A stretch of DNA of 64,000 bases from Coniferiporia sulphurascens (taxonomy: Eukaryota; Basidiomycota; Agaricomycetes; Hymenochaetales; Hymenochaetaceae): NCBI GenBank assembly GCA_002794785.1, contig NBBA01000014.1:248001-312000 (forward strand), written 5' to 3'. Below the pieces are notes generated by a model, which was not told where the DNA came from, ran no database searches, and worked only from the letters and a program-made list of their open reading frames with translations. Below, piece by piece: positions 1 to 64,000 of this stretch. How positions within the stretch are numbered: position 1 is the stretch's first letter; every line of letters starts with the position of its first letter. The position numbers and the translations under genes are program-made.

Positions 1-3000
1 CGGAACAAGAGCGTGTGGTTAGCTCTGTTCGACCTCCTGGCCGGAGGTCAGTGGTTTCAATCCCAGAACGCTCAGCGACTGTCCGCCAGCGCTCCCTATC
101 CCCGGAATCGTTAGAGTATGAGCCTGTGCCTTTAGGGTTGGCAGACCGCAGTGCCGTATTGTCGGAATCTACGGATCCTCTTCCAGTTCCTGAACCGCTT
201 CCACATACCGGAACTGAACGTGCACTGACGGTGTCGGTGCATTCCGTGACTCCACCACTCTCACCGTCGTATTCCCTTTCAACTCTATCGGAGGGCATGT
301 CATTTTTGTCTTCGCATCATTCAGACGATTTCAGTCTTATGAGTCTCGAGGACTATCCAGCCGTCCCATTAAGTGCTCCTGGTTCACCATCTTCACCATC
401 GAGCCCGGGTTGGTCATCATCCTCAACGGAGGCGCCTATCCCTCCGTCATCCGTAACTCCAAGCTCGGACCCGCGCAGCTCTATGATGACAGGTCCAGAG
501 TATATTCCCGAGGACCTGACTCCCGAATCGCCATTTGCAGCCGCTGCTACTCCAATACCTCCTGTATCACCGTTGGCATCCCTAGCATCCGCAGAGTCGC
601 CCATGCCACTCCCTCCAGACTCGATGACACCCTCGCGACACTCAGCGACACCATTAGCGGTCTCTCCATTGCCAATGGAATCAGCGTCAGTGCGATCGTT
701 GACCGAACCGTCGGAACGGGAACTCTCATCTGCAACACCACCGCCTTTGTCCTCATCCTCATCCTTACCCTCATCCTTACCCTCATCATCACTGCCGTCA
801 ACACCATCGTCCCCTTTGCCTCCCTCTCCTGCACCGTCATCTGTCATTCCTGTGCGACAACCAGCTTCGCCAGTCCTATCGGTGTCCCCAGAGCCCTCGG
901 AGCCAGCCCTTCCACTGTCCCCAGAACCAGCTGGGTCTGCAGTACTGCCTGATTCCCCAACGCCGCTGCCATCTCCAGTATTAGCGCCATCTCCGGGTCC
1001 GTTGATTGCGACTGAGCCGCCGTCCCCAGCTATTACAGTTCGGCCGCCATCCGACAGGAGCGGTCGTTCCAGGGCGCTCGATGGTTTGAGAGACCTTCTT
1101 GAAGATCTCCGAGGCCAGACACAGGCTCTTTGGGACGGGCAGCTTGCTACAAACCGTATGTTGGATGATCTCGTAGAGAGGAGGCCTCCTACAGTTCCGA
1201 CTCCCGAAGGCAACGAAGAAGTGTTCAATAGATTACACGCTATTGAAGGCCTTTTAGATGGCATCTTGCGGGACTTGGATAGGGCGAGATTGGGAGGTAC
1301 AGACGAAACTGCACCATCAGACATTGGCTCAGACACATCATCGGCACTTCGACGGTACATAGACCGACTGCGTGACCCTCGCCGCCACGAACCACTGCAC
1401 ATGCCAACGCCGGTTCGAGCGCCACGAGCAGACCTGGATACTGAATGGCTTGACTTCTTGTCTGCGCCCCCTCCGGCCACTGACCAGCCTATCCAGGGCC
1501 CTCCTCCGATTGTCCCTTTGGTTCAACGCTCTGCAAGACGGCCACGGGTTGACAGTATTAGTCCTCCTTTATCGGACCTGACTCCAGTTATCCGCACACG
1601 GTCCGTGCCTTCCGACGAGAGGATCAGATACTCTGATATACCTCGCGCCGGAAGACCGCGGGTGAGAATACCGCCGTCCGCACGGCCTCGTCAACCACAC
1701 GGCACAAGAGGGCCAGCTACACCAGAGGAATCCGGAATCATCTATGACATTCCAGGATCCCCATGGAGGCGTCCACGACCCCGCCCCCCGTTGACATCAA
1801 GCATTGATTTCTTTGATCGGGTACGGGGGAACCGCCAAGCAAGACAGCACGGAGGAGATGGGTTTTTCGACAGTACTGTTCCCCCGGCCGAAGCTGAACA
1901 AGTTGGGTCGGCGTCTTTTCCAGAGGAAAATTCATATGCTTACTGACACTTGTCGCGATAGGGCCCTTTTGAAGAAGTTCCCCAAGCACCACCGCCTCGC
2001 GTACACACGGCGCCACCAACGGGCCACACGGATGATTGGTACCCTAGTACAGGAGTGTCAATCGGACCGGGACAGACGGTTTGTTTTCATGCCTTCGTTA
2101 AGGCTCATGCTCACTCGGTCGCGGCCTCATAGATGGCGAATGTTCCTATTGGTATACCCAGTGCGCATCTTCCGCAACCGCGGCCTCCTATGCCGGGGGC
2201 ACAAATACCGGTGAATACATCATCCGCATCCAGCTCTTCGTCAACTCATCCTTTTTTGACCTAAGATGCCGACTGAGGGCGGTCGGATCTTAATGGAAGG
2301 GCCGCCTCCTCCTTTCAACGAGATGCTAGGCTTATTGCGTGTATGTCGTGTCCCCTACATCTTCTAGGGTCTTCTTAAAATTTGTTCCACAGCAAAACCG
2401 CTTGGCACAAACTGCATCTATTGATCAACAACGGGAGATAATGCGGTACATGCGTGGTCTTAATCAATGGCTCGAGCACGACGTTCGTGATCGTCAAAAT
2501 GAAATGCGAAGCATTGGTGCACGAGTAGATGCCTTAAGGGCCGAATTAGGTCGACTTGGATTTTCTGCGAGTGGTTGGTGTTTACAAATGGTATCAAGAA
2601 ATGTCGTACTCAAATATATGTTTCTCCGCAGGCCCTGTTCCCGTTCCACCTGTGGTGCCAGGTCAGCCCCAGGGTCCATTAGGTATTGATCCGGAACATG
2701 TCCTCTTCTTTAAAGCGTAATTACTCATGGTTACTTGAATTAGGTCAAACGTTCATTGTTCCACCGCTTCCGCAACCGCAGCACGGTTTTGTCATGTCAC
2801 CTGGAGGCCCTGGAGGCCCTGCAGTGATACCGATGCCTCAGCCGGGAATACCCTTCTTACCTGGTCCTCAACAACTCGGAACTGGCCCTCCTGTGGTCCC
2901 ACCTCTGATGCCGAGTTATACTCCAGGTGGCCCTGTTGCACCAGGAGGCGGATTCATACCACCACGGCCAGAGATGGCGGATATCCCTGTCATTCCACCT

Positions 3001-6000
3001 AGCTATGACCGTTCTCCCCGGCCAGGTATGCAATTTTCTCCGGAAGATAGCTATACGGACTATAGGTCGGACCAACACGAGCCGTTTATTCCCCCACGAC
3101 CCACTACACCTTCAATGATGCCTGTCCCACCGCCTCTATCATATACAAGTTATCCCGTACCTGTGGAGGAGAGCAGTCGTAGCTCCCCGAGCAGAGAGAG
3201 TCGTGGAGGTTATAGTCCTCCTGATATCCATATACATGTTCCGCCTGCTCCCCAAGCTACAACTTCTTTACCTTCCTCACAGCCACCACCTCCGGAGGTG
3301 GTAAGGGTGGAGCAGCCCTTCCTACCTGGACCTTTGCATCCGGCCTTGTCAGGCATGCACTCCCCTCAGCCAACAGTTCTCCAACCGCCACTGGCACCAC
3401 CTCCAGCTCAGCAGTTTATCATTGCTCCGCCTCCTCCTACAGTTCCGTCAGCATTTCCAGACGAACGACCCATCCATGAACCGCCTCCGGTGGGCATTCA
3501 AGCTTCTCGCTCTCGCTCGAGAGATAGCCAACCGGTTCAAGTAGTACTGCATCGCACTCGTTCGCGATCATCAGATGGGTCACCCACTCGAGTATATGTT
3601 CGTAGTCCCAGCGGCTATCCTCGCCGGGGGGACAGCCACCGCAGCTATGACCCTCGAGATCATGGATCGCGCTCGCCCCCTCATGTTCATAGACCCAGGT
3701 CCCGTTATTTTGACCGCCCTTCTCGGCGCCCTTCTGGCTCGCGCAGCGCCTCTGAATCATCACCGAGGAGACATAGGCACCGACGCGAGTATGATGACCG
3801 GGATGATCATAGAGGTCGCTCTCCCTCAAGGACTCGTTCATCCGAGCGGGTCCCCGTCGTCATTCACACACATCATTCTCGCTCTCCTCCTCCTGTTGTG
3901 GTACGAACGGATGTTCCTCCACAACCTCCATTTGTTATTGCACCTCCTCGCTCAGATTCTAGATCTTCGCGATCGAGAACGCCAATTATCATACAGCCGC
4001 CGCAAATGGTTCCCCAGGCACAGCCAATGGCCCCTTTCGTTCCTGGGGACCCTATGCATCAGCTGCCACCCCAAACTGTCACAATTGTGCCTCCGCCGCC
4101 AGGGCAAAGCATGTATGACCCCGATGAGGGCCTCGGAAGGGGGCAATCATATCGTAGTCGTCGTACGCCCACGCCTCCGCCACATGCGCCACAGTCTATC
4201 GTGATTCAAGTTCCAGGGACGCATAGGCAAGTGGATTATTTAGTTGCTCGAATAGTATTAACAGTGGTTTAATCCCCGCAGAACGCACGATTCACCGGAC
4301 CGTGGCCGTCCTGACATAAGAATCGTTCAGCCTTCGGATGATGGACGCTCTACTCGATTACGGTCGCCCCGCTCGGGGAGACGCGGCTCTCTCTCTCCAG
4401 CTTACTCGGAGGGCGATCCCGGCCGTCAAAGGAGACGTAGACCCCGTTCGCCGCCCTCCACTGAGGAGGATCCTCATCGTCCTAGGAGACGTGGCTCCCG
4501 CTCGCCATCTCACCCTGAAGGTCGCAGGAGGGGATATTCTCGTTCGCCACCATACCCCGAGGATGACCCTGGTCGTCAAGGAACGAGGCGTCGTTCCCGT
4601 TCGCCGCATTACGCCGACGATGACCCTCACGGTCGAGGAACGAGGCGTCGTTCCCGTTCGCCGCCTTATGCTGAGGGTGACCCTCGCCGTCAAGGAACGA
4701 GGCGGGGTTCCCGTTCGCCGCCCTACGCTGAGGATGACCCTCACGGTCGAGGAACGAGGCGTCGTTCCCGTTCGCCGCCTTACGCTGAGGGTGACCCTCA
4801 CGGTCGAGGAACGAGGCGGGGTTCCCGTTCACCGCCTTTCGCTGAAGATGATCCTCACCGTCAAGGAAGGAGGCGCGGTTCCCGTTCGCCGCCTTACCCT
4901 GGAAGTCGCAGGAGGAGGGGATATTCTCGTTCGCCACCATACCCTGAGGATGACCCTCGTCGTCAAGGAAGGAGGCGCGGTTCCCGTTCGCCGCCTTACG
5001 CTGAGGATGACCCTCACCGTCAAGGAAGGAGGCAAGGTTCTCGCTCGCCAAGACGCGTAGGCAGCCGCAGGGACTATTCAGATGGTCGTGAGCGACCTCC
5101 AACGGAAATGCTTTACACTCCTTCAGGACGCAGAGACGAGCTTGAACATGAACTTCCTCGCCATACGCCAACACACGAGGGTTATTTACCTCCTCGAACT
5201 CTTTCTCGGCGGTCTAGGTCGCCTGAACCAATTCCAGTACACGTAGGAGAATACGATGAAAGCCGTGGACCCCCTAGAACGCAGAGCATTGAAAGGGATG
5301 CAGGTGGTCGCATTAGACAACGTCCGCGCTCTCCCTCAATGTCACCAACCCGTGTGATAATTCAGTCAAAACCGCCTAGTACTCCACCAATTGTGATAAG
5401 ACAGCCTCCTACAATCGGGCCATCGTACTTCCCCTCGGATACGGAGGTGATCCCACCACCGCATGCTGTGCTTCCCTCGGAAGCAGAACCTGTCGATCTA
5501 GGTCGTCCTATGCGCGCCCCTTCTCGGCATTCCGAGCGTCCCCCGACCGTGATACCTATTACGCCAGGGCGTGAATCTCCGCGACTGGAGGATGACTATT
5601 ACGAAGCCCAACCAAGCGTAGCACAAACTGAATATGCACCGGTGGTCAGCGAAGGCCGTCCTATTCCTCCCCCACCGTTGAGCCCGAGGTCTGCCATTCG
5701 GGACCAAATTAAGAGGGCAAGGGACGAGCCAATAGTGCCAGTAGTCCCTTCTCAAATCGGGGACTACCCTCCGCCACCGGCCCAGCGAATTCCGGAGTCG
5801 ATTCTCTACGAGGAGGAGCATGTTCCGAGCGTCCATAGGGTTCAACGCTCGCCCAGTTTCGAAAGAGGAGGTGTACACCCGCAAACCCCGTCGGGCCCTG
5901 GCGACCTAGCATTACATGAAGCCATTCATGCCCACCAAGAGCGGCTAGAAGAACAAGAACGGCGTTTGGAAGAGCTCGGGCGTGCAGCAGTGGATGCGGA

Positions 6001-7751
6001 GGAACGCAGAGAGCAGTACTTCCGAGAACACGAGGAGGAGCGTAATAGACTTTTTCAAGAGAATGAAGAACGTCGCGAACGCGAGGCTGCCGATCTTCGA
6101 GAAGAAGTTCGAGAAGACGTTCATCAGGTAATGGAGGAACGTATTGAACTACACCCAATTGCGCCACCAGATACGACGCAACTGGAAGGATCAGTCGGCG
6201 AATCGCCAGCCGAAAGACCTGGATCGCCTAGTGAATCCGAATTCAGTCGCGTTAGTGGGTCACCGTCGGGCGTAGAATCTGCCAGGCCCGTTCCCCCTCC
6301 TATACAGACTGTTGCTGCGGAATCCGCGCCACAACTACAGGAGATTCTAGAATTTCTACGTGCACAGCAGGTCGAGTGTTTGGAAACAAAAGCGGCCGAG
6401 GCTGCGCGCTTTGACGTTTTGCGCGATGAGATCGCAGATGCAAGAGCGGAAGCTAAACAAGAATGCGAGGAGCGAATCCGTATGCTTGAGGAAGAACTCG
6501 CACGTACAAGAGAAGAACTTGAGCTTGAGAGAGGTCAGCGGAGGTCGGAGGAACTGGAACGAATTGAACGGGAGCGTGCTGACGTCATTGAACGTGACGA
6601 AGCCGTGCGTGCCCAACTTGGCGACATCACAAATATCGTGCAAGAGCAACGGGAAGAATTGGCACTCAAGCGTGAGCTTATGGACGAGCGATGGGCAGAG
6701 AAGCAGACGAGGCGTGAATTCAAGCAAGCGCGAAGCGATGTTGTCTACGAAATGCTTGAACGCATTATACAAGAAAGGGAACAAGAGAGGGCGGAGAGGG
6801 AATTGGAGCGAGCTGCAGCTGCCGAACGACCGAGTGCGCCTTTCTTGTCTCTCCCGCTTATACAGTATGCTGACATCTTTTTCAGGTATCGAGCATGTTC
6901 TTGATGAACTCAAGAGGCAGAACGATGCGCAGATCGAGCTCATCAATAATCTGACTGATGCGTGGCACGCGGATAGCGCCCGGCAGCATCAGGAGACGAT
7001 TGAAGCTGTCAGAGCAAGCGCACAGGAGATGGTCCCCTATAACCTTACAGGATATCTTGACGAATTCAGCAAGGCCTTGGCTGGTGAAATTCGCACTCTT
7101 CTTGGAGAGGTCGGACGCCTTCATGAACAAAAGCGCACTCTTCAATTGTAAGACAATACCTCGTCAATCAGATGTTGATGCTGATTGCCCGTCTAGTGAA
7201 ATCGGCAGTCTGATGCATATGCATAGTCAGTATGGTCCAGGAGGACAGTTTGAACCCGAATGGTATGCCGCCTCCTATTCACTTTGGATTTATCCACTTA
7301 AATAGTTCAACTATCATAGGCGTCCCACTATGGGTCCGCTTGCGCCACCTCCGCCGCCAGGACCTGCCGACATGCCTCTTGGTGGTCCACCGCCTCCAGA
7401 CGAGCCCCCGCCACCGGCGAGACCTGCGTGGCGTACGGTCCAACAGCGCGCACCGCGGCGACGACGCACGGGGAAGGCTGAGGCGCCTCCCGCTGCAACA
7501 CTTGCGCCGCCTGAACCTATGCGAGAGAGGCAGCAAAGTTGGGCAACGTGGCAACGTGGGTCGTCGCGCTTTTCTTGGCTCCGTGCAAGTGCTAACTTCT
7601 TTCTTCCTTTCTCTTCCCTTCTCCCTCAGCAAACCCGGCGTTCGCCCCTACACCGCCCCCACCCGGTGCAAGTCCGCTTGTAGTGCCTCCCCAGGGCCCA
7701 ACTGGTCTGTTCGGACCACGCTCACCGCGAGGGACCATGTACGCAGGTTAA
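1..7751 (+). CDS. Large Pro/Ser-rich, RS-repeat, coiled-coil protein (5' end outside window)
   Basis: I do not recognise a named family. The frame is open from the left edge, so the start lies outside. Exons I infer: 3-1901, 1962-2078, 2133-2210, 2266-2340, 2393-2570, 2632-2682, 2744-4226, 4282-6833, 6886-7147, 7197-7262, 7320-7582 and 7630-7751 (stop TAA). They join in one frame to about 2,381 residues. The N-terminal 630 residues are Ser/Pro-rich low complexity. The middle has RSRSPP blocks (see tandem repeat). Codons from about 5900 to 7150 are Glu/Arg/Gln-rich and predicted coiled coil. The C-terminus is polyproline. The intron at 4227-4281 must start with GC (AG/GCAAGT) to link the flanking frames. 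The donors at 2571 and 7583 have alternatives nearby. The composition suggests a scaffold or RNA-associated protein, but that is only inference. Confidence 0.8.
4420..5055 (+). repeat. 57-bp / 19-aa coding tandem repeat (RSRSPP units)
   Basis: About ten imperfect units of 57 bp lie inside the large exon 4282-6833. Each encodes a block like RRSRSPPYAEDDPHGRGT. Two units carry an extra GRRRGYSRSPPYPED insertion. Three frames are open through the array, so it produces spurious ORFs on both strands; only frame 2 joins the upstream and downstream exons. Confidence 0.9.
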
Positions 7752-8532
7752 CTCCAAGTACGGGTTCTTGTTTCTTTCCTTTTTATTATGTCATCTAGTC
7801 GCGGGGGGCTGGGGTGTTTTTATTTTGTCTATCTGTCAGATTTGTGCTCTATGGATTGCTCCTTCTGTATCTTCAGTTTTTATTACTATGAATGTCTCTT
7901 CATCTGCTAACGACCCATAGCCCACTTTCTCACTCGTTCCTTGCTCCTTTGTATATCACAGGATTCATCTACTTGACGCACCGAAGCTATTATACCTTTA
8001 TTCACCACTTTTTGGGTACAAAAGACCAACCATCCAACGTTCTAGAACATGTTTTCAATGATCGTATGCTCCGTCTTATGCCTACACTGTATGTTTTGTT
8101 TTGTTAGATTTATAAATTCATTGATATGCCATGCGTCGATCCTAGCAAATCAAACTAGTTAAGTCCGTGAAAACACTCGAACGAATAAATTGACTCCCAT
8201 ACTAGTTTGAGAGTTTACAAGTACATACGCCTCGGTATATTCTCCATTGGGCTTACCATGGTATAGACGCGCCATAAACAAAAACAGCGGCGAGAAGGAA
8301 AAGGAAAAGGAATAACACGTTTATTCTCACAAGTGGCAGAAGATAAGTGCGAGCGCAGTCTGGAGCTATGCCCCGTCATGTCCGAAATAGCCTAGTACAG
8401 TATGTAGAACGAAGAATGAGTAAGTGAGAAATAGTCCTAAAGTCACGCATAGGTCGAGACTGGTGGTGAAATGCAATGTACATAAAGCAAGATAAGCGGG
8501 CCAAAGAGCTTGTAGACGAGCACATTAAGAGG
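7752..8532. other. Intergenic, convergent 3' flanks
   Basis: Between the stop of the large gene and the stop of the minus-strand Cys-rich gene. AT-rich with T-runs; no coding signal or repeat seen. Confidence 0.5.
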
Positions 8533-9089
8533 TTATGCGGCGCCCGATTGAGTCACTGGCGTAACCTGCATACGAGGCTCAGGACCCGGCTGTATCACTA
8601 TCGGCTGAGTGTCCGCAGTATTGCTTTCCGGTTTATCCGAGTCCGCGTCGCGGAGCGGTGGGCCTGCACTGCTTGGATCGGCATCGCTTCCGGGGTCCGG
8701 TTCCGCCGCCTGCGAGTCTGCCTTCTGAGTCTGCTCTCGCTTCTCACGTTTTTCCCGCGCCTTACGTTCTGCCTTTTCGAACGAGTCCTCGTCGAATCCG
8801 CTCTGGAGACACGACCCGCAGCAACCGCGCGGGCCGCCACACGGCGTAGAGGTGGCGCTACCTGCGCCGTAGGGTTCTGTACGCCACGAGAGAGCGTCAA
8901 AAAAATTTCGGGCTCAAGGACTACGGACAAGGGGAGACGCACTGAAGAGACAGAAGGACCAGATCGCGGTAACGCAAACAATGCCTATGTTCGACACGAA
9001 CTGTCAGTGGACGAGCTTGGGAGATCCCAGAGCGACGTACATATGCCGCCATCTACGCTTGCATCGGCGGAGAATCCGGCGTCGGCCAT
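8533..9089 (-). CDS. Small Cys-rich protein with short hydrophobic segment
   Basis: Three exons give a 144-aa protein: 9041-9089, 8943-8984 and 8533-8876, with introns of 56 and 66 nt (GTACGT...ATAG and GTGCGT...ACAG, both with TGAC-like branch sites). It starts MADAGFS. Next come a short hydrophobic stretch (ICIVCVTAIWSFCLF), a Gly/Cys cluster (PCGGPRGCCGSC) and a charged Glu/Lys/Arg stretch starting FDEDSFEKAERK. The C-terminal 60 residues are disordered. The order 'MADAG, hydrophobic, CCGSC, FDED' resembles small Cys-rich proteins I know from Agaricomycetes, whose function is undefined. A long ORF on the opposite strand is treated as a shadow because only this strand splices cleanly to an ATG. 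Confidence 0.72.
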
Positions 9090-9244
9090 TTGTGAGGCGG
9101 GTTCCTCTAGAGGTGGTAAAGGGAAGAGACAAGAATGGTATTGGTGAGGCGCTGCTGGTAGCAGCTTATTAGCACTGCAATTTAGTCTAGTGCTAGTTGC
9201 CGTTTTAGTCCCGTCACAAACGTGACCTATCCATCGGCAATAAG

Positions 9245-10327
9245 ATCGATGATTCGGACATCCCTTCTTGATCTCTTACCACCACCATCTCCTTTGGAGA
9301 GGGTGCTGCGAGGGGGGATCCGTCTAAGGAAGGGGGCCTGAGTGGTTTGCAGGCACTACCCCGACCATACCCTGGGGTCACTTGGGGGGGCTACGACGTT
9401 AATGTCCTGGGGTAGATGCCGACTTCGTTGCATGGGGCCTTGCCACCCCCCCAACGCCTACCCCACCGGGCCCTCTAATAGGGGGCCAGGCAGCCAGGAG
9501 TGTGAGTGGCTTGCCTCTCGCACCAAGAACCACTGACTGCCTGTGGAGGGGTCCTGACTGGATTGGCAACGATGTTGACACCATGGACGGCAACCCGCTA
9601 GAGCGCGTATGTACACAAGCAGGCAAACTCTGAAAAATTGGGTAAGGGGACAGTCCCTTCATTGCTCTAGCCGAAGGAGGACACGACTACGACGACGTTC
9701 CCACTGTTTATTTCTGACCTGGTCCCTCATGATTCTTATTCCCACACGTCTCGCATGGCCATTCAGTTTGCCGATATATGACCTGGGCCCCCACGGCATT
9801 TGCGGGATTTCCCCACACCAAGACTTGGGCACCGGCAAGTGACCCACCCTAAATGGCCAGGCCGTCTCCGGCTCTCCATAGCCATCACTGGCAGAGGTTT
9901 GCTGAAGCGGATCCATGCACCACGATGATCGAGCGGAGGCTGTCATGGGCCACCGCCACACCCCTCCAAGGCCCTCGATCAGCAATTCGACAGGCCGCCT
10001 GCCCAAATTCGGAATTTTTTTGGAAGGGAAGGGTTGACAAAGGTGACGAGAATCATTTCTGATGGACGCCCACGGCTTCGGGAACGGCATCCCCCCGGGA
10101 GAGACTGCCCACCTCTCTGGACAAGTGCAAGTCACGGGGCTGAGAGCAGAAGCGGGAATGCAGGATTATCACCGGCGAGGACCCGAGCCCCTTTCTTTTT
10201 AAATTTACCAGCACGACATTTAGTTCCGGCCCCTTCGGGGGCTGGGGCGCTTAAGTAGAGTTGTATTTACATGGCGCCTAATAAATTTCATCATCATCAT
10301 CATCATCATCATCATCGATGATTCGGA
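9245..10327 (+). mobile_element. Non-LTR-type (LINE/SINE-like) insertion with 14-bp target-site duplication
   Basis: The 14-mer ATCGATGATTCGGA occurs at 9245-9258 and again at 10314-10327. The DNA between them ends in a (CAT)n tract (about 10288-10313), as expected of a 3' microsatellite tail. Just before the tail is a short hairpin (CCGGCCCC TTC GGGGGCTGGG, about 10228-10247). No reverse-transcriptase ORF is visible in 1.05 kb, so this is a non-autonomous or internally deleted copy. Orientation is inferred from the tail. Confidence 0.75.
10288..10316 (+). repeat. (CAT)n microsatellite tail
   Basis: About nine CAT units at the 3' end of the insertion above. Confidence 0.9.
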
Positions 10328-11314
10328 ATACATTTAAGGAAGAACATAACATAATTTGCAAGATGTTTTCCCGGGATTCCGGGAAATGTGAAGCCTTCAG
10401 TGCTGGTAAAGGCCACACTACTCGAAGAGTTTCCCCGACCTCGCAACAATAATTGACCGTGATTTAGAATTCCGCCGATCAACACTCTCGACGATCATGA
10501 TCGCCGTGACTCCCTGTGGCGCGCTGGCTAGCTTGGCTGGTGGCATCCTCACTACGAGTCTCCTCACTAAACACACTCCCGATTACTCCGCGTACATCCC
10601 GGGGTTAGCTGGGACTTATGCTTAAAAGCGTAGTTACTTGCGTCCTAGAACTTTATTCACAAAAGTACGGGGTGCATGACTGCGCCGGAACTTGGTGTAA
10701 ATGCGAGTAATGAACATAATACTAAAACGTGGAGCCAATTCAGGAACTGAAAGAATCCCTGCATTTTCCATTCCCATAGGTAACGCGAGCTCCCTTGTCA
10801 CTCTGAATCTCAGGGAAAGTCTTTCAACATATATTTAATATACAACATACAACTTTTCGTGTATGTACAAAACTTCTTTACATAGGGTTAATGAGCAGCG
10901 GCTCAGAATTCAGTGCCAGCACCGACGTATAAATATTGAAAGCACTAGAGATAAGGAAAAATAGGGGCTACAAAAGTAAAATGGTGGTTCTGTGAGTTTT
11001 TTTTATTTTATTTTTAAATTTAATTTTGATTGTTTTTTTAATTTTTGGCAATGTAAAAGGTCTGCATAGTGTCAGGGGTTGAAAAAACGTCGGCTCCTTT
11101 ATACGGAGACTACAGCCATACATTAGGTCCAAGAATGCAAGGTATTTATTTGAGAGCACCTACTTCCATTATTTTCTCTGGGACGCTGCTTGATCCAAGG
11201 CAGAGTTGTTCTCCTGCGTTTTGACTCTCCCAAGTTCGGCATGTAGAAATTCGATATCTCCCTCCGAGAATGTGTAGTCATTCATAACAGCATACTTCAA
11301 TCAAAGAAGTAGAA
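10328..11314. other. AT-rich intergenic stretch
   Basis: No convincing ORF. There is a poly-T/poly-A rich patch near 10996-11045. The left edge is the 3' target-site duplication of the insertion. Confidence 0.5.
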
Positions 11315-11889
11315 TCAGTCTCGGATGTCGCGGAGGATATGGTAATGAGATGCTACTTTGTCCTTAGGGAGTGGGTCATTCATACCATCACCTGGCTTGA
11401 CAAACGCTGATGCGTAAGTGATAAACCAGACTTTTGGTATACTTGGTCCTTTCTCTGGCTGTAGCACGTGGTCTGGTTGCCCAGGCTCGATTTGTCCTTC
11501 CGCGACAGAGACGAAGTACTTGTAGTTCTCCTTCTTGATATGCTTATCCGCCAGTCCATTTGGTGCTGATGTACTTATTAGGATTTCAACTCCACCCTTG
11601 TTTAGGTCCACATTGAGGACAACTGCGGGATGATACACGCATGCATAACCCTTGGCCTCCTTCCTTGAGGATGACAAGCCCAGCGCTGGACTCATGTCAA
11701 TGAAGCGGGAAACTTTTCTGGCCAAGATGACCATGCCCGCTTTCATGTCTTTAAGTGCTACCGGTGTTGTATCCTTCGGCGAATAGTCTCTCGCCGCTGA
11801 ATATGAAGTGAGCGAGGTGACGATGGTTCAGGACGATAGATAGGAAACATACGCAGGCCTACAGCAGCACCTTTGCCTTTTGACTCCAT
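11315..11889 (-). CDS. Hypothetical protein, 172 aa
   Basis: Not recognised. Two exons (11853-11889 and 11315-11796) are separated by a 56-nt intron (GTATGT...TTCAG) and join to MESKGKGAAVGLPARDY... in frame with the long exon. The protein is soluble-looking, with alternating hydrophobic strands (VVLNVDLNKGGVEILIS, VWFITYASAFV) that suggest a small beta-rich fold. No signal peptide or transmembrane segment. A TATAAA-like sequence directly precedes the ATG, so the mRNA start is uncertain. Confidence 0.65.
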
Positions 11890-14210
11890 TTATACAAACA
11901 AGGCTGAGGTAGAGAGTAGAGTAGTTCAAAAAAGATTTGAGATAGTCAGAACGCTTGGATGGAGTTCTGGGGACTAGAGCATCCTGCTTAAATACGCGGG
12001 AGCGTCGTCCTTGAGGTTCAGCAGAATGTCAAGACTCCCGCCGCATCCGATGACGGGTGTGTGGTTAACCCGAGCACGAAAAATGCCGTTTTGCATTCGA
12101 CGGCAGCGGAATGATGACCTGGGATGAGATCCTGTCAGTAGTGCTTTGAAATTATAACATAATGCTGATTTCCGAGGACGGTTGAGCGTCTCCGAGTCCG
12201 CACTTTTGAGAGACTCGATCTCGCCACACAGTATGGGCCGAGCAAAGAAAAGGAATGACACAAAATAAAGGGTAAGTTCAAGTAGTTTCTCTCAGTAATA
12301 TTTATCTATTGGGGATAAGTATTTACCTGTTGCCAAGGATCACTCGTTCTCCATATCGGACGCGAGCCAATGACCCGGCTGGCAGGACTTTGTACGACAC
12401 CCATTCTTTGCAAAGATACCCCGTTCCATCGATGCAAGAGTGGGAGTAATATCAAAGTGATTATACTTAGAGCGGCCAAAAGAAGATGCAGGAAGGCCCG
12501 GGCAACTCCTGCGATTCACCGCGTATATTAGTGATGGGAATAAGGAGCGCAAGAAACAATTACGTCTGTTTTTGCACGTCAACTCGTGGTGAGTTATCCA
12601 AAGGAGTGGTGGTTCACAAGTTGGGTAACGCATCTGTGATCCATCGCTATCGGAAGGGGGGGGAGGCTCTTAAAGGAGACTGCTCCGATCGAAGGCAAGG
12701 ATGTCGGGAGCAAAAAGTCATCAATAATCGTTTACCGCTTCAATGTTTTGCGCTCCGAGTTATGAGGCGTCATAGTGGTACAGCGCTTATGAACGCAATC
12801 ATCTGATATTCGGTTAGAAACACTTAAAAACAACATATGAGCTGCGGAGTTCCATGTGTACAAGTAAATGTACCAAATAAATCCGACGGCTGTGAACTTA
12901 AGCGCAGAAGCGTGGGAGACACCCATCACTCACCGCAAGCTTGGGGGGATTGAATAAATGGCGTAGTTGAGACTTGAAACTTGACAGACCTTTGAATGTA
13001 CGAGTACTGCCGTCAACACCTGCATAAGCGGACCCGGCTCGCCACGTAAGTCGGCTCCATTTCTTTATATCGTACCTCCGATAAAACATTGGTGAGTCAG
13101 AGGTCCGATGACTCGGCCGTGCTCCGTATGAAAAGCGGGTGTCCACGAGTCAGTGAAAAAACTGGAATACTTCTCGGTCCGATCCAATGTGGTCGGATAC
13201 GAATGAGTGTGTCCGGGCGTCCCGACCCTCCGGGAAAGGCCCAAAAAGAAAATTCCGGTTGTGGACAACGTCCTGGGGTGAGACATTTAGGCGTTGCAAA
13301 TTCTTTCTCCAAAAAAAAAGGAATTTAAATCTTTTCGGATTGTAATACATCGCGTCCGGGTGGGATGATGTTTGGAGGCCGAGTGTACCGGAAATTTGCG
13401 GCAAACGAAGGAATGATACGGTATTGACTGCGGATCAGATACACAAGGACGCCATGAAAGTATTTTGAACTCTGATGTACTGATTGAGAAGGCGTCTGTT
13501 GGGGGTTCAAACTGATTAATGTTCGTAAAAGGGCAGAAAGACCGGGGCGCGGAAATCCTGAGACGATATTCCGTCGCAAGCTTGGCTAAATCGTGTCGTC
13601 AAATCAAGTAAATAGATCTTCAAGTTAGAGGACCTTGAAGCAATATTCAGGTACCGCCGTGTTGGAATCGGAGATGCATCACATGTGATCTCTATGACTT
13701 CGGTAACGCCGTTGATTCTTGGCCGAAATACAACATTTCTGGTTGTAAAAGTATATTTTCCAGCATGCCGTCAATACTTGCACCGGATAAGAGCCTAGCG
13801 TCGGTCATCCAGGAGAGGTAAGAATTCCAAATAAATGGTATAGCAGGCATATAAAGCAGCGCTCTGCACCATTTTCGTATAATCCTTGTTGCAGAATCAA
13901 TGGACTGGAAGTACGGGAGTCCGTGTGGCTCCAAATATGTGAATTGTGCGTTTCTCGAGAAAAAAAGTGGGGAGGGTCTCTTCAAGCATTCTGAATCTTC
14001 TGATAGAAACAGCAGATGGGCACAAGATTTACGAGATTCGAGTCGTTTCGATCGCAGAAGAAGTCAACCACTCCACCACTTTGGAGCTAAAGATTCCCGG
14101 TATGGATAAATGCTTGCAGCGAGTGTACAGCGCACACGAGCTTGAAGGAAGTTTCAAGGAACTATTTGAAGTTCGAACGCCGGCAACTTCCAAATGCTGA
14201 AGGAAGTCCA
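11890..14210. other. Unresolved coding-like fragments on both strands (decayed or heavily spliced gene)
   Basis: Several pieces look coding but I cannot join them. Minus: about 13540-13760 reads through codons such as EVIEITCDASPIP and SNLKIYLLDLTTRF. Minus: about 12930-13080 (FYRRYDIKKWSRLTWRAG) ends at a GTGAGT donor. Minus: 12350-12420 ends at a GTAAAT donor. Plus: 13946-14200 reads ETADGHKIYEIRVVS to TATSKC-stop, with a possible upstream piece at 13670-13795. The mixture of strands and interruptions could be one diverged multi-exon gene plus a neighbour, or relics. Confidence 0.3.
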
Positions 14211-15433
14211 AACGGGTCTATTACTAATTAAATAATCAACATTCACGTGATCTCGACGCGTCAAGGACGCGCGTTCAGGTTTGGTAGCTAAAGCGCATTG
14301 TAACTCAGCCAGATGGGGTCCCAAAACATTATCTTTTCCGGTAACAATGGAACAATGTACCCTATAGCGTTGTATGGGCTTTCCGTGCGTTCCGTCCCGA
14401 ATCCTGAGAGAAAGAAGAATACGCGCTTTGACTATTTTACGAGAAGATATTAAAGCATAATAAAGCTTCGTATATTCATGTGCACCTGTCGTTATTGTGC
14501 GTCCTGCGGGGATGCAGGATCTCTGCGCTGTGGGAAGTTCATCAATTAGACCTGATTTAGAAGATTAGGTCACCTTCGCACACTGCTTACATGTTAATGT
14601 GAGCCCCTCTTGTGGGTTGCCACGTCCCCTTCCCATATTAATTGAGGACCCCTGGACCCCTTTCCTTACCGGCTAGACAATCCCGCAGAAAAACGCAACA
14701 TTGCACCTGCTAAGTAACCAATAACCGGTGGAACGAGAGGTAGGAATGAAGCTCGTCATGGCCTTTATCATAGATTAATTGTCCCCCTAACAGCCGCTGC
14801 TTTGACCTAGAATGTGACCCATACCTACTTTGCGCGAAAGCTGAATCTATTACATTCAAGAATAGCGGGAGTGGCAAGGTCCCCGAGGCCTCCAGTCGCC
14901 CGTCAATGCTAATTACATGTGTCTGTGCACGTGATGTAGATATATAATAGACGAGACGTCCGTAGCGCTACAGTGATCTTTGTGTTCCAGCAAAATTAGG
15001 AATGCGTGTGGACCTGCTTTTGTGTCCCTGCACCGAATGTATAAAACATAGAAAAAAAAATTAACGGAAATAGAAAAATCATGAACACGAATTTGAGAAA
15101 GAAGGAAACAAATTGGATGGGGGGCGTGGAGTCGACACAGAACAATGAAATAATGCAGATAGGGGAAATCCGTGAAAAACAAGACAAGTAATGCTTGATG
15201 TTTGAAAACGTGCAAGATGAAAGTAAGGGAAGTGGTGAAAAATACCAAGCAGTAAAATCCTCGGTTTAACCAAACAGTCAAGAATAACAAGAAAATATTG
15301 AGAAAAAAAATCGTGAAGATATGAGGACAGTATAACAGAAGTCGTTGAGACTTGGACAGAGTTTACAACCAAGGTTCAGCCCTCATGCTTGTCCAGGTCT
15401 AGATGTACATCAGATTCGTCAAGAGTCCACGCT
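14211..15433. other. Intergenic
   Basis: No gene, repeat or RNA identified. The right end is the 3' flank of the minus-strand membrane-protein gene. Confidence 0.45.
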
Positions 15434-18400
15434 TTAGCGGCGCAGCCAGCCCTTTTCAGCCTTTCGTTTAAGCGGATGCACCCGCCACCGACGTCCGGAC
15501 GTCTCTTCCTCACGTTTTTGGCGTACGTCCTCGTCGTCTGCCGCCGATGAATACGGATGTGGCGCATTTTCGCTCCTGGTCGTTGCGGAGCTTGCGCCCG
15601 TCAGTTCCGCCAAGCCACTCAGTCCATTAGAAGAGCTCTGCCCAGTAGTCTCGCCGAATGTAGACTCTGCCGTCTCAGGAAACGCGAAGTCCATATCGAG
15701 ATCTGGTAATTGCATCGGCTTTGGGTATGTGTACGAACTCCAAGCAGAGCCTGTTGATGCGCGCGTCGCAGCAACACTGGCCGCACGGAACACAGACGGC
15801 TCGACGAAGGACGGCTCGGGGTGCCGTCCAATAATTAGCACTGAACCGGCCGGTGAACCCGAAAAAGACACATCATCTACAGACGCTGCGGCTGATGACA
15901 TAGCAGAAGCGGATGGGAGCACGGCACCGGGCGTGCGAGGCAGTGGCCGTCGCGCCGGAATTGATGCGAGGGGATGAGCAATGCGCTGGTAATGATGGTG
16001 GGGATGGGAATAACGAGAACGAGAGCGCGAACGCCTGTGGCGGGAGGTGGACGAGAGCATTGAGAGTCTGTCGCTCTCTTCTGCGTCTGCATTCTCCCCA
16101 TCACCGTCGGCAGCGGAGCCGGGCAAGAAAGATCGAGAGAGTGCGCTTCGACGAATGCTGGTGGGTCGAGAGTTAGAAGGTGCGGGATAAGAATTACGGG
16201 TCCTCGGTCCTTGGAAATGCCGGCTAGCTCCTGTCGCTTCTGTTCCTATCGTGTGTCCCCCAGCTATACCGTCCACCCCGCCTATCGCGGAGTTCACTGC
16301 AAGAAACGTAGCCGCGCGCTCCCTCTCGTCCCTTTCCTTCTCACGCTCCGCATTCGTAACATTGATCCCATAGCCATAGTCCCATGTACCGTCGCCACCA
16401 TCGATACTGGAAACATCGGTGTGCGCATCGCTATCATCGTCCCATAGATACTCTGAATCACATTCGTAAATGTCCCGCGCGCGGCCACGGCGGAACACAG
16501 GGAGCTCCAAGGAGAGCGCACCCTGGCTCAATCGGCTCAATCGGCTCCGTATTGAAGATGCATTCGTCTTTTGTGTACTGGGTCCTACCGTCGCTCGGCC
16601 AGCAGCGACGTCCCCTGCCTCTCCTGTCCTGTCAGTTCCTATGCGAGTTACCGAACTTTCGCCATTCATGTCCCGCTCCATATGCATACGAACCGGTTGG
16701 GCGGTCTGCATCGTCTCCACAGCGGCGCCCGAGCCGGAGGTGGTGCCCGCGTTCGTGCCAAGTTCCCGCTGCTCTTTCTCTTGACGTTCCCGTTCAAGAT
16801 GCGCGCCATATGCGAGAGCCTGTGCACGGAGGGTTGCACCCCTGTCCCCGGTGGAGGCCCCTGTGGTTGAGTATGTCCCTGTGCCGGTACTGGTTCCTGC
16901 AAGTTCGAGTCCCGCAGCCGAAAGATCTACTACACGTTCCGCAACAGCCGCGTTCCTTCCATGGGGAATCCCGATGTCGACCACGCGCAAACCCATCTCT
17001 ATGTCCTCAGTATTTTTATACCTATCATCGTATTTGGCTTTCGAAGAGGTGTATGCTTTTGCACTCCCTGCTACTTTCTCCGCAGTGTCACGGCCAGCAT
17101 CGGGGGAGGACAGGAAGAAAAGTGAGAAAGACGTATAGGAGCGTGTTGCATGGAGCAGGACAGTATTGGCGTAAAGCGCAGGGAGAAGGGTAGTCGGAAC
17201 GAGCATGATCGTCGAACGTGGCTTCTGTTCGTAAAACAAAAAGATGTCAGAAAAAGTCTATTTGCGCTTCAGAGGGTACTCGAGAGTTAGTAACAGGGCA
17301 AAAAGATACAGGCGAAAGGGGCCAATGCTATTCTCGAGAGGGAGGAATTAAAAATAACAGCGAAGAACTTACCCCATCCCTCCATACAATAACCAGCACC
17401 AGTGCAAGAAGTGCAACAACGGATTGTGCACCGCCTGCCTCACCCAGCACACGCGCCACATAGCTAAACCACCTAGCAAGCAAGCTAGCCGATATTGACG
17501 TTGAGAATGCTCCCCTGCGTACGAGCTAAATGGGAGGCCATCAGTTCGACAGTCCTCGGTGTAAACCCGGAGAAAAAAAGAGTGAAGCATGAGACCGGGG
17601 ACGTACAGTCAGGTAGAGTAACACGCATACAACAACATCGAGCACGAGCATGCCAGCGTACCAGATATAAGCAATGCCGTCAAGATAGGGCGGTGCACCA
17701 ATAGGTGGTAAGTTCCTGAAAACCTGACAAATCAAAAACACAAATAAGTATTAAAGTAGTCAGCACGTTGTTATCAATTCCAGATAAGAGATAATATAAA
17801 TTCAAGCATAAAAAGGGACAGAAACAAATGTGTGCAACAAGTAGAGAAAAACAAAAGCTTACCCTGGCACAGTTAATGAGGCCGCACACTGCGACGAGAG
17901 CAGCCAGCAAGCCAAGAAATGCCGGCGGAATGAACCCGTGTCCATAAATGCGAATAAAGGCAGACCAGGAATAAAATGTACGTTGCAGTTTGGATACACA
18001 GCGTGACCATAACGAAGATGTAACATGAGCGCCTGCCCAGGATGCAGACGGTGCTGCGGCAAGGTCAAGATCAGTGCGACCAGCGTGCTGAGTAGTCGTG
18101 GGAGTGTATGGTCGTGGAAGGGAATCGGTGTCGACGTGCTGGTGAGCAAGCTTCGTCTTGAAAAAGGACAGCGGGCGGAGGGCGGAGCTCATCTTTGCAT
18201 TCGGACCCGAGTTGTGGTGACGTGCGTCTGTATCTGTCTGTGCACAAGACAGAAAGGGGATGGCAGAGGAGGAGAGAAAGAGGGCGTGGACGAAGTAGAA
18301 CATGGCTATCAGGAAAACTGAAGACGCAAGAGTGACGTTAGTTAACACTATCAAACGGTCGGTCCAGTCCTCCCTCCCTACGAGTACATTCCAACCAATC

Positions 18401-19367
18401 GCCTTACATTTATCCCTGCCACGAAAAAAAAAACCCCCCGTAGAAAAAGAAACTCACCGATAGGAGTCATACAGTCTGCGATCACAACCTCGGCCCAACC
18501 CGTGCCCAGGTCAGTCGGTGCGCCCGGCCCCCAGCCACCGACTGCGACATGCCAGAGTTCCACGGTAGAAAGTAAGACCTGCACGCATACAAGCGCGTAG
18601 AGCACAAGCATGGTAAGGAACACGGCACGCGGCAGTGGGAGCGGGTCTGCATCTTGCTCTCGATTCGCCACTTCTTCGCGAAACGAGCCCGCACTCTTAG
18701 CACGTCGGAGCAGCTGCGACACAGAAGACATGGGTGTTGCGGAGTTTCCGGCAGCCGCCACCGCTGTCGGACGCGTGGGAGCAGCTGCATTAGCGCGCGG
18801 ATGCAAGCCAAGGTTAAGGTGCGCGGGAAGATCGAGCGAATCCTCTCCAGATGTCGGCGAGGGTACATACGGGTCGAACGAGCTCTTGCTGCTCTGCTGG
18901 CGCAGGTGGTGTGCTTGGACCTGGCTCCGGCGCTGGCTTGGATAAGCCTGTGGCTGATTGGACGGTGGGTAAGCTGAAACAGAAAGGTGCGCAAGGGAGG
19001 CGGGCGCGGCGAAGGACATCGTCCACGGATTGATGTCCTCGTCGGGCTCGGCGCCCGCACGGGAGCGGAAGCCACAGCCAAACCGCTTGCGCCCAACACC
19101 CGCCCCGCCCTTCGCGCCCGTCGCGCGCGCAAACGGCAGCCCGAGGATGCCCGATCTGGATCCTGCTCTTTGCCCCTTGGAGCTCGGTCCCCGTGCCGGG
19201 CCCGGTGCGGCAGCGGAGACGCCGCAGAGAAAAAGGAGGAGCTGTGTAGAGAGGATACCCCAGAGCGCCCAGTTGAGCACATTGCCGACGAGGAGGGGAC
19301 CGACGACAAGGGCAGCGTCGGAACTGGCAGAGTTATGGAGGTCGTTAACGAGACCAACGGCCTGCAT
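15434..19367 (-). CDS. DUF6534-like multi-pass membrane protein with long Ser-rich tail
   Basis: Five exons: 18458-19367, 17863-18317, 17607-17723, about 17374-17511 and 15434-17232. All junctions keep frame, and the donors are GTGAGT, GTAAGC, GTACGT and GTAAGT. Hydrophobic helices run from VVGPLLVGNVLNWALWG at the N-terminus through AVFLTMLVLYALVCVQVLL, FIPPAFLGLLAALVAVCG and YAGMLVLDVVVCVLLYLT to VVALLALVLVIVW. The core motifs (N-terminal VGPLLVG, RTFYSW...RIYGHG before TM4) match the fungal DUF6534 family, of unknown biochemical role, usually at the plasma membrane. Two oddities: about 190 low-complexity residues sit between TM1 and TM2, where the family has a short loop, and the cytosolic Ser/Arg-rich tail is about 560 residues. 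The first intron (140 nt) or exon 2 may hide further splicing. Confidence 0.75.
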
Positions 19368-19957
19368 GGCCTAGGCGGGCGCTGCCTGGCACCGTGTTTG
19401 TTGGATTCGTCGTTACTGTCGTGTATGTCGCCGTTGTTGCCGCCGACGCGTCGCACACCGGGACAGAAAGGCGGAGGGGAAGAAAAGAAGGCGAAAGCGA
19501 GCGGGCGGAAGCAAAAGAACGGTTGACGACGAGGACCGTTGCTGTCGTTAGCTCTCAGCGCGCCGGCTGCAGCCGCCCCGGCTCCCATATCCGGCGCCGT
19601 CCGTTGTACTTCTGGCACGGGCGCCGGCACAGCCGGCCTTCCCATCCGCTATACAGCCATTCATTTTGTCCCTGGCGGCCAGCACAACCTCCGCCTGTAG
19701 CGATATCAGGATCCACTCCCCTAAGCCGTCCCATCATCCTGCGCCCCCGATTTCCCTTTTTGCGACAAATCCAAAAATTGTATCTTTTGTTCCCCATTAA
19801 ACTCTGCCCCGATCATGCATGCACGACTTCCGTTCCGATGATGCTATGGCCCCTGTGTGCTCTGCATCACAGGGCTGATGCTCAGCCACTCCGGTCAGGC
19901 CGTTTCAACATCTCTTGTTCTTAAACAGCCATTTCCAGCTTCCAACCCGTACTTGCA
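19368..19957. promoter_or_regulatory. Divergent promoter region
   Basis: The 590-bp gap lies between the starts of the minus-strand membrane protein and the plus-strand 88-aa gene. GC-rich near the membrane protein. No clear TATA box or known motif seen; the regulatory role is inferred from the arrangement only. Confidence 0.4.
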
Positions 19958-20321
19958 ATGGACGCCAACTCGAACTCGTCGGTACGTTCTTCTATCTGCG
20001 TAGTCTTACTGCCTCACTCATGTCAGCACCAGTCTGCGCCCCAATGGCTCTCCGACGCCCTTGTCGATATGCGCAGCAAATACCCCAACGCGCGGCTTGA
20101 ACCTATCTGGCGGCCAGAAGACGAAGACAACTCGCTTCCAGGCTGGCGCATCAAATGCCTCGATTGTCCCTCAAAGGTGGGGTTCCCGCATCGAACGCGC
20201 GTACATCCGTGTTGACTTCCTGGGGCAGCTGTTTTTCCCTGGACCCGGCGAGTCGCTAGAACTCTTCGAGGCGCATCTCCTGAACGAGGCCCACGCCGAG
20301 CGAATTGCTGAGCGCACATAG
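19958..20321 (+). CDS. 88-aa protein resembling the fungal Snf5/Sfh1 C-terminal tail motif
   Basis: Three exons (19958-19981, 20027-20176, 20229-20321) join in phase 0; introns are 45 nt (GTACGT...TCAG) and 52 nt (GTGGGG...GCAG). The product begins MDANSNSSHQSAPQWLSDAL. It carries WRIKCLDCPSK, then PGPGESLELFEAHLLNEAH. The pattern W-R-x-K-CLDCP-x-K followed by PGPGE-x-L-x-x-FE-x-HL-x-N-x-x-H is one I know from the C-terminal region of fungal SWI/SNF Snf5-type proteins and small stand-alone relatives. Here it stands alone, without the SNF5 repeat domain. A role in chromatin is only suggested by this motif. Confidence 0.7.
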
Positions 20322-21521
20322 GCGAGCACTTAAGCTTGTCCTCCTTAGCGACGCGTATCTGCGATCCCGTCAAATCCGAAGTATCGACGTCAAGAACTTC
20401 TGCCGTCGGACACTAGGTCGTACGTAAGGATGTCTGTATTGTAATTGATAACGATAACGTCGATGAATCGCTACTGGCCCCGTCCTATTCGCTTCGTGCA
20501 GCCTTCAATGCTCGCATCAAACTCGCACTAGGCCGACAACATAATGGTTCGATTTAGTGGAAAAGTATCTCCGGACCAGACGCAGTCTTTGTGTCATACC
20601 CTTTGAGCCAGCCTGCGTCACCGACTGGATATGTACGGACTCAGCCTTGCAGGGCAGGTGGCGGCGGGTCTGTGTAAACCCCTTGTGAGCAGGATTTTTT
20701 GCTAGGCGCGGCCCACGGAATTTACATAAAAGAGGCAAACATTTTCCAAGCTGATACCGGCTAACCTGGGCATTGACCTAACCCCATCCAGCAACTAGAA
20801 GCCGTATGTTCCATGCATGTAATCAGGAATTGAGCTTTTCCAGTGTGGATCATAAGCCGGGCTTTTGTCCATCGTGTTTCTTTGTCTATTTTTTTCCGGT
20901 CCCCGTTGATTCGTAACTTAGTGACTCCTTCCCTATTTCCTGTCGATTAGACGCATATTCGGTACATCATATGTAATTGGGGGCTCCCTTTTAAAAATGT
21001 TATCACGTGACGCATGTGTACGCGGCACGTCCGTGGGAAATGTCCTCCCCCGTGAGAACTTGCAATCAGTCCCACGTAGCCCTATCTTCGCCTGCCTTCC
21101 CATTGTGGAGGACCCACATATCCTTTCATGGTTTCTTTATCAAACCGCTCTATTCCGTTACTACTGCCCGAGGCACTCTCGGAATAGCCCGACTAGCCTG
21201 GATTGACGTGAGAGCGTCCGCATAAATATATATCTGTGACGAAAGCTACTCAACAATATTAATGCGGAAAAGTTACCCCTTTTCTGATCAAAGCCGCTAT
21301 AAGCCTGTGGTAATGGCAATTCGAGTTCACGGGTTCTAGTGCTTCTTCTACCAGAGGGCTGGACTGGGGCGGTATGGCCCACGGCTCTGAGCGACATGCT
21401 TTCATCTGATGTCCTATAAATCGAAGTACAAGCCGTCGAAAGTAGTCAACACCAATTTGAATATTAAGAATATCCAGATTCTCGAACGCCGACGCCGCTA
21501 CACAAGGATACGCTTGATGCT
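20322..21521. other. Intergenic
   Basis: No gene, repeat or RNA gene recognised. Ends where the tandem duplication begins. Confidence 0.45.
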
Positions 21522-22229
21522 CTTCTTGTCGAGATTTAACTATCCTAACTATCTGGCTCCTCGGTCTGGCCTCATCGATTGACAGGAATTTCTTGCGTAT
21601 GGTGATGGGTCTGAGTCAAGGCTCTGGGAGGTCGATGGGAGGCGGCGTGCCCAACCAGCGTCCCTCTGGGAAAATCTGCGGTTGTAAATCCGAGTCGTCG
21701 GTCTGTGCCTACAACTTCTCTCAAAAAAAATCTTGCAAGTAAGACTTCGCTCCTTCCTACTTTGTTGATAATCTGCTTAGACGCATAGTCGTGAGATACG
21801 CAGAACCCTCAGAACGCACGATCCGGATACGCTTCGCACTTTCCCCCGCGTCGAAATGAACCAATAGCATGCACTTATGGTATGGTTCTGCAACGCGAAG
21901 TAAACCATGGTCATGATGTTCCCCTCGCGCCTCTGCTGTGTTCTTTACCCGAGCGCGTCTTCATATGTGTTATAACACATCGCGCACGTCGTACAATGAT
22001 TGTCTGCTGATACGTAGACGACGAAGAACGTGCCAAGAGTCTGCGCATACATGCATATGCTCACATCCCCCTTCTGCTTCTTGAGCGTCTGCGCACATGG
22101 GTCCTACTTGGCCACCTGCTCTCATTCTCATGCTTGCCTGCATCTGTTTATAAGAACGTCTCTCCCTGCCTCGGGCCCCATCGTCTCAGGTCCCTTAATC
22201 TCTCGTATCATTCAGGCTAGAACGAAAGC

Positions 22230-23922
22230 ATGCTATCCAGTGCCCTATCATTTTTCTCCGCCTTCGCCGTGGGGCTCACCTTGCCCATGGGTGCGTATGC
22301 ATGGGGTGCGCTCGGACATGAGACCATCGGCTTCGTCGCTATGAACGTATGTCTGATCCTTGATCGGCACAGAACTTGATACTAATCGCGTGAACGCAGT
22401 TCCTTTCCGCCGACACACTCTCCTTCGTGCAAAACACCATCAATTCCACGTTCAGCAACTCGCTTGGCCCTGCAGGTCCTGTGCGTACAATCCTCCCGCC
22501 TTTCGTGTTTTCTTGAACCTATGATGCTGATGTACACAACGATTGAAACGTTATTGGACCGTACACTGACAACAACAGTGGGCAGACACAGTTCGGTCGG
22601 AGACAGCTTTTAAATTCACTGCGCCTTTCCATTTCATTGATGCCGAGGGTACGTGACTCCCCACTTCTTTTCCGTACTCTTTCTACTATCCAGCACCGCT
22701 TTCATATACATGCTTCCGCCGTTAATGTTCTTATCAATATCACATGACTACTATTTGACGTCACTCTATGATTCCCATGTTTGATCTCTGGAACTTACGG
22801 GCTTGCATACAGACGATCCACTCGGTGGCTCGTGCTCCGTCAACGAGGACAGGGACTGCGGGAGCACAGGATGCATTTGTACGCCTTGCTCTCACTCCCT
22901 ACGGTTTCTTAATCTAATCGACACAACTAATCATTGACGATTCTTTATGCGACACCACAATGACCCGGCAGTGACAGCAATCGCAAATTATACTCAACGC
23001 GTCACAGACACGAGCTTGGACTTTACGCAGAGACAGGAAGCGTTGATGTTCATTGATCATGTATACCTTTCTTCAACTCCTCTTCCCTTTCTGTTACTGT
23101 TGCTAACATAGTGAACGTAGTTCTTAGGCGACATCGGCCAGCCTTTGCACGTCGAAGCATTCGAAGTAGGCGGGAACGACATCGACGCGATCTGCAACGG
23201 GAAGAGCACCAACCTGCACGCTGTGCGTTCCTCCCGCTTCCCATCTCCGAGCCATGATTGGACCTTATACCTGTACTGCAGAGCTGGGACACAGGCATGA
23301 TCGAGACGTTCCTGGATGCCAACTTCGGCGGCTCAGTCACCGAGTGGGCAGCCGCACTCACGCAATCCATCAAGGTGCGCAATCAATCCTTGCAGAGCGC
23401 GATGGATCTGTTGAGGCCGTACCGCCGGTACCTCGGCGCTTTCTACCGACACAGACCGGGAACTTCTCGTCGGACGCCCCCGGGTGGATCTCGTGCTCCT
23501 CGATAACCGAAACGCTGCGTCGGCGCTCGCTGAGCGACGAGATCCGCGCAGTGATAGAGGCGCGCGACACCGCTGCGGCATTGCCCGAACTCGCCTGTCC
23601 ACTTGTGTGGGCAACGGAGGCGAACGCGTTTGACTGCGTGCGTTCGGCGTTTCTCCATCCTTACCCCGCGTGCACACCGTTGACACTGTGCACGATTTTA
23701 GACGGACGTCTTCGACTTCACGACCGGAGAGGATCTGTGTACAGGCACGTACTTCGACAACGCCATTCCAATCGTAAGTTTGTTCCTTCGATTCCCCGCG
23801 GATCATTCCTATTCTTTCTACTCACCCATGAATACCAGATTGAGCTCCAAATCGCCAAGCAGGGCTTCCGCCTTGCAGCGTGGCTAAACGTTATTATTGA
23901 CGGCGAAACGAACCTACCCTGA
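22230..23922 (+). CDS. Secreted S1/P1-type nuclease, copy 1
   Basis: Zn-dependent nuclease of the S1/P1 family, which degrades single-stranded DNA/RNA to 5'-nucleotides outside the cell. Ten exons: 22230-22346, 22400-22480, 22579-22648, 22813-22878, 22972-23060, 23121-23222, 23282-23374, 23455-23637, 23702-23773, 23839-23922; 318 aa. The signal peptide ends ...GAYA before WGALGHET, giving the essential N-terminal Trp. Metal ligands appear in order: GHE, WAD, HFIDAEDDP, DHFLGDIGQPLH, NLH and SWD. The NYTQRV motif is also present. Two cysteine-bearing segments (DCGSTGC) match family disulphides. Nothing truncated; length is normal. TTTATAAG about 80 bp upstream may be a TATA box. Confidence 0.95.
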
Positions 23923-24591
23923 TTAAGCGCCGACTCCGAATTAATATTGCCAGGGCGCATGCATGTGATTAGCAAAAGGGAGTATGTGCGATTCACCAGA
24001 CTCAGAAATTATGAAATCAAACCTAACTAGTCGGCTTGTGGCTTGACGCTGTTGCCATGGATGGACCTGTTTCGTTAGGCTTTGTTAAACTGAATTCAGC
24101 TTTGATATTTAAATCGCAATATGCATATCTAGCCCGTGAACAGTTTGCTCTCCTTATTTGTGGCTTCGTTTTGCGTTTTCGTCTGCAGTGTGTCTATCCT
24201 TTTCGCAGAAGTTAAGTGCATACATTGAGGCCAAGTGGGGAACTTGCTGACGTTTGTTATATTATGTCACCTCTCCCTCGTCTCTTGAAACTGTTCAAGT
24301 CAGATTCTTGTGCGATCTTCCAACCACCGCCTACTCTTAGTATAGCGAAGGCTCAGATTGCGCCACTGCCGTGACAATCTCAAGGGCTCGAAAAGCAACC
24401 ATACTCGATTGCCTCAGTCAGCAGATATTCGCGAGTCGCGACATCACGAAGATGCGATGCAAAGAGCATTAGTGATGCAGTCTGCGTGCGAGATTGTGTA
24501 GATGGCGACAGGTACTTACTTAGGCGCCAATTGCAGCCATACTTATAGGTAGCTAAACCCCTCTGTTATCTCCCGTCTCGTTCGCTCAACA
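23923..24591. other. 3' flank of nuclease copy 1 / upstream of SDR fragment
   Basis: No gene. Aligns with 27074-27671 behind copy 2, so it belongs to the duplicated unit. The last part corresponds to the SDR promoter. Confidence 0.6.
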
Positions 24592-24770
24592 GTGTTGTCG
24601 AAACGCCCAATTCTTGTCGTGGCCGGCGTCGGCAACGGTACAGGTCCGCGCTTTGACTTTTTGACCTCAAGCTATCGCGTATTCTGATAAGTTCTCCTGG
24701 CTGCTCCTATCCCCGGTGCTGTGACCGCGTACGTTTACGGTCTTGACCACACTGCAGCTCAGTATGCGTG
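24592..24770 (+). pseudogene. Start-less 5' fragment of the SDR gene
   Basis: Matches exon 1, intron 1 and exon 2 of the SDR at 27672. The initiator ATG is GTG here (ACAGTGTTGTCG against ACAATGTCGTCG). The sequence keeps the Gly-rich codons (AGVGNGT) but stops at the duplication junction before exon 3. It is a passenger left by the tandem duplication. Confidence 0.85.
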
Positions 24771-24779
24771 CTAAGTTAT

Positions 24780-25387
24780 TTCTTGCCGAGATATAACCAT
24801 CTTATCTACCTGGCTCTTCGGATTGCTTCATCGATTGACAGGAGTCTTCTTGCGCATGGTGATGGATCTGATCAAGGCTCTGGGAGGTCGGTGGGAAGCG
24901 TGCCCTCTGGAAAAATCTGGGTAGTCGGCCTGTGCTTACCGCCATCAACTTCAAGAGAATTGCAAGAAAGCTCCGCTCCATTCCAATTTTGTCGATCATT
25001 TGCTTAGATAATCCTCAGAACACGCGATCCAGAAGAACTTCCGCTCCTACCTACATCCACTGGTTTGGCGACGCGAAATGAACCACAATATAATCATTAG
25101 AAACCCCTCGCACCTCTGCACGGGTGCATCAATGCATCACACACGTCGCACAATGGTTGTTCTAGTCTACCGACACGTCGACGACGAACGTGCCGGGCGT
25201 CTGCGCATACAGTACATGCATATGCTCACATTTCCCTTCTGCTTCTCGAGGGTCGGCGCACATGAACCTTGCTCGGCTATCTGCTCTCATTATCATGGTC
25301 ACCAGCATCTATAAGAGTCTCTCCTTGCCTCGAAGCCCCCGCCGCGAGCCCCTCAATCCCTCGTATCACTAAAGACAGAACGAAAGC
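24780..25387. promoter_or_regulatory. Upstream region of nuclease copy 2
   Basis: 608 bp matching 21522-22229 upstream of copy 1. Both retain a TATA-like element (TTTATAAG at about 22149; CTATAAGAG at about 25309) about 75-80 bp before the ATG. No other gene seen. Confidence 0.5.
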
Positions 25388-27073
25388 ATGCTCTCCAACG
25401 CCCTGTCATCTCTCCCCGTCTTCGCCGTGGCGCTTACCTTGCCCATGGGTGCGTATGCATGGGGTGAGCTCGGACATGAGACCATTGGTTACGTCGCTAT
25501 GAACGTACGTTCAATCTCTGATCGACGCAGAACTGAATACTAACGCGTGAACATAGTTCCTTTCTGCCGACACACTCTCCTTCGTGCAGAGCACCATTGA
25601 TTCCTCGTTCAACAATTCGCTTGGCCCTGCCGCTCCTGTGCGTACGATCCTCCCGCTCCTCTTTTTTTCCTTGGGCCTAGCTCATGTTCTTGACGATTAA
25701 AAAATGTCATTGTACGACACTTTGATGATGGTAGTGGGCAGACACGGTCCGGGAGGAAAAGGCCTTCAAATTCTCTGCGCCCTTTCATTTCATTGATGCT
25801 GAGGGTGCGCATATAACTCTCCGTTCTCTTTATACTATTCAGCTCCGCTTTCATTCCTCCGTCGTTAAAGTTCTTATCACGATCACACAACTACTGATTG
25901 ATTTCATTCCATGATTCTCATGTTTGGTCTCCGGTATTTACGGGCTTGCATACAGATGATCCACTTGATGGTTCCTGCTCCGTCGAGGAAAGCAGAGATT
26001 GTGGGAGCTCAGGATGTCTTCGTACGTCTTTCTCTTACCCCTTTTGGTCTTAAGGTCTAATTGACACAATAAATCGTCTAAATTTTTTTTATGCGACACC
26101 TCAAATAACCCGTAGTGACGGCGATCGCAAACTACACCCAGCGCGTCACGGACACGAGCTTAGACTCTACGCAGAGACAGCAGGCGTTAATGTTCATTGA
26201 CCATGTACGACTTTACTCAAATCCTCCCCCTTTTCGTTACCGTTGCTCATCTTATGAGTGTAGTTCTTAGGCGACATCGGCCAGCCTTTGCACGTAGAAG
26301 CATACGAAGTAGGCGGGAACGACATCGACGCGATCTGCAACGGGAAGAAGACCAACCTGCACGCTGTGCGTTCCTCTCGCTTCCCATCTTCGCGCCGTGA
26401 TTGGACCTTACACTCAAATTGTACCGCAGAGCTGGGACACAGGCATGATCGAGACGTACCTGGACGCCAACTTTGATGGCTCGGTCACCGAGTGGGCAGC
26501 CGCGCTCACGAAGTCAATCAAGGTGCGCAATCAATCCTCTCGGATCTATTGAGGCCTTACCGCTGGTGCCTCGGGGCTTTTGACCAACACAGACTGGGAA
26601 CTTCTCGTCAGATGCCACCGGGTGGATCTCGTGCTCCTCAATAACCAAGACGCAGAGTCGGCGCTCGCTAAGGGATGAAATCCGCTCAGTGATAGAGGCG
26701 CGCGACGCCGCTGCGGCGCTGCCCGAACTCGCCTGTCCACTCGTATGGGCGAAGGAAGCGAACGCGTATGACTGCGTGCGTTCGACGTTTCTCTATTTTT
26801 ACTCCGCGTACACACCGTTGACACGATGTTCGATTTTAGACGGACGTCTTCGACTTCACGACCGGCGAGGATCTATGCACAGGCACGTACTTTAACAGTG
26901 CCATTCCAATCGTGAGTTTGTTCCTTCGATTCTCCGTAACTCTTTCCCATTGATTCTATTTCCGCTAATACTCGCCCCATGAATACCAGATTGAGCTCCA
27001 GATTGCCAAGCAAGGCTATCGTCTTGCGGCATGGCTGAACGTCATTACTGACGGCGAAACGAACCTACCTTGA
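25388..27073 (+). CDS. Secreted S1/P1-type nuclease, copy 2
   Basis: Paralogue of the gene at 22230, with identical exon count and exon lengths: 25388-25504, 25557-25637, 25735-25804, 25956-26021, 26116-26204, 26264-26365, 26430-26522, 26593-26775, 26840-26911, 26990-27073; 318 aa. Signal peptide, Trp at the mature N-terminus (WGELGHET) and all expected Zn ligands (WAD, HFIDAEDDP, DHFLGDIGQPLH, NLH, SWD) are kept. Differences from copy 1 are scattered substitutions (for example GFVAMN/GYVAMN, FGGSVTEW/FDGSVTEW, NVIIDG/NVITDG). Both copies therefore look functional. Confidence 0.95.
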
Positions 27074-27671
27074 TTAAACGTGACTCAGTTAATCCGTTAA
27101 TATTGCTAGAGCGCATACATGTGATTAGGAAAACTACATGTATTCATCAGGCTCAGAGGTTATGAAACCAGACCCAAATGGGAAGCTTGTGGCTTGACGC
27201 TGTTACTATGGATGGACCTATTTCGTAAAGTTTTGTTAACTTTGGTGTATTTAAATTATAATGTGCCATGGACCATGAACACAAAAGTCAAGTGCATACA
27301 TTGAGGCTGGGGTGGGGAACTTGCTGACGTCTGTCATATTACGTCACCTCTCCCCTGTCTCTTGACGCGATCATCCAACTACCGCCTACCTTAGTAAAGG
27401 AACAAAAGGAAAGAAAGCAAAGCGGAAGCTCAGATTGCGCTACTGCCGTGACAAAACCCAAGCATTCGATAAGCAACCGTTCTCGACTGCCTCAGTCAGC
27501 AGACATCGGCGTCGCAACAATCACGAAGATGAGATGCAAGGAACATTAGTGATGCAGTCTGCGTGCGAGATTGTGTAGATGGCGACAGGTGCTTACTTAG
27601 GCGCCAATTGCAGCCATACTTATAGGTAGCTTAATACCCCCTGTTATCTCACCCGTCTCATTCGCTCAACA
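27074..27671. promoter_or_regulatory. Nuclease 3' flank and SDR promoter
   Basis: 598 bp shared with unit A. No gene. The right half precedes the SDR start; no certain TATA box. Confidence 0.4.
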
Positions 27672-28878
27672 ATGTCGTCGAAACGCCCAATTCTCGTCGT
27701 GGCCGGCGTCGGCAACGGTACAGGTACGCGCTTGACTTGTCGCCCTCGAGCTATTCCGTGTTCTGACCAGTTCGCCCGGCTGCTCCTATTCAGGTACCGG
27801 TGCCGCAACCGCGTACGTTCACAGTTATAACCACGCCGCAGCCCAGTATGCATGCTAAGTTATCTCACTATAACCAGCAAGGTATTCGCCAAGGCAGGCT
27901 ACCGCGTCGCCCTCATTGCGCGGAATGCGGACCACCTAAAGAAGACCGCCGACGAGATCACCGCTGCCGGAGGAGAGGTATATATCAACTCTCCCTTATT
28001 ACAGTACAGTGTCTAACCATCCATCTCTCGCACCACAGGCTGCCTCCTTCCCAGTTCCCGCCTACACCTCCGCAGCGCTCCAATCCGCCTTCGACGCCAT
28101 CAAATCCCACTGGCCCGTCTCCACCTCCATCCTACGCGCCGCCGTCTGGAACGCAGGCTACTTCGTCTGGAAGCCCTTCCTGGAGATCACAGACGAGGAG
28201 GTAGAAGAGGCCCTCGACACCAACATACGCGCTGCATTCGCCTTCTCCCGCTTCGCGATAGCCAGCTTCAAGGAGAACGATCTGGACGAGGGCGGGAGGC
28301 GGGGCACGCTTATCTTCACGGGCGCGACGGCGGCGTGGAGGGGCAACAAGGCTACCAGTGCGTTCGCGGCGGGGAAATTCGGCCTTCGGGCTCTTTCGCA
28401 AAGCCTGAACAAGGAATTCGGAAAGGATAATATCCATGTGAGCCTGACGTCATATCTTATTGATTTCTCTGCTAATTGTACCTGTTTAAGGTTGCGCACG
28501 TACGTATATCTGGTGTTGTGTGTTTCCAAGCCTCTGACATTCACTTGCCTCAAATCCTCAGGCTATTATCGACGGCGGTAAGCACTTCCACTCACTGATT
28601 CTCTCTGAACATCCTCTTAACAGCTACACATCCGAATCAGGCATCTTGACGGACCGTCTCAAGGAGCGGGTTAACGACCCTGCCTGGGAAACGAACGCGG
28701 ACGTCCGGCTCGACCCCGAAAGCATCGGAAAGGTAGGCCATTATACACAAACTCGTGGTGCGGTCCCCCGACTGATCCCAACGGGGAACATCTCCAGGCG
28801 TATCTCTACCTTACGAACCAAGATCGGAGCGCCTGGACATGGGAGCTCGACCTCCGTCCCGCGCACGAGAATTGGTGA
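27672..28878 (+). CDS. Short-chain dehydrogenase/reductase-like protein (atypical active site)
   Basis: Eight exons give 255 aa: 27672-27723, 27794-27812, 27878-27977, 28039-28437, 28491-28499, 28562-28577, 28641-28732, 28798-28878. The Rossmann dinucleotide motif is AGVGNGTGAA, followed by ALIARN and WNAGY (the SDR NAG motif). The usual catalytic Ser and Tyr are not in place: the strand reads FTGATAAWRG, and the YxxxK position reads FAAGK, so Tyr is Phe while Lys is kept. The same loss is known in a subgroup of SDR-like proteins, so this need not be decay. Exons 2, 5 and 6 are only 19, 9 and 16 nt. The 5' part is duplicated at 24592. Confidence 0.88.
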
Positions 28879-30062
28879 TCTGTAGTGGTAAGGACCTACA
28901 CACAGTATTATGGGAAATCCATTGGGTAGCACAGTAAGAAAAAATGTATGTAAGACTTAACGACCGAAGAAGCGTTCCCTCTAATTGCTTGGCCGCTTAT
29001 ATGCGCATTTAAAGGCGCATATACTCTGCATATAAACCGAAGAAAGAAGTCCTATCCATTCTAAGATGTCACTTTTCTCTTTGGAAGTGCTGATATATTT
29101 TACACCCGTTGCCTTTAGTGCATCTGCAGGACCCGGAAGTGAGACTTTAACCCTGTGAATGCGAGATTTTATACGTTGGTACTTCCAATCAGCTGTTGAC
29201 TCATGCGCGGATATACGTGTAACTGCGACCTATTTTATCTGCATGATCCTTTGATTTTGTATGCCTGTCAACCGACATGCGCTGATATCCGCCGAATCTT
29301 GGGCAACACAGGAGTCATGCATACAACCTACGAAATTAGATATTCGCTGAATGAACTCCAATTTATGCACACAAACTTGCAGTCGAAATCAGTTGTGCAA
29401 AAGCAAGATTGTTATTGCAATCGTCCTCTGGACCTTCCGCCAACACACACGCGACGCAGCCGTAACATGAATACAGGTACACGTACACATACACGGCGGA
29501 TATTCTTTTTCACCAAGCATACTCTGACAGGACACGGAACGTATGACTTCATGGATGCAACGGAGGCGAGCGGTACTCGGAGACGCGGATGGGCATGTGC
29601 CGGGGGTGCAGCAGCGCGGAAGTGTCGAGCGCCAGTAAAGACGCGCGACGTGCTGCAGATGCCGGCAATGCGCGCCAGGCAGGGCGATTACTCTGCAGGA
29701 GGCGGACGCGTTGGTTCAAATGCCAGGGACAATAATAATGTCAAGTATACGTACTGGAGCGGGCCCTCATCTTTCTCCTTTTCCTGCGGAGCCTCCTGGA
29801 ACGCTTCTTCTTCCACTTTTCTCTCATTCTGCACAGCAAAATATGAATAACAGTTGTACCAACGAGCGGCAACAGTACTCACGTATTGTCTTACACGAGA
29901 GTAAGTATGAGGGGAGCACGTCACTAGGACGGATCCTTAAGTAGCAGGTACTGTACAGTTGCACCACTCTTCTCACGATCACGTTCTTATTGCTCTACCA
30001 AGAGCTAATCCTCACACGCCACAGTAAGCCATAGCCGCGATGCAGGCTCGAGTCCGAAGGTG
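28879..30062. other. Intergenic
   Basis: 1.18 kb with no supported gene. The open frames near 29203-29950 lack family similarity and splice logic. Contains the promoter of the Rrn9-like gene. Confidence 0.45.
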
Positions 30063-31270
30063 ATGCCAAAGACGCGGCAGCGCGTACCTGCGGCGCAACA
30101 CAGCGAGCTCACAGAATACGCATCTCTCATTCGCGCCCTTCGCACAAACCACACTCTTGATCTCGCCGCGCACCTTTCACAACGCCCCGGCTCATCTACT
30201 GGCCTTGATGGCGGCTCCGACTCTGAGTCCGACATAAGCCTCGACGGCGGCGGCAACGACGGCAGCAGCAATGTCGGCGAAATTCAAGCCATTCCTCCTT
30301 CAAGGGTAGCAACGAGTTCCCCACGGACCTCCGAAGCGAGTTCCCCGCCGTACGATATCCATCCGGATAGGTCTGGTGCAAGCTTGCCGCGCACCTTACC
30401 TGAGGGAGAGGCCCCGCGTCAACGCTCGCCGGCCGTCCACGACATTTGGACCCGCTGGCCTCTGCTCGCAGGCGATGTCCTCCGTCCCGAATGGAGCCTT
30501 GCAGACGAGGTGCAGCTCATTGCCGCGCACGTGCGCCGGCAGCAGCGCTCCTCTCATTTGCACGCGCCTTACTCAGAGGATAATCCAACTCCACACTCGC
30601 CCGATGAGTCGAGTCCGCCCTCTGACGTGGAAGAAGACGCCAATATCTCATTCGCACATGCCGCCGCCCAGCGCGCCCTCGCCGCATCTACCACTTCTCA
30701 CCTCCGCGCACTTCTGGCACTCTGCGCTGCGCACGTTCCCCGCGTACAAGCAAGCCTGCGTAGCCGACTCGCGCCTTTGGACTGGACAGGTGTGCTAGCA
30801 GCTGCTGGATCGGGTAGCTTGGTGAGTGCAGACGTGCTCGAACGCGTCAACACAAGAATGGAAGCACTCTATGGAGAGAGCAGCACCTCTACAAGACCTG
30901 CATCTCCTCAGGTAGATGCTCAGAGAGTGGCGTTACGTTCCGGTATGCTCCTGCCCGTTCTACGAGTTTTCTAATTGAATCTGAAGCTTGTTTACATGCA
31001 GTTGCCCCGCAACCCCTGCGCGTACCCCTCACCAAACTGTCACAACCAGACTCTTCTTCCTCCCCTGTAACCGCAGCCAAGGTCTCAGCTTTTGCCAGAG
31101 CTCGTCTCAGATCGCTTATTGCTCAACGGGAGGAAGAAGGCGACGGCGACCTGTTTGCGTTTTGCGGACCGCGCCCGTCCCCACCCGTTAGTGCAGACCC
31201 CGGAGTAGTAAAGGTAAAATACAAAAAGAGGAAGAGGAAGGTAGACGTGAAAAGAATGGATGTGGATTAG
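30063..31270 (+). CDS. Rrn9-like protein (RNA polymerase I initiation factor domain)
   Basis: Two exons (30063-30942 and 31002-31270; 59-nt intron GTATGC...TGCAG) encode 382 aa. The N-terminus has YASLIRALRTNHTLDLAAHLS. Mid-protein DIWTRWPLLAGDVLRPEW followed by an acidic/helical SLADEVQLIAAHV resembles the WTxWPL segment of the Rrn9 domain, a core-factor/UAF component that helps load Pol I at rDNA promoters. The C-terminus is very basic (KKRKRKVDVKR), consistent with a nuclear signal. Assignment rests on motif spacing alone; a generic nuclear protein is the alternative. ATG chosen at 30063. Confidence 0.6.
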
Positions 31271-31633
31271 TTTATGCTGACAGAGGCACAAAAAGAGCAG
31301 TGGAAGCGGAGAAGGACAAAGGTTAATCACTCTTAATATTGAGACCCTAGTTGTACCACGGTAAATCTCCTAATTATGCATATGTTTATGTTCCTCTAAA
31401 ATCAATGTTAACTACAACAGAGCCTACTAACGGCCAATTACCGGTAATAAACCATTTTCACACACGATTTCAATGTGCTGGTAGGAATATATTTTTCCTG
31501 ACCAAATGAATTCAAGGCTGAACCCGGTGCTGGGCCTCTTTCCATGCCGTTTGGACCCTCGAGCTGACTGTTGGGCGTTGCTCAATCCAACACTGACAGG
31601 CAAGAATTTTTATTTCATCGAGACGCAATAAAG
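31271..31633. other. Convergent intergenic region
   Basis: 3' flanks of two convergent genes; nothing else seen. Confidence 0.5.
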
Positions 31634-33951
31634 TCATTGAAACGGTACGTCGGGAACGAAGTCCCCTCGCATAACCTCTGCCAGACTACGTGGCTCGACG
31701 ATCCACACTGCCGCGAACTCGTTCGCCCCGTTCAGCTTCTCCATCCTGGTCGTACTTCCCGCATCGAGCCTGCGGACAGTTTCTTTATTGGTCTCCTTTA
31801 ATATCTCACGTACGCTCGCACGATTCGCCGTGAGCGTCGTCCAGCGCCGCATCGCGCCGCACAAGAGGGTGCTCACTGTATGTGCCGTAAGGCGCAGATT
31901 ACCGCGAGTCACTGCGGCACGTTCAATCTCGTTGACTCCTGCAATTGCGTCTTGGCTTTTAATCACATCTTCTTTGACCTCCTGAATGTTTCCCGATTCT
32001 GGAAGCAAAGCCGGAACGGACAGAGCGCGAGGGTGGGAAATGACACCCTCCGAAATCAGTCGGCGGCAAGCACACTCAAGTTCTTCCCAGAATGGATTCG
32101 GACAAGGACCATCTTTGCTTTCTACCGAACCGAGTGGCTCATCGTCCTCGTCGAAGATGCGCAAAGGGACAAGTCCGAGTACGAAATTCTGGCGATGGCG
32201 GGAGCCATACCAAAACGCGTCCGACGCCTCCTCCGCAGATGAGTATGTCGTACCAAGATGTGTATATGCGCTCCCACGAAAGAATAATGCACTTGTGCGC
32301 CGTCTCTCAGCGGGTCCGCCGATCTTCTCGACTATACGCAGACAACGCTCCCGAACTTCACCGGAAGCCCAGAACTCTATCGGAACAGCTGCTGAAGCCG
32401 TATTCTCCACATCTGAAGTTTGTACACGCCCTAAAATTTCCTCAAGAAGGCCGAGCCCCATCTCTTTTTCCAGTTGGTTTAAGAGCGCGCGGGAGTGCAC
32501 GTTATCGCCATCACCATCCCCCTCATCCTCCGCTCCGTCCGCTCCGCCGCCACTTCCATCTGTGTAAGCAATCTCCTTTCCTTTCACTGTGCTTCCTCGC
32601 TTCGATTTTGCGCGTGCTAGCAGCTCCTTCTGTCTCTGCCTGCGCATGCGCGAACGTGCCTTCTCGGCCGGCGTAGGTATGAATCGCGTGGACGCCTCAC
32701 TTGCGGAAGCAGGGAGTGCCGCGTGTGTCAGGTCGGACACGAGGGCAATAAGAACAGATAAGTCTAAGTTTATTTTTCGGGAGGGAGAGAGCTGTGGTGG
32801 CGTTCGCACTGTGGAAAGCAGTTCGGATGGTATCTGGAACTCGTGCTCCCCTAGCTCAATTTTTATTCCCATGTCGAGTAGTTTTCGCACAGTCTGAGAA
32901 ATTCTAGGATCATTCTTGGAGTCGTCTGAGGTAACACAACATTGCGGAGGACCGACGATCTTGAGTCCTAGATCTTTGAAGCTCGGTAAGGGAAGTGGCA
33001 TCTAGTAGGAGGCGAGTGAGATGAAGGTTTACATTCGGTACGACTTGCTGGTCGACTCCGATTAGAGGGTTAGATCGTGCCGCTAGGACAAGAGCTCTGC
33101 CCATTTGAAGTAACGAGTTGTCCAGCTCTTCAGGTACTCGTTGAGTGGTGCCTGGACGGGTGTGGTCCGCGGACTCACAGGAGTCATCTTCGTTTTCTGA
33201 TTCCGTCAGATACGAGTCTGCCTCCCTAAACTCAGCGAGAAGGCGCGAGTTCTTGATACTGAAGGAGTTCAATACTCTAGAATACTCTTCTTTATATTTT
33301 GTCACTGGCCACATCACTCACGTGTTGACTCTAATCCATTTCCTACCGTTTTCGGAGACTACGTCCACTTTGACCCCAACGCTAGTCTTTGAGGATTTCT
33401 TGGGTGCTGATTGCGCATTGAGCTCTGCCGGGCGTGCATCGAATGCCTTGCCGACGGACATGAATGGAGGAGAAGCCCTTGTGAGCTCGTTCCACACGGC
33501 AATCAAGTACGGCGCGTTCGTCGAAAATGTAGACGTATGCATGTTTGTATCCTTGGCGTCTTGACGAGAAAGAAACTACTAGATATCTTTTTGTTAGCCA
33601 TGCAGTAAGTATGAGTTTCGAGTAATATGAAAGCACCTTGTCTATTTGTTCTATGTCTTGCCTCACGTTCTCGCGGAAAACCCGCAGACCGGGGATTGAG
33701 GCATGTGGGTGGCGAAGCATATCGCCTTGTGTTTTCGAACCCGGAAGACCCGAGTTCCCAGTAGAGCTTTCTTCGAAAAAATCTTGAACAGCTCCTTTGT
33801 TCCCGTCTTCCAGTGCGCTTTCCCTTGAAGGAGGCTCTAGGATATCGAGAATCGGCGGTCTGTCGGTGAACAGGCCGAAACGAGGTAAGTATTCGTATAT
33901 GCGCTCGAGTTTGGCCCTCATGGCCTTGAGACTTTCGAGGGAGCTCGCCAT
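31634..33951 (-). CDS. UPF0415 / DUF1308 family protein
   Basis: Four exons: 33637-33951, 33322-33575, about 33058-33258 and 31634-33001. The donor before the last exon is uncertain (GTCGAC, GTCGTA or GTACCG all keep frame). The assembled protein shows the DUF1308 order known from human C7orf25: N-terminal helical region, APYLIAVWNEL with VKVDVVSENGRKWIRVNT, then KINLDLSVLIALVSDLTH, VEKIGGPAERRRTSALF and LTAHTVSTLLCGAMRR...VWIVEPRSLAE at the C-terminus. The fungal protein has an acidic insertion (GAEDEGDGDGD) after a basic helix. Conserved in eukaryotes; biochemical function unknown to me. Confidence 0.85.
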
Positions 33952-34340
33952 GGTAGTAGGTCTGCGTAAATTGTATCGCAAGCCTGGAATCCGATAAACG
34001 TAAGGAGTACTAGTAGAGCAGCGAGCAGCTGGTAACCTGGTTAGCGATGAGCGTTCAATTTCAAATGATTGAACGCGATGCGCGTCCCGTCACGTGTTCG
34101 ATTAGCAGTAATTGTCTGCCGAGGGCCATAGTCCGAGCCACACTGATGTCCACAGGTTTTTTCCCCACTATGTAAACTGGGGAGCTAATTTCATTTCCCT
34201 GCGTTAGCTAGACTTCGCTATTTTACCGATACGTCATACAGTACACCGGATTGTATACATTATATTAGTGAGGAAAAGTAAGAAAAAAGGGGAAATAAAT
34301 AAATAAAAGCCAGACGAGTAAAAAATGATCTCAATAGTTA
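33952..34340. other. Intergenic between two minus-strand genes
   Basis: Promoter of the DUF1308 gene and 3' flank of the Rsc7-like gene. Nothing else recognised. Confidence 0.5.
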
Positions 34341-36109
34341 TTAGCTGCGCGGCATGCCGGCTGATTGTAAAAGAGCATGGCGAGCTCGTGTTTGCTCATC
34401 CTCTTCTTCAGGATCGGGTAGCTTCATGACTGTGTCCACCCAAGCGAGTGCCCAAGCACCATTTCCGACTTTCGTGCCTCCAAGAATGTGTCGATCATCT
34501 GCAAAGTCAGGAACGACTTCCCATCTAGCGCGAGTAGGCTGGGTATTCGCTTCATCTGCAAGAAATTCAGCCAGAAAAAAAGAAGTAAAAAAAAGTGAAG
34601 CTTACAATGTACGATTGCTGTATGAGGTTCGTAAGCGCCATGTGAGAGGTCCCCAGCGTATCGTCGTGAGCGCTTATTTGGCGGTGCCTCCGTCTCGCCA
34701 TCGCCATCCGCCGCCCTCTTGCTGTAGCCACTTTCTTGGCCTCTAAGCGCCTCTGCCCGGCCTCGTGCCCATTCGCTGTTCGCGTCGCTCGTACGCTGCG
34801 CCATGACAAGCATCCAGTTCTCGTCATTTGCACCTTCGCGGTTTAGCATCGCCTTTTTTGCGACATTAAGTGGGCCATCGCTGAATGGTCCTAGCCCTGC
34901 ACTACCAAATACTGTAGTCGGTCCGCCTGTACGATAGAGTCCCACTCCAGAGCGCTCGCCCTTGTTCCCAACATTTTTTGCCGCAGCCGCTGCCGCCGAT
35001 GCGTCGGCAGCTTGCTGTTGCTGCTGCTCGAGCAACTCAGAGGCAAGGTCGCCAGCCTTGAGTCCACGCGTCACTGCGTCGGCGACAGCTTTCTCTTCAT
35101 AATAATCGTCAATTCCGATTCTCCCGTCTGTTGGGGAACACGTAAGACGATAGCCGCAGAATATCAAAGCATTACACGCACCAATAAGCATTTTTGCGCC
35201 ATGTAGCTTGAAGGCGCTACGCGCCGTGACCAGAGTTACGCTTCGTGTGCGGAGGTGTCCACCGAGTTTTCCTTGTTCAATAAGATAGTCTTTTTCAGGC
35301 TGGGTCGCATTAAGCTTGAAAGCCAGTAGATTACGACGGAAGTAGTACAAGGAATCACGGAAGCCTGATGAACGAGCGGCATCGATGGCAAGCATGTACC
35401 GTCGCTCAGGGTGCCGGCCGGGCAGAACAAACGTCTGTGCCTTGAAGACCCGACCTACACACAGTAAGCATTACAGCTTTGCTCAAATAAAATCCCATTT
35501 ACCTCCTAGTAAATTCCCATTCGCGTCAATTTTTGTGTCGCCCGTGGGGTCGTCTTCAGTTACGAACGCGTCACCCTCGATCACATACACTTCGCCATTG
35601 ATGTGTCTGTAGGGCTTTCCTCCAGCAATAAGTTCTGCGTCGACATCTTCCCCTGGTGTGGCCGCTTGGCTTTCGTCGCCTTCCACGCCATCCCCCTCCG
35701 CGTCACTATCACCTCTGCGCTTGGGAAGCCTGAGCATGATTGTTCCGCCGCGACCCCGACCGCGCCCACGTCCTCGGCCGCTACCCCTTGGACGTCCCCG
35801 GGGTCGCCCCGTACCACGGCCTCTGCCCCTGGGCCGACCTCTTCCGCGGGGAGTTGGAGCACGTTCCGTATCCGCGTCTGCATCCTCCAGACCTGAGCCT
35901 TCATCACCTTCTTCCTTCATTGACCCAGCAGGCGCGTCTGAATCCGCAGGAGGCGCTTCCTTGACGAGAGCTTCGTCATCCTCGTTTGCTTGTTCGGTAT
36001 TGTCTTGTTCTGAGGCCATATCAGACGGCTCAGGATCAGGCTCGGACGCCGCTTCAGGCTGTTTTGGACGTCTCGGCTTTATGATGATTTTTGCTCCAGA
36101 TTTCTTCAT
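34341..36109 (-). CDS. Rsc7/Swp82 (Npl6) family chromatin-remodelling subunit
   Basis: Four exons: 35503-36109, 35182-35454, 34606-35127 and 34341-34555, 538 aa; introns of 48, 54 and 50 nt. The N-terminus is a basic start (MKKSGAKIIIKPRRPK), an acidic stretch, then an RGRGRPRGR AT-hook-like Gly/Arg region. The conserved core follows: GDTKIDANGNLLGGRVFK, FVLPGRHPERRYMLAIDAAR, SGFRDSLYYFRRN and VTARSAFKLHGAKMLI, then DGRIGIDDYYEEKA. This is the signature of the Rsc7/Swp82 subunit of RSC/SWI-SNF. A poly-Gln/Ala stretch and a C-terminal block (RWEVVPDFADDRHILGG, GAWALAWVDTV) complete it. Start chosen at the first ATG that keeps the basic N-terminus. Confidence 0.9.
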
Positions 36110-36694
36110 TTTGGCGACCAACTGGTTCAGTAGTCTGTCCCAAGCTTAAGGGTCGCGTTGGAATGGTCGTGACGAGTGTGACGTTAAGTTACGTGCTACG
36201 CAGCGCGTCACTTATCTTACGACCTGAGGCTGTTCAACGTAGTTCCTTTAACTTCCTTCAAGTTGCTCACTCCGAACTCCCTATTTGATTTGGAGAAAAT
36301 GAAAACAAGACTTGCTACACTGTATCCTGTGCGTTCCCGCGGGAGTATGCCAGTTGACACTGCCAGCGCACTCGCTTTGGTTAGCATGCGATCCGCAACT
36401 TCGCCGACCTCGCGGTTCTTGACGGTTGCGGTCGACCGTGTAACTTTACAAGAAAAACTCACATCGTCGTTGGGCCGCTCATTTCCAGATGCCGACCACG
36501 AGGCCAACTTTGTTATCTCCAATGATTATCGTAATATTTCTGTGCTCTGACGGGATTTCCAGAAGCAAGTTAAGCACGAGTATGCATAGACGCCGCTCAA
36601 CGGCTCCCAATATCAAGCGAAATTCTGCCTGGTTTGTGCAGCTATATATTGGGCTGCCGATGGCGCGCTGCACTCCGGTGAAAGCTTTCGCGGA
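36110..36694. promoter_or_regulatory. Divergent promoter region
   Basis: 585 bp between the Rsc7-like start (minus) and the S41-type peptidase start (plus). TATATATT near 36645, about 50 bp before the peptidase ATG, may be its TATA box. Confidence 0.45.
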
Positions 36695-39600
36695 ATGACT
36701 CGCTTTGCTTCGGTCGCTTCCCTCTGTCTTATCCTAGCGTCAGGCTTGTTGGTGTCGGTCTTCGGAGCGCCGGCAGCAATTGACCCATGTGCGGCTATAG
36801 CGGGAAAGACATTCGCAGTCCCCGCAGACGCTCTCGCTTGTTTGAAGTCTTTCCCATTCAATGAGACTCTGCGCCAGAATGTGCTGCAGACTGTGTCGCG
36901 CGTCTTCGATTTCTACACATTCGAGGACTTCTATCTGGATTCACCGCCTCCGTTCCAAGAGTCTACTTCTAACATACGCGCAGAACTTGCGCGTATCAAC
37001 AGCTCTAATTATGCGGTGCGTATCAACCTTAAAGCTTACTTTGGCGGTAGCTCAATGCATGTGGACAGACGGACTATGACTTTAATAAAGATTTGTACGA
37101 CTTCATAACACAACTTAATGACGGCCACACCCGTAAGCTGCGACAGCCATAATTTCATGTCCTGCCCTCACGCCGTTTATTTTAGGCTGGTTTCCAAGCT
37201 GCTATAACACGTTCCAAAATATACTCCCCGCACCAGTAGTCGTTCTGGAAGAGGATGGCGAACAAGACGTCTTCATTGCGCCCGACACTGTCGAACTTTT
37301 CAATCTACTCGGTTCCGATTTCACGGACTTCTTCGACTCTATTCAATTCAACTGGCAGCGCCTCGCCGGCGCGAAAGTACTTTCCATCGAGGGCATGCAG
37401 CCGTTCGATTATGTCGATCTCATTGCACATACAGTTTCCGGAAACTATCTCGATCATGGCGTGCGCGTGAATAGCGTGTTTTCTAGCTATCGAATCGTGG
37501 ACACAGACTTCTCACAACGTGTTGGGGATCTCGCTGGTCCTCCATTCCCAAATCAGGACAACCTCACATTCAGTCTTGTCGTTGCTAATGGGACACGTGC
37601 GGAAACCGTCACTGTTCCATACCTCGCGATGTTCTTGAGCAACCCATTTACAGATCGAGCTTCTTTGTGAGTTTCAACCGCGTGTCGTCCATATTCTACG
37701 GATAAACTTGACTAAACTTTATGGAAGCTGGGAGAACAACTGCGCTGCAAATAATGCCACAAATGGTGTCGATATTAAAACTCAGGGTTCATTAACCAGG
37801 GCCGTCCGTCAAGATGGACGACCTCTTGCGAGGGCTTCAATCGTAGACATTGCCCCTAGCAACGCAATAGACCTGCCCCAACAGTTCCAGCCCACTCTTC
37901 CGCAAGTCAATACGTCAGCGGGGGTCATTAAATCATACATTCTTCCTGACAAAGAAACCGGAGTGGTCCGTATTTCATTAGTTTCGTCGTTATTGGTTGA
38001 AACTAAAATGTGGTCAAATGTCTAATTCAGATGTTTGTGGGGTCGTTCGAAGGAGACTTTGTGCAATTCCAAACGGATACCGTATCCGCCATGGATGGCT
38101 TCAAAGCGGCTGGCGTTTCGCGGCTACTGATTGATCTGACTAACAACGGCGGTCCGTGTTCCTCGTGCCCGTGTTTAAAATATCTGACTCTGTCTACCAG
38201 GCGGCTTCGTATGCCTCGGCCAGTTCTTACATCAGTTCCTTGCCGGTTCACAAATCGGTTACCCGTACGTTTTGCCGCTTCTTTTACGTGGACGCGTCGT
38301 TTACCCGGCTCTATTTGTGCAGAGGCTTCCAGTCCTCAAGCCGTGCGAATACACTAGCGCAGAAAATTGTAAAAAATGATATTGCACTTGGCGTCAACGA
38401 TCTTTTCTATTCACCCGATAATTGTCAGACCCTCTTGTGACATAAGACTCGAGAGTCCCCTTCGTTGACGAATGTTTATCACATACACAGGGGCGTTTTT
38501 CAATGACACCGAGTTCCCGGAGAACTTCGACTATAACGATCCATCTGCACCATTTACCATTAACGACAGGAGCGACCCTACTTCTCAGCGTTTTCATGTG
38601 AGTAAGCTCTTAAAACGTAAGTACATAGCTAACCGATCCATTTCTGAAAGGATATTTGCACACCATTCAACGTCCCCATTCCCGAAACTCCACCTATTCC
38701 TTTAGAGCAAGTTTCCTTTCCTTTTGGCTGGTACGCATCATACTAAATGACGTAATGCTTTCACAGCAAAGTCGCTATCGGTACTTATTTTCTTGTTATT
38801 ATGTCGTACAGAAAGGTGCTAATGTCAATAGTGAGCAACGGGAACTGTGCATCGACCTGTGCGATGTTTAGTACACTCATGAACGAACGTCATAACACGA
38901 CGATCGCTGTTTTCGGTGGCAAGCCTGGCGAGAACGTTGAATTCAAGGGTGCGTGGACCTACTATCAACCTGGCGTACTGCATTATTTTCCTTGGGAGTC
39001 GCTTATACTTCGTTTGCTTAGGCATGGCGGGAAACCAGGTGCTCGAATGGACCGATATAGATACAGAGATCAAGTCAGCGAACCTAAAAGATGTTAGTTT
39101 TATGCTTTATATATTTGCTTGCGTCGCATTATAATCTGGCACTTATTAGGACCCTCTGGCCCCACCTGATCTGTGAGTGTTCAATTGGGGTCAAATTATG
39201 TGTTACTGAACAGATTGTGAAGTCTCGTTGATGGTGATTTCCGGTGCGTCCATTAATAATACTCTTGTCTACGTATACCTAATGGAGTTTGTGAAGACAC
39301 AACTGGAGGACAGGTAAGCATGACTATTAGGTAGCTAAAGAACTAAGTTCATCCCAATACAACAATAAACAGCATGGAGCTTCTTCAATGAAAGCAAACC
39401 CATCGGTGAGTCATACGTACAGAAATTCTTGCGAAGATGTTGAAAATAGCGCCCTCTAGCTTATGTCTCAGAGCTCCCGAAGTGTAAGCCTCCCTTTATG
39501 ATGCACGAAGTGGGTTAATATTTCATGTCTTGCAGTCCGGTTTGCATACACGAAGGAAACCTTTAACAATCCGCAAAACTTGTGGATTTTTGCGTACGTA

Positions 39601-39696
39601 CCTTTACTTTGCCTAGAGCGATCAGGACAGTTCTGAAAGGTCTGAACAGTGCTACGAAGTTGTTTGATTAGGAAGAAAGAAATCGAATTGTATTAA
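36695..39696 (+). CDS. Secreted S41-type (CPAF/tail-specific-like) peptidase
   Basis: Nineteen exons encode 664 aa and add up exactly in frame: 36695-37015, 37069-37132, 37186-37666, 37728-37980, 38031-38151, 38201-38264, 38323-38423, 38491-38597, 38651-38730, 38767-38780, 38832-38948, 39022-39092, 39150-39172, 39223-39243, 39297-39313, 39373-39405, 39460-39483, 39536-39593 and 39672-39696. The protein has an N-terminal signal peptide (SLCLILASGLLVSVFGAP), LNDGHTRWFPSCY (likely catalytic-His region), a PDZ-like middle, LIDLTNNGGG and the presumed nucleophile loop VSNGNCASTCA, then the fungal C-terminal block (TKETFNNPQNLW). Exons of 14, 17, 21, 23 and 24 nt and a 36-nt intron (38731-38766) are unusual. 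Predicted to be extracellular. The last exon is the least certain. Confidence 0.88.
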
Positions 39697-40377
39697 AATT
39701 TTTTGGGGGTATCGGAGGGAGAACAGGCTCGGCTACACTTGTTTTTCAGGGCTTATATGCATGTGTGCTGCAATTTACGTTCTGCCTTAATCTTTAAACT
39801 GGAACTTCGGCCCGAAAATAAGGAATAGCGGTTCGTGACGCCAGAATCGAAGTCTCACAAGTCCGTCCTTCTGTGTACCAGGTATAATTTTCTAATTCCT
39901 TCCATGCTCGTTGATCTACAGTCATTCCTCGGGCGAGACCCATCGAAGCCAGAGATTTTGGCTGGCAGTGATTTGATTGTAAGGCACGACTACGAAAACT
40001 TCAAAAGCGGAAGTTAGCTTTCACAACGAATTGAAGTCATCCTCATGACCAACTGCTAAAATTATCGCCGAAGGCCCAGCTCATGATTACCTTCGCAAAA
40101 AGATCGAAGACGTGATATATTTATAACATGCGGGCTATCACGAGGTTAGTGAATAGATAAGAGCGGTACACAAAACGGCACAACAGGAATGACCTCGCTC
40201 TCGTTTGCGATTTGTCGAGAGTGGTATATGCTTACCCACGGGAAGCAGCGTCGAACGTGCGTCTGTCGAAGCAACTCTTCTCACCGATAGTGTCTAAAGT
40301 ATGGCTGGGGTACATAATGAGCTGAGTGCACGCAACGTCCGTTTGCTTGGGGCCCGATCATACCTGCTTTCTCCGCG
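39697..40377. other. Intergenic
   Basis: Peptidase 3' flank and phosphatase promoter. A short open frame at 39835-40017 has no start context or family match. Confidence 0.5.
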
Positions 40378-43115
40378 ATGAAGGCATTCATCGTGTCCGT
40401 TGTGCTCACGCACTTGCTCAGCTTCCGGGATGTCGCGTTGGCATGCGCGGATGCCGGGGACATTATCGGACATAGCCACGCAGTGAAGAGAGCTTTCCCG
40501 CAGGGGCCTCTCCCAATACCCACACGCCCGCTCGTCTGGGGTGATGTGAATGTCATACATAGCACAGACACCCACGGTTGGCTCCTTGGACATCAAAAGT
40601 CCTCCGAGCCAGAGCCCAATTACAGGTAAGAACCTTCTTTTAACCCAGCTATTTACATTTAATGCTTCAAAATGCAGCGGAGACTTCGGCGACTTCGCGT
40701 CCTTTGTCACGCACATGAAGCAGCTTGCTCTCGAAAAAGATGTTGATCTTCTGCTTGTTGATACAGGCGATGTACACGACGGGACCGGTCTTTCCGACGG
40801 ATTTCCCCCTGGCGATCTGGATGCCCACGACGTGAGCAGTTTGATTACATACATAACTCTCTTTATCCCTGATACGGTCTATTTTAAATCCAGTCAAACC
40901 AGTTTATAAAGCTGCTCCCTTACGACGTTCTCTCCATCGGAAAGTTAGTCCCAGAAAAGTGGAGTTAACCCTAACCATAAGCTCAAAACCGTGTTTGTCT
41001 CCAGTCACGAACTCAGCGATGGCTATCCTGTTGCTCTGGATATGTAATTTCATTTGCTTTATAAAAAGTTACCGGTCAAAACGGCTAATAAATCACTTTC
41101 ACAGGTATACTGACTTCGCTCCTTTCTGGAAGGGTCGCTATCTTTCGTCTAATGTCAACATCACCGTTTTCGATGAAAACCAGAACCCGGCCAGCGTCCC
41201 CGTTGGCGAGCGGTTCGTGAAATTCGAAACGAGAAAGTAAAAAAACCTTTCCTTCACCTCTTGGCAGCCACATTTGTTTTATCACCTTGCTTCTAGAGGG
41301 AGAAAGGTCACCTCAATTGGTGTCCTGTACGATTTCACTGGGAATGCCGAGAATACCACCGTCCAGACAGTTGAGGACATGGTAAATGAACAGTGGGTAA
41401 GTTCGGTATCATGTAATTGCTTCCGGTCATGTCGTTTATTTGCCCTTTCAGTTCAAGGAAGCAATTGCCGAAGAGCCTGATTTCTTCCTCTTGATTGGGT
41501 TTGTTTTGTCATTTCGTTCATATCGTTTGTCCAAAATTAACATGTACTCAGTCATATGCCGGTATCCCGTGATAATTGTGCATATCAGATGAGCGAATGG
41601 GGAAATCTCAGACAATCCGCTGAACATAACTATCTTTACAGGGCCAACCGTCTTCAACGCTGTCCGTGCTGTGCACCCGACAACGCCGCTGCTTATTTTT
41701 GGCGGTCACTCGCATATTCGGGACTGTGGTAAAGAGCTTTGGTCCATCCTCGAGTATAGTGTAGTTAATTCCGTTTATCAGTGCAATTCGATGGTCGATC
41801 GATGGCACTGGAGAGCGGGAGGTACATGGAAACAATTGGTGAGTCCGGAGTCCTGTATGTAAGTGACATTTATTTTACTGAACCTTTTTTTGAGGCTGGA
41901 TGAGTGTGTGAAAAATCTATTTATCTTGTTGGGGATCACGTTGATGCCGCCTCCCGTACTTAGGTGCGGACCTTGATGAAAACAGCAAAGACAAGACGAA
42001 GAATCTTACATTTACGCGTCGATACCTTGACCAAAACCGCGTCGCCTATGAGGTGAGCCGACAATTGAAGACCGAACCAAGCCAAACAGAGCCCTCATCA
42101 TTCTTGACCTGCAAAGTTTCATTCGGGTCAAAACAACCATACGTTCGATACGCTGCATGGCAGGAATATTACGACAGGCTTGAACCAGCTTGCGGACAAA
42201 TTCGACTTGTCGTTCCTGTTTGGCACTGCACCGCACGATTTTTTGCTCAACAGGTGCGTCTTGTATCACAATTTCCAGTGATATCACGGAGAACAACTTG
42301 GATTCAGGGCGCCTTTTCCTTCAAACGATTCGCTTTTGTCACTATTTATACAAGAGGTTTACAGGATCCTATTTTCCAAATGGTCTTGTTCCTAACTTCC
42401 ACACATTTAGGCGGCTCCAATTGCATTAGCCATAAACAACACGCGCGCTGATATTCCAAACATCATGATCACCAACTCCGGCTCTCAACGTTTCGATCTT
42501 TTCCAAGGACCATTCACAAAGAACGATCAATTTACGTCTTCGCCATTTTCGGATGCATTCCTATTTATCCCGAATGTCGCCGCCGGTATAGCGAACCAGG
42601 TACTCCCGGCACTGAATCATCAAGGGGCTGAGGAAAAACGTGCGATCCTCGAGGGTCGCGAGAACGAATTGTATGCGCGTGGCTACGTCGACGGTAGATA
42701 TTTCGAGTGGCTAAGAGAAATGGCGGAACGGGACAGCGCGATGGAAAAGCGTGCTTCTGAGAATCTGACTCTAGGTTATGTTACTTCCGACGTGATTAGT
42801 TCAGCCGTTTATGTTTCCGTTCATCGCTGATTTTCTTTTTTCTCGCCTTAGTCATGCCCAGGAATCGGAGACGACATCCCCCATTCCCCTCTCTCATTCT
42901 TCTCAACCCCGGACTTCATTGGTTCGAACCCTCCCAACGTCACGGACGATACACCAATCGATCTTGTCTTCGTTGACTTTATCGAGACACAGCTCTTGGG
43001 AATTCTAAATTCAGTGTCCGATGGAGCTACTTTCACTTCCGCAGACGTGCAATCCTACAGTCCCTTCCTTGCCAATCAGGTTCTCGGACTTTTTGCTCAG
43101 GAAGTCTGGAATTAA
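40378..43115 (+). CDS. Secreted calcineurin-like phosphoesterase / 5'-nucleotidase-like (YHR202W type)
   Basis: Sixteen exons encode 622 aa in frame: 40378-40625, 40678-40831, 40894-40943, 41005-41043, 41105-41236, 41297-41396, 41452-41498, 41552-41577, 41642-41728, 41782-41838, 41895-41903, 41964-42052, 42117-42253, 42308-42356, 42411-42791 and 42852-43115. After a signal peptide ([16 protein letters not shown]), the metallophosphatase motifs come in order: [35 protein letters not shown] and [11 protein letters not shown]. The C-terminal 5'-nucleotidase-type domain includes [12 protein letters not shown]. Family relative: yeast YHR202W. It may release phosphate from nucleotides outside the cell or in the vacuole. 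One exon is only 9 nt (41895). Fragments of its 3' end recur at 47488 and 59899. Confidence 0.92.
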
Positions 43116-44091
43116 CACGCCTTGCAATGAACGTCTATTACATTGTCCAAGATTGATTGTGATGTACAGCATGATATTAAAACAGATTTACTCCAGCACT
43201 CATTTCAGCCAACGTAATAGTACGGCCCATACGGGACCCTAGGAACTTTAGGGCTTTTTTTCTCAGAAGGGAGTTTTCTGAGTTTCATGACAGATTTTTT
43301 TAATGATACGTAGAGAACATCATGTGAAATGGAAACCACTGGGCAGCAGGTGGAAGCATTCGGAAAATGATATGACCAAACTGTATATCGAAATGTCACG
43401 AGTCTCGAAATGAACCTGTCGACTTACATGCGTAACTAAAAGGGGAATCTTTATAATAAGAAAAAGATAACCAAGAGGTTACAGAGGACTCACTCGGTTA
43501 TATAAGTAAGTGCGAGTGGTCCTTTCCACTTGAAATCCCAAAACTTCTCAAGGCGGCGCAAAGTATAGTGAAACTTCCTCAGTGAATACATGTTCGCAGA
43601 AGTTCCAGGACTAAATGATTTTCTGTGGCTTGGATTGTGTGCCGATCCCTATGATCGAAATGACTGGTAATCATAGATCGCCGCCTCAGGTACTAAAACG
43701 ATGTGGCTGCATAAAGATGTCAATGAGCCCTTTCTTTGTTCACTACGGTACTGATGGGGGGTTAGTAAAGTTAACTGGAATTATATAGAGAGGAAAAGAG
43801 CGTGAACTACTGGACTTGTCACTGGTGGCCATACTCCAAATATACGCAGTGGAACGTTGACTAGGTGCTCAGCTCGACGAGTTTCGACTAAGGATAAACT
43901 TGGACTCGGATGGAGTCTGTCTGCCCCCTAGATCATCGGAAACGGACTCTGTCTAGATGTGCATCTCTTACGATTAAGATCTATTGCACGGGCACCTCGT
44001 CACATTTCTATTCATCTTTGGTTACATAGTGGATTATGGCTATGGGTCATATACCATATACCATTACCAACTCTTTGTTACCGCAGTATCT
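43116..44091. repeat. Phosphatase 3' flank, ancestral part of the duplicons
   Basis: No gene. The stretch CCTTGCAATGAACGTC...TGCTCAGCTCGA...GGTCATATACC recurs at 47830-48364 and 60410-60938, always between a phosphatase 3' end and a minus-strand small-gene copy. Confidence 0.7.
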
Positions 44092-44357
44092 TCATGGACT
44101 GGACCTCAGCTCCTGAACCATCTGCTCAATAGTCTGTGCACCATTCGATTCACTGAACAGGCTGGCTCCATGATATATCTTCCAAGTGAACCTGTTGTTC
44201 TCCTTGTTGCTTGTGTTGATTCTGACTGTGTATCCCATGTTCGCCAGTCCTATAAGTTATTGCACAGTTGAGATTACTGCCAAATTGTAATAATTCAGGT
44301 GTACTTACTGGCTTTCTGGGCCTCCAGTTGCTGAGTGATTGTCTGAGTCCTAGGCAT
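44092..44357 (-). CDS. Small repeated gene family, copy 1 (68 aa)
   Basis: Two exons, 44309-44357 and 44092-44249, with a 59-nt intron (GTAAGT...TATAG). The product starts MPRTQTITQQLEAQKARLAN and ends QMVQELRSSP. It is small, soluble and mildly basic. I predict helix, two strands around YTVRIN and FTWKIYHG, then a helix. No family recognised. Variants here: GASLF and TIEQ. Transcribed divergently from copy 2 across a shared 721-bp spacer, with TATAAATA at 44438-44445 (minus). Confidence 0.8.
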
Positions 44358-45078
44358 TTTAAAGTGAGAGGTGGAGTTTGTCTTTGCGGTAAAGAGTTGA
44401 GTGGGCTGATGAACTCCATAGTGTCGTCCAGGTACAGTATTTATACATCACTATGATCGGTTGAGATGCGTCGTCATATCCCTTACGCGAAAAAGCCTGA
44501 AAAACAATGTGGCAACGCGAAGTTGCCACAGGTATTTCAAATGTAGTATGCTAGGGCTATATCTTCAAACATGTCCGAATCGAGTGCTGATGTGCAGTAC
44601 CGAATAACTTTGCAGCTGAGCTAGTCCTCTTCAATACACAGAGCTAGTTGCTATCAAAGGGGATTTGATCTTAGATCAAACACGATTTTTAGACTTTGCC
44701 ACATGTACTTTGCTGGTCCCAATCGAAATTTGAGATTCATGCACTAGCACTGAAACTGGCTTTGCCACATTTCGAAGACATACTCAATCGTGAAGAAGGG
44801 ATTAGTACAATGATGATACACATTGCTTACTGAAATAGGCTAAGATTGCTGATGCATTGACGCCAAAGGTGAGCTAACTCCAAAATATGTCCCAATTTTT
44901 ATTCTGGAACACATTGTGGCACCTTGCTGCCACATTGTCTCTTAGGATTTATCGCGCGATTGGGATGGTGCATTTCAGCTCATGTTGGTGATGTATAAAT
45001 AGTAGGCCTTGATGGCACTTCGGAGGACATCAGCTCATTCAACTCTATCGCTTCAAAGACAAACTCAACTCTCGCATA
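44358..45078. promoter_or_regulatory. Bidirectional spacer with two TGTGGCA/TGCCACA dyads
   Basis: Dyad 1 at 44508-44530 has perfect 9-bp arms TGTGGCAAC and GTTGCCACA around 5 bp, and lies 62 bp from the TATA box of copy 1. Dyad 2 at 44915-44934 (TGTGGCA-N6-TGCCACA) lies 59 bp before TATAAATA at 44994-45001 of copy 2. Additional GCCACA half-sites lie between. Each TATA box is about 80-85 bp from its ATG. Confidence 0.8.
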
Positions 45079-45351
45079 ATGCCCAGAACTCAGACAATCA
45101 CTCAGCAACTGGAGGCCCAGAAAGCCAGTGAGTACTCTTGGCATCTAGAAATATCATTTTAACAGTAGGTTCTAATTACGCGGCTCTTGATAGGACTGGC
45201 GAACATGGGATATACAGTGAGAATCAACACGAGTAGCAAGGAGAACAACCGCTTCACTTGGAAGATATATCATGGAGCAAATCTGTTCAGTGAATCAAAT
45301 GGTGCGCAGACACTTGAGCAGATGGTTCAGGAGTTGAGGTCCAGCCCGTGA
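45079..45351 (+). CDS. Small repeated gene family, copy 2 (68 aa)
   Basis: Exons 45079-45127 and 45194-45351; 66-nt intron GTGAGT...GATAG. Same protein as the family, with NTSSKEN in place of NTSNKEN. It converges with copy 3 across the central repeat. Intron sequence is of the longer 'type II' (with AATATCATTTTAACAG), shared with copies 8 and 9, while the exons match copy 1 and others. Confidence 0.8.
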
Positions 45352-45670
45352 ACGTGCGGTATAAATATACGGCTAGACCCCACTGCGATGTGTATTAGAA
45401 TACACTTCATAAATAGATCCATCTGTCCGAATTCAACTGAGCTAGCCGCAGTAAGGGTTAGTGTTCAAAAGTCAAGACGAGATAAAGTTCCGTTGTATTA
45501 TGAGTCGTGTGATTATATGGTAGGCTTCATAAGCCGTATTACGGAGGTTACAGTAAATCCAAATCTATTGTGTCCCTTGTACACGGCCTCCGGAACCAGG
45601 AGTTCGTGTACATCATGGCAGGACGCACTTGTTCGGTTCCTTGACGGGCATGATACGTCTAGGAATAGTG
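45352..45670 (+). repeat. Left arm of near-perfect inverted repeat
   Basis: Reverse complement of about 46330-46647, nearly identical from the small-gene stop to about GGTTCCTTGAC. With exon 2 of copies 2 and 3 the arms reach about 465 bp. The arm encodes an open frame on each side (start about 45388 and 46611) that is identical because of the repeat; no evidence that it is a gene. Confidence 0.85.
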
Positions 45671-46329
45671 TCCTATTGCTAGGCTCGACGTGATGTGAGC
45701 AAGGCCCTGAAAGAATTTCAGAGGGTCGCTAATAAACGCGCGGGGTATCAGCCAGGGGCACAGAAAAAAGCAAAGCCGGACTCAGATTACGTAACGACAG
45801 AGCTGAGATGACTGAACTCGACCGGGCTCAGAGGACTGACGCCAGTAGTCGTCGTTGCTGTTGTCAGCGATGACGATGGCGATGGCGAGAAAGCAAGAGA
45901 AAAGGGCGGGTGATTGTGGAGAAATAGCTTGTTCTCAGCCTTGGTGAGGTGATGCAATGGGAAATGACAGTAAGCGGTGCTGCCGAGCATCCGCTTGAAT
46001 CCCCCAAATGGCCGAGGCTCGCACACCCTCCATAATTGCCTTGTCCATATCTCTCGCTCATGTCTATTGTGTTGTGGCCGGAGCAGCCAGCACGATGTGT
46101 CTGTCGTCGTTGTTCGCTCACAGACAAATCACAGACGCGATGTAGTACGCAAGCCGCGAGTTGGACGCGTCGTCGTGACGCACTCAGACTAGCCTGAGTG
46201 TGTCCGCGGCGGCATTCGGCATCCATCGGCGTCTCTCGCCCCGCCACTCGCCAGCCGACGTCGTCAGACAAGGATTCATCTTACAAAGCCCTGCTCACAT
46301 CACGTCGAGCCTGGCAGTGGGACATTATT
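45671..46329. repeat. Central repeat with inverted termini (copy 1 of 3)
   Basis: Ends are imperfect inverted repeats: CTCGACGTGATGTGAGCA-GGCCCTG on the left and its counterpart CAGGGC.TGCTCACATCACGTCGAG on the right. The middle is GC-rich with GAT/GAC trinucleotide runs. Related copies: 58094-58720 (same orientation) and 62285-63040 (inverted). No transposase ORF. This looks like a non-autonomous TIR element, but the family is unknown. Confidence 0.7.
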
Positions 46330-46647
46330 CTTCACCGTATCATACTAGTACCTGTCAAGGGACCGAACAAGTGCGTCCTGCCATGATGTACACGAACTCC
46401 TGGTTCCGGAGGCCGTGTACAAGGGACACAATAGATTTGGATTTACTGTAACCTCCGTAATACGGCTTATGAAGCCTACCATATAATCACACGACTCATA
46501 ATACAACGGAACTTTATCTCGTCTTGACTTTTGAACACTAACCCTTACTGCGGCTAGCTCAGTTGAATTCGGACAGATGGATCTATTTATGAAGTGTATT
46601 CTAATACACATCGCAGTGGGGTCTAGCCGTATATTTATACCGCACGT
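46330..46647 (-). repeat. Right arm of near-perfect inverted repeat
   Basis: Inverted partner of 45352-45670. Confidence 0.85.
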
Positions 46648-46913
46648 TCACGGGCTGGACCTCAACTCCTGAACCATCTGCTCAAGTGTCTGCGCACCAT
46701 TTGATTCACTGAACAGATTTGCTCCATGATATATCTTCCAAGTGAAGCGGTTGTTCTCTTTGTTACTCGTGTTAATTCTCACTGTATATCCCATGTTCGC
46801 CAGTCCTATAAGTTATTGCACAGTTGAGATTACTGCCAAATTGTAATAATTCAGGTGTACTTACTGGCTTTCTGGGCCTCCAGTTGCTGAGTGATTGTCT
46901 GAGTTCTGGGCAT
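46648..46913 (-). CDS. Small repeated gene family, copy 3 (68 aa)
   Basis: Exons 46865-46913 and 46648-46805; the 59-nt intron is identical to that of copy 1, though the downstream flank matches copy 2. That mosaic suggests gene conversion. Coding frame intact to QELRSSP. Confidence 0.8.
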
Positions 46914-47487
46914 TATGCGAGAGTTGAGTTTGTCCTCGAAGCGAAAGAGTTGCCAGTGAATGAGTTGATGTACTCCAAAGTGCCATCAGGGCCTACTATT
47001 TATACAACTCCAGAACCTACTAAAGGCCAGCGTTAGAGCGATCTCAATCTTCGTGAGGGAAAATAAATGTAACAGTATGTGCCGCAATGTGTTTCAAGCG
47101 GAAACGGGATTCAAAGTCTTAATTTGGAGTTAAAATCGTCTTTAGCATTGGTATACACTAGACGGTGTGGCGGGTCTAGCTTTTTTCTAGCGCTCACTCC
47201 GCATCACCATTGCACATTTAGATTAAATGGCACGTTTCTTAGCTTGTGCCACATTGTCGTTGCTAGTCCAATTTGAGCTTGGAAGAAGTGAAAATGTCTT
47301 TGACATAAAAACGGGGCAAAACTGCCAGTGGGCATAATACACAACAGGCAAAGGCAAACTGCGTAACCCTGTACACCATTTTCGAAACGCGTTTTGTTGT
47401 GGATAACAACAGTGACACACGTCGTGGCAACATTTGCCCCGCCAGTCTTTTTTGTCAATTCCAATTGCATTACCCTCCGCATAATAC
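46914..47487. promoter_or_regulatory. Upstream region of copy 3 with degenerate dyad
   Basis: TATAAATA (minus) at 46997-47004. 63 bp upstream, at 47068-47086, the sequence TGTAACA-N5-TGCCGCA is a decayed form of the dyad intact at copy 6 (59476). The rest (47100-47487) matches 59500-59898 and holds GTGCCACATTGTC half-sites. Confidence 0.65.
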
Positions 47488-47850
47488 ACCAGGTACTTCT
47501 GGTGGCGAATCATCAAGAGGATGTGGAAGAACGTTCGATTCTTAAGGCTCACGAAGACAGACTGTACGCATGCGGATACGTCTATGGGAGATAAGTCGAG
47601 GGAAATTACGGAAAGAGACAGCTTAGAGGAGAGGCATGCGCCAGAAGGTCTTACACTCGGACATGTTACTTCCGACTCGGACGATACACCAATCGATCTT
47701 GTCTTCGTTGACTTTATTGAGACACAGCTCTTGGAGATCCTATATTTAGTGTCCGACGGAGTTAATTTTACTTCCACAAACGGAAAATCCTTCAGTCCCT
47801 TCCTTTCAAGTCAGATTCAGGAGCTCAGAAATAATTATGCCTTGCAATGA
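47488..47850 (+). pseudogene. 3' fragment of the phosphatase gene, decayed
   Basis: Matches the last two exons of the gene at 40378: NQVL.., EERSILKAHEDRLYACGYV, then [21 protein letters not shown]. In-frame stop after GYVYGR, and the segment covering the last intron plus SCPGIGDD is deleted. Confidence 0.85.
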
Positions 47851-48364
47851 ACGTCTATTACAATGTCCCAGGGCTCATTGATTTTTCGTGGCTTGGATTA
47901 TGTGCAGATCCACATGATCGGCGTGCTTAGTAATTACATGATCGCCGTTTCAGGCAAAATGACGTGCCAGTAAGTACTTTCTTCGTTCGCTACGGTAATT
48001 GGAGTTATAAAAATTGGCTGCTATTATATATGGAGGATAATGAGTGAAATATAGTCTGAGGCCCAGGAGGGACAAACGCGAATTATGGGACTGGGCACCG
48101 GCGACCATACATGTATATACTTACACGTTGTAACGTTGACTATATGCTCAGCTCGATGAATTTCGACTAAGGATGAAATTAGTTAGAGCCTGCCTGCCTC
48201 CTGTACCATCGGACATTGACTCTGTCTAGGTGTGCATCTCTTGCGATTAAAATCCATTGCACGGGCACCTCGTCACATTTCTATTCATCTTTGGTTACAT
48301 AGTGGTTTATGGCTACGGGTCATATACCATATACCATTACTAACTCTTTGTTACCACAGTCTCT
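47851..48364. repeat. Duplicon flank (copy of phosphatase downstream DNA)
   Basis: Corresponds to 43116-44091, with deletions. No gene. Confidence 0.65.
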
Positions 48365-48633
48365 TCATGGACTGGACCTCAGCTCCTGAACCATCTGCTC
48401 AAGTGTCTGTGCACCGTTTGATTCACTGAATAAATTGGCTCCATGATAAATCTTCCAGGTGAACCTGTTGTTCTCCTTGTTGCTTGTGTTAATTCTGACC
48501 GTGTATCCCATGTTCGCCAGTCCTGTCGATTATGACGCACTTAGGATTAATAGTAAGTCGTAAACAAATGTCAGGTGCACTAACTGGCTTTCTGTGCCTC
48601 CAGCTGTTGAGTTATTGTCTGAGTCCTAGTCAT
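48365..48633 (-). CDS. Small repeated gene family, copy 4 (68 aa)
   Basis: Exons 48585-48633 and 48365-48522; 62-nt intron with GTTAGT donor and a sequence unlike those of the other copies. Second residue is Thr (MTRTQT). Coding frame intact. Confidence 0.78.
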
Positions 48634-49374
48634 TTTATGAGAGTTGGCTTTGTCTTTGTGTGGAAGATTCGAATGGGCTGGTGTACTCCAAAGTATCATC
48701 CAAGTCAGTATTTATACATTATGAGCATGGGCTGAGATGCTCCATCTCGGTCCTTTCTTGAAGGGTACTAGGAAACAATGTGGCGGCATTGTACCGCTGG
48801 CGCAATGCGCTGAGTGAAACATGGTGTATCCTTTTTTTCGCAGCTAGCCTAGTTTGAAACCACTGTGCCACGGTATACAGAAGCCTTGACCTATTTTTAT
48901 GCATAATGTTCATCACCATTAGGCTAACTCCTTCCTACGATCGGATTTGTTTTCGGCATGTGGCAAAGGTAGTTTTAGCGCTAGCGCATGACTTTCAGAC
49001 TTTGATCGGGGTTAGCAAAGATGATGCGGCAAAGTCTAACAATCGTGTTTGATCTAAGACCAAATCCCCTTTGATAGCAGTTAGCTCCGTGTATTGAAAA
49101 GGAATAGCTCAGCTGCAAAGTTGTTCGGTGCTGCACATCAGCACTCGAATCGGACATGTTTGAAGATATAGCCTAGCATACCACATTTGAAATACCTGTG
49201 GCAACGTCGTATTGCCACATTGTTTTCCAGACTTCCTCGCGTAAGGGCTATGGTGGAGCACCTCAACCGATAATTGTGATGTATAAATACTATACCTGGA
49301 CGATACTATGGAATTCATCAGCTCATTCAACTCTTTACCGCAAAAACAAACTCCACTCTCAAGAAGCTCACAAA
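48634..49374. promoter_or_regulatory. Bidirectional spacer of copies 4 and 5
   Basis: For copy 5, dyad TGTGGCAA-N7-TTGCCACA at 49197-49219 lies 62 bp before TATAAATA (49282-49289). For copy 4, TATAAATA (minus) is at 48709-48716. The half-site TGTGGC at 48779 sits at the expected 62-bp distance, but its right arm is decayed. Part of this spacer is inverted relative to 44358-45078. Confidence 0.7.
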
Positions 49375-49640
49375 ATGCCTAGGACTCAGACAATTACTCA
49401 GCAACTGGAAGCCCAGAAAGCCAGTAAGTACACCTGAATTACTATAATTTGACAGTAATCTCAACTATGCAATAATTTATAGGACTGGCGAACATGGGAT
49501 ACACAGTCAGAATCAACACGAGCAATAAGGAGAACAACAGGTTCACCTGGAAGATCTATCATGGAGCCAATCTATTCAGTGAATCAAACGGTGCACAAAC
49601 GATTGAACAGATGGTTCAAGAGTTGAAGACGAGCCCTTAA
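49375..49640 (+). CDS. Small repeated gene family, copy 5 (68 aa)
   Basis: Exons 49375-49423 and 49483-49640; 59-nt type I intron. C-terminus QELKTSP, stop TAA. Many third-position differences from other copies (for example ACCTGGAAGATCTATCATGG against ACTTGGAAGATATATCATGG) with the protein hardly changed. Confidence 0.8.
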
Positions 49641-50290
49641 ATATACCGATAAGCTTTAAGTGGTAGGGAACTAGGGCGTAATGCATAATAGACCGCCGAT
49701 CCTACAAATATATTCTTCTTGACCCAATTTTTGTGATTTACATTGTCTGATCTATCTGGATAAGTGACGGGCGATATGTTAGCTATATTAGTGGAGTTGA
49801 TAAGTGACGGAAGGGATTATTAGGCCCATCCTCAACGTATGGTTCGTATGCGTACTGCACAGTGGTGCTTCCCTACAAGTTTTAAGTCGTAGCGAATTAG
49901 TTCCGCTGGTAGATCCGATGCACTAATCGGTGCTTCAGATAACTATATATTCAAGTGAAGGAACTTGAAGCAATTAATGCTCGATTCTGACTACTTAAGA
50001 CCCAAATTGAAGGCACGACGACACGCTTTCGTCGCTGAGCTTAGATTATTTGTGGATTTGCAAATGATCGACGCTCGTACTCGTCAATTAGGCCAAGTAC
50101 TCTGAACATCTTTGGACGGAAGTTTTTATAGACGTAAGAATCGATATATACAGTATAAACTAGGTACTCATAAATTTATTTAGCTTTCTTTATATTACTT
50201 AGCATATTTGGCGGGTAGATACTGGAGTTGGTTCTGCTAATTTATTCTAAGTAATAAATACTCCGGCACATGTTCACAAAATGATTCCAG
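49641..50290. other. AT-rich intergenic region
   Basis: No gene; not obviously part of the duplicons. Confidence 0.5.
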
Positions 50291-53068
50291 CTACACTATA
50301 CTCTCGCTGGCGATTTCCCCCTTTTTCTCTGAGTGGCTAAGTACGGGAACTTCCACGTTTCGCCTCATGCCATCCATGACCTGTTTAGCCTCGCGTGCAA
50401 AGAACGACTTCTCCCGGAGCACAGGCCCGTAGCGGATGAATAGGATAGGGATGGGAATGAGACCGAGGGAAAGGAAGCCAAAAAGGGAAACTATTATTCG
50501 TGAGTGGCGATGTGAGCTGGAACAGTCGCAACGCTTTAGAAAAAAGAGACACTCACCTCCCCATGTCGTTCCCAGGTTTTTAATAATAGGTTGCGCAACG
50601 ACGGGGAAAAAGGACGCAACAATGGATCGTGCGAGGGTGTTTGATGCTGTCGCGCTGGACGCATAAATCTGGTACGTACGGGAACAGCTGGTACGGAATT
50701 ATAAATATCGAAATGACCCGATAATGCTACGAAGTCGACTCACTATCCCAAGAACGTGTAAAACTACGTACGAAAAGTTAGAGATGAAGGAGCCTGTAGG
50801 TGAGTGTGCATGGAGGACGCACTATAACCAGCATAGAATACCCGAAGAATATACCTGCGAGTGCAGGAGAGATCCAATGAACATTTCCGCGGCTCGTCCT
50901 TTTGGGGAAAAAGAGGCGTGGCATTGAGTGAAAGCGAGGGTATCTGGAAAGTTATGTCTTACCAAGCGAACCAGAATAATGATATTGGCATGAGTACGCT
51001 AAAAGTAGGCGCGTTAGTTTACATTCACGCTTGCGATTCGCAAATGAGTTTGCTGACCAACCAATAAGAGCGACCTTTAGGCCGGCCTCCGGAGCATCGG
51101 CAGGGGTCCCTGTCACTGGGGGATCGACAAAGGGAATCGAGATTTTCCGTGATAGATGCGTTACAGGACCCATGGTCAGGAGGCAAATGAACATTCCGAT
51201 CATCAGGCCTATGAAAGGAAGACCACCGAGTTGAAAGGAAATTTGGTTCTAATACAAAAAAACGACGTCAATGGGCCTGACTCTCTAATAAGGATGGCCT
51301 ATACTGACCTGCTCCACGAAGACGACAGGGTAAACCTCAAAGAAGAAACTAGTGTGCGATATAAATGTCAGTTGCTATCGCCTGCCTGCAGATCAAAACC
51401 TTACTAAATAATGCTGTAAGCCAGAGACACCCAAACAGCCGCGCCAATGATGATAGGCTCGACAATTAACATCACTTAAGTGCGCTGTAAGCCTCAATTC
51501 TGCCAAGATAAACGATACACAGTCTACTCACTGATAGGCCTTCCAATATGGCTTTGAAGGAACTCTCTTTTTGTCATCGTGTGCAATTCGTGTGCCGCGT
51601 ATGCGTTCCCGCCACGTTCCGCTCTGATTTTCCTGGCACGCCGTGCCAGAATGGTGAGCCCGTGTGTCTCTGGGACAGCGAAGACTAAGGGCCAGACGGC
51701 GATCACGAAGAACCAATGGACGCGGATGACCCAAAGTCTTTTCCAAATTGGCAAAGAAACCGATGAGAGGATTGAACAAATTATATGCGTCCGGTACACA
51801 TACCCGTGTGTTAAGTGTGCAGCAACAAAGAAACCGACGATGGAGCCAACGATGGGACCTGACAATGGACAGAAGGCGCTAGAGAACGTTCTGGTCACAA
51901 ATACAGCACCCAACATATTGAACCCAGATGCTTACTAATATCCAATAGCTGTACATATGTGAATTCCAGTCCGACAGCATTTGAAAATAGTCACTTAGTC
52001 ACTTACCCTTCTGAAGTTTCTGAGGCGTTGAGGCATACATGCTAGTACACGTTCAACGATAAGGACACCCACCCAGTACCGCGGAGGAAATTAACGCACT
52101 CAGAGATAATACCGCTTCCACTGATAGCGCGTAAGTATAAAATGACAACGGACTGGAACATTACTACTCACTTATTCAAAGCACACGCCGAGCAGCATCC
52201 CGCGAGGAACCGGACTGAGCGTGAGAAGTCAATAACCCAACGATATATAAGGCGGACACATTGCTAGACTGACAAATCATGATGACGACTATGTTATTGA
52301 CCCATGCGGACGGGGCGATCACAGCTGCACAAAGAGCAGTTAATAATTGAGGCGCTGAGGTGATTATTGCATAGTCTTCAAACCTATCAGCAAAGGCCAC
52401 GAAATCGTATATGCCAGTTTCCGGCCGTAAATTTCACTCATCGGACCTGAAATGGGGTCATTAGACATGTGGAGTGTAGCAAGGACAAACATGAAGCGTA
52501 CCCCCTAAGTTTAGAATCAAGAAAATATTAGAGAATCCATCTAAACATCAAAAAGGGGATTTACATACATAGAAGAGGGCCAAAAGCGAATCCCAGGACA
52601 TATACAGTTAGCCCCACACTTGCAACGTCGGCATTCACCCCAAACATTTCTTGAACTTGATTTTCTCCTGGGGCCTACAGGAGGCGTTGTTCAAAGGTCC
52701 TTAGCTCGATTGTGCAGAAATCGCGGCGGTTCGACTAAGCTTACATATGATGATGAGCCAAAGACGCTATGTAAAGAAGCATATCAGACTGGTATCAAAA
52801 GCGTGACGGTACACTGCAGATTGGACTGGATAATGGAAATTACGACTCACGAGCAGAACGACAAGACACATAAAATGGCGATAACAGCGTTCTTCTTCAG
52901 TGTCGACCAATTCTTTGGGTCTTCGGGATCATCTTCGCCGAACGTTACGAGTTCGACTGAGTCTACCGATTTTCCCAATGACACGGGTTCTCGGGAGGCT
53001 TCAGAATACGGGCCAACTGCATGTGCGTCGTCCAACGTGACCTCTTCGGACAGCCTAGTTCCAGCCAT
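50291..53068 (-). CDS. MFS transporter, DHA1-like (drug/polyamine:H+ antiporter type)
   Basis: Starts MAGTRLSEEV. The cytosolic N-terminus carries GEDDPEDPKNWS, typical of fungal DHA1 transporters. Exons traced from the 5' end: 52851-53068, a 22-nt exon (SVFGSSSY), one with EMFGVNADVASVGLTVYVLGFAFGP, 52384-52446 (PMSEIYGRK) and then WVNNIVVIMI, followed by RFLAG. Further on are PIVGSIVGFFVA and WFFVIAVWPLVFAVPETHG with ILARRARKIR, near 51550-51870. The last exon (FLSLGLIPIPILFIRYG, stop at 50291) is clear. Exons from about 50500 to 51500 were not fully joined, so intactness is likely but unproven. A plasma-membrane exporter is expected. Confidence 0.8.
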
Positions 53069-56000
53069 GGCGAGCCCTAACGAGAATACCTGGGCAGTAC
53101 GAACGAGGCGATACAGAGTGCAAAGGCAGAGGCACAATTTTTGACGGTTTGCATGGTCAGTACATATACAGAAGAACGGGTAAGCAGTAGCTCGGCGAAG
53201 TCCATGCCCGAACAGCCGAATCAGGCCAAGATTACTAACAACATGGCGCATGATTGAGATTAACGTGTATGATGCGCCATATCTCGGCCTTATTTCCGGT
53301 GTTGATTGTGTGGCATAGAATCTCGGCCATCATCACGCAAGAATGAATAGGCTGAACGGGACTTCGCTAAAACCAGTCCACCATTATTGTACACACTTTT
53401 TGCAGAGGTAAGCTAGAATTTAGTCACTTGGTCGAAACATCGCCACGGTCCACAATTAATGTGGGATCCCGGAAGGAACGGTATTCGGTGACCAAGGGAA
53501 AATAGACCTGAATCCGCGTTATCTCTGTCAGGGCCTCGGGACTCGGGAACAGTGGCAAAGCCGGACCGGAAGAGCAACCGGTAGGTCATCGATTGACCAA
53601 GCAGCTTCGGGTTACGGGTGTCCCAAGCCCAATGATATTATGAGGCATAGGCGCGTCCTGATCGTATCGCCAGCCAGCCGGAGAACCGATGACTTGAGGG
53701 ACAATATTAATGCAAATGTTCTTAGCACTGAGTGAAAAGAGAACAGACAAGAGGAATGACGTTTTCGCGGAAGAAAATCGCGTATAAGTTTTCCCGTTTT
53801 GGAATCGGAGCTGCAACTCGCGGCTTCAACCGGCCGTGAGGCTGTCTACCACATGGTTCTCATTACTGTTCAGTGCTTCAAGCCACTAGCATCAAGAATA
53901 ATCGAGCCCTTTGTCGCGAAAAATATCGTGGAACCAAGTACTAGTAGGCGTATTCACCTTTCTTTCCCGGTTCACATAGTATGTATTATACACCTTTGTG
54001 TGCTAGGCGTCCCTTCCCCGCGTTACTTTCAAAATTGGCAAGGCCCAAATTCCTCAGCAAAAGTCCTCAATATACGTACAATACACACGCAAGTCACTTA
54101 CTCGTCTTAGAGAGACATCCGAGTCGGGTTTCCGAGTCGGGGTGTCCGGGTTTCCTCGTGTCGTACTAATACATGCCCGGGACCGGCATGCCCGGCCTTT
54201 CGGGCAGGATGTGGTAATTTCTCACCTTCTTACTTGACACCAAAATAATTCCCGTGCCTGAGGATAGAAACCGAGCAGCAATACTATAAGTGCACTTCAT
54301 GGAAAAAGATGCTATAGCACCCCAGTTCCGGTATCAACGGTCGCTCTTGGCTACGACTTCCGAGTCGCAAGCTCCGGGCACTATGCAGTGTGCACATCAT
54401 TTACCAATATTATGATTTCTTTCCAGAGTTTGCCGTGCACATTTATCTCCAGCATTATCTCGGCACCTTAGTGCGTGTTAACAAATGTTCGGCCCGCGTG
54501 AAAGGTAAAGGTTTGCCGACTTACGACGACGTCGGCAGCATTCAGCAAATGAGACAAGGGCGTCACTAACAGAGGCTACTTAATCCACGCTCCTTGCTTT
54601 GGCGCTACATGTACCACGAATCCGAGTCCGACGTTCACGGTATCATAGACATGAACGGATGCCTCCCCGACGGAACCCAGCTTTCAGCTCCTGCGCAGTA
54701 ATGGATGAACACACAGCGCTGACCTGCATCCGAGTCGGCGTCATTTCCGATTACTGACAGTTAATTATGTAGTAAGCATCACCCCCACTGGCAGCAGCGG
54801 ACTCGGAACGCTCGAAAAGAGCCCTTACCTCAGGCTCCATTTCTCCCCTTTCTTAATTACTTGTTGGAGGGCCTTGAATCAAGGGTATCTAGCCCGCAGT
54901 AAATCGGCATCTTAATCGGTATCCCTAAATGCGCTGCTCTTGCGCTTAATTTTAAACCAGCGGGAGTCAGGACTCCTCATGTTCAGAGCCAGTGAGACCC
55001 GCTGGAAATAAGTATGTAGTATCAAAGCTAAATCATGTTGCAACATGGTGGTACGTGGACGACCGTCCGACTCGCCTTACAAGCCCCGTTCGTATTTCCG
55101 GTACCGTGACTTGGACGTTACTACGCGCATGGTGATTTGAACATAGAAACCGAAGCCTCCGGGTCGTGAAACCGGACGCATTCCGAGTCTGTGGACATTA
55201 AAGCGACGATACCCGTCTCCCGCCACCGTTTCTTGACCCGATGGTGCTCAGGCTGTGCGAGCACGAGACTACTGCGGTATCAACCATCGCCAGGGACGGA
55301 GTCAATTGATAGTAAGTAGACGCAACGCCCACTCCATGAGGACGAGGCAGTGTAAATCAATAGATCAGATCTCCTTCGAACGAAAGCCAAGAAAGAGAAA
55401 CGCGACGCAGCGTCACAGTGCGCTTCTCGATCTCGAAAGAGTGGTCTGCCGCGACGAGACCCAGTAGTACAAGTACACAGGAGGAACAGTTCTAGGAGTA
55501 GAAGCCTCACTCCTTCCGAAGTCCGCAAGATCAAAATAACAGAATACCTTCCATATGCTGTATCAGCGACTCTTGCCCGAGAAGGCCTGGCGGCCGTACC
55601 TGCAAAGGCCGCACGTACGGAGGGTGCGGAGCCACACCGGCCCAAGCAACGACGAGGGCGTAACGTGAAAAAAACGATCAGATTGAAATCAGTGTTCTAC
55701 AAAATACCAACTCTAGTAGTAAATACATGCCGAGTGGGGACGCCGCCACGCCCGGATCCATGAACCAAAAGGTCTGTTTGTCAGTGAATTGGGTGGAGGA
55801 ATAGTATGCTAGGAGGAGACGACTGCCGTGAGGAGAGGAGAGGGAACAAGAATAGGTGGAGATAAGAGATAGGGGACGAGATGGACAGAGAGAAGAGGGG
55901 AGCCAGCAAGAGAAGTACTGAAAACTGTAATCCGGAAGACGTATACAAAAAGCGAAGCGTCATTGAACGTCGTCCTTGCAATATTTAGCCGGTACAGGTC

Positions 56001-56161
56001 TCGTACGAAGAGGTGATAAGGAAATTTCGTGCCTTGAACTTTAAAAGCTCAAGGAGGCGTCGGACAGAGCATTTCAATTCGTAAGTGCCAGAGGCAGAGG
56101 CGATTAGCAAAGTCGAGTCCAATAGTTCAGGGCATTAAAAAACGACGAAAAAAGTCCCATT
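53069..56161. other. 3.1-kb intergenic region with a CCGAGTC cluster
   Basis: No supported gene. Between 53540 and 55189 the heptamer CCGAGTC (either strand) occurs eight times. A GC hairpin (GCCCGGCCTTTCGGGC) lies near 54190-54206. An open plus frame at about 55354-55767 has no ATG. The end is the 3' flank of the membrane-protein gene. Confidence 0.5.
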
Positions 56162-58062
56162 TTACATGAAAAGAGGAACGGGGATGTGCGGTGGGTCGAA
56201 AGTAGCGGCGGAACCCTCCGGACGGCTGCTGTCCTGCGGCGGGAGGCCATCTATGCTATGGCTTCGTTCGGCTTCAGAGGGCACCGACGCGTCGTTAGCG
56301 TCAGCTTGAGCAACTGACGTTTGTGGCAGACCGTCTGGGGTGGCTTCAGCATCACCTCGCGCGGCACTCGGCCCTTCTTCCGTCGTCGGGCTTTCGAACA
56401 CAGGCGGCGGATCGAGCGCAAGCTCGTGGCGAGAGTGCTGCGCATGCTCAATCGCATCACGCCCGTACGGCACGCCAAAGCGACCAAGACTCTCACGCGA
56501 CGAGATGAGCTTGATCTGCTCGGCCGTCGGCCCGCCGCGGGGGTAGCGAATCTCCGTACGCACAAGCGTGTGCGAGAGCGGCGCGGAGATTGCACCCGCC
56601 GCGAGTGAAAGCGACAGTGCGGACGGCGAGGTCAGGTTAAGGTTCGAACGCGACGCCCCAGCATGGTGCCCCGAGCCGGAATTGAGCGTGTTCGTTGAGC
56701 GCTGACGCGAGAGCGTGCGGAATGGCAGCCCGAAGCCGAGCGTCGAGCCTGACCCGCCGGACTGCGAAGACCGATGCCGCGAGTGTTGTACGCCAGAGCT
56801 AGGAGGAGCATTAGGGAGCCGTGTAGGTGACGCGGGCGGGTCATTGAGCGTAACGTAAGACGCGGCCGCCGGATTTGACGCTGCCTCCGCTGACACGTTT
56901 GATGTGCGTGCCACATCAGGTAGTTCCGGTGTCATCACGCCGGATTGCCCACCGCGTAAGTATGGAGTAGATGATGAGCCACTACCATTACGCAGGTGTA
57001 GGATATTCGAGACGCGAGACGCCAGGCGAGAGCGGTGACGGGCATACCGGGGAGACTCGGGAGTTGCGGGCAGTGAAGTCGCGATGGGTGGCGGAGTGGT
57101 AGGAGGTTCCGGAGAGTCTACAAGCCCAGGGGGATTGATCGTCGTCGAATGGCGACGCTCCGTTTCGTAATCCGGAGGGGCCCCTGATGGGACGTCCGAC
57201 GTTCGTCGCATGAGAAGGGAGCGACTGTCCGAGGTATCCTGCGAACCCCGCTCATGATTGGCCTCGCCTGGTCTTGGAATGAGCTCCGCCATAGAAGCAT
57301 TCGCGTTCCCGTTCTCAGTGAGATTCATCGCAGATGCTGCGAATGAAAGACTTTGTACAGACGTTGGCATGCCCTCCATCGGGGCAGGGCCATAAGGATT
57401 TGGGTCGTGCAGTCCGACAGAATCATGCTCGTCTTCCTGATCTTCCGCTTCGCGAGCCTCAGCAATGGCGTCCGACGCATCCATCTCTTCTGGGCCACGG
57501 AAGATGACGAGCTCCTGGTCGCCTGGCTCCTTCATGTACGCGGGTAGAGACGTCGTAGACATTTGACTCGGGGTCCGCCGGGTCCGTCGCGGCGTTCGCG
57601 CAGGTCGTATAGTCGTACCTGAACGCCCATTTGCACCCGCATTGTTTCCGCCGACGAGTTGTGAGGCGGTCACCTCACGGGCGCCTGTCGTGTTTCCTAC
57701 TTGCGAGGCCCGCGACGCCATACCGCGCAGACGTTCCCTGACGCTTGTCCGTGTCCATACGAAACAGAAAGCAGCGAGTAAAGCTAGTACGACTACTAAG
57801 GCAGGGACCTACGGAAGGTAGAAAACAAACATGTAGCGAGCACGTCGAGTAGCGATAAGGGTTGGGCACTTACCCACACCTGCGGTGATATTCCGCCTGA
57901 GGTCTGATCTGGGCTTGGACCGTTGGAGACCCCCTGTTGACGCCGCGTAAGAGGAGCTGCCCATACACCCGAGACGTTGCTGGTGATCAGGACGGCAACC
58001 GACAGCCCTGCGCACCATCGTCGACGACAGCGACGCTTGCACCGCGTGGATGCATGGGTCAT
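56162..58062 (-). CDS. Single-pass membrane protein with Ser/Pro-rich cytosolic tail
   Basis: Two exons (57874-58062 and 56162-57808; 65-nt intron GTAAGT...CGTAG) give 611 aa. The first exon has a basic start (MTHASTRCKRRCRRRW) and a hydrophobic stretch (CAGLSVAVLITSNVSGVWA) acting as signal peptide or anchor. Next is a short Ser/Pro ectodomain, then a clear transmembrane helix (VPALVVVLALLAAFCFVW) and a ~520-residue disordered tail with TPxxP and SxxS patterns. No family recognised; the layout resembles fungal surface sensors or adhesin-like anchors, but that is only shape. A repeat begins about 32 bp upstream of the ATG. Confidence 0.78.
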
Positions 58063-58093
58063 GGTGTAAGCGAAGATGGGAAAACCCGGCAAT

Positions 58094-58720
58094 CCAGAGA
58101 GTCGTTGATAAAAGCGCAGGGTATCAGCCAGGGGCTCAGAAGGAAGCAAAGCCGGACTCAGGTCACGTAACGACGAAGCTGAGATGACTGAATTCGACCG
58201 GGCACAGAGGACTGACGCTCGTAGTAGCCGTCGCCGTCGTCGTCGTTGCTGTCGTCGGTGATGGCGATGGCGAGAAAGCAAGAAAAAAAGGGCGGGTGAT
58301 TGTGGAGAAATAGCTTGTTCTCAGTCTTGGTGAGGTGATGCAATGGGAAATGACAGTAAGCGGTGCTGCCGAGCGTCCGCTTGAGTCCCCAAATGGCCGA
58401 GGCCCGCACAAAACGCCCTCCATAATTGCCCTTGTCCACATTGCTCGCTCATGTCTATTGTGTTGTAGCCGGGGCAGCCAGCACGATATGTCTCTCGTCG
58501 TCGAGCCACGACGTGGTGAGCAGCGAGCAGGCAGATCACGGACACGATGTACGCAAGCTGCGAGCGTGACGTACTCAGACTAGCGTGTCCGCTACGGCGT
58601 TCGGCACATATCGGCCTCTCTCGCCCCGCCACTGGGCCGCCAGTCGCCAGCCGACGTCGTCAAACAGGAACCCCAGCTTACAGGTCTTGTTCACATCACA
58701 TCGAGCCTAGCAATGGGACA
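58094..58720. repeat. Central repeat (copy 2 of 3), left end truncated
   Basis: Same orientation as 45671-46329. Homology starts at CCAGAGAGTCGTTGATA and lacks the outer ~40 bp of the left terminus and the whole left arm with its gene copy. The right end reads TTCACATCACATCGAGCCTAG. Confidence 0.75.
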
Positions 58721-59069
58721 TTAATTCTCGACGTATCACCAAACAAGTGCGTCCTGCCAGGATGTACATGGATTCCTGGTGCTGCTGGCATTAGGCGACG
58801 GCGCGACGTTGCGAATGCCGGAGGCAGTGTACAAGGGACACAACAACAGATTTGGATCTAACCTACGTAATACGGTTTATGAAGCTTACCGTGCAATCAC
58901 ATGACACAATGCAACGGAACTTTATTTCGTCTTGAATTTTGAACACTGACCTTTGCTGTAGCTCCCATCTCGAAATTAGCACAGTTGGATTCGGAGAGAT
59001 GGATCTATTTATGAGGTGTATTCTAATACACATCGCAGTGGAGCCTAACCGCATATTTATACTACCCGT
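58721..59069 (-). repeat. Inverted-repeat arm beside copy 6
   Basis: Corresponds to 46330-46647, with more substitutions and a short insertion near 58775-58830. Confidence 0.7.
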
Positions 59070-59329
59070 TTACGGGCTGGACCTCAACTCCTGAACCATC
59101 TGCTCAAGTGTCTGCGCACCATTCGATTCACTGAACAGATTGGCCCCATGATATATCTTCCAAGTGAAGCGGTTGTTCTCCTTGTTACTCGTGTTGATTC
59201 TGACTGTGTATCCCATGTTCGCCAGTCCTATCAAGTACCGCTTAATTAGAAAAATAAACTTGCTAGATGCCAGGAGTACTTACTGGCTTTCTGGGCCTCC
59301 AGTTGAGTGATTGTCTGAGTCCTAGGCAT
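59070..59329 (-). CDS. Small repeated gene family, copy 6 (67 aa)
   Basis: Exons 59284-59329 and 59070-59227; 56-nt intron. One Gln codon is missing (ITQLEAQ against ITQQLEAQ), a 3-bp in-frame deletion. The stop is TAA instead of TGA. Otherwise intact. Confidence 0.78.
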
Positions 59330-59898
59330 TTTGTGCGAGCTGTATTTGTTTGAAGAAACGGAGAGCTGATGAGTTGATGCAATCAATGTCACTGTCTATC
59401 CTCGTACTTATACAACTCCAGAACCTGCTAAAAGCAAGCGGTAGAGCGATCGCAGTCCTCGTGCGGGAAACTAAATGTGGCAGTATGTGCCACAACGTGT
59501 TTCGAGCAGAACCCGGATTCAAAGTCTTAATTTGGAGCTAAAGTCATCTTTAGCATTGGCAAACACTAGACAATGTGGCGAGTCTAACGTTTTCTAGCAT
59601 TCGCTCTGCTTCACCATTGCGCATTTGGAAAATGGCACGTTTCTCATTTTGTGCCACATTGTCTTTGCTAGCCCAATTCAATCTCGGAAGAGTTTTGTCA
59701 TAAAATGAAAATGTCTTTGACATAAAAAAATGGGGTAAAATCGGGCACAATGCGCAACGGGCTAAAGCAAACCGCATAACTCGGCACACTAGTTTCGAAA
59801 CACGTTTTGTTGTGGATAACAGCATTGGCACACGTCATGACAACATTCCACAGCCAAAGTTTTCGTCAATTTCAAATGTAGTATCATCTGCATAGAGA
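59330..59898. promoter_or_regulatory. Upstream region of copy 6 with dyad
   Basis: TATA-like GTATAAGTA (minus) at 59405-59412. Dyad TGTGGCA-N5-TGCCACA at 59476-59494, 63 bp from it. The remainder matches 47100-47487. Confidence 0.7.
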
Positions 59899-60416
59899 AC
59901 CAGGTACCTCCGGTGACGAATAATCAAGAGGATAAAGAAGAACGTGCGATTCTAAAGACTCGCGAAGACGAATTGTACGCGCGCGGATACGTCCAAGGGA
60001 AACAAGTCGAGTGATTAAGGTGCACTACGAAGGGAGACGTTGCAATGGAGAGGCATGCGGCAGAAGGTCTTACACTTGGATGTGTTACTCCCGACTCGGA
60101 CATTGATCGGTTTCAGTATTTCATGCTTCCGTCTATTCGCTGTATTCTCCCTTTCTCCCCTAAGTCGTGCCCGGGAATTAGAGGCGACATCCCTCATGCC
60201 CCTATTAATTCTATTAACCTTGTACCTTCGTTGGTCCGAACTTTCCTAACGCCACGGACGATACACCAATCGATCTTGTCTTCGTTGACTATATCGAGAC
60301 ACAGCTCTTAAGGATCCTAATTTCAGTGTCCGATAGAGTTAATTTTACTTCCACAAACAGGAGATCCTACGGTCCTTTCCTTTCTAGTCAAATTCAGGAA
60401 GTCTAGAGTTAACATG
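59899..60416 (+). pseudogene. 3' fragment of the phosphatase gene, decayed (second)
   Basis: Keeps more than the fragment at 47488, including remnants of the last intron and the codons for SCPGI..DIPHAP and [18 protein letters not shown]. Broken by stops (after GKQVE) and frameshifts. Confidence 0.85.
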
Positions 60417-60938
60417 CCTTGCAATGAACGTCTATTACGGTCTTCCGAGACTTATCAATTTTTCTGTGGCTTGGATTATGTGCCGATCCCTATGATCGAC
60501 GTACTTAGTAATTACATGATCGCCGTTTCAGGCAAAATGACGTGCCAGTAAAGATGTGTAAGTACGTTCTTCGTTCTACTGTATTGGTGTGATTAAGTTG
60601 GCCGCTATCATATATGGGGGAGGATGAGCAAGATATATTCTGAGGCTTAAGAGGGATAAATGAGAATCATAGGACTGGGCGCCGCGACCATATCTTACAC
60701 GTTGTTATGTTGACTGGATGCTCAGCTCGATGAGTTACGACTAAGGATAGACTTGGATGGAGTCTGCCTGACTCCTGGATCACTGGACACTGGCTCTGTC
60801 AAGGTGTGCATCTCTTTCGACTCGGATTCATTGCACGGGCATCTCATCACATTTCTATTCATCTTTGGTTACATAGTGGTTTATGGCTACGGGTCATATA
60901 CCATATACCATTACTAACTCTTTGTTAGCGCAGTCTCT
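60417..60938. repeat. Duplicon flank
   Basis: Copy of 43116-44091 / 47851-48364. No gene. Confidence 0.65.
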
Positions 60939-61210
60939 TCATGGACTGGACCTCAACTCCTGAACCATATGCTCAAGTGTCTGTGCACCATTTGATTCAC
61001 TGAACAAGTTGGCTCCATGATAAATCTTCCAGGTGAATTTGTTGTTCTCCTTGTTGCTCGTGTTGATTCTGACTGTATATCCCATGTTCGCTAGTCCTAT
61101 AAATGATGGCGTAGTAAGTATTACTGAGAGAATGAGCTCAATATACGTCAGAGGTACTTACTGGCTTTCTGAGCATCCAGTTGCTGAGTAATTGTCTAAG
61201 TCCTAGGCAT
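60939..61210 (-). pseudogene. Small repeated gene family, copy 7 (nonsense codon)
   Basis: Exons would be 61162-61210 and 60939-61096 (65-nt intron). Codon 5 is TAG (MPRT-stop) where all other copies have CAG. Further changes in an otherwise open frame: QLDAQ, NNKFTW and TLEHMV. TATA box and dyad are intact. Confidence 0.85.
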
Positions 61211-61935
61211 TTTGTGAGCTTTGTGAGAGTAGAGAAGGTCTCTGCGATAAGGAGTTGAATGAGCTGATGAACAACATAGTGTCGTTTAAGTACAGTATTT
61301 ATACATCATCTCTATCGGTCGAGATGCGTCACCATAGCCCTTGCGCGAAAAAGCCTGAAAAACAATGTGGCAACACGAAGTTGCCACAGGTATTTCAAAT
61401 GTAGTACGCTGGGCTATATCTTCAAACATGTCCGGATCGAGTGATGATGTGCAGTACCGAATAATTTTGCAGCTGAGCTAATCCTTTTCAATACATGGCG
61501 CTATCTGCTATCAAAGGGGATTTGGCCTTAGATCAAACACGATTGTTAGACTTTGCCACATTGACTTTGCTAGTCCTAATCGAAGTTTGAGATTCATGCA
61601 CTAGAACGGAAACTGGCTTTGCCACATGCCGAAGACATATTCGATCTTGAAGAAGGGATTAGTACAATGATGATACACATTGATCACTGAAATAGGCTAA
61701 GATTGCTGATGCATTGACGCCAAAACTAAACTAAATCCAAAGTATGTCCCGATTTTCATTCTGGAACACATTGTGGCACATTGCTGCCACATTGTCTCTT
61801 AGGACTTATCGTGCGATTGGGATGGTGCATCTCAGCTCATGTTAGTGATGTATAAATAGGAGACCTTGATGACATTTTGGAGTACATCAACTCATTCAAC
61901 TCTTCCGCTTCAAAAGCAAACTCAACTCTCGCAGA
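61211..61935. promoter_or_regulatory. Bidirectional spacer of copies 7 and 8 with two dyads
   Basis: Collinear with 44358-45078. Dyad at 61366-61388 (TGTGGCAAC-N5-GTTGCCACA), 62 bp from TATAAATA (minus) 61296-61303. Dyad at 61772-61791 (TGTGGCA-N6-TGCCACA), 59 bp before TATAAATA 61851-61858. Confidence 0.8.
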
Positions 61936-62208
61936 ATGCCCAGAACTCAGACAATCACTCAGCAACTGGAGGCCCAGAAAGCCAGTAAGTACTCTTGGCG
62001 TCTAGCAATATCATTTTAACAGTAGATTCTAATTGCGCGATTCTTGATAGGACTGGCGAACATGGGATATACAGTGAGAATTAACACGAGTAACAAGGAG
62101 AACAACCGCTTCACTTGGAAGATATATCATGGGGCCAATCTGTTCAGTGAATCGAATGGTGCGCAGACACTTGAACAGATGGTTCAGGAGTTGAGGTCCA
62201 GCCCGTGA
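61936..62208 (+). CDS. Small repeated gene family, copy 8 (68 aa)
   Basis: Exons 61936-61984 and 62051-62208; the 66-nt type II intron is identical by eye to that of copy 9. Intact family protein with NTSNKENNRFTWKIYHGAN. Converges with copy 9. Confidence 0.8.
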
Positions 62209-62284
62209 ACGGGCGGTATAAACATGGGGTTAGGCTCCGCTGCGATGTGTATTAGAATACACTTCATAAATAGATCCATGGGCT

Positions 62285-63040
62285 AGTGAGCAAGGCTGGG
62301 GTCCTTGTTTGACGACGAGTCGGTTGCGACTGGCGGGGCGAGTGAGGCCGATGTGTGCCGAACGCCGTCGCGGACACGCCGCTAGTCTGAGTACGTCACG
62401 GCTACGCGTCCAACTCATGGCTTGCGTACATCGCATCTGTGATCTGTCTGTGAGCTAACGACGAGACATATCGTGCTGGCTGCCCCGGCCACAACACAAT
62501 AGATATGAGCGAAAAATGTGGACCGTGACAAGGGCAATTCAGTAGAGGTTAACAAACTTGAAGTTACTTGTCACAAATTATTACACGATCCATTTATCGT
62601 TATCCCAAGACTTCTTGTGCTCTCCCTCTCGCTTATTCTTTCCACTCTGATATCACCTCCCCAGGGGAAAGAGAAAGAAAATCTCCCCTCGCGGGTTCAG
62701 CACTGTTTTAAGTGGACACTCGGCAGCACCGCTTACTGTCACTGGCATTTCCCATTGCATCACCACATCAAGCACTGAGAACAAACTATTTCTCCACAGC
62801 TACCCGCCCTTTTTTCTTGCTTTCTCGCCATCGCCATCGCCGACGACAGCAGCGCCGACGACTACAAAGCGTTAGTCCTCTGAGCCCGGTCTAGTTCAGT
62901 CGTCTCAGCTCCGAGTCTGTCGTTACGTGACCTGAGTCCGGCTTTGCTTCCTTCTGTGCCCCTCTGGCTGATACCCTGCGCTTTTATTAGCGACCCTCTG
63001 GAATTCTTACAAGGCCTTTCCCGCATCACGTCGAGCCTAG
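62285..63040. repeat. Central repeat (copy 3 of 3), inverted, with internal insertion
   Basis: Reverse orientation relative to the other two. About 190 bp of unrelated AT-richer sequence (about 62520-62710) interrupts it. Its right end joins TCACGTCGAGCCTAG and an arm toward copy 9. Confidence 0.72.
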
Positions 63041-63384
63041 TAATGGGTCATTGTTCCTCGACGTATCTTACCCGTCAAGGAACCGACTAGTGCGTCCTGC
63101 CAGGATGTACTGGCAATTTTTGCAGGCGACGCTGCAGGTGCCGGGGGCAATATACAAGGGACACAACAACATATTTGGATAAAACCTACTACATAATACG
63201 GTTTATGAAGTCTATCATGCAATCACACGACCCCATTATACAACGAAACTTTATCTCGTCTTGACTTTTAAGCACTAACCCTTGCTGCAGCTGGCTCAGT
63301 TGAATTCGGACAGATGGATCTATTTATGAGGTGTATTCTATTACACATCGCAGTGGAGCCTAACCGCATATTTATACCGCCCGT
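63041..63384 (-). repeat. Inverted-repeat arm beside copy 9
   Basis: Corresponds to 46330-46647 and 58721-59069. Confidence 0.7.
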
Positions 63385-63657
63385 TCACGGGCTGGACCTC
63401 AACTCCTGAACCATCTGTTCAAGCGTCTGCGCACCATTCGATTCACTGAAAAGATTGGCTCCATGATATATCTTCCAAGTGAAACGATTGTTCTCCTTGT
63501 TACTCGTGTTAATTCTCACTGTATATCCCATGTTCGCCAGTCCTATCAAGAATCGCGCAATTAGAATCTACTGTTAAAATGATATTGCTAGACGCCAAGA
63601 GTACTTACTGGCTTTCTGGGCCTCCAGTTGCTGAGTGATTGTCTGAGTTCTGGGCAT
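63385..63657 (-). CDS. Small repeated gene family, copy 9 (68 aa)
   Basis: Exons 63609-63657 and 63385-63542; 66-nt type II intron. Intact. Together with its upstream DNA it is the reverse complement of the copy 8 region. Confidence 0.8.
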
Positions 63658-64000
63658 TCTGCGAGAGTTGAGTTTGCTTTTGAAGCGGAAGAGTTGAATG
63701 AGTTGATGTACTCCAAAATGTCATCAAGGTCTCCTATTTATACATCACTAACATGAGCTGAGATGCACCATCCCAATCGCACGATAAGTCCTAAGAGAAA
63801 ATGTGGCAGCAATGTGCCACAATGTGTTCCAGAATGAAAATCGGGACATACTTTGGATTTAGTTTAGTTTTGGCGTCAATGCATCAGCAATCTTAGCCTA
63901 TTTCAGTGATCAATGTGTATCATCATTGTACTAATCCCTTCTTCAAGATCGAATATGTCTTCGGCATGTGGCAAAGCCAGTTTCCGTTCTAGTGCATGAA
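63658..64000 (-). promoter_or_regulatory. Upstream region of copy 9 with dyad; reverse complement of 61590-61930
   Basis: TATAAATA (minus) at 63735-63742 and dyad TGTGGCA-N6-TGCCACA at 63802-63821. The repeat runs off the window edge, so another divergent copy is likely outside. Confidence 0.75.

Follow-up and report, generated by a model that had tools for sequence, protein, structure and literature searches.

Within a 64,000-nucleotide stretch of DNA (the window) from the 39.3 Mb genome of a wood-rotting fungus, most promoters of a family of small orphan genes carry an inverted pair of sites, TGTGGCA and TGCCACA, 59-63 bp upstream of a TATA box. One protein of the window has its nearest match in Coniferiporia weirii. 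This promoter pattern is confined to a single gene cluster in the genome, and its arms and its distance to the TATA box are kept amid mostly randomised sequence. From the sequence we consider TGCCACATT (reverse complement AATGTGGCA) a predicted activator element for a sequence-specific transcription factor, with the orphan copies being co-expressed, a reading to which we assign a probability of roughly 0.68.

The family comprises 11 copies of an intron-bearing gene of 67-68 codons within 22 kb; nine copies lie inside the window and the cluster extends past it, ending at a window-equivalent position of about 66.5 kb. Two of the 11 copies have a stop at codon 5 and are both likely dead. A dS value could be calculated for 50 of the 55 pairwise comparisons between copies; dN was zero in seven of those 50, and dN/dS ranged from 0.01 to 0.13 in the remaining 43. 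Judged by these ratios, the coding sequence is strongly constrained and under purifying selection. A homologue of the 68-aa orphan protein was searched for and none was found. Three pairs of copies mirror each other about a point at ~62.8 kb, and two of the three pairs are nearly identical (98% between the mirror arms 61593-62279 and 63314-64000); therefore the gene copies are not all independent. Gene conversion between copies has also happened, as the mosaic copy 46913 illustrates, which likewise makes the copies dependent on one another and leaves three independent promoter classes (A, B and C). The genes of the window are given below with their TATA boxes and dyads, each on the strand of its gene; the dyad is the TGTGGCA / TGCCACA inverted pair, and its distance is the gap between the TATA box and the end of the arm nearer to it.

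44092..44357 (-): orphan gene 44357, 68 codons, two exons, class A promoter; TATAAATA box 44438..44445; intact dyad 44508..44530, spacer 9, TATA at 62 bp
45079..45351 (+): orphan gene 45079, 68 codons, two exons, class B promoter; TATAAATA box 44994..45001; intact dyad 44915..44934, spacer 6, TATA at 59 bp
46648..46913 (-): orphan gene 46913, 68 codons, mosaic (class C upstream, class B-like 5' UTR, class A-like intron); TATAAATA box 46997..47004; decayed class C dyad TGCGGCA-CATAC-TGTTACA 47068..47086, both arms altered, TATA at 63 bp
48365..48633 (-): orphan gene 48633, 68 codons, class B-like promoter; TATAAATA box 48709..48716; decayed class B-like dyad AGCGGTA-CAATGC-CGCCACA 48779..48798, TATA at 62 bp
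49375..49640 (+): orphan gene 49375, 68 codons, class A promoter; TATAAATA box 49282..49289; intact dyad 49197..49219, spacer 9, TATA at 62 bp
59070..59329 (-): orphan gene 59329, 67 codons, class C promoter; TATAAGTA box 59405..59412; intact dyad 59476..59494, spacer 5, TATA at 63 bp
60939..61210 (-): orphan gene copy 61210, stop at codon 5, likely pseudogene, class A promoter; TATAAATA box 61296..61303; intact dyad 61366..61388, spacer 9, TATA at 62 bp
61936..62208 (+): orphan gene 61936, 68 codons, class B promoter; TATAAATA box 61851..61858; intact dyad 61772..61791, spacer 6, TATA at 59 bp
63385..63657 (-): orphan gene 63657, 68 codons, class B promoter; TATAAATA box 63735..63742; intact dyad 63802..63821, spacer 6, TATA at 59 bp

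All seven intact dyads of the original prediction are exact matches where it had located them, and the distance of 59-63 bp that it gave was measured as 62, 59, 62, 63, 62, 59 and 59 bp. The decayed versions it had described at 47068 and 48779 are also present, 63 and 62 bp from their TATA boxes, both dyads having been placed by hand (in the comparison of promoter classes, copy 48633 was given a start two bases too far upstream, an offset that affects only its UTR). Two more intact dyads past the window lie 62 and 60 bp from TATA, so that nine of the 11 dyads in the cluster are intact and two are decayed. An intact dyad at each small gene, as had been proposed, is thus found at seven of nine copies in the window and nine of 11 in the cluster, but is not universal. 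Similarly, the proposed spacer of 5-7 nt fails with 7-bp arms, which leave 5, 6 or 9 nt, and holds only once the 9-nt class is given longer arms of 8-9 bp. Copies 46913 and 48633 have intact reading frames and decayed dyads, whereas intact dyads accompany the two copies interrupted at codon 5; the integrity of the dyad and that of the gene are therefore uncoupled, which speaks against the activator reading.

Chance is ruled out as the origin of the dyads by the shared-seven-mer test described below and by dinucleotide shuffling: the window holds seven exact dyads, and 100 shuffles produced none. Genome-wide there are 14 exact dyads (two for the reversed control pattern), nine in the cluster and five outside, and the latter all reside within repeated sequence belonging to two repeat families. 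None of TATAAA, TATATA and TATAAG occurs in the proper orientation within 300 bp on either side of these five, which rules out a genome-wide repeat that ferried the dyad into promoters. When the TATA box is included in the search, all eight genome matches to TGTGGCA-N71-80-TATAAATA fall in the cluster (control 2), as do eight of 12 matches to TGCCACA-N54-70-TATAAATA (control 3). In its promoter setting the dyad is therefore not equally common away from these genes, an outcome that would have told against the idea of an operator. A known structured RNA is likewise ruled out: Rfam gathering scores leave the window with 0 matches, and the dyad lies upstream of the TATA box.

The half-site itself is enriched. 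Among the 420 permutations of its letters, TGTGGCA is the most frequent in the cluster (32 occurrences vs a mean of 2.7), and the background, which consists of 43 kb of the window and five repeat-bearing loci chosen for holding a dyad, shows a count of 1 vs a permutation mean of 4.4 at window positions 1-43000 and 3, 3, 5, 5 and 3 half-sites per 9-10 kb at the five loci, the cluster having 32 in its 22.5 kb. Ten additional single half-sites are found in the orphan-gene promoters, eight of them inside the window:

44697..44769 (+): two single TGCCACA half-sites (44697, 44763), divergent promoter 44357/45079
47247..47253 (+): single half-site upstream of 46913(-)
48959..48965 (-): single half-site, divergent promoter 48633/49375
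59652..59658 (+): single half-site upstream of 59329(-)
61554..61626 (+): two single TGCCACA half-sites (61554, 61620), divergent promoter 61210/61936
63967..63973 (-): single half-site upstream of 63657(-), companion just past the window

Because the half-site centres within pairs are 12, 13 or 16 bp apart across the three promoter classes, and because single sites recur upstream, the functional unit looks like the half-site TGCCACATT rather than a rigid dyad. The suggestion that the dyad is the operator of a dimeric factor accordingly survives in part: a selected element predicted to bind protein is well supported, the single rigid dimer is less so.

Each orphan gene has a TATA promoter with an inverted pair of sites 59-63 bp before the TATA box, two of the 11 pairs being decayed, and one or two single sites farther upstream that divergent neighbour genes have in common. 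The pair would be bound by two factor molecules, or by a dimer with a flexible linker; this factor, probably an activator whose gene lies elsewhere in the genome, would bring in the transcription machinery and thereby switch the gene copies on together. Alternatively, the paired site might bind a repressor that silences the amplified family, the decayed copies being escapees. A position upstream of TATA fits either sign, and intact sites on two likely dead copies are in line with silencing, but a proximal pair with single sites upstream is the commoner arrangement in activation, and we regard repression as improbable.

Support for selection on the activator element predicted here comes from comparing copies within one genome across the three independent promoter classes. 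The between-class comparison comprised 27 pairs from nine promoters, decayed copies included and the near-duplicates 64383 and 63657 left out. Identity is 88% and 90% for the two dyad arms and 97% for the TATA box, whereas the upstream 60 bp (52% vs 51% when shuffled), the dyad-TATA linker (53% vs 49%) and the dyad spacer (37% vs 36%) are near the shuffled level. The 5' UTR, at 65% identity vs 50% shuffled, is incompletely randomised, a point against the reading. In anchored columns the right arm scores 0.90 vs 0.32 for the linker, whose best 7-column window reaches 0.38, and the left arm 0.88 vs 0.29 upstream, where the best window reaches 0.40. The shared-word test used one promoter per class, 220 bp each (49375, 45079 and 66211), and 1000 shuffles: six seven-mers are common to this trio vs a shuffled mean of 0.29, and TGCCACA totals six, more than the four reached at most by a shared word in the shuffles. 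Three other promoter trios have five seven-mers in common each, as plain counts. Identity of the spacers through recent duplication, which the original prediction had named as a point against itself, is not what we see: spacers and flanks differ between classes, and arms and distance are kept. Recent duplication alone does not account for arms of 88-90% identity on near-shuffled flanks and linkers, and is rejected.

The dyads might still lack a function and descend from a single ancestral sequence, preserved by recent duplication together with gene conversion. The near-identical mirror copies, the conversion mosaic 46913 and the two decayed dyads speak for such an origin, as does the A-B linker, which at 61% vs 49% shuffled is not fully randomised; within classes the arms (87-90% identical) surpass flanks and linker (76-80%) by only a modest margin. 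However, common descent alone does not explain the contrast between near-shuffled surroundings and conserved arms and TATA distance in the between-class comparison, and conversion tracts that copied 7 bp twice while sparing spacer and flanks would be implausible. We therefore judge it quite unlikely, and the view of a putative protein-binding element maintained by selection is well supported by these comparisons.

Autoregulation of the family through binding of its 68-aa protein to the half-site, a possibility raised at the outset, is very improbable: element and protein are both restricted to this cluster in the genome, which would fit a private loop, but a partial fold model of the protein resembles no DNA-binding domain with any confidence, and its role as the factor is unsupported. 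More broadly, a private regulatory loop, in which the cis-element of one locus and one lineage-restricted constrained family would be read by a factor devoted to it or by the protein that the family encodes, is unlikely.

If the activator reading is true, the cluster offers a test case for an orphan gene family that gained and kept its own regulation. Its promoters vary naturally (three spacings, two decayed dyads and one mosaic promoter) on a largely randomised background, and the working bases are therefore already visible. The finding also draws attention to a small protein that is under strong purifying selection and had no homologue in the searches made.

Several known systems resemble the element in part. 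The NFI/CTF palindrome of an animal factor family is TTGGC-N5-GCCAA, and the inverted pair here also contains TGGCA and TGCCA; however, GTGGC and GCCAC are 7, 8 or 11 bases apart in our dyads (GTGGC-N7/N8/N11-GCCAC). In ascomycetes Rpn4 binds the PACE element GGTGGCAAA, and S. cerevisiae Rpn4 also binds AGTGGCAACA in vitro (PMC526180). With these motifs our half-site has the core GTGGCA in common, seven of the 32 half-sites extend as TGTGGCAAA, and class A arms have the form TGTGGCAA or TGTGGCAAC. It differs in beginning with T (in the alignment, 10 of the 11 left arms do so, as do all 11 right arms when taken on the opposite strand), in its use as inverted pairs and in serving an orphan family; GGTGGCAAA is absent from the 22.5-kb cluster segment, and among one-base variants GGTGGCA occurs there 0 times, AGTGGCA once and CGTGGCA three times. 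The yeast Met31/Met32 element (TGTGGC, AAACTGTGG; PMC1779545) shares the core TGTGGC with the intact arms, but our dyads are without the AAAC extension, and are paired. As to the protein, UPF0339 / DUF1508 (PF07411) is absent from Pfam scans of the orphan sequences, and a search of the genome at E up to 1 gave no match to it, with a control that was positive in five of 14 genomes. Like a generic upstream activating sequence, the element is a recurring motif at a set place upstream of TATA, which nine of the 11 copies display intact. The type of element is ordinary, and its restriction to a single orphan family is unusual.

The host genome (39.3 Mb in 31 contigs) contains eleven copies of the 68-aa orphan gene, and a genome search with the 68-aa protein (E <= 0.001) places all of them in contig C14, of which the window is a part, at C14:292095-314469 (window 44095 to window-equivalent 66469 if the numbering is continued beyond the window's end). 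In every copy a single intron of 55-66 nt separates two exons; ten copies comprise 68 codons and one 67. Codon 5 is a stop in two near-identical copies, at window 60939-61210 (minus strand) and at window-equivalent 64383 (plus strand, in L005, the sequence past the window's end); both are likely pseudogenes or N-terminally truncated, and their dyads are intact. At most eight non-synonymous changes separate the paralogues despite a dS of up to 2.8 (dN <= 0.052; dS was computable for 50 of 55 pairs). The coding sequence is strongly constrained, given that dN is zero in seven of these pairs and dN/dS is 0.01-0.13 in the other 43. A search among 5.8 billion proteins found no homologue of the 68-aa protein, although such a search depends on shared 5-residue words and small spliced genes frequently go unannotated. 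The family is old, constrained and, it seems, lineage-restricted. Elsewhere in the window, the protein at 31634-33001 (minus strand) has its top match in Coniferiporia weirii, at 84% identity across 71% of the query; Phellinidium, Phellopilus, Sanghuangporus and other fungi come next among the 120 of 205 matches listed. The host is accordingly a basidiomycete near Coniferiporia.

All seven dyads (inverted TGTGGCA/TGCCACA half-sites) described in the window by the original prediction are exact at the positions given there, and none occurred in 100 shuffles. The TATA box lies 59-63 bp from the end of the proximal arm in all eleven copies, which fall into three promoter classes.

Promoter classes of the orphan gene (copies named by start position; decayed dyads placed by hand)
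Class A: spacer 9 nt, half-site centres 16 bp apart; copies 44357, 49375, 61210 and 64383
Class B: spacer 6 nt, half-site centres 13 bp apart; copies 45079, 61936 and 63657, with 48633 decayed
Class C: spacer 5 nt, half-site centres 12 bp apart; copies 59329 and 66211, with 46913 decayed

In four places a class A copy and a class B copy are divergent neighbours. Gene conversion among the copies is visible in 46913, a mosaic whose upstream region is of class C, whose 5' UTR resembles class B and whose intron resembles class A. Copies 59329 to 66211 lie in a mirror-symmetric arrangement centred at ~62.8 kb. Two large inverted repeats, 45190-45648/46351-46809 (459 nt, 99%, spacer 702 nt) and 61593-62279/63314-64000 (687 nt, 98%, spacer 1034 nt, extending to the window's end), suggest that palindromic duplication or gene conversion took place recently. 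The 3' portion of a gene with a match to the NAD nucleotidase C-terminal domain (PF21953, E 1e-35; window 42411-42830) has partial copies adjoining orphan genes at 47607-47973 and 60026-60551 and, by eye, in L005 at about 1020-1520. Sequence from near 58 kb recurs within the cluster (45719-46110 and 58095-58501), and relatives of 58600-59040 were found at no fewer than five further places, all in this region of C14.

Are the dyads kept only by recent duplication? Between classes (27 pairs from nine promoters, decayed copies kept, the near-duplicates 64383 and 63657 dropped) the left arm is 88%, the right arm 90% and the TATA box 97% identical, while the dyad spacer is at 37% against 36% when shuffled, the 60 bp upstream of the dyad at 52% against 51%, sequence further upstream at 57% against 52%, the linker between dyad and TATA box at 53% against 49% and the 5' UTR at 65% against 50%. 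Spacers and flanks lack the identity that recent duplication alone would leave. By class pair, the linker reaches 61% for A-B (shuffled 49%), indicating some trace of common origin there, 48% for A-C (50%) and 51% for B-C (49%). In columns anchored on the right arm, conservation is 0.90 in the arm and 0.32 in the linker, with 1.00 at both bases that directly follow the arm (TT). One promoter per class shares six seven-mers among all three (mean 0.29 in 1000 shuffles), five of them within TGCCACATTGT. Inside a class the arms (87-90%) stand out only weakly from flanks and linker (76-80%), presumably because of recent divergence and the two decayed dyads.

The observation itself holds, and the proposal of an operator for a dimeric factor is partly supported: the arms are kept while their flanks are near the shuffled level. 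The differing distances between half-site centres argue against a single rigid dimer; two molecules, or a dimer that is flexible, would fit better. The 22.5-kb cluster segment holds 32 half-sites, 18 in nine dyads, ten single in the same promoters and four elsewhere; the one-base variants GGTGGCA, AGTGGCA and CGTGGCA occur there zero, one and three times.

Nor is the dyad equally common in a promoter setting away from these genes. Nine of 14 exact dyads genome-wide (spacers of 3-9 nt; reversed control 2) are in the cluster, and the other five all lie within repeated sequence, each with no TATA match within 300 bp. Two belong to copies, 84% alike, of one element, whose C1 copy carries the dyad in a reading frame matching reverse transcriptase (RVT_1, E 3.2e-8); three belong to a second repeat common to C3, C11 and C20 (further contigs), at two of whose three loci a search found no Pfam match. 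One-mismatch dyads with a 6-nt spacer number 22, all beyond the cluster (control 7 in all), and 19 share the spacer of the reverse-transcriptase loci. The cluster accounts for all eight genome matches to TGTGGCA-N71-80-TATAAATA (control 2), eight of 12 to TGCCACA-N54-70-TATAAATA (control 3) and nine of 18 to TGCCACATTGT (control 3). A second target set is thus not visible in the genome sequence at this stringency.

By kind, this is an ordinary upstream element with a putative factor; what is unusual is its confinement to one locus, where it serves a strongly constrained orphan family. A factor encoded elsewhere in the genome would read TGCCACATT, and the TATA-near pair and the single sites upstream probably drive the family together. 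The CATTGT adjoining the element resembles an HMG-box core. The core of the element resembles two ascomycete-yeast sites, that of Rpn4, GGTGGCAAA, with AGTGGCAACA bound in vitro (PMC526180), and that of Met31, TGTGGC (PMC1779545); both likenesses are leads rather than evidence of membership.
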